Shown here: positions 1 to 64,000 of the stretch, piece by piece
How positions within the stretch are numbered: position 1 is the first letter of the stretch
How the letters are laid out: each line of letters starts with the position of its first letter
DNA from: Zygnema cylindricum
Taxonomy: Eukaryota; Streptophyta; Zygnematophyceae; Zygnematales; Zygnemataceae
Reading direction: 5' to 3'
DNA length: 64,000 nucleotides
Assembly (NCBI GenBank): GCA_037447655.1
Contig: JBBHKE010001283.1
Coordinates: 62,001 to 126,000 of the forward strand
Program-made: the position numbers and the translations under genes
Notes under the pieces: generated by a model
The model's database searches: none
What the model saw: the letters and a program-made list of their open reading frames with translations, nothing else
What the model was told of the DNA's origin: nothing

Positions 1-53
1 GTAAACTCCCAATAAGTGAAGTCTGTTCCATCGAACATAGGCACCCTAGATGG

Positions 54-66
54 TGGGCCCATAACC
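54..66 (-). promoter_or_regulatory. Primer-binding site, half-tRNA type, Copia-0
   Basis: Directly inside the LTR the minus strand reads GGTTATGGGCCCA. This is complementary to the anticodon arm of initiator tRNA-Met, the type of primer used by Drosophila copia and yeast Ty5, and not to a tRNA 3' end. The ATG inside it is in frame with gag. Confidence 0.75.
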
Positions 67-800
67 TGAAACTCTGAGACCTCCATTGGCCCTCAGAGTA
101 TGCAGATCCAAAAGAAGCTAATCTAGATAGTGCCGACTCCAAGTTAATATAAACCCAAGTGACTGACCCCTTGACAGTCAGAACCCCAATATAGATTCAC
201 CCCTGTGAAATAACACTTTCTGTGTGCTCAGTTCCACCACAGAATGCAAAGTTAGAATATGAGATTTGGACACATTCACCCACTTTGACTTTCCCTTAGA
301 AATACAGCCACCCTGGCAGACAAAAACTCTGACCGACTACACCCCTCTGTAGCGTGGACTCCCCTGAGTTCACAGCAAAAAGAATCACTGAAAATGGTCA
401 AGTAAATTGATCGTTATGGCTGCCCAAAGTTAGCCATTTATACAAGGTGCTCTCTGGGAGAGACAGCTATCTACCCAAAATTTCCTAAGTCCTATTCCCC
501 CTCTAAAACTCTATCTTCTGAAGTACGGCACCAATCAAATTACTGTGTCGTACATAAAAGTACAGGTGCCGGTGTACTTTCTGTACGGCCATTGTACAAC
601 ATGGCCAAATTGTCAACACGTGTCATAGCTGGATTTGTTTCCGCAATCTCCGGAGTCGCCGCAATCCAACATTGTCGCGCCACGTGTCACATTACGTGGC
701 GATGGCTGAAAAACGCCAAAAGTACATGTTCCGTGATCGCGACACCTATCGTGGCCGTCCGATCAAAATCGGCTACAATCCTAGCCGCTGAAATTCGACG

Positions 801-893
801 CGCGGTATTTGTTTCGCTATCGAAACAAATGCGGGGTATTTGTTTCGCTGTCGAAACAAATGCGCGGTATTTGTTTCGCTATCGAAACAAATG
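801..893. repeat. Three tandem 31-bp palindromic units in the Copia-0 LTR
   Basis: Units at 801-831, 832-862 and 863-893, plus a partial fourth to 904. Each contains the inverted repeat TTTGTTTCG..CGAAACAAA. One or a partial such motif is present at the equivalent place in the solo LTR (10020-10050), Copia-B (about 14158-14175) and, degenerate, in Copia-C. It probably lies in U3 and may act as an enhancer; this is inference. Confidence 0.85.
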
Positions 894-1031
894 CGCGGTA
901 TCCGTTCTGCCCCCATTCCGTACTTCGTACTAAATTAAACTGTATCTATGTACTAAGTATCTATTAGCCGTTAAACGGATTAATCTACATATGACGATTT
1001 ATATATCTGTCAAACCCAAATTGTAATATCT

Positions 1032-1125
1032 GTTGTAGACATAACGGCTAGAGCTAACGGCTACTTCGGATTGACGGACGGTAGGTACCAGGATCAATTC
1101 CTGGGTCCGTCAACTAACTTTTGGT
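1032..1125 (+). other. tRNA-like sequence antisense to the Copia-0 LTR
   Basis: Antisense to the LTR the sequence holds a D-arm-like stretch (GCTAGAGCTAACGGCTACTT), an outer stem TTGACGGAC..GTCCGTCAA and a T-arm-like hairpin CCAGGATCAATTCCTGG. The same block sits about 200 bp inside four other copia LTRs in this window. It is not a normal tRNA gene: the putative outer stem lies between the D-like and T-like arms. Confidence 0.5.
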
Positions 1126-1305
1126 AAGTCTACCTAATTTACCCCCTGTCTTCTCTAGAGAGCCTAGGCAGCCATGGCTCTAGCTCTCTATCCAGCCTTC
1201 AGTGACTACAACAAGTATGGGGGCTTGGAAAGGGGAGTTAGAGGCAGACCGCCTCAGCTCTTTTTCTATCCTAATACAGACCTATAAAATACTCAAATAT
1301 CAACA

Positions 1306-1781
1306 GTAAACTCCATCACTGACGTTCGTTGCTTCAAAACTGCGATCCTATCTCTTGCCGCCTTCGTTGTGTTGACGGGCTGCCAAGTGTCGCGGAGAAG
1401 TTGAAAGAAGAGCGCCCACACGGTCGGTAACTCATCGTCCTCTACCAATGTTCTCCACCAAGCCCCCGCTGCCCCTTTAAGAAGACCACCTGCGTAGTGA
1501 ATCTTCTCACGATCCGATATGCTAGGAAAATTCTCGAGATAGTTCGCCACGGAGAATAGCCATGAGTCAAGGTTCTTGTGTCTTGCAGGGTCAAACTCAT
1601 CGGGAAGTCTTAATTTCGGTCTCCGGAAGTCTCTTTCTACGCTTCCATGAGGTCGCTCCCCTAGACGCGACTCCAAGGCTGTGACGGTGTTACTCAGCTG
1701 CGCGTTCTGTAATCCCACACTTTCCAACTCCCTGAGAACTTGCGCCAACATTTCTGTAGTGGACACGTCGTGTTCATCCAT
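1306..1781 (-). CDS. Gypsy-1 gag, N-terminal part (truncated by Copia-0)
   Basis: About 159 residues from the ATG at 1781 to the copia boundary. Residues 1-45 look like a coiled coil (TEMLAQVLRELESVGLQNAQ). From about residue 55 there is a retrotransposon gag/capsid signature: LRLPDEFDPARHKNLDSW, then YAGGLLKGAAGAWWRTL and a W of the capsid core near LRDTWQPVN. This is the structural protein that assembles the virus-like particle. The ATG lies 22 bp downstream of the primer-binding site, as expected for a gypsy gag. The frame stays open up to the Copia-0 LTR, where the match to gag stops. No stop codons are seen in the surviving part. Confidence 0.8.
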
Positions 1782-1802
1782 GCTGTCGAGTCACGGGTAA
1801 TA

Positions 1803-1814
1803 GCTCTGATACCA
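1803..1814 (-). promoter_or_regulatory. Primer-binding site, initiator tRNA-Met 3' end
   Basis: The minus strand reads TGGTATCAGAGC, the standard plant retrotransposon primer site complementary to the 3' end of initiator tRNA-Met. It is one base from the LTR end at 1816. Confidence 0.9.
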
Positions 1815-1815
1815 A

Positions 1816-2324
1816 TGTAAAAGAGGCAACAATACACCACAACACGTCACAGTGCACAGCGGAAAACACCAAAGATCTCCCCGTAGCAACAGCAGGAACA
1901 CACAGAACTCACAGACAAGGTTAGGCTTTATTACTTGAAAGAGAGTACAAGGTTGCGCTAGCTGTGTAAGTCAACTTAAGGTCTCCATTCACCAGGTCTA
2001 CTTGACTATTTAAACTAACTGCTAGTCAACCTAGTACTGTACAGCTGTACACGTGGACCTTCACGGTCAATCGAGATCTATCCAAAACTTCCTTCTATAA
2101 CTATACAGCTCCATCTACATTCTGCGGTGTTGATATGCTGCGCTGCTGCGCCGCTGCGCCGCTGCGCTACTAGTTGCTACGCCGCTAAGTTGCCATGCTA
2201 CTATGCTGCGCTGGTTTAGAATCGCAGCTGCGCTGCGCTGGAATCGCAACTGCGCTGCTCTGAAATTGCAACTATAGCAGCCTAGCCCTAGCCACTAAGT
2301 ACCCAATTCTGTAACCTTGTTACA
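1816..2324 (-). repeat. 5' LTR of Gypsy-1 (509 bp)
   Basis: The minus strand begins TGTAACAAGG and ends TTTTACA, forming an 8-bp-class imperfect terminal inverted repeat TGTAA..TTACA. It is followed by the tRNA-Met primer site. The second LTR is not in the window. Confidence 0.8.
2133..2275. repeat. GCTGCGC-type minisatellite inside the Gypsy-1 LTR
   Basis: An irregular array of 6-8-bp units built on GCTGCGCT / GCGCCGCT / ATCGCAGCT, locally far more GC-rich than the flanks. Confidence 0.75.
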
Positions 2325-2945
2325 TTTACGCAAAGCACGCTTAAAGGTTTGTACAGCTCTCCCTGCCAAACCGTCTGCTTGTGAATGATCTCGGCTCGTC
2401 CGTCGGTGATCGATTAACGCCTTGTCCAGCATCTCCTAAAATTGGCCACGGAACTCGGTTCCTTGGTCGATAAGTACTTCTGCGGGGGCTCCATACCGAA
2501 GGAGCACAGGCTCCTTAAAAGCTGCGGTGGTAAGTTTAGCAGTTTTCTGCGAGAATGCCACAACTTCCACCCATTTACTTGAATTCTCGATCATTATCAT
2601 GATGTATTGTTTGCCCCTTCGAGAAATGGGAAAGGGACCTGCATGATCACACGACCACTTGTAAAAGAGACCCGAATAGGCAAGGACTGAAAGGAGGTCT
2701 GGCGGTTAGAAAATGAAGTTCGTAGCCGGTCACATGTGCTACATTCATGCAATAGAGCCGCCACATCGGCCTCCATGCCGGACCACCAATACCGTGCTTG
2801 TACCAAACTCAAAGTCCGTTTGGTGCCAGAATGTCCTAGGTCAGTATGACTATGGTTAATAAGTGATAGTATTACGTCGGCCGTGGAACATGTCGGTGAC
2901 TTCCATCCTGGAGGAGACGAATAAGTGAGCCCCCAATCCATAAGT
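2325..2945 (-). pseudogene. Gypsy-2 integrase remnant
   Basis: Minus-strand translation, with frame changes, gives the integrase zinc-binding domain (HTDLGHSGTKRTLSLVQARY..LLHECSTCD) followed by core-like stretches: a Trp/Asp segment near 2640, VLIDQGTEF near 2460 and SRDHSQADGLA near 2390. These hold the second and approximate third acidic positions of the DDE triad, although the Glu appears replaced (LAGRAVQ instead of LAERFVQ). At 2325 the coding match ends exactly at the Gypsy-1 LTR. The 5' side fades near 2945. It is a dead fragment of an older gypsy element. Confidence 0.75.
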
Positions 2946-3840
2946 AACTTTGGGCTCTCTTACAAACACGCTTCTCTTCCATTCGAATGGTGCTTGCACG
3001 AAAAGACTGAGTAGAGAGAAAAAGAATTAAAGCACTGTCCCGCCATGGATTGTGTTCGGTTTTGTGGTTTGTGGGTGCTGCAAAACTGTAAATCAGATGT
3101 GGTTTTATGTACAAAATGAGTAGACGTAGACAAGATGTGGTGTGGTATGTAACTCCAAAGGGAGTTCAGAGATTTGGTACACTCTATGTACAAGTGTCGG
3201 TCCGTGGGGAAGTCAAGCTTGGTTGAGTTGGTTGACAAAGTACATATTTACTTGAGGGACCAGATTTACACGTGGAGGTTCATCTTCGCTGATGAATGAA
3301 TACGCGGACGGCGGACGGAGTTTGCCGTCATTTTTGAAAGAGAAATATTGAGCGAGCCGTCATTTCAGCAGACTAACTTTGACTGCGTACTTTAGCAGTG
3401 GTTAGGGTTAAGGATTATGTAAATACTTGTACGGTAGATGGCGGGGTTTAGTTTGATTAATGTTTAGTGTACCGACACACCACGGTAGTTGTGGTACGGT
3501 GTAGATCAGCTGTAGGTTCACTTTGTATATGTAGGACTTAGAATACTTTGGAGTTAGGATTTCAGTGAATGGAAAACTGCGAAGCAGTTTTTGTGTCTTT
3601 TTGAATTGCAAGATCATTGTGATCTTTTGGCAGAACCCTGTGAAATTCTGCGTGTGAATTCTATGTTATACTGTTTATATTGTGGCAAATTTGAAGACCT
3701 AGTGTGTGTCTGGTTTGCTTGGGGCTTCATTGTGAAGTTGGTCTTTTTGTGGTTTCCGTGAGAGTTTCCTCTTTTGTAATATGAATAATATGGCAACGGC
3801 TGGTGCTTCTTCTTCCTCCTCTGGGTCACCGGTTGCCTCA
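2946..3840. other. Unassigned sequence between retroelements
   Basis: No coding similarity, LTR or repeat was recognised. Several short minus-strand frames exist but carry no recognisable motif and look like chance. It probably includes decayed transposon DNA, because the Copia-A reverse transcriptase breaks off at its right edge. Confidence 0.4.
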
Positions 3841-6800
3841 AATCAACAAGTTGATCTGGATATATCCCAGATCGGTGAGAAACTCATCTAGTTTCCTATT
3901 CCATTGTCGCGAAGCCTGCTTTAGTCCACATAAGGACTTTATGAGCCTCCAGACTTTGCTCTCTTCTCCTTCTTTCACGAACCCCTCCAGTTGCCTCATG
4001 AAAAATTCTTCCTCTAACTCACCATTAAGAAAAGCAATCTTAATGTCCATCTGGTGTATTTCCATGTCTTCCGCTGCTACCAGACTGAGGAGAATCCTTA
4101 TTGATGGGAACCGAACAACTGGAGCAAAGGTCTCCTCATAGTCAATCCCCTCATTTTGGGTGAACCTCTTTGCTACCAATCGGGCCATATATCTCTCAAT
4201 TGAATTATTTAGCTTCAGTTTTAGTTTAAATACCCATTTACACCCAATAGGTTTTCAGTGTAGAGGACAATCTGCTAGTTCCCAAGTATTTGCTTCCATG
4301 ATAGAAGCCATCTCATCATTTATGGCTCTAATCCATCTTTCTTTCTCTGGACTATTCACAGATTGCGAGTAAGACTGAGGCGCATCTGGGTGAGATAGCT
4401 TAGTTACCTTATGAGCAGCTTGTTTTTCCTGTATCCTTTTGTTACTCCTCCTTCCTCCCTCAAACTCTGAAGCTGGAATGGATGGAAGTCTTGGATTTCT
4501 TCTCACTGTCTCATCGGCTCCCTTGTCCATAGAAGCCGCTTCTTTTCCTGCTTCTTCTATCTCCTCGACGTCCATAGGAGTATGTGAGGTTTTCGGTGAG
4601 TCTCCTGTATCTTGGATCTCCCCTAAATCTGGAATCACAGTTTCACTCATGTCCTTTTCAGGAACGACAGAGTTCTCCTCACTTTCGGACTCAAATCTGA
4701 TTCTTATCTTCTTTATATATTTGAAGGGGTCAAATGACTTCCCTTCATCCATGACAACTAAGTGTTTGACCAGAATGATATCTTTCTTTTCTAAGTCGTA
4801 GACTCTATATCCCTTAACATCCTTATGATATCCCACAAAGTATCCAAGTTTTCCCTTAGCATCTAGTTTCCAATTTTTCTTATCCGTGTCAAGACTGTAA
4901 ACTTGGCTACCGAATACTTTTAGGTGTGAGATAACTGGTTTCCTTCGAACCCATCTCTCATAAGGTGTCACTCCCTTTATAGCTGAGGTAAGGACTCTAT
5001 TCATAATGTAGTTGGCATAGTTCATTGCTTCTGCCCAAAATCTCTTTCCTATTTTCTTGTCTGCTAACATACTGCCTGCACTTTCTCCTAGTGTTCGATT
5101 CAACCTCTCAGCTACCGCATTTTGTTCCTGGTTATATGGTACAGTTTTCAGGTGCTGCACTCCCTCACCTCTCAGATATTCCTCAAACCGGTTAGAGGTA
5201 TATTCCCCCCCATTATCAACCCTTATCCTCTTAATGGGGGTTTCATGCAACCTCTCACTCCAGCCTTTATATTATTCGAAGTGAGTTGATACTTCAGACT
5301 TTGTTTTCAGAAAGTAGACTCTAGAGTATCTAGACCAGTCATCGGTTATTGTCATCATAAACCTCTTTCCTCCAACCGAAGGTATTTTTGTTGGTCCCCA
5401 AATATGTGTGTGGACGAAGTCTAACACGTTCTCACCTCTATATGTGGCGGCTTTGGGAAAGGGAAGTCTGTGAGCCTTACCTTGAGCACAACCACTACAA
5501 TCATCCATCATTTCATTATCCCCAAACTGAATGCCTTCTACTACCCCAAGCTTTTTCATTTCCCTCAACCTATCAAAATGCACATGCCCCAACCGCTTAT
5601 GGCAAATCATCAACTTAGGAATACCAACATAATAAGCATTATTCTTTTCATTACTTAGGTTAAGCCTAAACATTCCTTAGCTACCCTTATCTACCGTGAA
5701 GTAAACTTCATCACCATACTTAGTTGTAAAGACTCCCTTTCTAGTGAAGGTATCAAACTCCTTGTCATCTAGCACAGACGTAGAGACAAGATTTTACTCA
5801 GCTGAGGAATGTAGAGTACATTTGTGAATGTAAGTATAGAAGTCTTACCCTCCACTAAGACTTTCAGATCTATTGATCCCACTAAATCTGTAGTAACCAC
5901 TCTCCCATCCCCATACTCTATCGCTACAGTAGGGATCTTTCTTAGCTTAGTGAAGAGTTCTTTATCACGACACATATGCATGGATGCACGTGAGTTGATA
6001 ATCCATGCTTCTTGTGGAGCTTCCCGAATTGCTCCAAGGGCACACTTCTGTCTTCGAGGGATCTCCTTCTCCTCCAGACTCTCGTCAAGAAGAAGCTCCC
6101 CATCCTCCTCAGAGGACTCATCCTCTGTTTCTCCTGTCATTTTTGTTAACACAAGTGCCTTTTTCTTCCCTCCTGAAGAACCCCCTCCACGGTTCTCTTA
6201 GAGCCTCAGCTTTGACAGTTTGACACAATCTGCGATGAAGTGTCCCGGCTTTTTGCAAAAATGACAAAGACCTTTTGGGGGCCTTGGTCCCCCAGAATGA
6301 TCTCCTTCCCCTTTGTAAGGTTTCTTCGGGTCCTTCCCCCATCGGTCCTTTCATGCAGCTAGAGCTTGAATGCTTATTCCTCTTCTCCTAATCTCTATTG
6401 CGTTTTCCTGCACAAGTATCATCCTGACCACTGTGTTCCATTTACATGAATTATCAAGCATTTCCTGTACCCGATTCACTATGTTTTTTAATCATTTGGT
6501 AACTTCATGATAAGGGTGTTAACTTTCACTTTCATTGTACCTGTGCACCCGACACTTTCCATCTCCATATACAAACGAGAAAGATCATTACAGTAATCTA
6601 ACATCTTTCCTCCTTTGTCAGTGTAACTCACTTACTTTTGCTCAGCCAACTGGAGCTCCTGAATGGTTCCAGATCTATAAATCTCCACCAAACTCACCCA
6701 CAACTCCTCAGCCTTGTAAATGTGAAGGTGAGGGGTGGCCAAACCTTGAGTGAGGTATCTTAGAATAAAGTTCTTGGCAGCCATGTTTATGTCTTCCCAC

Positions 6801-7116
6801 ATTAGAGTATCATTCTCCACGGTCTTCACGGCCGCCGATCCCAGTGCCATGGTAAGAGGGGTGAGGGGTGTCTCCTTCCCTTTCCCCTTTTTGACACACA
6901 GCTGTCCCCATCATGTGCCTCCTCCACGGAGGCAGCCGTTGCTGCAGGAAACCTTACTCCTCCAAATCTTGGTGGAGTTCCCGATGGTGGACGTTTCACT
7001 TGTCCACGGACGATACCCCATTATCGTTTTCGCACAAAGCACCCATCATCATGGCTTCCCAATAGATGAACCCAGATCCATTAAATGTGGGCATCCTCGA
7101 GGGTGGGCCTATAACC
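3841..7116 (-). pseudogene. Copia-A: decayed copia gag-pol body, 3'-truncated
   Basis: Order on the minus strand: gag start next to a mutated primer site (7104-7116); gag (6632-6850, VKTVENDTLMWEDINMAAK); zinc-knuckle and acidic linker (5769-6354); protease; integrase zinc domain (5272-5673, HKRLGHVHFDRLREM, DCSGCAQGKAHRLPFP); integrase core with DNGGEY and VAERLNRT (4255-5250); and the start of reverse transcriptase (3838-4188, RFTQNEGIDYEETFAPVVRF). Homology to Copia-C stops abruptly at about 3845 inside reverse transcriptase, before YVDD. The protease DSG motif reads NSR. Multiple stops and frame changes show it is inactive. It is homologous to Copia-B and Copia-C in the same order. Confidence 0.85.
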
Positions 7117-7538
7117 TCCAATTCTGTGTCCTCCATTGTACCACAGAATACAGGAAGCCCCTAGATAATATTTATCTAACCCACTTTAATCCACAACCAT
7201 TGTTGTCCTCGAAGGCAAAATGACAGTTTGAGTGCACCCCTCTGCAGCGTGGACTCTCGTGAGTCCGTTGGAAAAAGAATCACTGAAAATTGCCAACCAG
7301 GCGATAAGTTATGAGGCAGTAAAAATGCCAATTTGTACAAACTCTCAAAGGGAGAGGTGACTACCTACCAAAATTTTCTAAGTCCTGATTCCCTTTAATA
7401 ACTTCTATCTACTCAAAAACAGACCAATCAGATTACTGTACCGTACCAAAAAGTACTATTGCCGGTGTACCTTTTGTACGACATATGTACGACAAGGCTA
7501 AAATGCTGACGCGTGTTGGATTTTCACTTGTCCGTACG
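7104..7538 (-). repeat. Copia-A primer site and partial 5' LTR
   Basis: Bases 7104-7116 are the primer site with one change (GGTTATAGGCCCA on the minus strand), which destroys the embedded ATG. From 7117 the LTR reads outward and includes the GTAC-rich core at about 7440-7493. At 7538 it is cut by a plus-strand LTR starting at 7539. Confidence 0.7.
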
Positions 7539-8314
7539 TGTTGAAATTTATGTATTTTCTAGGTTTGTATTGGAAAAATAAATAGAGTGTTGGAAAAAGG
7601 TAATTAATAGTTCACTTCTATATTTTAGTTAGAATGTAAAGAGAGAGAAATAGAGGACCAAATGCAGGCCATGGCTGCTGCGTCATTTAGTAGGAGGGGC
7701 AGAATGAATTAGAAGGTATTTTACTACTTTTAGTAAAATAGTGCTTCTGGCACGATTTGAACAGGGGTCTGCAAATTACTATGTAGACCTATACCCTATC
7801 CATTAAGGCACTAACGAAACGATTCATTTGGTATGTTTCACGCATATATATCTATTGATCTAAAAGACTAATTCGCAGCAGACTAACAAAAACGCGCATT
7901 AATCAATTCATGCATGGAAGCGAATCGAAGCCGTATAAATACAACTGATCGGACGACCACCATTACAGCCGCCACCCACAATAAGCTTTCGGCGGCCTTT
8001 GGGGATAGCCTCACGCGGTGCCACGTGGGGCCACATTATTTGATATCGGAGAAGATGGGAGGAGGAACCATGGCTCCCGATTTGGCAAATGTCACCTTGT
8101 AGACCATATCGTACAATGGCCGTACAATAAGTACATCGCCCATTGTACCTTCTTGTACTATATAGTGTTCCTATTGGACAAGGGTTTAGTAGTAGGTAGT
8201 CGTGAGTAGGCAGACTAAGACTTACTGATATTTAGGTACCTCTCTTTAAGAGAGATTGTAACTATAAAGGTCATCTTTGACCAGCCATAACTTAACGCTC
8301 GAAGAGCAAATTCA
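7539..8314 (+). repeat. Plus-strand copia LTR, truncated by assembly gap
   Basis: It begins TGTTGAAATTTATG..TATTTTCTAGG like the other copia LTRs, has the GTAC-rich core at 8109-8162 and aligns to within about 180 bp of the LTR 3' end before the Ns. It lies head-to-head with the Copia-A LTR. It is not an obvious pair with the Copia-B 3' LTR, because their internal blocks differ clearly. Confidence 0.7.
7740..7818 (-). other. tRNA-like sequence antisense to the 7539 LTR
   Basis: The minus strand reads like a D-arm (GCCTTAATGGATAGGG) and a B-box-like T-loop (CTGTTCAAATC), with AGTGC..GCACT able to close a stem. It is at the same LTR-relative position as the blocks at 9809, 13935, 18601 and 24002. 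Confidence 0.5.
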
Positions 8315-8324
8315 NNNNNNNNNN
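8315..8324. other. Assembly gap (10 N)
   Basis: Ten Ns join an LTR interior to unrelated sequence. The order and orientation of copia pieces across this point should not be trusted. Confidence 0.99.
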
Positions 8325-8470
8325 CACGGAGTTTTACTTCAAGAACAGTCGATACAAATGTAGGAGGGTGTAAACTCATAGCAAGAGTCGCCAGAAGTGT
8401 CAGCGGCGAGGGCCATGAACAACCTTAAGTTCATAAAAGATCCAGATCTCTAACGTTTTATTTTTCGTTT

Positions 8471-8613
8471 TATCATCTATAACTGTCCTCCAGTCTTCAG
8501 TGACTGCGACAAGTGTGGGGACTTGAGGAGGAGTTAGAGGCAGGCTGTCAATATCTACTATTTTGCTTTTTATTTTGCAATCTCTAGACCTAGAAAATAC
8601 TTGAATTCCAACA
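8471..8613 (-). repeat. 5' edge of a minus-strand copia LTR
   Basis: The minus strand begins TGTTGGAATTCAAGTATTTTCTAGGTCTAG and continues with the pyrimidine-rich block and the CACTTGTCGCAGTCACTGAAG stretch shared by all copia LTRs here. It may be the outer end of the Copia-A LTR, separated by the 7539 insertion. Bases 8325-8470 are unassigned. Confidence 0.65.
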
Positions 8614-8616
8614 AGT

Positions 8617-9603
8617 ACCGGGAGCGGCGACTGTGAAGACCGCTGAGAACGATACTCAAATGTGGGAGGATGTAAACATAGCTGACAAGAACTTCATTTT
8701 GAGGCACCTCACTCAAGCTTTGGCCACCCCTCATTTTCACATTTACAAGGCAGAGGAGTTGTGGGTGTGTTCGGTGGAGATCTATATAGATGGAACTATT
8801 CAAGAGCTCCAGTTGGCTGAGCAACAGCTAGTGAGTTACATTTACAAAGGAGGAAAGATGTTAGATTACTGTAATGATCTTTCTTGTTTGTATATAGAGA
8901 TGGAAAGTGCCGGGTGAACAAGTACAATGAAAATGAAAGTCAACACTGTTATGATGAAGCTACCAGATGAGTACGAGAACATAGTGTACCAAGTACAGGA
9001 AATGCCTGATAGTTCATGGAAATGGAACATAGTGGTTCGACTGATACTTGTGCAGGAAAACACAATGGAAATTCGGAGAGGAGGAAATAGCATTCAAGCT
9101 CTAGTAGCAGGAGGGGACCGATGGGGGTAGGACCCGAAAAAAACGTACAAAGAGGAAAGAGATCACTTTGGAGGATCGAGGCCCCCAAAGGGTCTTTGCC
9201 CATTTTGCAAAAAGCCGAGACACTTGATAGCAGATTGTGTCAAGCTGTCGGAGCTGAGGCTCCAAGAGAACCGTGGAGGTAGTTCTTATGGAGGAAAGAA
9301 AAAGGCACTTGTGGTCACAAAAGTGACAAGAGAAACCGAGGATGAGTCCTTGAAGGAGGATGGGGAGCTTCTTCTTGACGAGAGTGTGGAGGAAAAAGAG
9401 ACCCCTCGGAGACATAAGTGTGCCGTTAGAGCAATTCGAGAAGCGCCACGTGAAGGGTGGATCATTGACTCAGATGCATCCATGCCTATGTGCCGTGATA
9501 AGGAACTCTTCACAAAGCTAAGAAAGATCCCTACCGTAGAGATAGAGTATGGGAATGGGAGAGTGGTTACTACAGATCTAGTGGGGTCAATAGATATGAA
9601 AGC
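8617..9603 (+). pseudogene. Copia-B gag and protease (part 1)
   Basis: The gag region (KTAENDTQMWEDVNIADK.., LAEQQLVSYIYKGGKM) is followed by a zinc knuckle CPFCKKPRHLIADC near 9198-9240, which has the intact Cys-Cys-His-Cys pattern. An acidic linker follows, then a protease motif reading WIIDSDASMPMCRD. The normal Asp-Ser-Gly is Asp-Ser-Asp, so the protease is probably dead. Gag has stops near 8915 and 9128. The frame is cut at 9604 by the solo LTR and resumes at 10639. Confidence 0.8.
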
Positions 9604-10638
9604 TGTAGAAATTAAAGGTTATTTTAGTATTTTCTAGGTTTTGTAAGATGCAGAAAACAAGCAGAGGCAGTCTGCCTCTAACTCCTCTCTCCTGCTCCCA
9701 CACTTGTCGTAGTCATTGAAAGTTGGAGAGGGAGATAGAGCCATGGCCGTCTATGCTATCCCGAAGGGCATATATATTAGGTTAGTAGATTTTACCAAAA
9801 TAGATTTGACGGGCCCAAGATTTGAACCGGGTACCTACCGTCCGTCAAAGTAGCTCGTATCCGGTAGCCTTAGCCAACTAGACTAAACCAGATATGTATG
9901 ATATAGCGTATGATAGTTATTTAAATGTTTACACATCGGCTATATTCATTCAAGGGATATTTAGACATAGATACAATTTGTAATGTACGGCGTACGGCAC
10001 ATTCGAAACTGATACCACGCATTTTGTTTCAAAGGCGAAACAAATATTGCGCAAGTATTTATGACGGCCACGATTGTAATCCGGCTTGATCGGACGACCA
10101 CGAAGCATGCCGAGATCATGCAATAGGTTTTTGGCGGTTTGCGGTCGACGTCATATCAATCGCCACGTGGCACAATCACATTGGATTACGGCATCTCCAA
10201 GGATTCCAGGATTGAATCCAAAAATGACATGTGTCGACTTTTGGCCATGTCGTACAATGACCGTACATAAAGTACAATATCACGTGTACCTTTATGTACG
10301 ATACACTATTATGATTGGTGCCGTACTTCAGTAGATAAAGTCTTAGTGAGAGACAGGAATTAGAAAAATTCGATAGACAGGACCTCCTCTCCCAAAGAGC
10401 TGCTCTACAAAAAGGTCAACTCTGACCCTTCATAATTTACTACTCAGGGGATCAAAATTCTGAGATTCTTTTTGTTATCGACTCACGGGAGTCTTGCCTT
10501 TACAGGGGTAAAGGTGGTCAGAGTTTTTGTCTGCCAAGGTGGTAGTTATTATTGCTGAAACACAAAGGGGTCAGGGTTATCTTAGAGGCTTCGTGTGAGC
10601 TGCCTACTTTGGGGTCTTATGAGGGTCTCTGAGTTGCA
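9604..10638 (+). repeat. Solo copia LTR (1035 bp) inside Copia-B
   Basis: Starts TGTAGAAATTAAAGG and ends GAGTTGCA. The flanking 5 bp are AAAGC (9599-9603) and AAAGT (10639-10643), a target duplication with one change. The protease/gag frame of Copia-B continues directly on the far side (MK..VLVEG). The internal region has been lost, most simply by LTR-LTR recombination. The GTAC core is at 10251-10304. Confidence 0.9.
9809..9895 (-). other. tRNA-like sequence antisense to the solo LTR
   Basis: On the minus strand TAGTCTAGTTGGCTAAGGC fits a polymerase III A box (TRGYNNARNNGG) and GGTTCAAATCT fits a B box. An outer stem TTTGACGG..CCGTCAAA encloses the T-arm-like hairpin. This is the clearest of the copies. 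Confidence 0.55.
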
Positions 10639-13600
10639 AAAGTCTTAGTGGAGGGTAATACTTCTATACTTACATTCTCAAATGTACTCTACATTCCTGA
10701 GCTGAGTAAAAATCTTGTCTCTACGTTTGTGTTAGATGACAAGGAGTTTGGTACCTTTACTAAAAAGTGAGTATTTACAGCTAAGTATGGGGATGAAGTT
10801 AACTTCACGACAGATAAGGGTAGCCAAAGAATGTTTAGGCTTAACCTGAGTAATGAAAAGAAAAATGCTTACTATGTTGGTGTTCCTAAGTTGATGATTT
10901 GGCATAAGCGGTTGGGTCATGTGCATTTTGATAGGTTGAGGGAAATGAAAAGCTTAGGGTAGTAGAAGGCATTCACTTTGGGGATAATGAAATGATGGAT
11001 GATTGTAGTGGCTTTGCTCCAGGTAAGGCTCACAGACTTCCCTTTTCCAAAGCCGCAACATATAAAGGTGAGAAAGTACTAGATTTGGTCCATTCAGATA
11101 TTTGGGGACTTGCAAAAGTACCTTTGGTAGGAGGAAAGAGGTTTATGTTGACAATAATCAATGACTAGTCTAGATACTCTATAGTGTATTTCCTAAAAAC
11201 AAAGTCTGAAACATCAACTTACTTCATATAATATAAAGCCTTGAGTGAGAAGTTGCATGAAACCCCTATTGAGAGAATAAGGAGTGATAATGGGGAGGAA
11301 TGTACCTCTAAACAGTTTGAGGAATACTAGAGAGATGAGGGAGTGGAGCACCAAAAAGTTGTACCATATAACCCGAAACAAAATGGGGTAGCTGAGAGGT
11401 TGAATTGAACACTAGGAGATAGTGCATGCAGTATGTTAACAGACAAGAAAATAGGAAAGAGATTTTGGGCGAAGCTAATAAACTGTGCCAACTACATTAA
11501 GAATAAATCCTTACCTTAGCTGTAAACGGATTGACACCTTACGAGAGATGGGTTGGAAGGAAAACAGATATCTCACACCTTAAAGTGTTTGGTAGCCAAG
11601 TATACAGTCTTGACACGGACAAGAAAAGCTGGAAACTAGATGCTAAGGGAAAACCTGGATACTTTGTGGGATATGATGAGGATGTTAAGGGGTATAGAGT
11701 CTATAACTTAGCAAAGAAAGATATTATTTTGGTCAAACACCTAGTTGTCATAGATGAAGGTAAGTCATTTGACTCCTTCAAATATACAAAGAAGATAAGA
11801 ATCAGATTTGAGTCTGAAAATGTTGAGAACTCGGTCGTTCCCAAAAGGGACAAGAGTGTAACCGTGATTTTTCACACTCAAGGGAGATCTGAGATACAAG
11901 AGACTCACCAAAATCCTCACATACTCCTATGGACTTCGAGGAGATAGAAGAAGTGGGACCAGAACCAACTTCCATGGACACGGGAGCCGATGAGAATGTG
12001 AGGAGAAATCCAAGACTTCCATCTATTCCAGCTTCAGAGTTTGAGGGAAGGAGAAGGAGCAGCAAAAGGATACAGGAAAAATAGGCCGCTCATAAGGTAA
12101 CTAAGCTATCTCACCCAGATAAGCCTTAGTCTTACTCGGAGGCAGTGAATAGTCCACAAAAAAAAAGATGGATTAGAGCCATAAATGATGAGATGGCCTT
12201 CTTCATGGAAGCAAATACTTGGGAACTAGCGGATTGTCTTCCAGATAGAAAAACCTATTGGATGTAAATGGGTATTTAAACTAAAACTGAACGCAGATAA
12301 TACTATTGAGAGATATAAGGCTCGATTCGTAGCAAAGGGGTTCACCCAAAAGGAGGGGATTGACTATGAGGAGACCTTTGCTCCAGTTGTTCGGTTCCCA
12401 TTAGTAAGGATTCTCCTCAGTCTAGCAGCAACAGAAGAAATAGAAATACACCAGATGGACATTAAGACCGCTTTTGTTAATGGTGAGTTAGAGGAAGAAA
12501 TTTTCATACGGCAACCCAAAGGGTTTGTGGAGGAAGGAGAAGAGAGCAAAGTTTGCAGGCTCATAAAGTCCTTGTATGGACTGAAGCAAGCTCCCAGACT
12601 GTGGAATTAGAAACTAGATGAGTTTCTCACCGGTCAGGGATATATTACGATCAACTCTGACCATTCTATCTATATGTTTGAAGATGAGAATGGTGTCATT
12701 TTTATTGCAATTTATGTAGATGATCTTCTTTTGTTGAGTAAGTCTTTGGAAAAATCAATAAGTTAAAGAGAGATCTTAGAAGCAGATTTGATATGAAGGA
12801 TTTAGGGGAGGCAAAATATATTTTGGGGATTCAAATGGTGGGAGATAGGGCGAAGAAGATTATCAGACTTACTTAGAAAGAAGGAATAGGTAATATGCTT
12901 GAGAAATTCCTGATGGAAAATGCTAACAGTTGTACAACTCCCATGGACTTGAAAAAATTAAGTGATGGGAGTGTAGAAAAAGGAGTGATGATCTTAGATG
13001 ATCAAATGGGTCTAGAGGAGAGAGTGTTTATGAATTCTATTCCTTATAGACAAGTCGTAGGAAGTTTAATCTATTTTATGAATAATACCAGACTGGACAT
13101 AGAGGCAACAGTTGGAGTACTGAGTAGGAGTCTTAATGATCTGGGGAAGAGAAACTGGGAGGCAGCGAAGAAAATCATGAGATATCTGGTGGGAACCAGA
13201 GAGTTATGGTTGCATTTGGGAGGGGAGCACACTGACACCACTACTTGGAGTGATGTCAGTTATGGGGACGCACCTATGAGAAGATGCACTTTTGGGTATG
13301 TGTTGTATGTTGGGGAAGGTGCTTGCTGCTGGAGCAGTAAGCAACAAAACGTGGTTGCTCAGTCTAATATGGAGGCTGAGTATATGGCCACTTGTTCTGC
13401 TCTGAAAGAGTTGATGTGGGTCAAGTCCTTGTTGCATGAATTAAGGTATATGAAAAAGGGAGTGCATGAAGTGTTTTGTGATAATCAAGCTGCCATTGCA
13501 ATTGCAGCTAATCCAAAACATCATTTTAAGGCTAAACATTTGGACATAAGATTGAGTTTTGTAAGAAAAAATGTTGAGAATAAGATTGTGAATCTTGTAT

Positions 13601-13726
13601 AGAGATCTGATAAGGCAATGGTGGCTGATATGATGACAAAACCGGTGCCTTCTCCCAAGTTAAAATACTGCAGAAAAATGTGTGGGTTAAAATTGAAGTT
13701 AAAGTTAGACTAGAAAATAAGGGGAG
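10639..13726 (+). pseudogene. Copia-B pol: integrase, reverse transcriptase, RNase H (part 2)
   Basis: The frame continues from the protease C-terminus to: the integrase zinc domain (HKRLGHVHFDRLREM near 10902, DDCSG near 10997), the core with NGEECTSKQFEEY in place of DNGGEY near 11288, the GAG/reverse transcriptase region (11531-11947; DYEETFAPVVRF near 12361), YVDDLLLL near 12714, and RNase H (12895-13602, with WSDVSYGDAPMRRC, DNQAAIAIAANPKHHFKAKH). Stops at about 11167, 11328, 11406, 12082, 12608 and 12874, together with frame changes, make it non-functional. A purine-rich tract AAAATAAGGGGAG precedes the 3' LTR, as in Copia-C. Confidence 0.85.
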
Positions 13727-14732
13727 TGTTGAAATTATTAAATTTATGTGGTATTTTATAGGTCTAAATAGTTCAGTATAAAAAGGAAAAGAAAAAGGCG
13801 TACAGCCTGCCTCCACCTCCTCTCTCTACTTACCATACTTGTTGTAGTCACTGAGGGATAGAGATGGTGGTTGAGCCATGGCTGTCCTAGCTCAACAGGC
13901 AGGACTAAAGAGTGACTTAAGTCACTCTCAACAAAAGGTTGAGTCCGGCAAGACTCGAACCTCCGACTGGCAGCGCGCGGGGTAGCCATTAGCTCTAACC
14001 AGTCTGTCGTAGAAGTCCGTTAGGAGATATAGGGTTTGATATGTATTTAAACTATTGTATGGTACTGAAATCAATTAGCTGGAATTTGAACGAAGGAACA
14101 TAGAACTTGTTAAAGTTTAGGGCGGACGTCATGTCGCACGAAAAAAATGAATCGGACATTTGTTTCGACGATCGACATTTAATGTCCGATTTTTTCCGAT
14201 GGCACATATCATCCCCGAGATCACGGAATGGTCACTTTGGCTTTTATGGACGTGGCACGACTTGGCGCAGCGTGGAAGGATGACATTCGGTCGCGGGAAT
14301 TTGAAGGAATGTACGGACGAGTTGAAAAGTGACACGCGTCCACTCAGTGGCCTTGTCGTACACAGGCCGTACAAAAAAGACATCGGCCGTAGTACCTTTC
14401 TGTACTTTACAGTCATATGATTGGTTTGTATTTCAATAGATAGGGGTTGTGAGAGGGATTTAGGACTTAAGAAATTCGGTAGGCAGTCACCTCTCTTTAA
14501 GAGAGCTTTGTATAAAATTGGCATCTTTGCTGGCTCATAACTTATCGCCAAATGGGGCGTTTTCAAAGATTCTTTTTGCTACGAACTTAGTGGAGTCCAG
14601 GCTGCATAAAGGTGCGGTCAGATTGTTTGCTTGTCTTCTTGGGTAGCAGTGGTTGCCATTGGAAGTGGGTTAGTTAATAACTTTCTAGAGGCTTTCTGAA
14701 TTATGTAGTCCAATGGAGGACACAGAATTGCA
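13727..14732 (+). repeat. 3' LTR of Copia-B (1006 bp)
   Basis: Starts TGTTGAAATT directly after the polypurine tract and ends CACAGAATTGCA. It contains the GTAC core at 14356-14410. Confidence 0.85.
13935..14012 (-). other. tRNA-like sequence antisense to the Copia-B LTR
   Basis: The minus strand reads GACTGGTTAGAGCTAATGGC (D-arm-like) and GGAGGTTCGAGTCTTGCC (T-arm-like with a good B box GGTTCGAGTCT). It is at the same LTR-relative position as in the other copies. Confidence 0.55.
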
Positions 14733-16170
14733 TCCAGCGTGTCACGGATTTTTTTTTTATGTATCTGCCTACCCACCTCCTCGAGGTGGGTTGACAGTTA
14801 CAAAGAAAAATGAAGCAAATGCCTTTGAGATGAACATCCGACGGTCAGTATTACCTCCTAGACCTACAAAGAGTATCGCTAAGATTATATGTTATAATGT
14901 TTTTCGTATAAAAACAAAATAACTGGAACGGTTTGGTACGAATAGTCGCATATTTTTGTAAACTTCCCCACTTTTCGTCTGATGGAACGTTACCCTAATA
15001 GCGATTAGCGGTGTAGTTTAAATGGACGTTGTGGTATCGACTCGCGTAACCGTCGACATCAACAAAATTTCATTGGAAATGTACAGTTTGGTTGTCCCCG
15101 TCGGCTTGTGTAGGTTGTATGTGGTGTAAAGATTGGGAAAATAGTGTGCGACAAAAATGAAAGGTTTAACAACTTTAAATAATATTCGTCAATCACCATT
15201 TTGAACGAATTTGGCAACTCTACACCATGAATGATGAATTGTTATTACTCATAACACTTTCCTATGTAAGCTAAACTTAGTCTTGTAACTTTGTTTCTAC
15301 GCGAAGATTCTCGGTACTACTTTCAGAGTATTCCGAATTTACGATGTAACGCCCCAATTAACTTGTTACTTTAGAAAGTGATGGATGTAGACGTGGGTGT
15401 AATTTGTGACGGTTGTAGACGACTACAAAACTCATGACAATTGATGACGTTGTAGATGTTTAGGGTTTGTGACATTTTGACATCACGCTCAATTATGAGA
15501 GCGTCGACGTCACAAATTCTAAAACTTTCCGCCTTGGTTTCTCGATTTTGTTTTTTAGTCCTTTCTCACTCTACTTGCCATCAAAATACGCCTAAAGATA
15601 GTAAAAAAAAATTGTTTTTTGAGGTATTTCATTTGATACCATTATTGACGTTTTTCATTGCAAAAAATGTGAGATAAATGTAGTAGTGGGACAAGGAAAG
15701 AGAAAGAGAAAGAGGCGCTTTCACGGAATTCGCTTTTGTGAAATGGCACCCGCTGATCGAGACCCCTCCACAGCCCCTGTACGGAAAAAAGTCACGCACA
15801 GGCTAGAAACGTGCATTGGTTTTTTTTTTTTGGTACTCCGCGCACAAAAATTGTCAAAAACCTTCGACGCGTGCGACAACATTTGCTTATTCGCTCACAT
15901 TGTGGAACTTTAGTTAAAATCACCTTGCGAGGTGGTTTTATTGGAAGTTTGAAGATGAGTTGGAAAGATGCGAAAGTGGGTTGAAACGCGCTAGAAGATT
16001 AACTGCAGTACATTTAAAGTTTCAAAGTGACGCAAATTGTACTGTGGTAATTTCAGTTTTTTGGTACGACTGCGGATTTTCTCGTTGAGGGCTAAGTTTT
16101 GGAAGAAAACGACAAAAAAAAACCCTAACTTTATCACATGGGATGTCGAGCGTGCCGGAAAACCTCAAAG
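14733..16170. other. Unassigned sequence downstream of Copia-B
   Basis: No gene supported. Short fragments resemble the terminal repeat of the inverted-repeat elements described at 63479-63971 (for example TAATAGCGATTAGCGGTGTA near 14997 and TACACCATGAATGATGAATT near 15224), so a decayed copy may be present. Homopolymer runs occur at 14750 and 15820. Confidence 0.35.
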
Positions 16171-16657
16171 GAGGGCCCACTGCCCGGGTTATTGGCATTG
16201 GAGTCCTCCACTCAACCTTCCCCAGAATGCGAATGCTCCCCACAACAATGCTTGTGCCCAATGTTGTTCGCCTTGTTCCTGTGAACATGCATGCAAAGGT
16301 AGGGATGAGTGCTTGGGGAGGGCGAAAAAATATTCCCTTCCCCCTCTCCTTCACCCCCCCAGGCCGGAGGAAAGGAGGGAATCCTTAGAGGTGGAGCCGG
16401 GTCCTTGATTTCAGAGGAGGGCCCACTGCCCGGGTAATTGACATTGGAGTCCTGCACTTAACCTTCCCCAAAATGCGAATGCTCCCCACAACAATGCGTG
16501 TGCCCAATGTTGCCCGCCTTGTTCCTGTGAACATGCATGCAAAGGTAGGGATGAGTGCTTGGGGAGGGCGAAAAGATATCCCCTCCCCCCTCTCCTTCCC
16601 CCCCTTGGCAGGGGGAAAGGAGGGAATCCTTAGAGGTGGAGTCGGGTCCTTGATTTC
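16171..16657. repeat. Two tandem 246-bp units at the 3' edge of Gypsy-3
   Basis: Unit 1 is 16171-16416 and unit 2 is 16417-16657. They share the starts GAGGGCCCACTGCCCGGG and ends GGTCCTTGATTTC and are about 90 percent identical by eye. They lie just beyond a purine-rich tract on the minus strand (AAGAGGGGGGGAAA, about 16655-16668), so they are either part of the Gypsy-3 3' LTR/UTR or an older repeat next to it. Confidence 0.85.
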
Positions 16658-16705
16658 CCCCCCTCTTAGTCAACTGTGACTAATACTTTCGAATGATTAA
16701 CCCCC

Positions 16706-16861
16706 TTATTCGCAGTTCCCGCAGAACCAGAGAGCAGAGGGTTTAGGACGAGGGTTCCAAGAGGAGGGGAGACAAGATTGATGGCAACACTGGTCGCATT
16801 GATCACAGACCAGTAAAGAATTCTGGGAGGAAGATGAGAGGCATTCGGAGGAAAACAAAGG
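16706..16861 (-). CDS. PHD-like finger at the C-terminus of the Gypsy-3 integrase
   Basis: Last ~50 residues of a 104-residue open frame (16706-17020). Its first half, KVVEVSNKGVLTLEGKDGRR.., resembles the SH3-like C-terminal domain of gypsy integrases. The end reads LLVCDQCDQCCHQSC then, 14 residues on, WFCGNCE. This is the PHD pattern C-x2-C-D-x3-H-x2-C followed by W-x-C-x2-C. The first zinc pair is incomplete: only one Cys (SSEC) lies upstream, so one ligand is missing in this copy. PHD fingers bind histone H3 tails. By analogy with chromodomains on chromovirus integrases, this module could direct integration to particular chromatin; that role is inference. Confidence 0.7.
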   Translation of the reverse strand, partial: PLFSSECLSSSSQNSLLVCDQCDQCCHQSCLPSSWNPRPKPSALWFCGNCE

Positions 16862-18030
16862 GGGGTCATCAAAATAGGTAAGGTGAAAAGTAGGTTTGTC
16901 TTCCAATCCCTGGAGGTGACAGGGAGCCACATTGATATGATTTTCCTTGATTCTCCGCCCATCCTTCCCTTCAAGTGTCAAGACCCCCTTATTGGAGACT
17001 TCCACTACTTTCAAAATCACCCTTCTCGCTCAAATGTCCAGAGTGTCCTTTTTCTATTGTATCCGATACACGAAATCCCCAAGCAGAAATCGCCTTTGCC
17101 GCGCGACAAAATCCCCGCTGCGGCGTTGCGAATACCAGAGTTGATCTTGGTGCTGAGCTGCTTGTAAATTCCCCATGGCCAGAGGCATTTGCCGGTGAAA
17201 TACCTTGGCCCTGTCGGCAATCAATTTTTCGACCGTTCCCTAACTGTCCATCTCCGGATGGACCACTGCTTGGGCCGAGGCAGCGCCGAGGAGATGGGAT
17301 GTCGTCTGAACAAAATGAAATATGGACTGTAGGAGTGGAGGGATGCTTGCCGGCTGAATCGGTACCCCATGGCGATCCAAGGCACCCTTCTATCCCACTC
17401 TCCTAGATCCTCTTCCACAACATATTTACGCAGTGACCGCTTCACTCTCTGCACGAACCTTTCGTCCAAATCGTCGGCTTGTGGGTGGTCTCGGCTGGTC
17501 AGCCCGTGGTCGATGAGGCATAATTCCAACAAGTTGGAGAATTCTCCCGTAAATTCGGAGCCCTGGTCGGTCAGAACTTCGAATGGGGCCCCAAATTGGG
17601 ACAACACTCTCTGCAAGAATGCGTCCGCAATCGCCTTGGACTCCTTCCTGGGTAAGACCACCAATTCGATCCACTTGGAAAAATGCTCTATCATTACCAA
17701 TACAAAGCTGTTCCCTCATCGGCTAGTTGGGAGAGGACCTAGCAGATCTAGAGACCACCAATAAAACATTCCCCTGATAGGAAGGGAATGAAGCTGAGCA
17801 CCTCCCTTTTTGTCGAAAAAATGTTTTGACTCGGTCACAGCAGGAACACGTCTGCACAATCGGAGGAACATGTCTGCACAATCCAGTTGACTTGGGTCCG
17901 CAACCTGTGCCACCAGTACGATCCGGTGACCAGGGAGGTAGTCCGTTTCTGCCCAAAATGACCACATTGTTGGTGAAGTCGAAAAAACAAGAGTCTCCCG
18001 GTCAGTCGGGGGAGGAACCACTTTCCTCAT
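16862..18030 (-). pseudogene. Gypsy-3 integrase
   Basis: The zinc-binding end is DMFLRLCRRVPAVTESKHFF (17716-18030; degraded from a Cys pair). The core follows: DLLGPLP near 17740 with the first Asp, EHFSKWIEL, VLTDQGSEFTGEF with the second Asp near 17580, and SRDHPQADDLDERFVQRVKR with the catalytic Glu near 17455. All three acidic residues are visible. Between 17020 and 17221 the frame shifts and shows stops, so the chain is broken before the C-terminal domain. It would insert the element cDNA into chromosomal DNA. Confidence 0.8.
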
Positions 18031-18068
18031 CCCGTCCGCCCACTTGCGAATTAAAATACCGGTGAAAA

Positions 18069-18398
18069 CTACACCCTAGACAAATGGGGAAGAGGGGAAC
18101 CTTGTGGGATAGATTGAAGGGCATCAGGGAAATTCCAAATGTCTTTCCGCCCGGCCCCTATTGGCGCCTGCCCCTCCACGTCTGCAGAGAAAGTTGGCAT
18201 TTCCCCCCCATATTGAGGAAGCGAAATAAAGGCAGAGGAAGCTTGAATGAGTCCCAAACTGATTTCAGGATCCTCATCATGGCGGGTCCTTGTGGAATCT
18301 CTAGTGGAAGGGTCAGGATTTTTGCTAAGTCCGTCGACATTCCCATGAATCTCTCCGGCCCGGTGGATTATTTCGAAGTCATATTCCTGCAGTATTAA
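18069..18398 (-). pseudogene. Gypsy-3 RNase H, C-terminal part
   Basis: Minus-strand translation from the Copia-C junction reads LQEYDFEIIHRAGEIHGNVDGLSKNP, the standard end of gypsy RNase H just before integrase. It is the continuation of the 24853-25569 segment, from which it is separated by Copia-C. Further reading is into a Gln/Pro-poor linker toward the integrase zinc domain. Confidence 0.85.
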
Positions 18399-19446
18399 TG
18401 TAGAAACTAATGGTTTTAAAGTATTTTTTAGGCTTGAATAGAAATAAAGAAGCCGAGGCAGTCTACCTCTAACTTCTCTCTCCAACTCTCAAACTTGTCG
18501 CAGTCACTGAGAAATTGGAGAGGAAGCTAGAGCCATGGCTACCTAGGCTATCCTGAGGTTTACGGGAAATTTATACTAGTTTAGGGATTATGTACTAAAA
18601 GGTAATCCGGCCACAGGATTTGATCCTGGTACCTGCCGGCCGACAGATAGAAGATAGCCGGTAGCCTTAGCCGTTAGGTCTACAAGTAGTCTTACGTAAC
18701 ATATAGTACGATATTAATTTAAACATTAATACGTAGGTTAAATCATTTAACTGTAACTGTGTACGGTATACATAGATCCGGTAATGTATAAGTACGGAAT
18801 TCGGTACATTCACAAAATCAATATCGCGCATTTTATTTAGTAAGTGAAACGAATATCGCGCATGTATTTATGACGGCTACGATTAAATTAGATTCTAATC
18901 GGACGGCTGGAATTAGCGCCGAGATCGCGGAGGAAGATTTCGGCGGTTTGTGGTCATCGCCACATCGGATGACGCGTGGCGAAATTACGTTGGATCGTGG
19001 AATCTCCGGAGATTATGGCACCGAATCCGGATATGACATGTGTCGACATTTGGGACATGTCGTACAATGTTCGTACATAAAGTACACTGGCAGCTGTACT
19101 TTTGCGTACGGAACTGTATTCTGATTGGTTCCGTACATCAGTAGATAGAGTCTGTGAGAGAGATAGGACTTAGAAAAATTAGGAGATAGGACCCCTCTCT
19201 CCCAGAGAGCTTCTGTACAAAAGGTCAACTTTGACCCTTCATAACTTACTGCTCAGGGGAGCAAATTCAGAGATTCTTTTTGCTATTGACTCAAGGGATT
19301 CTTGTCTTCACAGGGGTGAAGTTGGTCAGAGTTTTTGTCTGCCAGGGTGGCAGTTATTTTTGCTTAAACACAAAGGGATCAGGATTATCCTAGAGGCTTC
19401 TTGGAAGCTGTCCACTCTTAGGACTTATGGAGGTCTCAGAGTTTCA
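18399..19446 (+). repeat. 5' LTR of Copia-C
   Basis: 1048 bp, nearly identical to 23800-24847. The GTAC-rich core is at 19060-19113 and the tRNA-like antisense block at 18601-18684. Confidence 0.95.
18601..18684 (-). other. tRNA-like sequence antisense to the Copia-C 5' LTR
   Basis: The minus strand reads TAACGGCTAAGGC (A-box/D-arm-like) and CCAGGATCAAATCCTG (T-arm-like hairpin with loop ATCAAAT). CCGGC..GCCGG can enclose the hairpin. The copy in the 3' LTR is at 24002-24085. Confidence 0.5.
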
Positions 19447-19459
19447 GGTTATGGGCCCA
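19447..19459 (+). promoter_or_regulatory. Primer-binding site, half-tRNA type, Copia-C
   Basis: GGTTATGGGCCCA abuts the LTR. It is the exact complement of the initiator tRNA-Met anticodon arm (TGGGCCCATAACC). The ATG at 19451 inside it is the in-frame start of gag. Confidence 0.8.
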
Positions 19460-20104
19460 CCCTCTAGGGTACCAATCTTTAATGGAACTGGCTTCATATA
19501 CTGGGAAAGTATGATGATAGGAGCTCTATGCGAAAAAAGGTTTTGGGGGATAGTGAGTGGACGATTGGGGCGTCCATCAAGTCTTGGAATTCCTCCAGGG
19601 TTTAAAGGAAGCAGATTCACCAGGAAAGAGGATTCACCTTCAACGGAGGAAACAAAGGAAGGAGAGGTGGTGGACAAAGGAAAGGAGAAGGAGGCGACCA
19701 CACCAATAGCAACTGGTTTAGCATTCATGTCACCTATTCCGAGGAACGAGGAGAATGATACTGAAACCTGGGACTTCAACAATATGGCGGCAAAACACTT
19801 CATCCTACGCCATCTCACTCAAGGACTTGCATGTCTTCATTTGCAGGTAGAGAGGGCATCCGATCTTAGGATGGCTCTTATAGAGATGTACCGAAGTGGT
19901 ACGATTCAGCAACAACAGTTGGCTGATCAAAAAGTTAAGGAGTATGTATACAAAGGGGGAAATATGTTGGATTTTTGCAATGAGCTTGCTACACTCTTCA
20001 TGGAGCTAGAGAGTGCGGGTAAAGTTTTTAGTGAAAAAGAAAAGGTTAACTGTTTACTAATGAAGTTACCTGATGAGTTCGAGAACATAGTCAACCGTGT
20101 GTAG
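19451..20104 (+). CDS. Copia-C gag
   Basis: About 217 residues from the ATG inside the primer-binding site (MGPPSRVPIFNGTGFIYWES) to a TAG at 20102. The N-terminal FNGTGFIYW motif and the central ENDTETWDFNNMAAKHFILRH..LADQKVKEYVYKGGNM are characteristic of copia gag (UBN2/DUF4219 type). It forms the virus-like particle. The TAG falls where Copia-B has QEMPDSSW, so it is most simply CAG to TAG. The ATG at 19427 is in the same frame but inside the LTR, so 19451 was chosen. The zinc knuckle lies downstream in another frame (20172-), so a frame change separates it from the particle-forming part in this copy. Confidence 0.8.
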   Translation: MGPPSRVPIFNGTGFIYWESMMIGALCEKRFWGIVSGRLGRPSSLGIPPGFKGSRFTRKEDSPSTEETKEGEVVDKGKEKEATTPIATGLAFMSPIPRNEENDTETWDFNNMAAKHFILRHLTQGLACLHLQVERASDLRMALIEMYRSGTIQQQQLADQKVKEYVYKGGNMLDFCNELATLFMELESAGKVFSEKEKVNCLLMKLPDEFENIVNRV

Positions 20105-20171
20105 GACTTGCCGGACTCAAGGTGGATATGGAACTCAGTGGTAGGGATGATTCTCGTTCGAGAGAGTACGA

Positions 20172-23100
20172 TTGAGATCCGAAGGGGAGGAAAGAGTGGC
20201 CAAGCCTTGGCAACAACGACCGATTGGAGGAACAAGGATTCCCGAAAAACCAGTCGGAAACCATGGGGGTAGGGAGCAAAAAAAACAGGTTAGCGAGTTC
20301 GAACCAAGGGCTCCCAAAGGTTTATGTCATTTTTGTAAGAAACCGGGGCACTATATGGCAGAGTGCACCAAGCTAACCGAGCTTCGGTTAAAGGAGGGGC
20401 AGACCGGTGGTACCCCGAGAGGAAAGAAAAAGACCCTTGTCACACAGGTACTTGAGGCGGAATCCGAGGACGAGGACGATGAGCTCCTTTTGGATGAGGA
20501 GTTGAAGGCGAAAACTGAGGTTGAAATTCCACGAAGGCAGAAATGTGGTTACGGTGGATTCAAAGGTGAACCAGGCTGGATTATAGATTCAGGTGCCTCA
20601 ATGCACATGTGTAAGGATAGGCACTTGTTCACTAAGATAAGAAAGATTCCCACCGTAGAGATAGAGTACGGGGATGGGAGGATAGTCACCACTACTCTTG
20701 TAGGATCGGTAGATCTCAAAGTGTTAGTAGAAGGAAAGACATCCATAATAACATTCTCCGATGTTTTGTTTATCCCGGAGCTGAACAAAAACCTTATCTC
20801 TACATCTGTATTAGATGATAAGGGTTTTTTTACTAGCACTAGGGAAGGAGTCTTTACTGCTAGTTTTTAGGAGGATGTCTATTTAATTGCTGTCAAAGGT
20901 AGCGATGGGATGTTTAGGCTGATCTTAAGTAATGAAACGAAGAAACTTTATTATGCTGGTGTTCATGATATTATGATGTGGCATAAGAGGCTTGGGCATG
21001 TGAATCTAGATAAGTTAAGAGAGATGAAAAAGATGGGAGTGGTGGAAGGGATTCAGTTCAGTGAGAGTGATGATATAAGTGATTGTAGTGGGTGTGCTCA
21101 AGGTAAAGCACACAGATTACCCTTTCCAAAAACAGCCACCTACAAGGGAGAAAAACTTCTAGATCTAGTACACACAGATATTTGGGGACCGGCTAGAGTG
21201 CCCTCACCGGGGGGGAAGAGATTTATGATGACTATAGCTGATGATTGGTCTCGGTATTCCCGAGTATATTTTTTGAAAAACAAGTCAGAGGCTGAGGACT
21301 GTTTTAGACAATATAAAGCATGGAGCGAAAAACTCCATGAAACTCCAATCAAGAGAGTAAGCAGTGACAATGGTGGAGAGTATACTTCTAACCAGTTTGA
21401 GGATTTTTTGAGGGAAGATGGGGTTCAACACCAAAAGACTGTTCCAGAAAATCCGGAACTGAATGGGGTAGCTGAAAGGTTAAATAGAACACTAAGTGAT
21501 AGTGCTAGAAGTATGTTGTCGGATAAGAAGATAGGAAAAAGGTTTTGGGCAGAAGCAATGAACTGTGCTAATTACCTCAAAAATAGAGTTCTTAAATCAG
21601 CTATAAAAGATCAAACACCTTATGAGAGATAGACATGCCGGAAACCAGACTTATCTCATTTAAAGGTTTTCGGCAGTCAAGTATTCAGTCTAGATACAGA
21701 TCGGTCTAATTGGAAGCTAGATCCTAAAGGAAAACCGGGATACTTATTAGGATATGATGAGGATATTAAAGGATATAGAATTTATGATCTAAAAAGAGAA
21801 GATATAATCTTAGTAAAGCATCTAGTAGTTATGGATGAAGGAAAGTCTGTGGATCCCTTCAAATATACAAAGTCAGTAAAAATCAGATTTGAGTCAGAAA
21901 ATTCTGATGACTTTGAGCTTCCTAACTATCCAGGTTTTAGAAACGATGACATTCTTGCAGGTACAAATCAGAGTGAAAAGGACTCGGCTGTGGAAACTCC
22001 AGTGACAACTCTACCCGAAGCGGAAGACGTGGTGGAAATTGACTCGGAATCAAGAGATAGGGGAGAAACTGAGTTTGTTCGAAAGAATCCACGAGAACCA
22101 TCTATTCCGGCCTCAGATTTTGAGGGGGGAAGGAGAAGTAGTAAAAGACTGCAAGAAAAACAGGTTAATAACAAGGTAACTAAACTATCTCATCAAGATG
22201 AACCTCAAACTTATGGAGAGGCGATGCCTTGTCCAGAAAGAAATCGGTGGAAGACAACCATCAATGAAGAGATGGCCTCAATTATGGCAGCCGATACTTG
22301 GGAGCTGGTGGATTGTCCACCTAACCGAAAACCAATCGGTTGTAAGTGGGTTTTCAAATTAAAACTGAACCCAGATAACACAATCGAGCGCTACAAGGCC
22401 CGACTAGTGGCAAAGGGATTTACACAAAAGGAGGGAATTGACTACGAGGAAACCTTTGCCCCAGTGGTCAGATTTCCCTCCGTCCGCATACTTCTCAGCT
22501 TGGCAGTAGCGGAAGACATGGAAGTGCACCAGATGGACATCAAAACAGCCTTTTTGCATGGAGAATTGGAAGAGGAGATCTTCATGCGACAACCCGAAGG
22601 GTTTGTGGAAGAAGGAGAGGAGAGTAAGGTATGCCGGCTGATTAAATCTCTATATGGTTTGAAACAGGCGCCTTGACAGTGGAATAAGAAGCTTGATGAG
22701 TTTCTTACCGGTCTGGGATATATCGGGATCAGCTCAGATCACTCAATCTATGTTTTCGAAGATGAGGAAGGTTTTATATTTATTGCAATTTATGTTGATG
22801 ATTTGCTTGTTTTAAGTAAATCAATGGAAAAAATTAATAAACTGAAAAGCGATCTTAAGGGGAGATTTGAAATGAAGGATATGGGGGAAGCAAAATATAT
22901 TTTGGGAATTCAAGTAGAGAGAGACCGAAAAAGAAAAATTATAAGATTGACTCAAAAGGAAGCAATAGGGAACATGCTTGAAAAGTTTCAAATGGATAAA
23001 GCTAATAGTTGTACAACTCCAATGGAATTGAAGAAGGGAAGTGAGGGGAGTGAGGAAGAAGGAGTCATAGTCTTAGACGAGGAATTATCTCCTGAAGAAC

Positions 23101-23786
23101 AAAAGTTCATGCAGACTATTCCTTACAGGCAAGTAGTGGGAAGTCTAATCTATTTTATGAATTGTACCCGACCGGATTTAGCTGCAGCTGTAGGAGTGCT
23201 GAGTAGAAGTCTAAATGCTCCCACTAAGAAGGATTGGGAGGCAGCTAAGAGAGTTCTTAGATACTTGATAGGAACTAGGGATCTATGGTTGCATTTGGGT
23301 GGGGAGAATACTGACATCACTACTTGGAGTGATGCTAGTTATGGTGATGCTCCGATGAGGAGATGCACTTCTGGATATGTATTATATGTGGGTGATGGGG
23401 CTTGCTGTTGGAGTAGCAAACAGCAAAAGGTTATTGCTCAGTCCACCATGGAGGCTGAGTATATGGCCTCTTGCTCTGCTGTAAAAGAATTGATGTGGGT
23501 CAAGTCTTTACTTGGTGAACTTGGTCATCTTAAGAGTGGTGTGCAGAAAATATTTTGTGATAATCAAGCAGCAATCGCTATTTCTGCCAATCCTAAACAT
23601 CATTTTAAAGCTAAACACATGGACATTAGACTCAGCTTTGTTAGAGAGAAAGTAGAAAATAAAATAATCAGTTTAGAGTACCGACCAGATAGTGAGATGG
23701 TAGCAGATATGATGACCAAACCTCTGCCTTCCCCTAAGCTAATTTTCTGCAGGGAGAAGTGTGGTCTGAAATTAAAGATTGACTAG
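20172..23786 (+). pseudogene. Copia-C pol polyprotein with in-frame stops
   Basis: All parts lie in one frame: zinc knuckle CHFCKKPGHYMAEC (20325-20366); protease with intact DSG near 20586 (WIIDSGASMHMCKD); integrase zinc domain HKRLGHVNLDKLREM..CSGCAQGKAHRLPFP (about 20980-21130); integrase core with the first Asp in VHTDIWGP, the second in SSDNGGEY and the Glu in VAERLNRT; reverse transcriptase with DYEETFAPVVRF and YVDD at 22791-22802; RNase H (23280-23640, TWSDASYGDAPMRRC, MEAEYMASC, DNQAAIAI). Stops lie at 20868 (TAG), 21630 (TAG) and 22675 (TGA). Against Copia-A and Copia-B the latter two replace Trp and Arg codons. Catalytic residues are otherwise intact, so inactivation looks recent. 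Confidence 0.9.
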
Positions 23787-23799
23787 AAAATAAGGGGAG
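23787..23799 (+). promoter_or_regulatory. Polypurine tract of Copia-C
   Basis: AAAATAAGGGGAG directly abuts the 3' LTR and is conserved in Copia-B (13714-13726). It is the expected plus-strand primer of reverse transcription. Confidence 0.85.
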
Positions 23800-24847
23800 T
23801 GTAGAAACTAATGGTTTTAAAGTATTTTCTAGGTCTGAATAGAAATAAAGAAGCCGAGGCAGTCTACCTCTAACTTCTCTCTCTAACTCTCAAACTTGTC
23901 GCAGTCACTGAGAAATTGGAGAGGAAGCTAGAGCCATGGCTACCTAGGCTATCCTGAGGTTTACGAGAAATTTATACTATTTTAGGGATTATGTACTAAA
24001 AGGTAATCCGGCCACATGATTTGATCCTGGTACCTGCCGGCCGACAGATAGAAGATAGCCGGTAGCCTTAGCCGTTAGGTCTAGAAGTAGTCTTACGTAA
24101 CATATAGTACGATATTAATTTAAACATTAATACGTAGGTTAAATCATTTAACTGTAACTGTGTACGGTATACATAGATCCGGTAATGTATAAGTACGGAA
24201 TTCGGTACATTCACAAAATCAATATTGCGCATTTTATTTAGTAAGTGAAACGAATACCGTGCATGTATTTATTACGGCTACGATTAAATTAGATTCTAAT
24301 CGGACGGCTGGAATTAGCGCCGAGATCGCGGAGGAAGATTTCGGCGGTTTGTGGTCATCGCCACATCGGATGACGCGTGGCGAAATTACGTTAGATCGTG
24401 GAATCTCCGGAGATTATGGCACCGAATCCGGATATGACATGTGTCGACATTTGGGACATGTCGTACAATGTTCGTACATAAAGTACACTGGCAGCTGTAC
24501 TTTTGCGTACGGAACTGTATTCTGATTGGTTCCGTACATCAGTAGATAGAGTCTGTGAGAGAGATAGGACTTAGAAAAATTAGGAGATAGGACCCCTCTC
24601 TCCCAGAGAGCTTCTCTACAAAAGGTCAACTTTGACCCTCCATAACTTACTGCTCAGGGGAGCAAATTCAGAGATTCTTTTTGCTATCGACTCAGGGGAG
24701 TCTTATCTTCACAGGGGTGAAGTTGGTCAGAGTTTTTGTCTGCCAAGGTGGCAGTTATTTTTGCTTAAACACAAAGGGGTCAGGATTATCCTAGAGGCTT
24801 CTTGGAAGCTGTCCACTCTGAGGACTTATGGAGGTCTCAGAGTTTCA
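23800..24847 (+). repeat. 3' LTR of Copia-C
   Basis: 1048 bp, pairs with 18399-19446, and is followed by the ATTAA target duplication. Its antisense tRNA-like block is at 24002-24085. Confidence 0.95.
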
Positions 24848-24852
24848 ATTAA

Positions 24853-25569
24853 CACCCACCTGGTGAGCTTGCTAGTGAGCTTGCTGTTCTCCACAATCCA
24901 CTTGAGAGGTTGGTGATTAGTGATCAGAGTGAAATGGACTCCGTAAAGGTATGGTCTGAAGTGTTGGATGGCCCATACCGCCGCCAGTAATTCCCCGTGA
25001 TAGCTGTTGTAATCCCCCTCCGCTCGGTTATTACTCCTATTGGCGTAAGCTACCACATATTCGGCCCCAACATTATCCAGTTGTGCTAAAACAGCTCCCA
25101 ATCCAAACCGACTCCAATCAGTGTAAAGGAGGAAGGGTCTTTGGTGATCAGGCATTCGGAGCACTGGGTGTTGCTTCAGGGAATCCTTGAGGAACTGGAA
25201 GGCAATCTGTTGCTCCTCCGTCCATTGCCACTGCTGGTCTTTCCGCAGCAACTGGTTCAGAGGCTGAGCGTGGTTGCTAAATTCATGGATGAATCTCCGA
25301 TAATAGTTAGCTAGGCCTAAAAATGTGCGAAGTGCAGAGACGTCTTGAGGAGGGGGAAGGGCATCAAGGGCTGCAACTTTGACCATATGGGGACCCAATG
25401 TCCCGGGTGTAACTTCGTGTCCCAGGTAAATAATTTCCTGCACCCTAAAAATTCCTTTGCCCGGGTGACATTTCAAGCCCGCTGCTTGGAGGGCTCGGAG
25501 TACAAATGTATGTGCTCCAAGTGTTCCTTGAAGGTCTTCGAGAAGATAATAACATCGTCGATATAGCAC
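24853..25569 (-). pseudogene. Gypsy-3 reverse transcriptase end and RNase H, N-terminal part
   Basis: The frame reads KCHPGKGIFRVQEIIYLGHEVTPGTLGP, FLGLANYYRRFIHEFS, then RNase H: PFLLYTDWSRFGLGAVLAQL, with the first catalytic Asp in YTD, and EGDYNSYHGELLAAVWAIQHFRPYLYG with the Glu. It ends IVENSKLTSKLTRWVL at the Copia-C junction (24852) and continues at 18398. The frame is displaced relative to the YIDD segment (25473-25658) by an indel near 25510. Confidence 0.85.
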
Positions 25570-26200
25570 CGTGCACAGTCAATCCCCGGAGCGCCTCGTC
25601 TATGGCACATTGGAATTTGGCTCGCGCATTCTTCAGCCCGAATGGCATGTAGAGCCATTCATACAACCTGGACCCTGCCCAAAAAGCTATCCTTTCCCGG
25701 TGCTTTGGCTCCATCGTGATGTGGTGGAACCCATTATTCCTGTCTAGTGTGGAGTAAATGCTGGCCCCGGCCAACGAGTCAAAAATATATTCCGGGGTAG
25801 GCATTGGGTATCGGTCAGGTATAGTTGCCGTGTTAAACATCCGGTAATCTCCACATATCCGAAAGTCTACCGTTTTCCCAGTAGAGTCTTTCTTGGGTGG
25901 GAGAACGGTTGGAGACGCAAATCCATGGAGTCTTGTATTTTCCTGCACCAATCCTGCTTCTACCAGAATTTGTATCTTTGCCGTGATGAACACATTTTCC
26001 TTGAAACTCAGAGGGTATTGCTTCTGCCAAACAGTAGACGTCTCGTCAATTAAATCGATTCAAAAAGGGGTTTCTTTGTAGATGCCTACGTCGGTATCTC
26101 ACCAGGAGAACACTAGGTTGTTTTTTTTCAACAGGTCGGAGAGCTGGGCCTTTTGGTGAGGGTCCAACTGCTCCCCTAAGGTCCAATCCATCTTTCCGGG
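25445..26200 (-). pseudogene. Gypsy-3 reverse transcriptase (fingers and palm)
   Basis: The N-terminal linker (GEQLDPHQKAQLSDLLKKNN near 26170) leads to VEAGLVQENTRLHGFASPTVL, VDFRICGDYRMFN, YSTLDRNNGFHHITMEPKHR (first Asp) and YEWLYMPFGLKNARAKFQ. The CYIDDVIIFSKTF catalytic motif near 25560 is displaced by a frameshift after ALRGLTVHG. The domain copies element RNA to DNA. Relative to the methyltransferase frame there is one indel near 26215 (CCCCGG run). Without it the chain runs from methyltransferase straight into this domain. Confidence 0.85.
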
Positions 26201-26201
26201 T

Positions 26202-27499
26202 TCAACCGCTGCCCAAGCCTCCGGGGTCTACCCAGCGGGAGATATTGAATTCCATCCCTACCTGCGAGTTTACCTCTTCTCCTCTCGTTAGAATGCTACT
26301 GCTAACAACTTCCGCTAAGCTGTCCTTTTCCGAGCCTCCGCTCCCCCCCACTGAGGAATCCCCTAATTTCGGTAAAATGCTGGGATTGGAAAATTTTGAT
26401 GATAAAAACTGTTTTCGTGCCTCCCTCCCCCCCTCAAGCTGCAAGTGGGCCTGCTCCGCTAAAAACTTTGAAGCTTGAAGGTAGTTATCCCTCGATTGCG
26501 AAGACTGCAGGCTAGATAAGGCCAGAGAATGTTTAATTACCCATGTTATTGCATTAAGATCCATGCTTTGTCCGAGTAGGCTGCACCGCTGAAGGTCTGA
26601 AATACCTAGTGCCGCTATGCTGGCAGGTTTGAATCCCATGGCTTGTTCTCGTTCTTCCACCGTTGGCGTTGTCCAAACTCCACTTCCGCTGTCAAATATC
26701 ATTTCGGCCGCTCCCTTTCGATATGCATGGCTATTGGGGAAGGAAACCAATGTTAATAGTGCTCGCCGTGGTGTTCGTGGTTTTTTGCACTGGAAGAACG
26801 GAGGACGATCAGCCTTAGTTACTGGAGTGGCCATCTGCCTTGGCCCTAAAATTTGTTGAAGGGTAATCTGGGGATCTGTTTTGTGGTTTTGTTAGAGCTT
26901 GTTCAGGACTGTCAGAGGTATCAAATTGGTCCAGTACGCCCGCACTCTGTGAGCCCTGGATCCCAGTTGTGCTACATAGAAAACAAGTGGAGCTCCTAGA
27001 ATCTGCTTGACTTCATTCCAGCTATTTGCGACTTGTTTTCTCTTATCATCTCTTGGGTGGACATTCTCAAAAACGTACCCCACTGGTTGGTCTTGGGACT
27101 GCTGCAGCCAGGAAAGTAATTTGATCATGTGGAAGAAGGTTCGACTTCTACTGTCCTGATGTCCCTCGCCTTTCCCTGCTAAAGAGTATCCTTGACAGGG
27201 CCATCCTGCAATCACCAAATCTACTCGCTCCAGCATAGCGAGATGTGGCTTCAAGATATTGTCTATATTTTGCGGGACACTTCTGTGAGATCTGCAGATG
27301 GCGGATACCAGAAGTTGCTGGGGATACAATTGGTGGAGTTGTTGTAATCGGTATTCACTGATTGCCTGAGCATCCGGTGAAATTTTCACGGCCACATATG
27401 ACTCAACTTTATGCCCAGCTTTCAAGACAGCTTCGAGGTCCGAGCTAATTCCAGAAAATAGGAATAATATCCGGAGTCCACAATCCGGATAGATAATGA
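26202..27499 (-). CDS. C5-cytosine DNA methyltransferase domain embedded in Gypsy-3 pol
   Basis: Motifs in order on the minus strand: motif I ILFLFSGISSDLEAVLKAG (SAM-binding FSGI, about 27480-27420); motif II region YVAVKISPDAQ, with Lys where the family has Glu; motif IV DLVIAGWPCQGYS with the catalytic Cys (about 27195); motif VI YVFENV (about 27075); motif VIII AHRVRAYWTNL (about 26940); motif IX WTTPTVEEREQAMGF (about 26675); motif X LLGQSMDLNAITWVI (about 26550). The order and the short target-recognition region match DNMT3/DRM-size catalytic domains, and AHRVRAYWTNL resembles DNMT3 motif VIII, although PCQ rather than PCN is unlike them. One in-frame TAA near 26894 splits the domain; the frame is the same on both sides. 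After motif X the frame runs on toward the reverse transcriptase N-terminus (EFNISRWVDP), so it belongs to the polyprotein. Confidence 0.85.
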
Positions 27500-28150
27500 C
27501 ACCCCTTCTCGATTGAATATTTGATTGTCGGGCGGAACTTCTGAAGATTCCAACCGAGGTTCTTTTTCCTTAACAAAAACAGATGTGAACGATTTGTCCA
27601 CTTCCCGCCGAAGTCTTGTTATTTGTAATAATCTGTTCTGGTATCCCTCTTCCCACCGCTTGAAAATAGGGAATTGCTATATTATGTCTGCGATATAGGT
27701 GGCGCTGGCGAGCAATTCTGTGGGTGTGTGGGTGGCATAGACGGGATAACATCTGGCGACAGAGGCATTATCTTTCCCCCTATTCCATAGATCCAGGGGA
27801 ACCACCACCTTGACCCCTTCTAGATCCTCAAGATCCCAAACAGTAAATTGCTCCTGCCACACACTTAATCCCATATTCACCCTTGTCTAAGTGGCCATTC
27901 CCAATAAAATCTCAAACTGCTTACCTTCCACCACCATGAAGGGAAGTTGAATTCTGACCTTTTGACCTGCGTCGTTGTCGAACTCTATTAACATAGCTTT
28001 GATTATTCGGTGTACCGGTTGGCTCCCACTGCTAACAGTACTTAGGCATATGTCATTGGGAAGCTTTCCGGTCGGAGTTCTTCAGGCATTTGCCGCAGAG
28101 CCGATGTGGTGTTTAGATTTGGGAGTGCTTCTGTATCGACAACTGCGTCT
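27500..28150 (-). pseudogene. Gypsy-3 aspartic protease and linker
   Basis: Around 28127-28138 the minus strand reads AVVDTEALPNLN, at the place of the retropepsin ASP-T/S-GLY motif. Gly is replaced by Glu, so the active-site turn is damaged. About 80 residues on, with frame changes, FEILLGMAT (near 27910) is the flap/ILLG segment, followed by VWDLEDLEGVKVVVPLDLW (about 27820). The stretch 27500-27700 is a charged linker (REVDKSFTSVFVKEKEPRLE) that joins protease to methyltransferase. The protease would cleave the polyprotein. Confidence 0.6.
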
Positions 28151-28161
28151 TGATACCCGCC

Positions 28162-28956
28162 CTATCCGTTAAGTTTGAAATTCCCTGTCCGGTTGAGAAT
28201 TAGCGCCACAGAAAATGTTTTGTAGTCTCTATCCATCATAGGGGTCTTTGGGTCTGCTGACCAAAAAACGGATCTGGCCTGATCGGCCCGGTATTTCTCC
28301 CCTCCTGAATGGATTTCCTCTTCGAGGGCCTGGATGAGAACCTCTTCCGGCAAGTTATGAGAATAGGCTAGTGTTTTCACGTGAGTGAGAGCGTAGGGCA
28401 TTAGATGCCTTACTAACATCACTGTTGGTTTGGAGGAAGGAGGTTGAATTTTTGACGAAATGGGGGAATCTGCTGGTTCCTCCGGTTGATTTTCCTTCCC
28501 CCCCCCCTTTGCTTCCTCGCTTTCTTGGTCGGATTCTGGCGCTGGCGGCGTTTCTGGCGTGTTATCCTCCGGGCGTTCCGCCAAATATTTTTGGAACGAG
28601 TCTTGGTTGTCACGCGTCTTTTCCTCCTTTGCTTGTTCCTCCATCTTCTTTCTTTTAGTTGTCCTGTAATTTTCGAATCCGGGAGGGAGTTTCTTTGCGG
28701 CTGGTGGAGGTGGGTTTGTAGATTTTATCGCGAGACCTATTTTGTCTTTCAGGATGACAGCCCTGGGGGTGAAGGACAGAGGTCTAGTAGCGTTTCTGTT
28801 GTGGTCTCCTGGAGCGAGCTTTTGCCTGTCCCTTTGCTGCGCCAAGGTTGAGTTACAGAGCTGCCTGTGATTGTCCCCCACCCTGACATTCCAGGCTCCA
28901 GAAAGGAAGGTCTGTGCGTGATGTGCCTTATGAGGTTCCATGTCCCACCCCATCAC
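28162..28956 (-). CDS. Gypsy-3 gag-pol region of unknown function
   Basis: A 264-residue open frame immediately upstream of the protease. Residues about 90-165 are strongly charged and Pro/Glu-rich (KRKKMEEQAKEEKTRDNQD, PEDNTPETPPAPESDQESEE), predicted disordered. The C-terminal 90 residues look folded (VRHLMPYALTHVKTLAYSHN..MMDRDYKTFSVALILNRTG) and lead into the protease. No known domain was recognised. It ends in a stop at 28162 just before the protease motif. Confidence 0.5.
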   Translation of the reverse strand: MMGWDMEPHKAHHAQTFLSGAWNVRVGDNHRQLCNSTLAQQRDRQKLAPGDHNRNATRPLSFTPRAVILKDKIGLAIKSTNPPPPAAKKLPPGFENYRTTKRKKMEEQAKEEKTRDNQDSFQKYLAERPEDNTPETPPAPESDQESEEAKGGGKENQPEEPADSPISSKIQPPSSKPTVMLVRHLMPYALTHVKTLAYSHNLPEEVLIQALEEEIHSGGEKYRADQARSVFWSADPKTPMMDRDYKTFSVALILNRTGNFKLNG

Positions 28957-29528
28957 CTCGTCATCGTCTTCGCCCGCTGCGGTTTCCTGTTCAAGCTTTG
29001 CCAGCTTCTATACTAATTCGTGTTTTCTCCGGTGGAGTTTTTGGGCGACCGTCAAAGGAGGAGTCCTGGAGGGCGATTGTAATCCGAGTGCTGCCAATTT
29101 TGCAACCATGGCTGCCATTTGCTGGCTCTGCTGTTGGATGATAACCTCCGGGGTTAGTCGTGCTTGACCTGTCGGCTGTCGTTCCGCGTTCGCCTGGGTG
29201 CGGTGTCCTCAAGGGTAAAGAAGCTGCAGCGGGAGAGGATTCACGGCAGTTTTGCCTTCTCCGGTGAACAGTGCATATTGCATTATCTCTTTCGGAACTC
29301 CATTATTTCGATAACACTGCCCTTCCTTTAACCCATGAAACCCCAAGCCTCACACTTGGAGGCGTCAGTAGTATATTTGCCCCTCAATTCATTGGAGATT
29401 TGCGCGTCATCGAATTTTGGAAGTTTTATCTGTCGCAACTAGGCTTGCGACATCTTTGCAGTCTCAGATCGTGGAGTCGGCCAGTAATTTTCTTTGTTAA
29501 GCGGAGTTGTGCCGTCCGACCCTCCCCC

Positions 29529-30767
29529 TTATTTCCTTTCTTGTTGCTTCTTTGTCCTTTCATCTCTCTCCTTCTCCCATTCCTTTTGCTTAAGAGCTAA
29601 TTCCGGTATGAGCTTCCGGGGGCATCGCTTCCATCCATGATATGTTTGTTGACAGTTTAAATAGTTATAGAGGAAGAATCGATCATCGGCCCCCATGGCG
29701 GGTTCGGATCCGCTATCCGCCACCTGTTTCCCCTTAAGCGTCAGCAAAGCTAAGAGTTCGGCTGACTCCTCATTTTTCAGGAGGCATTTTAGATGAAAAT
29801 CCTGCAAAGTTCCCCCGGGTTTTGCCGGTTACCGCCTTTTCTTGGGCCTCTCTGTGGACGAAGTGATCATAAAGCTTCATTGAGGCCAGAGAGATTTCTT
29901 TGGCGGTTGGATTGACGTTTTGGATGGCCTGTCCCGCAATCCAATTATCGAGGGCTGCCTGCCCCGTCGGTCTGAACAAATTTCGGACGGCCATGAAGTA
30001 TTTGGTTGCCATTGCCAGGAGATCAATGGTTGAGAGATTGGTCCTTTGACAAAGGCTGGACAATCTGTTAAAAAGAGTCTGGGGAGTTTTACTCTTTTCG
30101 CAACGGAATTCCGTGAACTCTTTGATAGCAGATTCATTCCTTTCAGTGTAAAGGAGTCTCCAACATTCAAAAGAGTAGTACTAGGGGTTGGGTTTGCAAC
30201 CATCCGAATGGTCGCCCTGGCCTCGTGGATGGCCTGAAGCTGAGCGACATAGGCTTGTCCTTGTGCTTGTAGTTTCATGTCCTCTGTGAAGAGGGCGGTT
30301 ACAAGAGCGGCTGCAGCGGCAGCCAAGTTTGCTTCCGCCTGCAAGACTGCCTCATCAAGGATAAGGTCTGAAATTTTGATGCTGGGAGCCATCAGGAGAG
30401 GTTGTCGCTCCTTATAATCAGCCAAAGCGCCACAAGCAAGATAATTTACCATCATGGGGAAAAGTGTGGTTTCAAAGTCATCCGGAATGGCTCCGCCCCT
30501 ATTTTTGTTGATTTCGGAATGAGTGAAAGATTTCCACAGCAATTCAAAATCCGAGAAAGCGATTCCTAAACTATCTCTCGTAAAGATCCTTACGTCCCCC
30601 ATTTTTTTTTCCTCCCCTGCAACGGTGGTGAACTGACAAGAGGATGGTCCGGTTGGGCTAACAAACTGAACTGGTGAAATTGCCTTTGGATCTGCGTCAT
30701 CTTGCTTGGGGCCGCCTCCTTCTCCGGTAGAAGGAGCTGCTTGGCGAGAGATGGGCACCCCCCCCAA
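29529..30767 (-). pseudogene. Gypsy-3 gag (capsid and degenerate zinc knuckle)
   Basis: Overlapping frames at 29877-30767, 29770-30063 and 29529-29807 form one broken protein. The first holds a Pro/Gly leader and helical segments (DSLGIAFSDFELLWKSFTHSE, an Ala-rich helix, YVAQLQAIHEARATI). The second has helices ending YDHFVHREAQEKA. The third ends NYLNCQQTYHGWKRCP, which keeps C-x4-H-x4-C of a CCHC knuckle but has Tyr where the first Cys belongs (TAT for TGT), then a basic coiled-coil tail (KEWEKERDERTKKQ). Placement upstream of the protease supports gag. The capsid assignment is by position and composition, not by a clear motif. Confidence 0.6.
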
Positions 30768-31117
30768 TGAGGAAGTTAAAGCTACTGGTGATTTTGCGGA
30801 AAAACATGTATTTCCCTTAGGTTTATTTATGGGGAAAGAAGAGACTATCAGCTTGGGAAAAGATGTCCAAAACTTTGCTCCTCTATACCCGGGGAGGCTT
30901 GTTTTTCCCGGAGTACTGTTTTCACCGAGGGGATGTGGAGAAGAGGTTGGACCACTGGGGGTGCTTGATGGATTGGGGGAGAAAAGATTGGAGAGGACTA
31001 AGGGTTACGACAAAAAGGCGTCAGTCTCCTTGTACGCCTTTTGGAGGCCACTGGTGGAGGAGTTCCTTCGCTGGAAGCGGGAGAATGCCGATGAGGAGGA
31101 GAGTAGGCAGGGACGTC

Positions 31118-32674
31118 CTATCTATATGGTAAGAGAGGTGGGCCCGGGGATTCATTGACTGCTGCAGCCGGAGAGACGGATGGAGAAGGAGAGGATGCTT
31201 GAGGTGGTGATGGTGGAGGAGTGGAAAGTCCGAGGGAAATGTGTTGTCTCCGGTCGGGTTGTAATAACACCACGGCCTCCGCAGTTGAAGACCCAGCCAG
31301 TGAGACAAAAGTAGGACGCTCAGTGGTGGCAGCTGCAATGTTACCCGTTAGATCTGCACCCATCCCCTGTTTGTTAGGTCTTGTTGTTTCCCCCCCTTCC
31401 CGCTGAAGAGGAGACTCCGATCTAAGTTCCGAGGAAATCTCGGGAACTTGCATCTCCGTAGGGTTTGTCTGCACTGTAGGTTGTCTCTCAGCAGAGGGAC
31501 CTGTCTCTCTAGGAGGAGCTACCTGTCCACTAAGGATCCCTCATGATATTCGTCTAGCCTCCCTTATGAGGAACAATTCCTGTTCGAGGGCCCTCTTCCT
31601 CTCTTCTTCAAGAGCTTCCCAATCGATGGTGACGGGTCCAGCCCCCGCCGTAGCCTGACTCTGGGATCGCAGGTTATCAACCAGTTTTTGCGTGCTGCTC
31701 ACCATCCCTGAGAGATCCGCAATCCCGAAACCTGGTACCTCGGGATTGGTGGGTCTAGAACGCCACAACCCCTCAGATGGTCGAACCGCCGGTGCAGATG
31801 GAGACTTTGAGCTCGGAGAGGTGGAATCGGAAGGGAAGAACGGCTCCGCTTTAGGTCGGGGAGCGAACCTGCCTTTGCGGTCCCGATGATCGAACCTGTA
31901 CCCCTTCTTTGGCTTGGGTAACCCTCGCTTGCTGGTCCCTTCCCCGGCTCGTGTCCGAGGGATCGCCCCGTCGTGAGTCGGCTTGCTGGTTGCGGTGTCC
32001 TGAGATGGGGTGGGTTGCTGGTATGAAGTTGATGGTCCCCCTTGTTGCTCCGGTACGGAGGTTGAGGAGCCGCTCTCGGACAAACTGCTAAGTATCTCCA
32101 CTACACCTCCCACTGGGCGTACTACTCTGGCTCGGTCTGACCTGGCTACCCGCTGCACCAACTTCTTCTCAACCTTCAACTTATGGAGATCATGAAGGGC
32201 TAATATTTCTTTGCGACTTGGCCGGTGAGGATCGACCAGGATCTCAGGATCTATGTACATTTCAGCTTTTGGTGCCTTAGATCGGGTATAGCGACTGATC
32301 TGGGGAAGGTGACCCAGGACTGCTTCCTTGTGGGCCAACCCTTTTCTACGGCTTTTAGGGGATAAGGGCGGCCTTTCCGCCTTCTCTGAAGCCCTAGCTC
32401 TGACTGACTCGGACAACGTTGGGAAATTCTCAGGGGAAAAGACAAGGGGAGGTGGAGGAGAGAGTCTCCCCTCTGGGTGCGTTGGAGGAGTGTCGACTGC
32501 CACCTCCGGAGGCATCTCTCCTTTAAGAAACCGCTCTATGCGTACAGGTGAGCCAAAGGGGGGTGCTTCCTCGGGCACCTGTGACTCTTCCCCCTGGGCC
32601 ACCGCTTCCTGCCTCTCATGCTCGTCCGATCTGACACCCGGAAGATCCTTATCCTGAACTTCTCCTTCCCCCAT
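31118..32674 (-). CDS. Gypsy-3 ORF1, leader protein of unknown function
   Basis: A 377-residue open frame from the ATG at 32674 to a stop at 31541, followed in another frame (31118-31474) by similar Pro/Ser-rich sequence. It is mostly low-complexity, Pro-, Ser- and Arg-rich, and probably disordered. More ordered patches are KEILALHDLHKLKVEKKLVQRVARSDRARVVR and a C-terminal Glu/Arg helix (EALEEERKRALEQELFLIREA). It lies 5' of gag on the same strand, so it may be an N-terminal extension of gag or a separate first protein. No domain was recognised. Confidence 0.5.
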
Positions 32675-33960
32675 AGCTGACTGGAAAAGAAAGATCTAAA
32701 TCCCCTTATAAAAGTACTCTGATCTGAGCACCTATCCTCTTTAACCTAAAGAGACAGGTTGTTGTTTCAGTACTGTGATTATCTGTTGGAAGCCTAACAA
32801 AAATCTTCTCAAAATCCACTATTCTGGTACAAAAGATTTTGGTAATAGACCCCCGGAAGAAACCCGACCAGAGCCCCAAAAAGGATTACCAAAGAGAGAA
32901 CCCAGATCCTTCCACTCAGAATAATGAAAGGATAGAAATATAAAAATTCTGTCTCAGAATTAACAATATCACCTTGCCCTAAGAAAATAGAAATATAAAG
33001 TTAGAATGTGGAATAATAGCAAGCGAGCTCAACCTACCCCCAAAACGTAACGTGGACAACCAAAAGGAGACGAAATCTCCCCCTGAAAACCCAGGAACAG
33101 GCAAGGCCCCCTTAACTCCTCGGTTTCCGCGACCCGGAACCGGCAAGACCCTTCTTGGTTTCAAAAAAACACCAGTCCCCAAACCGCCCAAAACAAGAAA
33201 GACGGTGCCAACCACCCAACCGGACTACGATTTCCACAAAGGACGGCTGCAAACCAAGATGGCAATAGGGTGACAAACACAAGCAACACAAAAGTTCTCC
33301 ACAAGAAAGTTTGCTAGAATTTCTAGGGTTTTTCTCAGGAGACAGTACTGAAAACAACAACCTATCTCCCTCGGCCCCAAGTGCCTTATACAATCAAAGT
33401 TTGTCCTATCGATAGTACCAAAGTCAAAGCAATACCAGGAGCCAATCATTGGCTAGGAATGGTTATCATACGGACATACGACAAAACATGTTGTACTACA
33501 CTCAGGGCAAAAAGTTAGGCGACTATCTCCGGCTAGATTAGAAGCCACGTGTTTTTCTATGACACAATCCTGAGCAAAAAAGTTCTAAATTGACGTGAAA
33601 CGCCTAACTTCGACTCACATTAATAAATGCTCTACCCGGCTGGTGGACCTAAACTATCGTCCTACTGATAGCCAACAGCAAAATCTACAAGACTATCCCA
33701 AAATTTACGTGGCGTTCCACAATGTAGCCCCCAATGGGACAGTTGGCAACTGGTCACATGTAACAGGATGGTAATATTTGGAACGGAGTAACTCCGTCGT
33801 CCGGCCTCCGTTAGGCGCGAAATAAAGTGCGTACCGTTCAGTTAAGAAAATAGAAGAATCTGGTCCAGCTGAGTGCGCTCCTTTCCCCGTACTTTAATGA
33901 CCGTACAAAGGAAAAAGGCCCGGGAATCCTTGGTAAGATAAAAGGGGTGCCTGTGAAGCA
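32675..33960 (-). other. Gypsy-3 leader / probable 5' LTR region
   Basis: No coding content was supported. It lies directly 5' of ORF1. A possible LTR start TGTTACATGTGACCAG is seen on the minus strand at 33762 and GTAC motifs lie near 33885-33920, but no matching copy was found at the other end of the element, so no LTR is called. Confidence 0.35.
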
Positions 33961-34187
33961 CACGAGCTTGACAAGGAAACTGCCCTTATTATTGTTGAAC
34001 AGTTATAGCGATACACAGTGTAGTTTAAGTACTATTTCGAATCTCCGTTTTATAAAGACTAATTTTTGTGCAAAAACCAATTTACAGGTTAGGGATGAAA
34101 TTCCCTATAGATTTCAAAGCACAACAAACGTAGAGTACAAGTAAAAATATGAAACTGAAAATTACAAAAACAAATGCAAAATTAGAC

Positions 34188-34708
34188 TACATCATGAATC
34201 GCTAGTAGTATACAAAAATTATTGGAGTAAGAAATAAAATAATTTTATCAACTCTATTTTGAGTTCTACGGCCTAACGCCAACGGAAATTGACGCTAATT
34301 TATACGTAAAACACTAATTTGTATACAAATTCCCATATTGTAGCTGGCATAGTCTGTGTTCACATTGTCGACGTTTGACCATGTGAGAACATGTTAAAGC
34401 AAGTTTCCCCCGTCTTTATTTATAATAATCACATCCGAGTGCACTTTCCAGTGTCGACGTCGTTTTATGACATTTGTACGAAATAACGAGCAGTTTTTGT
34501 ATGGACTGACACATTTTGTACACCATACTACTTAAAAACAACCCAAATTAGAGTAAATGACACTAATTAAACCATACCTATATTAGCGTAAAGGAAAAAA
34601 CATGATTATTAATCCTAATTTATGTAAAAATTTAAAAATTTAAAATTTAATTAAAAATTGAAGGGCGCCGAATTAGTGTTATTAACATTAATAGCGATTC
34701 ACGATGTA
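34188..34708. mobile_element. Inverted-repeat element (MITE-like), copy 1, 521 bp
   Basis: The left end reads TACATCATGAATCGCTAGTAG, and the right end in reverse complement reads TACATCGTGAATCGCTATTA. The ends match those of the 63479-63971 element. The interior is AT-rich and non-coding. The outermost TA is a likely target duplication, which would fit Tc1/mariner (Stowaway-type) elements. Confidence 0.75.
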
Positions 34709-37017
34709 ACACTAATACCTATTCCACACCCTAAATAACATCTTTATGCAGGGGGTGGCGCGGTGATAAGTCTCGAAATCCACGATCATCGTCAGCCATC
34801 ATACTTTGTCAAACAAACACTACTCGGGCACATTGAAGGGTGACAGAGATACATTGGCCGCAGAATACCGACTTGTTGGTTGTGGAAAGGATGTGAAGCC
34901 CATAAATTAAAAAATAGTCGAGCGCAACCACGTAAGAAGTCGTTAAAAGTCGATTTCGAGGTCTCGATCTTTGACGTATATGATATGAAGTTGTATGACC
35001 CGTCTTGATGCGCCTAAGCTTGTTCTTTTAAGGACGATGTACCCCGCGCCATGACAAGCGTAAGCAATGTTGCGCATGAGGAAACATGGGATGTCATAAG
35101 TTTTGTGGGAACTAGTCACATACTGCTCTTTTTGCTTTGTCGCAAAAACATAAGATCGCCACGAGGGTTGTGAATACTGCTAAATTGAGACGTCGTTGAA
35201 GTATGTACGACGCTTTGGGTTCAACTATATACTATGCTTTGCTTCCCACAAGAGTTATTATGTCTCGTGTGCGCTTGTTCACAAATCAACGAAGCTAATG
35301 GACAATTTGCTCATCCATAGTTGACCATTAATGCAACAGGGCTTGTCGAAGATCGACAAGTGCACCAAGCCGAGGCGTACACGGAAAACCGTGGAGAAGA
35401 CAAGTGGAGGGAGGCAAAATTTGGTGAGGTTACAAGATAGGCTGCAACCCCTAGCTCTGAACAAGAGCATAGTTGGCCAATTTTCCAACCGAAGGGAGGG
35501 CCACAAAGAGGTTTTTTAAAGTCATCAAAGACTGCCTTGATCTTGGGGCCTCAACCAATGAAAGCGAACGAACAAACCATAACAAATGTCGAAATGGTAA
35601 TGGAACCTCAAACTTTAAAGACAGCATTAGCCAAAATACAAATGTCGTCCACCAGAAAACATGAAGTGACGATAAGTGCCACCAAAGCCCAACTTTCTAG
35701 GTAAGTTGCTAGTGCTACAGTGGTCGTAGGTTTCAAACAGAGATATTTCAAAATGACTTGTAAAACAGGATGTCTTCGAGCGATTAGTCTTTCCCGGCGA
35801 TCAAAAATGCCATTTTAAATCCAACTCACATTTGGATTGCTTCAAGAGCCCACATGGCGGTTCTGTATAATATTTTTGCTTCCGAGCAAAACATTTCCCA
35901 TTTCTTATCCATTAGTGACACCATTTGGACGTTCGCGCTGCGATCTTGTGAAGTATTAGTTGTTGTTTTATTTCACATTGTTATAAGCATGAAGCATCAT
36001 AACCACAAGCTCGACAGTCTGAAGCTTCGTTCCACTGTTAAATGAGCAATAAAACAGCGTTATCACCAATGCATCAATTAACACAGTTGATTAAAATATG
36101 AACATCCGATTAGACCACATCATCCACTCATTTCCGGGCGCACATATCATTATGATTGTTGCTAATTGAAAGACTCGTCACACATGATAACCACACAACC
36201 TTCTTGCTATAAAGAAATACTTTTGACATCCATTTCAATATTAACAATTTGAATAAAAAAAAAACAAGTTCCCTTGATACCACTCACTTTATAGAGAGTA
36301 TCACTTGCGCCAATTATTGCCCCAAAGGTCCTTTAACTAAGTCGAAAACAAAAAGGGACTCCTCTCGTTTCTTGATCATTTAATTGTTGTTTTGTTCAAA
36401 AACCCTAATGCAACCACTTTAAAACTTGAGCACACATACGCTGAAGGGAAAATCGCACCCTTCGTTAAATGCCATTCAGTGGAGTCAAACCACCGACTGT
36501 AAATAGTGTACAAAATTGACTTCTGGTGCCTCGAATTCAACTACGGAAATGGTGGAAAATAAATCAGTATTAAACAAAGTACAACGACAACTGAAATTGC
36601 ACTAGTAATTGAATTAGTAACCATTGTGCTTCTGCAAATTCTCTCAAACTGCAGACTCATACCGCAACATTCATTTTCTTTTTCCTTCCAAAACAAACTT
36701 TCTTCTGAAACAACGTTTTTTCCGAAACATTTTTTTTTCCAAAACAATTCTTCTTCCAAACAATTTTTCTACCGAAACATATTTTTTTCCATGTTGAACA
36801 CTGTCTAATTGTGATTCTTGCGTGAAGACCTTTTGAAACCTAAGGAATAAAACCTGTCTCAGTTACGTGTCATATATACGCGACATGACACAGTACTGCT
36901 TGGTTCTAAACGCCAAGTCATACTATGTCTTTTTGATTTTTGCAGAATAAGGACAATACATCATATTCTTGATCACCCTCGTCCACACTTTTAACATGTA
37001 TATACGAAAGGCAAATC
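34709..37017. other. Intergenic DNA without a supported gene
   Basis: Only short chance frames. A run of short imperfect repeats of the type TTCCGAAACATTTTTTTT lies at 36690-36795. Confidence 0.5.
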
Positions 37018-38232
37018 CTATACAGCTGGAATATTCGCAAATGAGAATCCCGTATAACCCTTGTATGCATAATACGCTATTCGACTTTCATAAAATCCTG
37101 GAAGGAACAGTAGGGCTCCCAAAACAACATATGCAATTCCTGAACACAAAAAACAGTCATGTAGGAGGTGGTCATTAATTACTATGGCCAGTTTGGATTG
37201 ACAGAGTTTGAAAAACAAACCTCTTATCAGCAAGCTATATTCGCAGCAAGCTATATTCACATAACAGAGTGACAGCGGTCAGTTTTTATCATTAAAGCTT
37301 AAGATAGAAATTGCGACAAACTGATGAGCCTAGCAGTTTTGCCAATTTACAAAAAGACACAGATATAAAGAAGCGATGGGAATATACAAAGAACAAAGTA
37401 AAATAATCTACGGTAATAAAAAAAAGAAAGCTGAAGTGATCTAAAAATTACTGCATATCTAACAAGGTGTTCCGTTCGGACCAATTTACTAAGAACAGGA
37501 CAAAACTGAATGTAAGCAAACGGAACCGAGACCTGTCTTTCTTCCGCCTAACTGATGGTAAGAAAGTCAGAGATTGTTGAGAACATAAAATCTTAAAACA
37601 TAGGGTGTGCAGTGTAGAGAATGCCTTTTCTAAGGAAAACAAAAAATCTGAATTAAGGTAACTCAAATAGAATAAGACAAATGGAATGGAAAGTCAAATG
37701 GACTCTTTGTCAAATGGATTCTTTCTTTTTCTTTATCCTTTAAAGACAAAGGACATTGCAAAACTTGACCGAAGGGAATATCAACAGCAGCAGAAATGCA
37801 ATTTAAATAAAAAATTTAGGAAAAAAAGAAAGAATTAATTAACAGATAACAGAAGAAAAGGAAAAAAAGAAAGAAAGAAGAGAGAAATGATAAATTTTAG
37901 CTCTTGCGGGAGATATCAACAGCAGGCAGAAATGCAACTGAACCAGAAACTGAAGAAAAAAAAGAAAAAAAGAAACTAAAGAACTAATTACAGAAGGAAA
38001 AAAATAAATAAAGAAGAGAAAGCAGAGAAATATTACCTCTGGCTTGGTCTCCTCCTGTTTGAGTGAGAACCATAAAGAAACCAGCCACTATTCCAAGGGC
38101 TCCCAAGGTTAGAAGACTGAATGCAAGCAATATTTCCTTTATTGGAGGTTTGTTATGTATAATAAGCTCTCCACCATAATCCTCTGATATCTCAAAAGAA
38201 CTGTTGACATAAGCCATCTCCGAGGGCTTCAT
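37018..38232 (-). CDS. TMEM230-like small membrane protein, two coding exons
   Basis: Exon 1 is 38232-38037 and exon 2 is 37139-37018, joined by a GT..AG intron (38036-37140) in matching phase, giving 105 residues. It has two hydrophobic segments ([20 protein letters not shown] and [15 protein letters not shown]) and the family signatures KPPIKEI and [21 protein letters not shown] at the C-terminus, which are highly conserved in TMEM230/TMEM134-family proteins of plants and animals. Human TMEM230 works in vesicle trafficking; the plant role is not established. Start: ATG at 38232 gives [10 protein letters not shown]. The second ATG (MAYV, 38217) is the start used by many homologues and is equally possible. 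A CT-rich tract upstream (38345-38580) is probably 5' leader or promoter. Confidence 0.9.
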
Positions 38233-38344
38233 GTTCCTCCAGCTCTCCTACTTAAACCTAAAGTTAAATCGTCAGTTTCTCCGTTTCTCTCCTTAATCAC
38301 GCGATAAGTTGGTAACGACTCATATCTTTGACCTAACTTACATG

Positions 38345-38580
38345 TTCTCTCTCTCTCTCTCTCTCTCTCGCTTCTCTCTCTCTCCCTCTCTCTTTCTCTC
38401 TCCCCCCCTTCTCTCTCAATCTCTTTTTCACCCCTTCAACTTTCTCCCTCTCTCTCTCTCTCCCTCTCCCTCCTATCCCCTCCCCCTCCCCCTCCCGCCG
38501 TCACCTACTCCCGGGCACAGAAACACTCGCTCTAGTTCTCTCTCTTTCTGTCTGTCTCACTCTCTTTCACAACTCACACT
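38345..38580. repeat. CT/TC-rich microsatellite and polypyrimidine tract
   Basis: (CT)n at 38346-38369, then broken CT and CCCTCT runs to 38580. It lies just upstream of the TMEM230-like start codon. On the transcribed strand it is a GA-rich leader, common in plant promoters and 5' UTRs. Confidence 0.85.
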
Positions 38581-41379
38581 CTCATAGCAGCCTTTTCAAA
38601 TTGACTGAGAAGACAAGAAAGGAAAATTACTGATTTCAGTAGAAGAGGACGAGAAAGCGTCTAAAGAAGGAGAACAAGCCAGGGAAAGGTGTACGGAAAG
38701 CGTGAGTTGACAGAGGTGACGAAAAAATGGCTGTGGGAAAACCTTCTAAAGCTTGGTACTGTGCTTCTCTTTTCCGTTATTTTTCTCTTTTCTTTCGTCG
38801 GTTTGACGAAAACTTTGTTTATCCGTGAAACACTTTTGTCACTCTTTACACTATTTTTTTTCCATTTTTAGTGTCGGTTGATAACCAACCGTATTCCTCA
38901 CAACTTGCGTCTCTTTTCCACCCCCGTCCCTCTCTCTCTTTCTCACCTTATTTTCTTGTACTTATTCTGACCTTATCATCCATCCACAGAAACCCTAAAG
39001 TGTTTCTGATTACTAGGATGGATGTTCCTGCAAGGCTTATTACCACTTCAGGTGGAGGATGATAACCTTTATCAGTTTGACCAGGCTACTTTCGGTTTTA
39101 AACTGTTGTTGTAATGTGAACGAATGAGCGCGAAGAGGGTCAGATATAAAAATTTGAGTGCGGACAAGAACAAATCTGTAATTTCAAAGCTTTGCTGGGA
39201 GCATCAAGAAAAGTTGGTTTGTTCCTTGTTTTAATTTCCTTCCTTATAATGAATACCTTTAACAGTTACATATTTTTTCTTTAGTTGTCCTTCTCCACTT
39301 AGATATGCGATTGTATTCGATTGGTAGCCATTATCTCAGATTAGGATGGAATTGTATTTGTTATGTCTTTTTTTTCGACTCCCAGGCTTCTCTCATTGAC
39401 GCCTTGTCTCAGGTCAGATTCCTTATTTTTCCGCGTTTGGGATTAGAATTTTAGGCAATTGTAAATGCTCATAAGGGGCATAGCACGGATGGAGTTATTT
39501 CCTTTACAATGTTGTCTAACAAAAGAAGGTCAAGGAAAAGCATTGTTAAAGGATGTAATCATGCGGCTGTGGTTCTTGCTTTGGTTGCTTCTTGTTGCAG
39601 AATGAAGTTTACGATTCCAATTTATCTTTATGCCAGATTCAAACATTCCTTGAAAATCAGGTCTTTTCCAGAGCTTCACATGAATGTTCTCATAGAGATA
39701 CAAGAATTTAAACTCATCATCATCAGCTGGTTGATCTGAAAATTGAAGAAATTATCCAACATCTTACCAGCCCAATCATGTGGCGGACATTCTGGCCTGG
39801 AATGTCACAGATATAGCTCAACTCTCAAACACATTATGTTGTCCTTCATGACATGATCACACATTACCAAGAGATTTCAGAGGAGTTACTTGTCACAGTC
39901 TCAAGAAAGAACGGGCAAGCATGCAAACATAGTCAGTCAATGCACCTGCGGTCATAAGTGCCCATGGCAATTTTTACAAATACTTGCATGTATAAATACA
40001 TTTGGATTTACTTTGTGCGTGTCAGATGGGATAAGAAAGAATATCCTCTTAAGAGCCTGACTTCTGAAAGTCTGAAGCGGATGAAGTTCAGTTTTATCTA
40101 CCATAAGATGGCCGCCAACCTCTTCTTACTTCACCTTTATCCCTCAAGCAGCTTGATTGTACACTAGAATGGTCTCGTTGCAATACAATACTTGATGTGA
40201 CAATCAGTACCATCATATACCCGGTTGTGTTTACTGCAGGGATTAGTGAAAAGGAGAAGGTATTTAATCACATCAAAGGCGTCCTTGTCGTTGTTGTGAT
40301 TTGTCTGGTGAGTTTTCACAGGAAATAAGTTTTTTCAGCTTGCTTTGTCGCCCTATGATCACAGGATTTACTCTACTCTGTAGCGCCAACGATGTTGCTT
40401 TACTAAGGATAGCAATGCATTACTAACATAGGTTCACACTTGAGCCTGGCCATAAACACAAGCAAGCTTTTGCATATTTTTCCAATGTCCATTTTGTATC
40501 ATAATGACTAAAATGCCCAAGGATTGGAAGAAAAATGAAGTTAGCACTCTTGAAGAAAAAATCTGCAGTGTTTAAAAGGCTCATTTTTAATAAGTATATC
40601 CAAACCTCTCAGGCTTTGACACAGTATGGTAACTCAATGGACATCCTCAAAGTCATCACAGAGTCCTAGCTTCCATCTATACTGGCTATGTTTCTCCCAT
40701 ATCATCCCAACCATACTGTTGTAGTGTTTTCAAGTACTCCACAAGGGTTGAGCAAAAATGTAAATACAAAACATAGGCAACTGCTTATAAACAATCTTAA
40801 TCGGTTGTTTGCTGCTGAAGCAAATTCTAAACACCATGTCCAGGGAGCAATAATGTCATACATAACTACCAAAATCAAATAATAAAGCATTGATAAAAAC
40901 TAAGTCCGTACTTTTGACACACGCCTGTGTGTCTAACTTCATGTGGGTTTCTGCAGAAAACTTATTGAACTGGAGAGGCTATATCATGCAATTTAATTTC
41001 TAGAAGTAGCCTCGTTTCTACTTCTATATCTTTTCAAGCTCCAACGTGCCGGACTAAAATCAAGTGAAAGATTGTGGTCCGTACACAATTTTGGTTTCAT
41101 AACGAAATACACTTTTTTGCCCGGAGCCTTGAAGCTATTGAAACATTTTCCACTAGCAACAAAACTTTATCCAAAAATTAAAAACAAACTATATACTCTT
41201 TCAGTCGAACATAAGACCCTCGACTGCTCCTTTCTTGTCACTCCTTTCAAATGTGGGCTGGTTTTCCAATTTGGGCTGGATTTTCTATAGACAACCAGCT
41301 TGTCTATATTGTAAAAAAAATGTAAGCAGTTCTTAAATGTTGTTCACTATGCCTTGACCTTATTAAGGGTTCACGAGTT
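38581..41379. other. Intergenic DNA without a supported gene
   Basis: No recognisable coding exon on either strand. It includes the probable 3' UTR of the 41380-51470 gene. Confidence 0.45.
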
Positions 41380-44300
41380 TCAGAAAAAAGAATAAGTATC
41401 AGAACCGGAATTTGCTGAATCTCGAGCCAATAGAGTCCGAGCCTCCATGACCGAGTGAGGAGGATCGAGGTCCTTCTCTTGGAGTGCGTGACCATGTAGT
41501 TTCTGAAGCTGTGATGTAAAAATGTGGTCCAAAATCTGCAAGAGTTCGATTTTTATAGACTGGTGAGGCACAAGGAAAAAACCATAAAAGCCTTAAAGTG
41601 TTAAACTGCAGTCAGCGTTTCCTTCCTCTCTCTCTCCCTCTCCCTCTCCCTCTCCTTCTCCCTCTCACTCTAGCATAAGAAGGTCACAATGATACTCACC
41701 TGTAGTGCTATTCCTGCGGATGAGCCTTTGTACCACGAGACATTTTCTTTTCGGCTTACGAGAAAATGTAACACTTCCCTCGCCTGTCGGTCCCAGAGCC
41801 CTCGGGCAGCTCCCACAAAGACTCGTCCCCCGAGCCCATCTTCTAACTGGGTCAACATCTCTGTTAAGAGAGTAGTCAGGTCCTGCATTCGTCTACTCAT
41901 GTCGTCACAACTGTTTTCCTTTGTGTCCTCCAAAATTCGTTTCAAGTGTGTTCTTCTCGAAATATGTGTCTGCATGACCAACATAGCCACACTAATATTA
42001 TAACATATATATTTAATGTATTAAAAAAATCTAGCTACTACAGAAGAAAAAAAACCAAGTCACCTACCCAAGAAAGTGGTGATGCCTAGTGCCTACTATA
42101 CAGAACGGTTCAAAACGAAGAGAGACACATACATTTTCACAAAGCTTGTCGACAATAGCCTCGAGGGTGTTCTTATACTTGGTTCGAAGCTCCACCCCGA
42201 CTTCCTGGAGCCTTTCACCAAAAACAGCTTTTCCAAAGGCATTTTCGGCTGGAAGACTCGCCACCCACTGCCTCATCTGTGCCTCCATTCGTGGTCTTTT
42301 TGTCTCAAGAAGCCACTTTATGGTGTTCAAAAGAACCCCTAATTGGGGAGGCACCTCATAGCGAACTTTGCTGTTTCGTCTACCCAATTTTGCCCCCAAG
42401 CTTTGTAAAGTAAACTTCTTCACTGTTCCCATCATTTCTCGAAGAGGTAATAACTGCTCCATAAATGCTCTTTCGAGAGCTGTCATAATTCCACGCTCTA
42501 CATCACAGATTGCCTGGAGGATGTCTCAACAACAACGAGGAGAAAGAAGATGTGAGATACGTTTTTAGATAGTATCACAATTTGCTTCTTTTTTCAGATT
42601 ATTATGTACCACTTATTGCTTATGTCCTTATTGTGCTTATAGTGTGTGTATGCGGGCCATTGTTTCATTTTTCAACTTTTGAGTCATAGGAATCACTTAT
42701 GTAACATCACATGCCATAAAAACTCACAAACTTACAATTGATTAATGTAAGGCTTTAGGGTGGTTTTATAGTTGGTGGGTTACTTGTTGTCCTGAAAATT
42801 ACTGTTGATCTGAAGACATAAACTATCATGTCAGCTTATGAACTACTTGCCATAGAATTTGGTCTCATATTGTCATATCATAGTCAACATGTGATTGTAC
42901 AAATGGCCTCCCTTACAAACCAGCAAAAGACTGTTCTTCTACTTTTTCCGGCAGGTGATGTACTTCATGCTATGTTCTTTTTCCGCTGCTATTATCTGAT
43001 AGCATTGCTCAGCTCGTCATCTGTAAAGTAAACAACTTCATTGCAATACAAGCTGATACAAGTAAACAAAAAGTGGAAAATACCATTTCCAGCGCCCCTG
43101 CTAGGTCTGGCCAGCGACTCATGATGCTGTCATAAAGGGCGAGGGTCGAGAGGAGCTGTTCGTACATCTCCTCTGCAAAGGGTGAGCGAGAGAGGCGCTC
43201 ATTCTGTCCAGGCATCCATCGGCCCTGCCACTGCAAACATTGACGTGCTGTTATTATCAACGTCGTAACCTTATAAGTATTAATATATTATTGTTATCAT
43301 TATTAGGATTGTTAATATAATTAGTGCTAGTTATGATTATTAACATAATTAAGTGTTATTAATGTAATTACTGTTATTGGTGTTATCACTTGTAATTTTT
43401 GTACTTCTGCCTCTGCTGTTTCCTTTCACCGATATCCTGCCTCTACTGCAATACATTGACTCTAAATGCAGAAAATTGTCTGATGGTGGTTTCGAATAGT
43501 AACCATTTGTAACTCCAATGCTCAATGAGCACTTGCCTGCATTATTATACGAAAGCCGTTGGTTGAATTCAGGGCATTCTATTCACTGTACCTTGTTTGA
43601 TTTGCAAAGTTCCAGCAATTGCCCGCGTACATCACGAATCCAGGCCTCCAAATATGGCTCAAAAAGAGCCTTTGCATCCACTCCAGGAGTTGACCTGAAA
43701 TCAACTTAATATAGACTTTAGATGTCAGGATTATGGGGAAAAAACAGAAAATGCAAAGAACAGCTTGCAAACCTGTGGCAATGCAAACATTAAGAGAATG
43801 CAAGAATCATATCGAAATCCGTAGGTTATGAAATCATGTGAAATTCATCTAAAATTGCAATCCCATGAGGTTGTGCTAGAAGGCTGTAATTATGAAAGCT
43901 TTGGTAATGAAATCATGAGAAGGAAACATCTTAAAATACAAAAATAGTAGGGAGAGAACTGATTAGGAAACAGGATACCTGATGCCCCATTGAAGAAGGT
44001 CGTGCTGGAAGTCTGCAGCAGAGTGGAGGAGATCTGTCACAGGTGGTGTCGGAGAACCGGGAGGGAGTGCACGAAGAAATGCCGACAGTCGATTGCTGAG
44101 ATGCTCGGTATAAACTTCAGCTGTGACAGTTGGAAGGTGGAGAAAGCTGTGGTTTTGAAACAGGAAGTGGAGTTAGGAACTTCAGTCGTTTTAAGTGGTT
44201 GCACTAAATGAGAGAGACCAAGCTGTACAGACCAAGCTGTACAGACCAAGCTCTCAAACTTTCCACACTACACTGCCCAAAGCTATTATATTTGATCACT

Positions 44301-47300
44301 CTAATACGAGTGAGTGTTTTTTGACTCAAAATCAGTGTAAAAAACATGTCAATTTAAGTGGCTTACACTGCGCCACATGGCAAAACATAATTTAGTGTAG
44401 TAAAGTTAGTGTAGTTAAAGTGCTAAACGCTAATAGTTCACTAACTCTAATAGCAATGGACGATATGACCTTGTAGCTGAGAGTTTTACAAAGACAAATA
44501 GGAAATAGGGAAGGGAGAAATCCCACCTAGGAAATATGTGCTGCTCGTGGATTTTCAGATCAGATCGCACTTCGGATGAAACGGCAAGACATGCGGTACG
44601 CATTCGAACATAAGCAGAATCTCGGGCCACAGGGTCCATAATAATCTCTCCTGGGCTTGTAACAACATCGTCTGTATCTGCCAGATACCACCTGCACCGT
44701 TTCCTAGCTGCAGTCTGCCAAAGAAAATAACAAAAAATAATGGAACAATGAACAAAATAATATTAATTGGTTTCTTGTTATTCATATCTCTTCAATATAA
44801 ATACACAAATGCAGTATGGTACTGAACATTTCAATACATCAGCTTAGTCATCACATTGAAAATAAGCCGAGAGAGGTCTGTTGTACTCTTCTAGATCTGC
44901 TCTTGACCTCCCATTCATCTTTTCCCTCAACTTATTATACCCAAAGCTCATTGGCAACATCAACTACAAGCAATGCGAAAACTCTGACGGAAACTTGTTA
45001 AAAATCTTACAAAAGTGAAAAGCGTTTACCTGGAAGTATCCTCGTAGAAGTGCTTGAGCCTCGGGCAAAAGCACATCATGCAGAAGTAAAAAAAGTTGTA
45101 CTGCCGGAGTTAGAGCTGGGGCCGCACAAGTTTGGTTTGTAACTAAAGGTGTATCAGTCACACCGGACGGTTGTGTCTCGTCTAGTTGCTTGTATTGTTC
45201 AAACGTTTCAGCTAAGAGAAGAATTGCTTTCTGCTCCACGTCTTGCAAAAGTCGCTTCTGCAAAATAACATACCAACACGCCACACCACATCAACAACAT
45301 ATCAGCACCATCAACCCCGTTAAAAAGTGGAAATTTGAAGCAAAATGACTGATCAATTATCAGAGAGCACTATTACAGAATTGTGTGATTCCTCGCGTAC
45401 TAACCAAGAGGAAAGAAGCTATCAATCAGAAAATTCGCACGTGAATAGGCACATATGTACAGAAATGAAGGTGCTTGTGTACCTCTTGTCGACTTAATGT
45501 GTCTCTTGTCTTAACCGCAGGCTCCAGAAGCTCGTGTACAAGAATTAGACAATCTTCTGTGGGCGTGGCAACCTCCATTACATGAACAAGATACCTGTAG
45601 CAACCAACTTATTCACGTAAACTCCAAGGTTCTCGAGCAAGTGTTATTAAAAAGATCAGACTCATGACTGAATTACGGCTTCACAAGGGAAAGAAATGAA
45701 ATCTATGCAGAAAGAAATGAATTTTCCTCGAAAAACTTCGTAGAAAATAATTGACTCTTTATTTCCCTTCTCTTCCTTTCTCTTCCCTACCTTAAACTCT
45801 GATACGAGGTTGATACTCCATATGTATCCGCAAACATATTTAAAAGCCAATGCCAGGGCCCCTCCAAATTCAACTGTCGACTCTGAAATCCTTGCTCTCG
45901 AAGGGCCACCTCAAGGAGAGTGTTGTAAGCTAAAGTTTCTCCAACCGCTTCTCCCTGTTACAGGAAAGAGTAATATGCATAATCGTATTATGTATTACTC
46001 AGAGGTGGACGAGTGTCTAGATCGAGCAAAAAAATTCAAACACTTGCAACATAAAGAGACAAAGAGGAGCCTTTTTCATCAAGAAAAATTGCAACATAAG
46101 ACCGGGGCTTGACTGAATCTTGTGTTCAATACTTTTAGAAGTCTTACTGACATGTTAGCACTCATTTTTTTTAGCAGGGCTCTGGTCACTTTTCAGTTGC
46201 AACAAGTCCATCCTTCCTTGTGAGACACAACACAAGCATATGAAGGTAACAGCAAAACGCTAATCATCATGTCATTCCCGTCAGAGACTAACTTCTCTAT
46301 ATTAAATTATGAAAAAGTGAAATGCCATTGCGATAGGCCTACCTTACTGGCTCCACTACCCCCAGGAAGGTAGCATAATGCCAACTGAATTTTCCCAACT
46401 GGTTCACTCTCTCCTTCATTTAACAACGCAAACCACTTCAAGTGTCCCGTTTGCTGTTCAAAAAGAGGTTCAAAAACCCAAAACATGGGGTACATAAGTC
46501 AAAAATAAGTCATAAGTCATAAATGGCCATAAGCCACTCGGGTGAAGCTTCAGCTTCTCTTTCAGGATGCATTTTTTTAACAGTAGAAGAAAAAGTTATA
46601 GACTCAAAATCCGTTTCCAAAAGTGCTTTTTCGGGGCTATTCATAAAATAAATCAAAGTTATCTCATAACAGAAGGGAGACGTCGAACAAGAACCCATAA
46701 ATTCCCTCCTAATCACTGGTATGGATGGTGCCAAGATGACTCGACTTGTATGAAAAATTGCAGTAAACAGCTGCTTCAGTAAATAGTAGCAAGATAAACA
46801 AATTCTATTCCGAATACAGTTTTGGTTCAAATTCTATTTCAAATATTCTTTTGATTAATGTTTAAAATAGCTGTGCAAGATTTCCACACATCTGCCGCAG
46901 TTGAATTGACAGAAACTGCAGATAATGGTAAGCAAACTTGTCACATGTTACTGCTTTAGAAATCACATGTACAAAAAACAGATTGAGATTTAGAAGTGGA
47001 GATTTGTACCGGGTCATCATCCACAGTGGATACAACCACAGATGTGCCTCCTCTAAATCCTCGCCCGTCCCACACCTCAACTACCACCTCATCGTTGCAG
47101 TTCTCCGGACGCCTGCATAATTCTTTTTCTTTGTTAATACTTTTAAACCGTTTCAATGCCCATCAAGCTGTGCCTTGTGTTTTTGCTGGGCTTTTGTGGA
47201 GTAAACACATCGTTGCCTAGCCATCAAGGGCCAACCATGTCATTGAAAGATAGTATTACTGCATTTACATGAAAGCCTTTTACGAGAAAATTGCACCTTC

Positions 47301-50300
47301 ATTAGTCAACTAATATCTATGTAAAACACATGACACTATGGTTCTGTTACGTATCGAAACGTATGTGATCTGAATCGGTATGGTTTGTTGTAAAAAATAT
47401 TACTCCGCATAGAGTATTGCAAAATTTGTAGTTCTTGATGAGAAGATTTTGTGAACTTACAGAGATAGGGCCTGAATGCTTCCAGGCACCACTCGCTGAG
47501 CTGCCTCCACAGCCATACTCTTCAATCTTGCCATACAGATTAGACCTTCTGTCAAACGACCAATCCACACAGGAAAGTCTGTTAAGAACATCGAACTATT
47601 CAAGAATGGCATGTGACCATGGGTGGTGAAGAGATAATCCATACTTGCAATTCTCAGGGTCCCGTTCCTTAGAACCCCTTGAAGTTCCATACATATTTGT
47701 TTGTCTCTACTTTGCCAATCCCGATTGAGCTCGAACCAACAGCAAGGTAGGGAGTTAAAGAAGAGGGTATGTTTTGACCTTGTGATGGGTCAAGCGGTCC
47801 CGACCGAAGTGAGGCCATTCTTGTGGCAAGCCACCCCACTGAGCTCTTCCCGGTCCCTTTCGGTGTTGGTGATATAGTTTGCCCTTTGCTTAATTTGATT
47901 CTTTTCACTGCTTCCACCAAACCAGATATTAGAACGTGGAGCACAAAATAGTAATGCATAAAACAATTCTGGTAGCAGCTATCCGCAGTGTGTAACTTTC
48001 ACTTCATTAATACAAGAGCAATACGTGAATATCAAGAAAGAGTCAACAAAAAAACTCAGCAAACACAATTGATCTTCATAGTATGTGAAGTAAGCAAATG
48101 ATCTTTTTTATATCTAAATAACCAATATATACTGGTGCTGATCAGCTAGTATAACAACTCCGTGCATTCACACAAGCTAGATTAGCAATTAGCTTTATCA
48201 TACAAATAGGAAACGAGAAAATAAAAGAATGCACATGTCCTATCATCACACCTTGCAATTCCAACACTCCCTTATTGCGCTTTCGAGCCTGTGCCTGTGG
48301 AACTGTATTTTCCCTTTCCTCCCCCGAAGTGACACGTCCGTTTCTCACAGGCTGTAAAAGCACTTGCTGCAATCTGCAATATCCATTTCGGAAATCATTT
48401 TGCCCCTCAACTCCAAATCGATTCAACATCCTTTAACTTCTGACCATCAGCTGTATACAAAATAGTCGATGAACAGCCGAGGTTTACTCGTGACATCAGT
48501 TTTCACAAACAGTCACCGGCAATTAATAATCATTGTTATTCATTTCTTCACTTCAATGAAAGCTTTCTGAAGATATAACTTTCATTGGCAGTATGTTCAC
48601 ACCAGTAGAAAACAAGTCTATACAAAGTGTTCGAGAGGAGATCATCAGAAGCTCCTCTATTGGACCCAGGATGAGTGCATGCATACACATTTTGTCTATC
48701 CCATAAAAACATCTTTCCATTTGCTAGAGAAATTATGTCTATAGCAAATGCAGACTTACCCAAACCCAACACGGAGCTGTAAAGCTCCATTTTTCAGGAA
48801 GTGGCGAGCCTCCATCCCACCACTTTCAGGAGCTTCAAGGCAAACTCTGACGCAGGCATCATATGTCACAAGGGCAGGCCATGCTTCTGAGCCGCTGTTC
48901 CCAACACCCTTGTAAGAAAAAATGAGAATTCAACAATTAAAAAGATGAGATCCGACAATTAAAATGATGAGAGTTCAGACGATTAAAAAGATGAGAGTTC
49001 AAACGATTAAAAAGACGAGAAATCAGACGAGTAAAAGGATAAAAAGAAGAGAATTCAGACGATTCCCGCAGAGATCACGCAGTAGTCACCTTCTGCGTTG
49101 CACAATAGATGCCCATGCAGACATCAGCAAAAAATAAAAAAATAGAACTGACACATCTCAAACTATTGTCAAGTTTAAATCCGCCATTTCACACAGTTTT
49201 TCTGCATTCTTACCACCACCGGCTTTTCATTTTTCCTGTTCTGAATTACATGAGAGGGAGGACCCACTTACGTATTGTACATAAAAGGCAGAGTTCCAAC
49301 GGATACTGTAGGGACAGAATCTTGCCAAGTCGGTGATCTCTGGTGTGAATCAGCTCCTGACCTGTCACCAGTCCAATCTATGAACCTGAGTTTCCGCAAA
49401 TTCCTCAAATTTGTCATGCCCCAAATTGTTCCCTGAAACGGACAAGCTCACATATAGTCGCAACCATTACACCGCCAGAATTACGTTTGAAACTGTTTCA
49501 AACGCTTCACATTTGTATGCACACATAGGCACAAAAAATACACATTGTAGAAAGAACAAAATTTCATCCACGAAGCGTAATTCAGGAATACTTGACATTG
49601 TGACAATCCAGGATGGTGCTCGGGAAGCCAAATTAATTTGGAGAACAACTTCCAAAGGATTTTGGATAGAGCTTCTGTTTATACGAAATGGACATCTACA
49701 GGTCAGACATGAGATTCCTGCAATTCAGTCTTGTTCCTCACAATGCATTAACACAGGAATGCAGTCTGCCCTTCTTGTCACAAGCATTTTATACACATTT
49801 CTCAAGACTCGATGAAATGTTTTCTCTGACTCATCAAATAATAATAGAAAAAGAACGGAATACTTATCTGCCCTGAACTTGCCAGGTCAATGCCCTTGAA
49901 AACTATCGACAGTACCCAACAATACTCCCCAATATACGCTTCAACTCAACTCAGCCTTCAATTAATTTAATTTTCTTTAAAAACTGTCAACAGAAAAAAT
50001 AGGTGGCAATCCTTCCTCTATTCTGGTTTCTACAGGACATGAAGGGAAAAAAAAAACCTTGGTAGGCTATATTCCTATTTTGCTTTATATAAGATATGAA
50101 GGAAACAAATCACCTTGGAGGGCTATATTCCGGAGAAGTTCCTGCCGGACTCCCTGCGGGCCACTGCAAATCACTATGAGTAGGACTAGGGCTTGGACTT
50201 GCTGCCCACATAGCTGAAAAATAACGTTCACCAGTGCTCGGAAGAATACATTCATCAGGAGTTCCTTCAGAAGGAACGTTTGAAACCATTTCACCTCTTT

Positions 50301-51470
50301 TCGGTGTCACTGAAAAGCTGTCAAAAATAGGCGGAGCACTCGGAGAACAGCTGGGTGAAGTCGATCCTCTCCACATATTGGGTTCTATTGGTGGTTCAGT
50401 TTTGCTGTTACCTGAGAGCTCCTGGCAAAACAAAAATGGCAGGACTTCAAGATTCTGGGGGATAGGATAGTCTATAACTTATAAAAGAGTCAGTGACAGT
50501 ACATACACGAATCTCGAGCAAAAAAATAAGAGATCAAGATAAAAACTAGTTTAGCGTGCGAAAACACAAAGTTCATAGGTTTTTGGCACGAAGAAACGTG
50601 TTCCGACTTCTTGACCATACACCTGCATCATTCACCCGTATGTTTGCCGATTTCTATTTGTAATTTCATCTTTAGCGCAGAATAAGTTTCACTAAGCCCT
50701 TGCTCAAACCTCGGCCAATCTTCCATACAGGAACCTACCAAAGCTGGGCTTTCTGGGGAAGATTCCCAAGCTCCCTGTCTGCGAGGTGACAGCCCTCCAG
50801 GGCTGTCATCATCATCGTTATTGGTTGCACTTCGGTTATTGTTCCTGGTCTGAGTTCCACTCCCCCATCTCCACTTGAACCTTTGACCCTTGTCCTGGTC
50901 GTCATCTTTTGACTGCTCTGCGTTGTTCTCCAAACCATCCAATGGCTCTCTCCTCCTATGATCTTCTCTGGGGCCACGCATCTGATCAAACTCTTCCCTG
51001 AAAGAAAATTGTGGCGTGCTGTTTTCATTTACATGTTCGCTAACATCTGAACCTGTGGAAAAATGCCTTCTTCGTTCATTGCTCTTTGGTTCGACCGACT
51101 CTGCCTTTGTGAAACGATGCCTTCCACTGCTTCCCTCATTGTGTCCACTTGTGTCTGAACTAAGAGGCGACCTCGAAGAAGCTTTGGAGGGCCATGTTCT
51201 CTTGCTTGACAGGTAGCCAGATGTCTGATTATCATAGACCTCGGAGGGAGACGAGCAATCCGATGGGCTGCGCTGGGACGATGTTTTTCGAAGGTTTTTT
51301 TCACGGCTTTCACTATCTTCTCTACTGGAAGCCTCCTTGTCGTGAAAACTATTGGACCTCGGCCTGAACTTTCCCCCATAACCATTTGAAGAATCTGCAA
51401 GCGTCATTCTTGTCTTAGGCGGTGAAATTGCCTCCACCTCCCATTCACTTGTTCCACGCCAGTGCCTCAT
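41380..51470 (-). CDS. Large plant-conserved protein of unknown function (At4g24610/At5g65440-like), about 17 visible exons
   Basis: Exons on the minus strand, with GT..AG borders: 51470-50636, 50421-50114, 49432-49272, 48908-48760, about 48371-48252, about 47920 to 47640 (borders unclear), 47548-47461, 47112-47010, 46453-46343, 45954-45791, 45594-45483, 45257-45030, 44715-44527, 44146-43979, 43694-43592, 43230-43084, 42513-42133, 41969-41700, 41535-41380. The phases agree from 47548 to the stop, except that one base near 44700 is uncertain. The N-terminal ~400 residues are Ser/Arg-rich and disordered. The conserved part starts at SGSEAWPALVTYDACVRVCL and ends with SWYKGS, then HALQEKDLDPPHSVMEARTL. 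From memory this matches uncharacterised Arabidopsis proteins; the helical C-terminus may be related to MUN/Munc13-type tethers. Unresolved: exon 1-2 phase, 49432-48908 phase, and 47950-47550. More 5' exons are possible. Confidence 0.75.
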
Positions 51471-53441
51471 TGGACGAGTCAAAAGTACCAATCAGAAGCT
51501 CACAGACCTCTGCATCCATTGAAAAGTGCACTTAAATATGGCTTATCATTTGGCAGAACCTGACTATGAAAGCTTAAAAAAGAGTATAAGATACTAGACG
51601 AGAAATTGTCTGTTAAGGAATTAAAATGTCAGCCAAGTAAGTACAAACAAAGAAATAAAATAAACTGGCCTCACTAAAAACAAAAAAAAACAAAAACATC
51701 CGGTGAAAGTACTTATCCGATATTAATGAGAGTTAGTCTTCCTATTCCAGTTTACCTAGCTTGAATAGAGGAAGTTGGGTCTGGTGAATCTAGCAGACAT
51801 TTAGATAATAACAGATTAGGCGGAAGTATTCGAACTTCCTGTCGTACTCCAGCCATGGTACGAATATATCTCTTTATTTTTAGTTTCAATCAATGAAATA
51901 TTTTCTTGAAAGAAACAATTGTCTCTTGATTTTTATTGTTCTGTCGTATATAGAGAATGCACTTGCATCATTCAGACCTTCTTCCACAAACTTTACTTAT
52001 CATAACTCAGAGATCCTGGATTTTTAAAAACTTCAAACACACAACAACCTCAGAAGTGTAGGCCCTAGTTTTAATGCTACTTTTTCCAGCTTTTAAATAT
52101 TTGATAAACTTTTCCATACAGTGACTGGGAAATATTTATCATTATTTTGGATTCATTATCATAGAATGCATTATTATTCTTGGACTTGACGAGACATATT
52201 AATTATTTTTCTTTATTTCCAGCACATCATGACCTAGCTGGTTATTTACCAATCGTCTAGTCATACACTAAAAACGTACTTTACAAGCGCCGGCTCAATA
52301 TCGCACAGAATTCAGTCCAGTACGTTGCTGGTAAGTCGTCTATAAAGTAAAGCAAGAAAGCAGAAAATAGCAGGGAAAAAAAAAGATCTAAAAAGTAGAA
52401 CAGAAAATGCAACCAGCTTGCAGCAGAGCAGAGACCAGCAAGAAGACAGGCGGGAAAGCTAGGCCAAAGTTGCAACGGCTCTTTTGTCGGCACTAGAATT
52501 CAAACCCGGTTGTGACACATGTGACGCGCACCTCGAGCCACACGTTGACGCACTTTCGTTTGCTTTGAATCTACGGCACGCATCGAAGCCGTCCGTATTC
52601 CTTTCTCGCTGAGAGCAGCACCGTGCGCGCTTTGGTCAGCGGCCCGATCGTTGACCATAGGTTAGATCCCTGCCTTGGTTTGCGGCATCGCTGTGAGCCG
52701 TCCGTTCAAGGCCCGATAGGGAAACAAAACGCATTGCTGGCAAATGTACGGTGGACTGTAAATGTACGAGAAATAGCTATAACTTTTTCAGGGAGCATGG
52801 AACCGTCGGATGTGTCACCTCGTAAGAGAACTCGTAAACCGGCACGGCGAACGTAAGCAGCCGTACGGTACCGTGATCGTGACGAAGGGCTTTCGTCCAA
52901 ATTCGGTCGTAAGCACGAAAAAAGGATCGTAGCGCCGATAAACTATCAGGATATGTCGTAATTGCATCGCGATATTAGCCTTCTTGATATGCAGGAGCAA
53001 TATCGATTATGAGTAGGTCAAAAAGGTACATATCTAATATCGGGAACATGCTCTCGGTTCTCGACACCGTATTGCAGTACAGTACCGTACTGTAGTTTGT
53101 ACGAGAGACGAGCAATACCGTACCGCGCAGCTACGGTTAATTTTCGTTTAGTTTAGTGCCATTTAAAATGCATTTACTTTTAGTGCCCTTTCAAATGTAT
53201 TTACGCCATTTAGTTTAGTGCTAGCACCTTTAGAACTACGCGCATTATAGATTTTGGATTTCCTTACGAATCAATACACCGTACGGCACATAGTGCAGCT
53301 GGTTTGGAGGGTTCAGCTTTATATGACGATTGCATCCAGGACGGCCACGATCTACCCACGTGGCGTACATCGGCCACCAGAGCGGAACCTCCTGTCCTAG
53401 GGCTGTAGCCCCATATACTTGCCAAATGCCATGGCAGGGTT
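51471..53441. promoter_or_regulatory. Shared intergenic region between two divergent genes
   Basis: About 2 kb between the minus-strand conserved gene and the plus-strand eS7 gene. It must hold the eS7 promoter at its right end (an AT-rich CCATATACTT lies 30 bp upstream of the pyrimidine start tract). A palindrome-rich stretch with several GTAC cores lies at 53080-53125. Confidence 0.5.
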
Positions 53442-53508
53442 CTTTTCCTGCCGCTCCCTCTCTCGAAGAGGGCCTCACCCCTCGATTCATCTCGGCGCTT
53501 CCTCTGAG
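53442..53508 (+). other. eS7 5' UTR exon with TOP-like pyrimidine start
   Basis: The transcript probably begins in CTTTTCCTGCCGCTCCCTCTC, a 5' TOP-like tract typical of ribosomal-protein mRNAs. A good donor (GAG|GTGAGC) ends it at 53508. The acceptor is at 54440 (TTTTCCTGCAG), 17 bp before the start codon. Confidence 0.65.
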
Positions 53509-54457
53509 GTGAGCTTGGTCTTTGTCATGCCACGCATATTACATCTGTGCCCTAAGCCCTTTTTTCAGTCTGGCGCTCTTTTCTGCAAAACCTTCTACTC
53601 TGTCTCAAAGATTTAACGAGATTTTCATGTATGTGCTAGGTAGGGGATGATGCGCTTTCTTACTAGTAAGGCAGGTCTTTATAAGGAAGCGCCACAGTTA
53701 ATGCTGAGATAGATAGGACATAAAATCCAGACAGTGCACTATACTATACCTTTTCTCCAATTGTGAGAAACTCCTTGTTACCATTTTTTCCTCGTTGTTT
53801 TAAATACCTTCGAATGAGTTACCTTGCAATTATTGTTAAGTTGTGAAAAACATATGCGGTGGAACATATGCCAGCTTTCATTTAGGTGTTTGAGTAAGGT
53901 ATCCATTTTTCTGAGCCTAGAGAATCTGAAAACCCCTGTCATTTCCTATTGTCTTGTTCTCCTGGAAAACTTATTAAGCTTTCAGCTGGTGGTTAACACC
54001 AAAGCACGTAATTCTTCCTCTAGTTATGACTTTCTTGTCAGTTGTACCAAACTCACAAGTTTCAGTTTGGTAGGAACCTGCTGCTAGCCTCAGGAGTAAT
54101 TTAAGACGAAAAAGCACATGAACCAGTGGTTTTCCTGATCTTGTGTTTTAAAATAGTTGACAAAGAGCTCTGTTTGGCTTGTCCTTGGCACATTTAGATG
54201 TTACCTTCGGGCATTTTAGGGCATGAGGGATTTTGCCCTACATTCTTACAATCTGATTCACTTTTTTTTCTTGCCTCCTCCTCCCCCTTCTCCTCCTCTT
54301 CCTCGTCCTCCTCTTCCTCCTCCTTCTGCACTTCCTAACCTTTCTGGTGTTTTTTGGACAGTCTGCCATTCTGCTTGTTCATAGTGTAGCTCACAAGGGC
54401 TTACCATCCTAAATTTCCTGTCGCCGTGCTTTTCCTGCAGAACACAGAGAGGCAGCC

Positions 54458-57400
54458 ATGTTGACAGCGCGGAGGAAGATTCAGAAGGAGAAGGGACTGG
54501 AACCCGATGAGTTGGAAGAAACTGTTGCACAGGTGAGGCAGCTGTCCCCTTAATTTATTGCACGCTGCATGGTATCATTAGAGCTCAATAGCCTTCACAG
54601 TACTGAAAGGGGTGGAGGAATGGCAGGAGATATAATGTCATTCATGTGAAAAGTCTGGTCTAACAGCACACAGTGTTTGTCTGCATTAGTTCTTTATTGC
54701 TTTTTTCGATCTCTCAAGTTTTTAGTGTCAATGCCGTTACAGGCTCGCTGTACCCTTACAAAATTTGTGATCCTTGCCTTTTAAGTCAGCTTCATGTTGC
54801 AATAATGGTTTGTTGAATTGTGGCTGTGGTTGCTTTTTATGTTGGAAATGATGAGGAACAATTGTCGCCCCAGTCCTACATGTGAGGCTTTGCCCACTCT
54901 GAGGATTGACCTTTGCACGTCAGTCTGATTCAACTGCAACCAGTTTACCTACTATTAAATTAGTTTCTCTTGTCCTGAGTTGTCTGGCATTGTCTTGGTT
55001 GTTATGCCTTTAAGAAACTAGGGAATATTTTTCAAAGAAACTAAGGAATATTGAAAGTAATTCTAGACGCTTAGAATTTTTGTCCTTTTTTTGGTCCGTA
55101 AGCTTTCAATAGCTGCAGCATGTGCACTTTGCCCTGTACTTGAATCTCAAGAATTTGCAAAAGAAATTTGTGCCAAGGTTGCTGCTCTTTCTTTATCTTG
55201 GAATTGATAAGGATTAATTGTCACCCAACTTACATGTGCGGCTTGGCCCACTCTCTTTGTTGCACTGGTATTGTTATTGTGTTCTTTATGTCTGAGATTC
55301 TGAAAACTCTACCTCGGCATGTTACGGTTCTGCGCAACCTATAAAATGTTTTTGTATTCTGGTTTTTCTTGGAGTGGATGCCACGCATGCTAGCGCCATG
55401 AACCCGTAACTTGCAAATTTGCCGTGGTTTATGTTGGAAGTGATGAGGAACAATTGTCGCCCCAGTCCTACATGTGAGGCTTTGCCCACTCTGAGGATTG
55501 ACTTTTGCACGTCAGTCTGATTCAACAATGTGCAGTTATGTTATTGCAAATGTTATTGTTCATTGGACTGAGGATTTGAAAACGCTCCCCCATACGTTAT
55601 AGTTCTTCTTAACTATGGACTTTTCTGTTTTTTTCTTTTATTCTAGTGTATGCCCATTTATTAACTACAGATATTATAGCGTTTCCCATATGCTTGTGTC
55701 ATGAACCTGTAACTTACAAAATTGCCGTGGTTTATGTTGGAAGTGATGAGGAACAATTGTCGCCCCAGTCCTACATGTGAGGCTTTGCCCACTCTGAGGA
55801 TTGACTTTTGCACGTCAGTCTGATTCAACAATGTGCAGTTTTGTTATTGCAAATGTTATTGTTCATTGGACTGAGGATTTGAAAACGCTCCCCCATACGT
55901 TATAGTGCTTCTTAACTATGGACTTTTCTGTTTTTTTCTTTTATTCTAGTGTATGCCCATTTATTAACTACAGATATTATAGCGTTTCCCATATGCTTGT
56001 GTCATGAACCTGTAACTTACAAAATTGCCGTGGTTTATGTTGGAAGTGATGAGGAACAATTGTCGCCCCAGTCCTACATGTGAGGCTTTGCCCACTCTGA
56101 GGATTGACTTTTGCACGTCAGTCTGATTCAACAATGTGCAGTTTTGTTATTGCAAATGTTATTGTTCATTGGACTGAGGATTTGAAAACGCTCCCCCATA
56201 CGTTATAGTGCTTCTTAACTATGGACTTTTCCGTTTTTTTCTTTTATTCTAGTGTATGCCCATTTATTAACTACAGATATTATAGCGTTTCCCATATGCT
56301 TGTGTCATGAACCTGTAACTTACAAAATTGCCGTGGTTTACGCTGGAAGTGATGAGGAATAATTGTCGCCCCAGTCCTACATGTGTTGCTACGCCCCACT
56401 CTGAGGATTGGCTTTTGCACGTCAGTCTGATCCAACAGTTTGACTTCGCAGTTTTTTTTTCTGTTGATATCCAGCTTTCTTGGGCTGTTGGCATTAATGC
56501 TCTTGTTTTCCTGGGCGATTTCTTTTATGCTGATATATTTATTTGTTAGATAACGATGAGGTCTTTAAACCTTGCCATTGATGTCAGCCTGAGCTTTGCA
56601 GCTTGTGGTTTGGCTGTTGTCTTTTTTTATGTTGGAAGTGATGAGGAACAATTGTCGCCCCAGTCCTACATGTGAGGCTTTGCCCACTCTGAGGATTGAC
56701 TTTGCACGTCAGTCTGATCCAACAGTAGCTAGTGGATTGAATCGACAAATTCTTGTTGCTTTTTTTCCCAAGCTCTGATGATATGTTGGTGTTAATGTTT
56801 TACCGTGTTAATGCTTTTAAGTATTGCTGATCCTTTTTATTTTATGTATATGTTAAATAACTAGAAGCTCCATAAGCCTGGTTTAAAAATCAATGTCGAG
56901 AAGTTTATAATTTTTAATGTAGCTGTGGTCACTTCTGATGTTGGATGTGATGAGGAATAATTGTCGCCCCAGTCCTACATGTGAGGCTTTGCCCACTCTG
57001 AGGATTGACTTTTGCACGTCAGTCTGATTCAACAATGTGCAGTCATTTTATTGCAAATATGAGTGTTCAATTGTGTGAGGTTTTGTAAATATTGCCCCAG
57101 ACGATATAGTGCTTCTTAACCTTTGGACTTTTCTGGTTTTTTCTTTTGTTCTAGAGTGTATGCCCACTTATTAACTACAGATATTATAGCGTTTCCCATA
57201 TGCTAATGTCATGAAGCTCTTACTTGCCAAATGGCGGAGATTTATGTTGGAAGTGATGAGGAATAATTGTCGCCCCAGTCCTACATGTGTGGCTACGCCC
57301 CACTCTGAGGATTGACTTTGCACGTCAGTCTGATCCAACAGTAGCTAGTGGATTGAATCGACAAATTCTTGTTGCTTTTTTTCCCAAGCTCTGATGATAT

Positions 57401-60062
57401 GTTGGTGTTAATGTTTTACTGTGTTAATGCTTTTAAGTATTGCTGATCTTTTTTATTTTATGTATATGTTAAATAACTAGAAGCTCCATAAGCCTGGTTT
57501 AAAAATCAATGTCGAGAAGTTTATAATTTTTAATGTAGCTGTGGTCACTTCTGATGTTGGATGTGATGAGGAACAATTGTCGCCCCAGTCCTACATGTGC
57601 GGCTTTGCCCACTCTGAGGATTGACTTTGCACGTCAGTCTGATCCAACAAGGAGTACTCCTACAAGTGCATAATTTAGGTTGTGCTGTCCTTAGTAGTGC
57701 ACATGTAAGGAGTAGCAGAATCATTCCGATTTCAGAGTTATATGTTAGACTTAGCCTTTTGTGGTTAAATCATCTCACACCAGTTGTCTTGATCATTTGA
57801 TGCATTTGGTGACATTCCTTTTGTATCAATGCTCTAATTATCTTATGCATTCGTGCTAGGTAGCAGGGATGCCCAAAGAGTTTAATGTCATGTGCTAATT
57901 CTTAAGTTTGATGCTGTGCTGTAATTCTTAACTTTAATTTCTCATAGCAATGCTGTCCATGTTGATTTTGTATCAAGAATGCCAATTAGCCTTGCTCCTG
58001 TCACTTCAAGACGTGATGCTGGATACTTTTTTCATTCAAAGAGTTTTATGCAAGAGATACGCACGGATTTAGAAAATGCACTTTATGTTTAAAGTCAGCT
58101 GGATTGAGAAACTTGTTCAGCTTTTTGGTGGATGTGTAGGCTTTGTTTGACTTGGAAGCTACAAATCAGGAGTTGAAAAGTGACCTGAGAGACTTGTACA
58201 TCAATTCTGCAAGGTGAGCCAGTTTTGCTTTTATTATTCTACTGTTACTGTATGTTTTGTGGGATATGAAATTTGTGACCTAGGAATTGTTTGGCTATTG
58301 AGAAGACAATAGCTCTTCAGAACTATATTAAATGACCGAGGTCGTTGAAATTTAATGCCTCCAATTTCTTCTAGATGAGGTGGTACTACCTTCAAGTTGT
58401 GTGCATTGCGTGCACTGTGGTCACTATTTAATGGACGGGGGATAATTATTAGCTGTAGTTGAGTTGAGGGTAGCATTTCAGGTCAAATATTTTCGAGATA
58501 GTTTGACTTAATTCATCTTGTATTTTCTGTGGCAGTATTTTTGTCGCTATTAGCAAATCGGAAGGTGTTCCTTTATTTCCTTGAAGTTTTTTGAAATTAA
58601 CCCTACTTTTTTTTATTGTTTGGAATTACAGAGAGATTGATGTCTCCAGCAGCCGAAAGGCTATCATTGTCCATGTGCCTTACCGTCTCCGAAAAGCTTT
58701 CCAGAAGATCCATGCTCGGCTTGTGCGTGAGTTGGAGAAGAAGTTCAGTGGCAAGGTGAGCAGGTTTATCTTGGTCCTTCGTAATTAATTGTGTTAGCAG
58801 TCAGGTATTTGTTTTAAAATTTAAGCTTTTCATATGAAGTCATCCTACATCAGGAAGTGGCAAGGGCTGTTCTTTACTGTGGGGTTGCTGCATCCTTTTC
58901 CTTTTCACCACCGACATTTTTTCCCCGTCTTGTCATCGTGTGCCTTGTGCCTCAGACAATGTGTAGAAGTGAAAGCTGGGTCTCCACTGATTTGGTGTAA
59001 CAGTTGCAACATCCAAGTTTTGCATCGCTTGTTTAACGCACAGCTGGTCTATATAAAGAACGCTTTGTAAATTTGCAGACTACTAAATTTTGAATTACGC
59101 AATGCTGAAGCTTTTTTCACTTAGAGAAACCTTCACGGTGTAGTGTAGGTGTAACAGGCTCAACAACCTAGTGTTGCATCGGCTTGTGAAAGCACACAGC
59201 TGGTATAGTCAAAGAAGGCTTCACCTAAGTTTGCAGCCAGGACTTAATTGTGAATCATTCTATTCCGATGTTTTTTCCACTTGGAGGAACCTTCGTGGTT
59301 TTTTTGAGTGCAGCACCTGTGCCTGTGTGGTTACTATGGAGTTGTGGTTTTTACTTTTCTGGTTGAGTGCTCTTAAGTACCAACTTCAGACCTTTTACTG
59401 GAAGTTCTCTACTGAACTTTTCCGATTATATGTTCTCGTGGACAGGATGTCGTCATTGTGGCTACTCGTCGGATAATGAAGCCTCCCAAGAAGGGTTCTG
59501 CTGCAGTCCGACCACGCAGCCGTACCTTGACCGCTGTGCATGAAGCTATTTTGGAGGATCTGGTTTTCCCTACAGAAATTGTTGGCAAGCGCGTGCGTTT
59601 CCGCCTTGATGGCTCGCGTATTATGCGGGTGAGTACACTAAGTCTTTAAAAATCACTTGCTCACTATCACTTGTTTGTGGAGGTTGGTGTACTTGTTTCT
59701 TCAACTAACTTTTTCTAATGGATAGTCTTTCATCTCCGGCGTTTTTTTTTCATTTTCTCTGTAGTTCTATGCTTGAATAATGCCCTGCATGTTTGTGGAG
59801 AACGAAGGGAGCTCATGAGGAAATCTTAGCTGACCTTTTATGCCAGCTAGGACCCTTTTCCCTTTTTTTCATGCAATTTCAGAATTGTAAGTGGTCCCCT
59901 ATTTGCTGAACTTTTGTTTTGGTTTCTATGCAGGTTTATCTTGACCCCAAGGAGCGCAACAGTACAGAGTACAAGCTGGAGACTTTTGGGGGGGTGTACA
60001 AGAAGTTGACTGGCAAGGAGGTTACCTTTGAGTTCCCTATCACAGAAGGCGTTGCAGCCTGA
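54458..60062 (+). CDS. RPS7: 40S ribosomal protein eS7 (RPS7), five coding exons, host of a snoRNA array
   Basis: Coding exons 54458-54532, 58140-58213, 58632-58755, 59446-59628 and 59934-60062 join in phase to 194 residues, the usual eS7 length (about 190-195). All introns are GT..AG. Diagnostic stretches: EELEETVAQ-type N-terminus ([25 protein letters not shown]), [92 protein letters not shown] and [12 protein letters not shown]. eS7 is a component of the small subunit and of the early processome. The start ATG at 54458 is the first in the exon. Intron 2 (54533-58139) is 3.6 kb and contains ten copies of one C/D snoRNA, so transcription of this housekeeping gene would also drive snoRNA production. 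Confidence 0.96.
54840..54934 (+). ncRNA. C/D-box snoRNA (U80/snR60-type), copy 1
   Basis: In eS7 intron 2. C box ATGATGA, internal box CTGA (D'), D box CTGA, and terminal stem TGTTGGA with TTCAAC. D guide TTGCACGTCAGT. Here the guide flank reads GACCTTTGC instead of GACTTTTGC. Confidence 0.88.
55196..55270 (+). pseudogene. Decayed snoRNA copy 2
   Basis: TCTTGGAATTGATAAGGATTAATTGTCACCC.. aligns with the snoRNA, but the C box is ATTGATAA and the sequence past GCCCACTCT, including the D guide and D box, is replaced. It lies between copies 1 and 3 at the expected repeat spacing. Confidence 0.75.
55432..55527 (+). ncRNA. C/D-box snoRNA (U80/snR60-type), copy 3
   Basis: 96 nt, C box GTGATGA, D' CTGA, D CTGA, stem TGTTGGA/TTCAACA. 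First unit of the exact 303-bp series. Confidence 0.92.
55735..55830 (+). ncRNA. C/D-box snoRNA (U80/snR60-type), copy 4
   Basis: Identical in sequence to copy 3 and placed exactly 303 bp after it; the spacer is also nearly identical. Confidence 0.92.
56038..56133 (+). ncRNA. C/D-box snoRNA (U80/snR60-type), copy 5
   Basis: Identical to copies 3 and 4, 303 bp after copy 4. Confidence 0.92.
56341..56437 (+). ncRNA. C/D-box snoRNA (U80/snR60-type), copy 6, variant D' guide
   Basis: 303 bp after copy 5. Boxes are intact. The terminal stem is weakened on the left (CGCTGGA). The D' guide reads TGCTACGCCCCACT instead of GGCTTTGCCCACT, while the D guide is unchanged. Confidence 0.88.
56630..56724 (+). 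ncRNA. C/D-box snoRNA (U80/snR60-type), copy 7
   Basis: 95 nt with perfect terminal stem TGTTGGA/TCCAACA. One T is missing in the D guide flank (GACTTTGC). Confidence 0.92.
56939..57034 (+). ncRNA. C/D-box snoRNA (U80/snR60-type), copy 8
   Basis: Stem TGTTGGA/TTCAACA, C box GTGATGA after GGAT, D' and D boxes intact, GAATAATT in place of GAACAATT. Confidence 0.92.
57245..57340 (+). ncRNA. C/D-box snoRNA (U80/snR60-type), copy 9, variant D' guide
   Basis: Perfect stem TGTTGGA/TCCAACA. The D' guide reads GGCTACGCCCCACT as in copy 6. The following spacer (57341-57554) duplicates that after copy 7 (56725-56938), which marks a duplication of about 615 bp. Confidence 0.9.
57555..57649 (+). ncRNA. 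C/D-box snoRNA (U80/snR60-type), copy 10
   Basis: 95 nt, perfect stem TGTTGGA/TCCAACA, canonical D' guide GGCTTTGCCCACT and D guide. It is the last copy, about 490 bp before exon 2. Confidence 0.92.
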
Positions 60063-60144
60063 GCTTCTTTCACGGCCTCAGATCAATAGACAGATGGTGC
60101 CTCCGTAGGTATTTTTGCTGCTTATGGCCATCAGAAATGAGATG

Positions 60145-60150
60145 AATAAA
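60145..60150 (+). terminator. eS7 poly(A) signal
   Basis: AATAAA 83 bp after the stop codon, followed by a T/G-rich stretch (TGTTTTGCCCGTTGTTTT). Confidence 0.75.
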
Positions 60151-61121
60151 GCTCAACTGTTTTGCCCGTTGTTTTACAGGTGATTTGAATGTGGTTTGTT
60201 TGCAATGTGAGTGATGAAGTCAGTTTACATCATGGCATTTTCATGCAGTGCGGGAATCTTTATTTGTGACAGAGTGGGAGGAGTCGGTCACAGTAACTGT
60301 CTTTATAACCTTTCCTTCTATTATGATGTGTCACTAAAACAGTGTCTTAATGTGCTTTAGGCCACGATCTGATTGGTGAGCGGGTCAAATATTTGTATTT
60401 GAAGATACAACGATCAAACCACTCAGCTTGCCAGATGCCTATGGTTGGAGCAGGTTGCATTCAAAATTTAAAACATTCAGCATGTGAACAGGGAAATCGA
60501 CATATTCTTGGATGCATTTTTTGTCTATAAACTTGTTGACTCATTTTGCATGTGACTAGTCGGTCTTAAAACACTCCCAGGAGAACTTTCATTCTAAAGG
60601 TTGATTTAATCATAGGCTGGAATTTAATCTGGATCATAAGACACTTCGCAGCTGTGTGAAGATAAACAACTTTACCAGAAGTGGGATTTTTATCAATTTT
60701 TTCCCTAAAAAATGTAGGAATCCTTACCGAAAGATGGAAGCTATGTATTCACAAATGAAGCCCAAAGTAATCCTGATGTGGCAAAGATTGTGAGAGAGGA
60801 ACTATATACTCTCTCCAGAAATTGCTTATGTGATTATGTAAGCTAATTTATTCATACTCAAGAAGTCGATATTATTCAGACCGTCTGACATTTGTAAATT
60901 ATTAATGATTCACCAGCTGGATAAATCTTCCCAAATTTGAAATATGTACCATTTTACCAGATTTTTTTCAATCTTGTCAAAGCAACCCAATTCACCAGTT
61001 TTAGGATGTGTAATAAAATCTCTAATTTTACCCAATTTGGCGAATTCACCATAGGACAAAATCTTCCATCTTTACATGTTTTCCAAAACTTGCCGGAATA
61101 AGCAATTTAAAAAATTAAGCA
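60151..61121. other. Intergenic DNA downstream of eS7
   Basis: No coding exon or repeat recognised. Confidence 0.5.
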
Positions 61122-61341
61122 ACACCGCGAATCGTTATTAGCGTTAAGGTTTTTTTCACCACTTAAAACATCTTCTCTCCGTACACATTTGCCGGATTGT
61201 GGATCTGACGGTTGCGATTGAAAGGTAGCATTCTCAGCTTCCGACTGGTGGTCTCACATTGAAAATCCGACAAGTGTGTACGGAGTAAAGATGTTTTAAG
61301 TGGCGAAAAAAACCTTGACGCAAATAACGATTTGTGGTGTA
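61122..61341. mobile_element. Fold-back MITE, about 220 bp
   Basis: Almost the whole element is an imperfect palindrome. The left arm ACACCGCGAATCGTTATTAG.., followed by AAGGTTTTTTTCACCACTTA and AAACATCTT, is answered on the right by its reverse complement, ending AACGATTTGTGGTGT. Its tips resemble those of the 63479-63971 element (ACACC.TGAATCG.TATTAGCG). Confidence 0.8.
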
Positions 61342-62503
61342 CCTTACTGGTAGCCTATTCCCACCGGAGCATTTGTAACTTTTTGCCCATTCCGATGATT
61401 TTCCCAGAACTCATCGGAAAACGGGTCTTGTTCACACCAAAATTTTGGCACGTAACTCCGGTTGAAGGTGTCCTGTGACACGTCACACGCTCCGTCATCA
61501 AACAGGCGCGAAAACAAACCTGCAGTTTTTCAAACTTAGAGGGAATGAATGTTCGAAGGACGACGACGGTGGTTCAAAGTTGGTCAGTTTTTTCGCGCGA
61601 AAACAATGAAATAGCCGTTCGGATGTTGTTTTTGCTTCGTCAGCTTTTGGGTTTACCATTGGCCTGTTTCAAAGAGAGACGCAACCTTAACCCGACTTCA
61701 ATATCCTCAAATATTTTGAGGAAGTTCTATTGTACAGTTTTCCGGGAACTTCCGAGAATAGCAAAGTTGGTGCTCGGAAAGCCGTACATTATTCGAACGC
61801 CCGTCTGTTGCGGAAGTGAATTTTTTTCCGGTGGGAATAGGCTATGAATTAGAGATTAACAACGGACACTGTCGCAATGACATCGGACAATAACCTTTCC
61901 GTTTCGATGCCTCCTCTGGAATCTGATTCAGGCTTTTTTAGTCTAGAAGATTTGGATACTTTGAGTGAAAATAACAGTTGTGTGTCAATCCAGACACCTG
62001 AAATAGAATGAAAACTTCCGAAACAGTTTCCAGAAGCCCTTCTTTTACTTCTACTATAAGATTCTTGGAGGGATCCTATTTCTTCTTTAGGAGGTGGAGA
62101 CTCTGTAAGAATATCGGATTTTCTATGGGTATTTTTTGACTTTTGGGTATTGCTATATCATCGACACCGTTAGGAACACAATAGCAATCATTCGAGAAAG
62201 TTTCAGTCAATTTTCGTTTATTTCAGTCAATCTTAGTCAACAATTGTCAATTGTATTCAATTCCAGTCAGTTTTGGTAAATTTTGATATTTCTCTAATTT
62301 GTGTCAAAAGAGGTTTCGAATAAAATTCTGTTGTTAGACTTAAAATACGTCTTTTAAAATGAGAGAGAGACTGTAGTAGTTGGGCAATTGTTAATAATTG
62401 GGTGATGTGTTTGTTTTCCCACTATAATTCAGAACCAAAAGTAGAAAATTTGTTTTTCCTCGCAAAGAGAATATATATGGTCATACTCATTATTTGACAT
62501 TAT

Positions 62504-62700
62504 GTTGGTCTCCTTTCTTCCGCCCTCCTCCTTTCCCCCCTTTCCTCCTGTCCTCTTTTCCCCCCTTCCCTTCCTCTTCCCCTCCCTCCCATTCTCCCTC
62601 CCTCCCTCCCCTCCCCTACAGTCATCCTCCTTTGATTTCCCTTCCTATTTATTGCGCTTCCATCCCGTGCCTTTCACCCTCTTCCTATAATTCTCTCTCC
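62504..62700. repeat. Polypyrimidine tract (CCTTCC/CCCTCC)
   Basis: About 200 bp, nearly all C and T on the plus strand. Confidence 0.85.
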
Positions 62701-62925
62701 ACTTTTTGTTTCTTCCCTCCAACTTATCGTGTCGGACAAATATTGACCTCGCAAACAGTATAAGGCAAAAAGATCGGTAAAAGAATTACATAAATAAATA
62801 GAATTACACAGCGGAGGCATTAATATTGCAAAGACAAAGAGTTCCTCGGTTAGAGTCATATGTTTAATCAAAAGCCATTTCTCTTCAAAACGAAGGGGAT
62901 CTTTCCTCATACGAAAATATATTTC

Positions 62926-62929
<4 letters not shown>

Positions 62930-62967
<38 letters not shown>
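62930..62967. repeat. (TA)n microsatellite, about 19 units
   Basis: Uninterrupted TA dinucleotides. Confidence 0.97.
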
Positions 62968-62970
<3 letters not shown>

Positions 62971-63478
62971 TCAAATTATGCTAATAGCTTCCTACAAAGA
63001 AAAATAGAGCGGCAAGCAATACTAAGCAGCCTGTCCCACTAACAGTGACAAGATGCACGCCAAGGCACGTCAGCCATAGCCTGCCAACATGAGCTACAGC
63101 AAGCTAGCTCAAGCTGTCCACTTTTAACTCTGTGTAAAATTCCCAGACGAACCGTTGCAGGATCGGCCGTACAGAAGTACAGTACGGCCACTTCGTCCAC
63201 TCAAAGTATTCCAAACGGGCGCGAGATCGAGTCGTCCTCCGCGAGCCGAAACATCGTCAAAAGTCGCTTCTCCACAACGCGTCCAACAATTACAAAGAGT
63301 ACCAATTCAAACGTAACACAAGGACATCTAGGGACGACCTCCGACAAGATTTTTGCGGACAAAAAGCCAGCCCTGGAGTACGGACAGGCTGCAGGTAGCA
63401 GGAAGTCGGGAACCCTTGCCTGGAGCTGACCACGTAATAAACTTGCGAAGAAGGTTTGGTACTTTGGCGTATTAGCAG

Positions 63479-63971
63479 TACACCGTGAATCGCTATTAGC
63501 GTACATGACGCTAATTGGGGTACCCCTTTTTTTGGGGCAAATTCTCAAATAGAATAAAGTACGCTAAATGTTTTTGCACGTTATTTGAGGTACCCCGCTC
63601 AATGCGGTTCATAACTGTAATTTAGTTCCCTTTTAAATAGTGTGGTGTACGGACTGTTATATCTGTACTACACCGTACATTTTTATATTTAAAAGTACAG
63701 AAAATATAATAATATATAATTGCGTAAATATTTTCCGGCATACGCAGATGTCAAAAAAACGCGACGGCGTACGAATTGAACAGTTTCGTACATATACATT
63801 TTTTAGTGTGGACATATTATGTGCTGAAAATTTTTACAAAGCAGTTTACAAATTAGAGTACATGATAAATTAGTATCATGGTGTACCCGAAAAAACACAA
63901 TTTACCGTAAAGTACGCTAATTGTTTCATTACGCTATATTTTTTATTACGCTAATAGCGATTCACGGTGTA
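63479..63971. mobile_element. Inverted-repeat element (MITE-like), copy 2, 493 bp
   Basis: A perfect 23-bp terminal inverted repeat starting TACACCGTGAATCGCTATTA on the left, mirrored at 63949-63971. The outer TA may be the target duplication. The interior is AT-rich and non-coding, with further internal copies of ACGCTAAT. It was probably mobilised by a transposase encoded elsewhere. Confidence 0.85.
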
Positions 63972-64000
63972 GCACTTGGAATTCCGGCAGAGTACTGTAC

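Follow-up and report, generated by a model that had tools for sequence, protein, structure and literature searches.

As a rule, transposons are on the receiving end of DNA methylation. What, then, is a C5-cytosine DNA methyltransferase (MTase) domain doing inside the Pol region of a gypsy retrotransposon? The locus that raises this question lies in a stretch of 64,000 nucleotides from Zygnema cylindricum (GCA_037447655.1, contig JBBHKE010001283.1, positions 62,001 to 126,000), here called the window, and we followed it through its domains, its relatives and the published elements that resemble it.

A Dnmt3-like methyltransferase domain in the window

The MTase domain occupies 26517..27491 on the minus strand and is interrupted by a single in-frame TAA stop (26892..26894), located from the list of open reading frames (ORFs) and by string search. 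An initial annotation had recognised C5-cytosine MTase motifs in order on the minus strand, and string searches recovered FSGIS (27458-27444), GWPCQ (27206-27192), FENV (27071-27060), AHRVR (26954-26940) and GQSMD (26573-26559), which we take to be motifs I, IV, VI, VIII and the motif X region, respectively. The catalytic Cys in PCQ, ENV, the SAM motif I, the RxR of motif VIII and motif X are all there and ordered. The first half of the domain (26892-27569) matches PF00145 (E 2.4e-10), while the second half (26202-26891), scanned alone, has no Pfam match. Both halves nevertheless align in one frame with the relatives found by protein search (numbered P0001 onward), the domain of P0009 aligning from 27500 to 26535 at 46% identity. 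We looked for a better match outside this enzyme class, but in Pfam, in the PDB sequence and profile searches and by fold, C5-cytosine MTases came first each time. A chance match is ruled out by the E-values, the fold and the collinear relatives.

By profile and fold, DNMT3 appears to be the nearest class. DNMT3C, 3A and 3B were the best single-sequence matches in the PDB (5e-10 and weaker), with HhaI next (5e-5). The PDB profile search put DNMT3A/B/C on top (4e-28), followed by 4onj (6.7e-16), a listed DNA methyltransferase that is presumably a DRM, and by DRM2 (6.8e-13); HhaI and the tRNA enzymes, the latter at 2e-10 to 3e-10, ranked behind DRM2. DNMT3 also came first in the fold comparison, and the motif order of the window MTase is linear, unlike that of DRM. 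A DNMT1 or CMT origin was rejected on the weak evidence that no chain so named occurs among the 57 sequences with E <=0.01 in the profile search.

The initial annotation had also called this copy probably inactive, and both of the defects behind that claim are present. AVKI (27392-27381), in the place of motif II, has a Lys where the alignment gives Glu or Asp in the relatives, and the TAA breaks the frame at 26894-26892, so that this copy lacks both the acidic residue of motif II and a frame open throughout. The catalytic core is otherwise conserved, with 27 of the 30 columns that are invariant across 13 relatives retained. Besides the motif II residue, two family-invariant Gly are changed, to Arg and to Glu, which counts against the interpretation we favour below. 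Judged by the Lys and the TAA, the window MTase is a decayed relative and no working enzyme. CpG depletion, as a mark of past methylation, gave no clear signal, the observed/expected ratio being 0.59 in the MTase, 0.67 in the whole window and 0.65 in 36000-54000.

A decayed gypsy element split by a younger copia

The MTase sits in a gypsy element on the minus strand, whose domains we traced with Pfam and with tblastn. A gag-like region (29770..32695) with broken ORFs at 31541-32695, 29877-31004 and 29770-30180 is assigned by position only, and none of these ORFs gave anything above the Pfam cut-off. The aspartic protease region (27785..28236) has a break in mid-frame and matches P0010 at 597-655 and 661-745 in two frames (E 5e-16); its piece at 27890-28081 has no Pfam match on its own. 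Behind the MTase, a linker in the MTase frame (26205..26516, within ORF 26202-26891) aligns down to 26415 with P0008 and to 26322 with P0009. The annotated placement of the MTase between protease and reverse transcriptase (RT) agrees with tblastn using P0010 and P0008, which gives the order protease-MTase-RT. Its further claim, that the MTase frame runs on into the RT linker, held in part: beyond the end of the domain the frame stays open for about 100 residues, as far as 26205, and the linker from 26224 down and the RT lie in another frame.

The RT linker and RT follow at 25448..26224 with two stops (PF00078, 1.2e-9; P0008 464-723), and the end of the RT with RNase H at 24848..25506, up to the copia (PF17919, 3.6e-32; PF17917, 9.7e-30). 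On the other side of the copia lie the rest of RNase H with the integrase zinc finger and core, in broken frames (17293..18398; P0008 904-1293 in two frames; rve PF00665, 5.5e-10), and the integrase C-terminal part with a PHD finger and three stops (16712..17293; P0008 1294-1488). The tblastn matches of P0008 are collinear with the window across the MTase (27479-26415, 44% identity), RT (26224-25448, 57%) and RNase H (25506-24847, 70%) and, beyond the copia, at 18452-17862 (43%), in the integrase (18060-17293, 62%) and in the C-terminal part (17293-16712, 48%); the integrase core is 79% identical over 140 positions. The gypsy-type RVT_1, RT_RNaseH and rve domains are thus ordered on a single strand and split by the copia.

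Decay is spread along the whole element. The matched stretches contain one stop in the MTase, two in the RT (and one more in an overlapping third-frame match), none in RNase H, three in the RNase H tail and integrase zinc finger, one in the integrase and three in the C-terminal part, and the reading frame shifts from domain to domain. The gypsy copy is dead. An LTR pair was not found by self-comparison or by a sensitive search of 15800-17300 against 28000-40000, so the ends of the element are undefined, a further point against our preferred interpretation. No terminal repeats, DIRS-like or other, were identified, nor did three primer-site patterns point to a clear site in the gypsy.

The younger copia (18399..24847, plus strand; PF07727, PF00665) lies inside the gypsy RNase H. 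Its LTRs (18399-19446 and 23800-24847) differ at 22 of 1048 positions and it is flanked by a 5-bp ATTAA target duplication, which together show that it jumped into a pre-existing gypsy copy.

Several other features were seen in the window. A second gypsy integrase fragment (2325-2979, minus strand) is 62% identical to the P0008 integrase over 122 positions, and a gag ORF (1293-1790, minus) stands next to a perfect 12-base match (1803-1814, minus) to what we take to be the primer site for initiator Met tRNA; the stretch 1293-2979 looks like two elements abutting at, or sharing, one LTR. Immediately downstream of the PHD finger, a 248-bp unit occurs twice in tandem at 16165-16657, the copies being 93% alike and purine-rich on the minus strand; a polypurine tract and LTR edge may have been duplicated here. 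Old copia copies lie in opposite orientations at 3849-5864 and 12656-10639 (88% alike), and a satellite-like array with a spacing of about 300 bp, whose pieces are 72-98% alike, spans 54821-57650. Pfam found no host domain in six ORFs between 41670 and 51491; one ORF at 42064-42525 (minus), with no Pfam match, presumably resembles a plant Munc13-like protein.

Relatives with the same domain in the same place

A first protein search, with a 378-aa query carrying X at the stop, returned 7 proteins of limited length, and a second, in which long proteins were admitted, returned 7 relatives. All seven long relatives bear at least one other retroelement-type domain in Pfam, a proportion that is uninformative on free-standing enzymes. 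A profile search, with scoring limited to the 7997 candidates sharing most words, gave 25 matches, 20 of them new. P0001-P0004, P0006, P0007 and most of P0015-P0024 were taken as MTase matches with no retroelement partner domain shown, and P0025-P0034 (E 2e-13 to 4e-4) as weak matches, taken for free-standing bacterial-type enzymes. Protease-like stretches were seen by eye in P0015 and P0018.

A single frame runs through MTase, linker and RT in P0005 (the C-terminal half of the MTase, linker and RT), P0008 (MTase-RT-RNase H-integrase in a single 1494-aa frame), P0009 (MTase-RT by Pfam) and P0010 (protease, below cut-off, then MTase-RT), and in these four the MTase directly precedes a gypsy RT. 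P0011 reads zinc knuckle-protease-MTase, with the protease below cut-off and the zinc knuckle as its only such domain above it. In two others the MTase stands ahead of the integrase: P0012 is MTase-integrase-PHD with a Tudor-like match below cut-off behind the PHD, and P0013 is RT-RNase H-MTase-like-integrase, its MTase-like part coming after RNase H and lacking any Pfam match, PF00145 included. Glu replaces the motif IV Pro in P0013, which again weighs against our interpretation. Finally, P0014 is MTase-RT of another, possibly DIRS-like type with no gypsy integrase match in Pfam, and may be nearer the SymbioDIRS-Dnmt3 class.

Across six elements, MTase identity and RT identity correlate at r 0.83, and 3 of 720 permutations, including the identity permutation, are equally high; P0012 and P0013 were left out, as no comparable RT stretch was cut, and P0005 was counted with half an MTase. 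The MTase tree has 25 rows, with a partial DNMT3A and four free-standing enzymes as its few references; it omits the partial P0005, P0006, P0007, P0021, P0023 and P0024 and six of the ten weak matches (P0026, P0028, P0030, P0031, P0033 and P0034). The window branch is long (0.72) and its position beside P0008/P0009 (91/80) is not starred, which we likewise count against our reading. DNMT3A is on a long branch in an open fork, and deep forks are open too.

In IMG/VR, a search with P0008 gave no match. The MTase profile drew out 109 stretches in 46 loci there, matching at 26-51% identity along no more than about 180 residues, and we interpret these as phage enzymes. A scan of a prokaryote genome collection gave 21 loci from 166 stretches. 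One of these alone, L047, was assigned to the family: it matches at 38% over residues 2-325, and the other 20 cover residues 2-145 at most. All other relatives are known here as protein sequences alone.

L047 is a 9285-bp contig filed in a cyanobacterial MAG (Synechococcales, AVDCRST_MAG81). Its ends share an identical 127 bases, consistent with a closed unit of 9158 bases: a circle, or else an assembly in which two identical LTRs were collapsed into one. An unbroken ORF (3-3491) ends in a protease, below the Pfam cut-off, and the MTase; by coordinates, the ORF at 8582-9283, at the opposite contig end, is in frame with it, and gag is assigned from position. A second unbroken ORF (3492-6635) encodes RT, RNase H, integrase and PHD, so the MTase precedes the RT but sits in a separate ORF. 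Given its eukaryote-type retroelement genes, we take L047 for stray DNA of an alga or some other eukaryote, which has probably contaminated a public prokaryote genome. Related unbroken elements, P0008 and L047, occur in environmental DNA.

A PHD finger at the integrase end

The C-terminal part of the window integrase ends in a PHD finger (16712-16843, minus strand; PF00628, 7.4e-8, 32.7 bits against a cut-off of 24). This C4HC3 zinc finger covers profile positions 4-47 of 47, above the Pfam cut-off, although its first Cys pair appears incomplete. Among the five elements whose integrase C-terminal part was read, three have a PHD finger above cut-off: the window, L047 (4.3e-10) and P0012 (4.6e-10). 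The finger of P0008 scores 0.048, below cut-off, and Pfam found none in the integrase C-terminal part of P0013; both count against a PHD finger as part of our reading. The L047 finger is closest to the PHD fingers of CHD4, PHF12, UHRF1 and others, several of which bind H3 tails.

Ginger1 transposases, relatives of gypsy integrase, are known to contain PHD fingers (PMC2836005, in excerpt). Our searches of open-licence PMC papers turned up no MTase-bearing gypsy element described as having one. The excerpts of PMC6338049, PMC12344493, PMC12477816, PMC9289625, PMC9033089, PMC2836005, PMC6453930 and PMC3286476 do not describe a gypsy with MTase and PHD, and the word PHD is absent from the main text of PMC5890265.

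Discussion

With domain order and identity established from the protease onward, unbroken relatives found and a conserved catalytic core in a dead copy, we think it fairly probable that the window holds an inactivated Ty3/gypsy element of a family with an MTase and often a PHD finger, whose live members methylate their cDNA and integrate under the guidance of H3. The family would normally encode gag, protease, Dnmt3-type MTase, RT, RNase H and integrase, often with a C-terminal PHD finger. In live members the MTase would be produced beside the RT and, because of this location and its Dnmt3 class, cDNA would be its likeliest substrate; it would methylate the double-stranded cDNA of the element at CpG, before or just after integration. 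Given the PHD finger, integration may be guided by H3 tails, which the finger would read on behalf of the integrase, helping to select target chromatin. The element would arrive pre-marked, which could shield the cDNA or make new copies less costly to the host. The authors of PMC5890265 (in excerpt) proposed cDNA methylation for DIRS elements. Against our reading stands the Klebsormidium gypsy enzyme, which was inactive in a yeast test that they call inconclusive.

The alternative that survives best, which we nonetheless consider unlikely, is that the MTase is retained for a job other than DNA methylation, acting on element RNA or serving as a structural spacer in Pol. The yeast result and the loss of the motif IV Pro in P0013 would fit such a role, and RNA methylation was raised for LINE-borne enzymes (PMC5890265, in excerpt). 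The nearest class is nevertheless DNMT3 and not the tRNA enzyme DNMT2 (DNMT3A 4e-28 versus 2e-10 to 3e-10), and the catalytic Cys and most invariant columns are retained in the rows examined. Less probable again is action in trans on the host genome, silencing competitors or host genes instead of marking the element's own cDNA. This was discussed for Symbiodinium, but the methylome of K. nitens resembles that of land plants despite MTase-bearing elements (PMC5890265, in excerpt), and the place beside the RT would favour cDNA. That a piece of a host MTase gene was captured by, or nested in, a single gypsy copy with no family role is highly improbable and was rejected, since the same domain stands in the same place before the RT in P0008, P0009, P0010, P0005 and L047.

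A bolder form of the cDNA-marking reading, which we offer tentatively and think rather doubtful, is an old gypsy clade with a self-marking kit of Dnmt3-type writer and PHD reader, its copies inserted pre-methylated into chosen chromatin, its writer having moved within Pol to stand before the RT or before the integrase. An element that pairs its own deeply conserved de novo MTase with a putative histone reader would demonstrate that an element can profit from being methylated, and would offer a natural test of whether a copy can insert already silenced. P0008 and L047 provide testable unbroken enzymes in addition to the Klebsormidium and Symbiodinium ones.

Comparison with known systems

The initial annotation was right that charophytes and dinoflagellates offer precedents for MTase-bearing retrotransposons (PMC5890265, in excerpt). 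Elements of this kind have been in print since 2018, and the window adds one more to them. In K. nitens, gypsy elements carry Dnmt3 enzymes showing signs of purifying selection; these KnitGypsy-Dnmt3 elements (de Mendoza et al. 2018, PMC5890265, in excerpt) resemble the window element, compared by description alone, in having a Dnmt3-related MTase in gypsy Pol. They are described with DIRS-like terminal repeats, and no terminal repeats were found for the window gypsy. An excerpt of PMC12344493 has "LTR Copia" where PMC5890265 has Gypsy. SymbioDIRS-Dnmt3 of Symbiodinium likewise combines a retroelement Pol with a Dnmt3-type MTase, and these DIRS-borne enzymes perform de novo CG methylation in yeast, but the element belongs to the DIRS class with a tyrosine recombinase, whereas that of the window is a gypsy with a DDE integrase (PMC5890265, in excerpt).

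Among cellular enzymes, the catalytic domain of DNMT3A/DNMT3B is the best profile and fold match to the window MTase, at about 20-25% identity in fold alignments and with GGSPCNDLS in DNMT3A against GWPCQGYS in the window. Chromoviruses are gypsy elements with a chromodomain, a chromatin reader, at the integrase end. They share with the window element a chromatin-reader domain in that place, and the window element differs from them in having a PHD finger for the chromodomain and, in the same element, an MTase.
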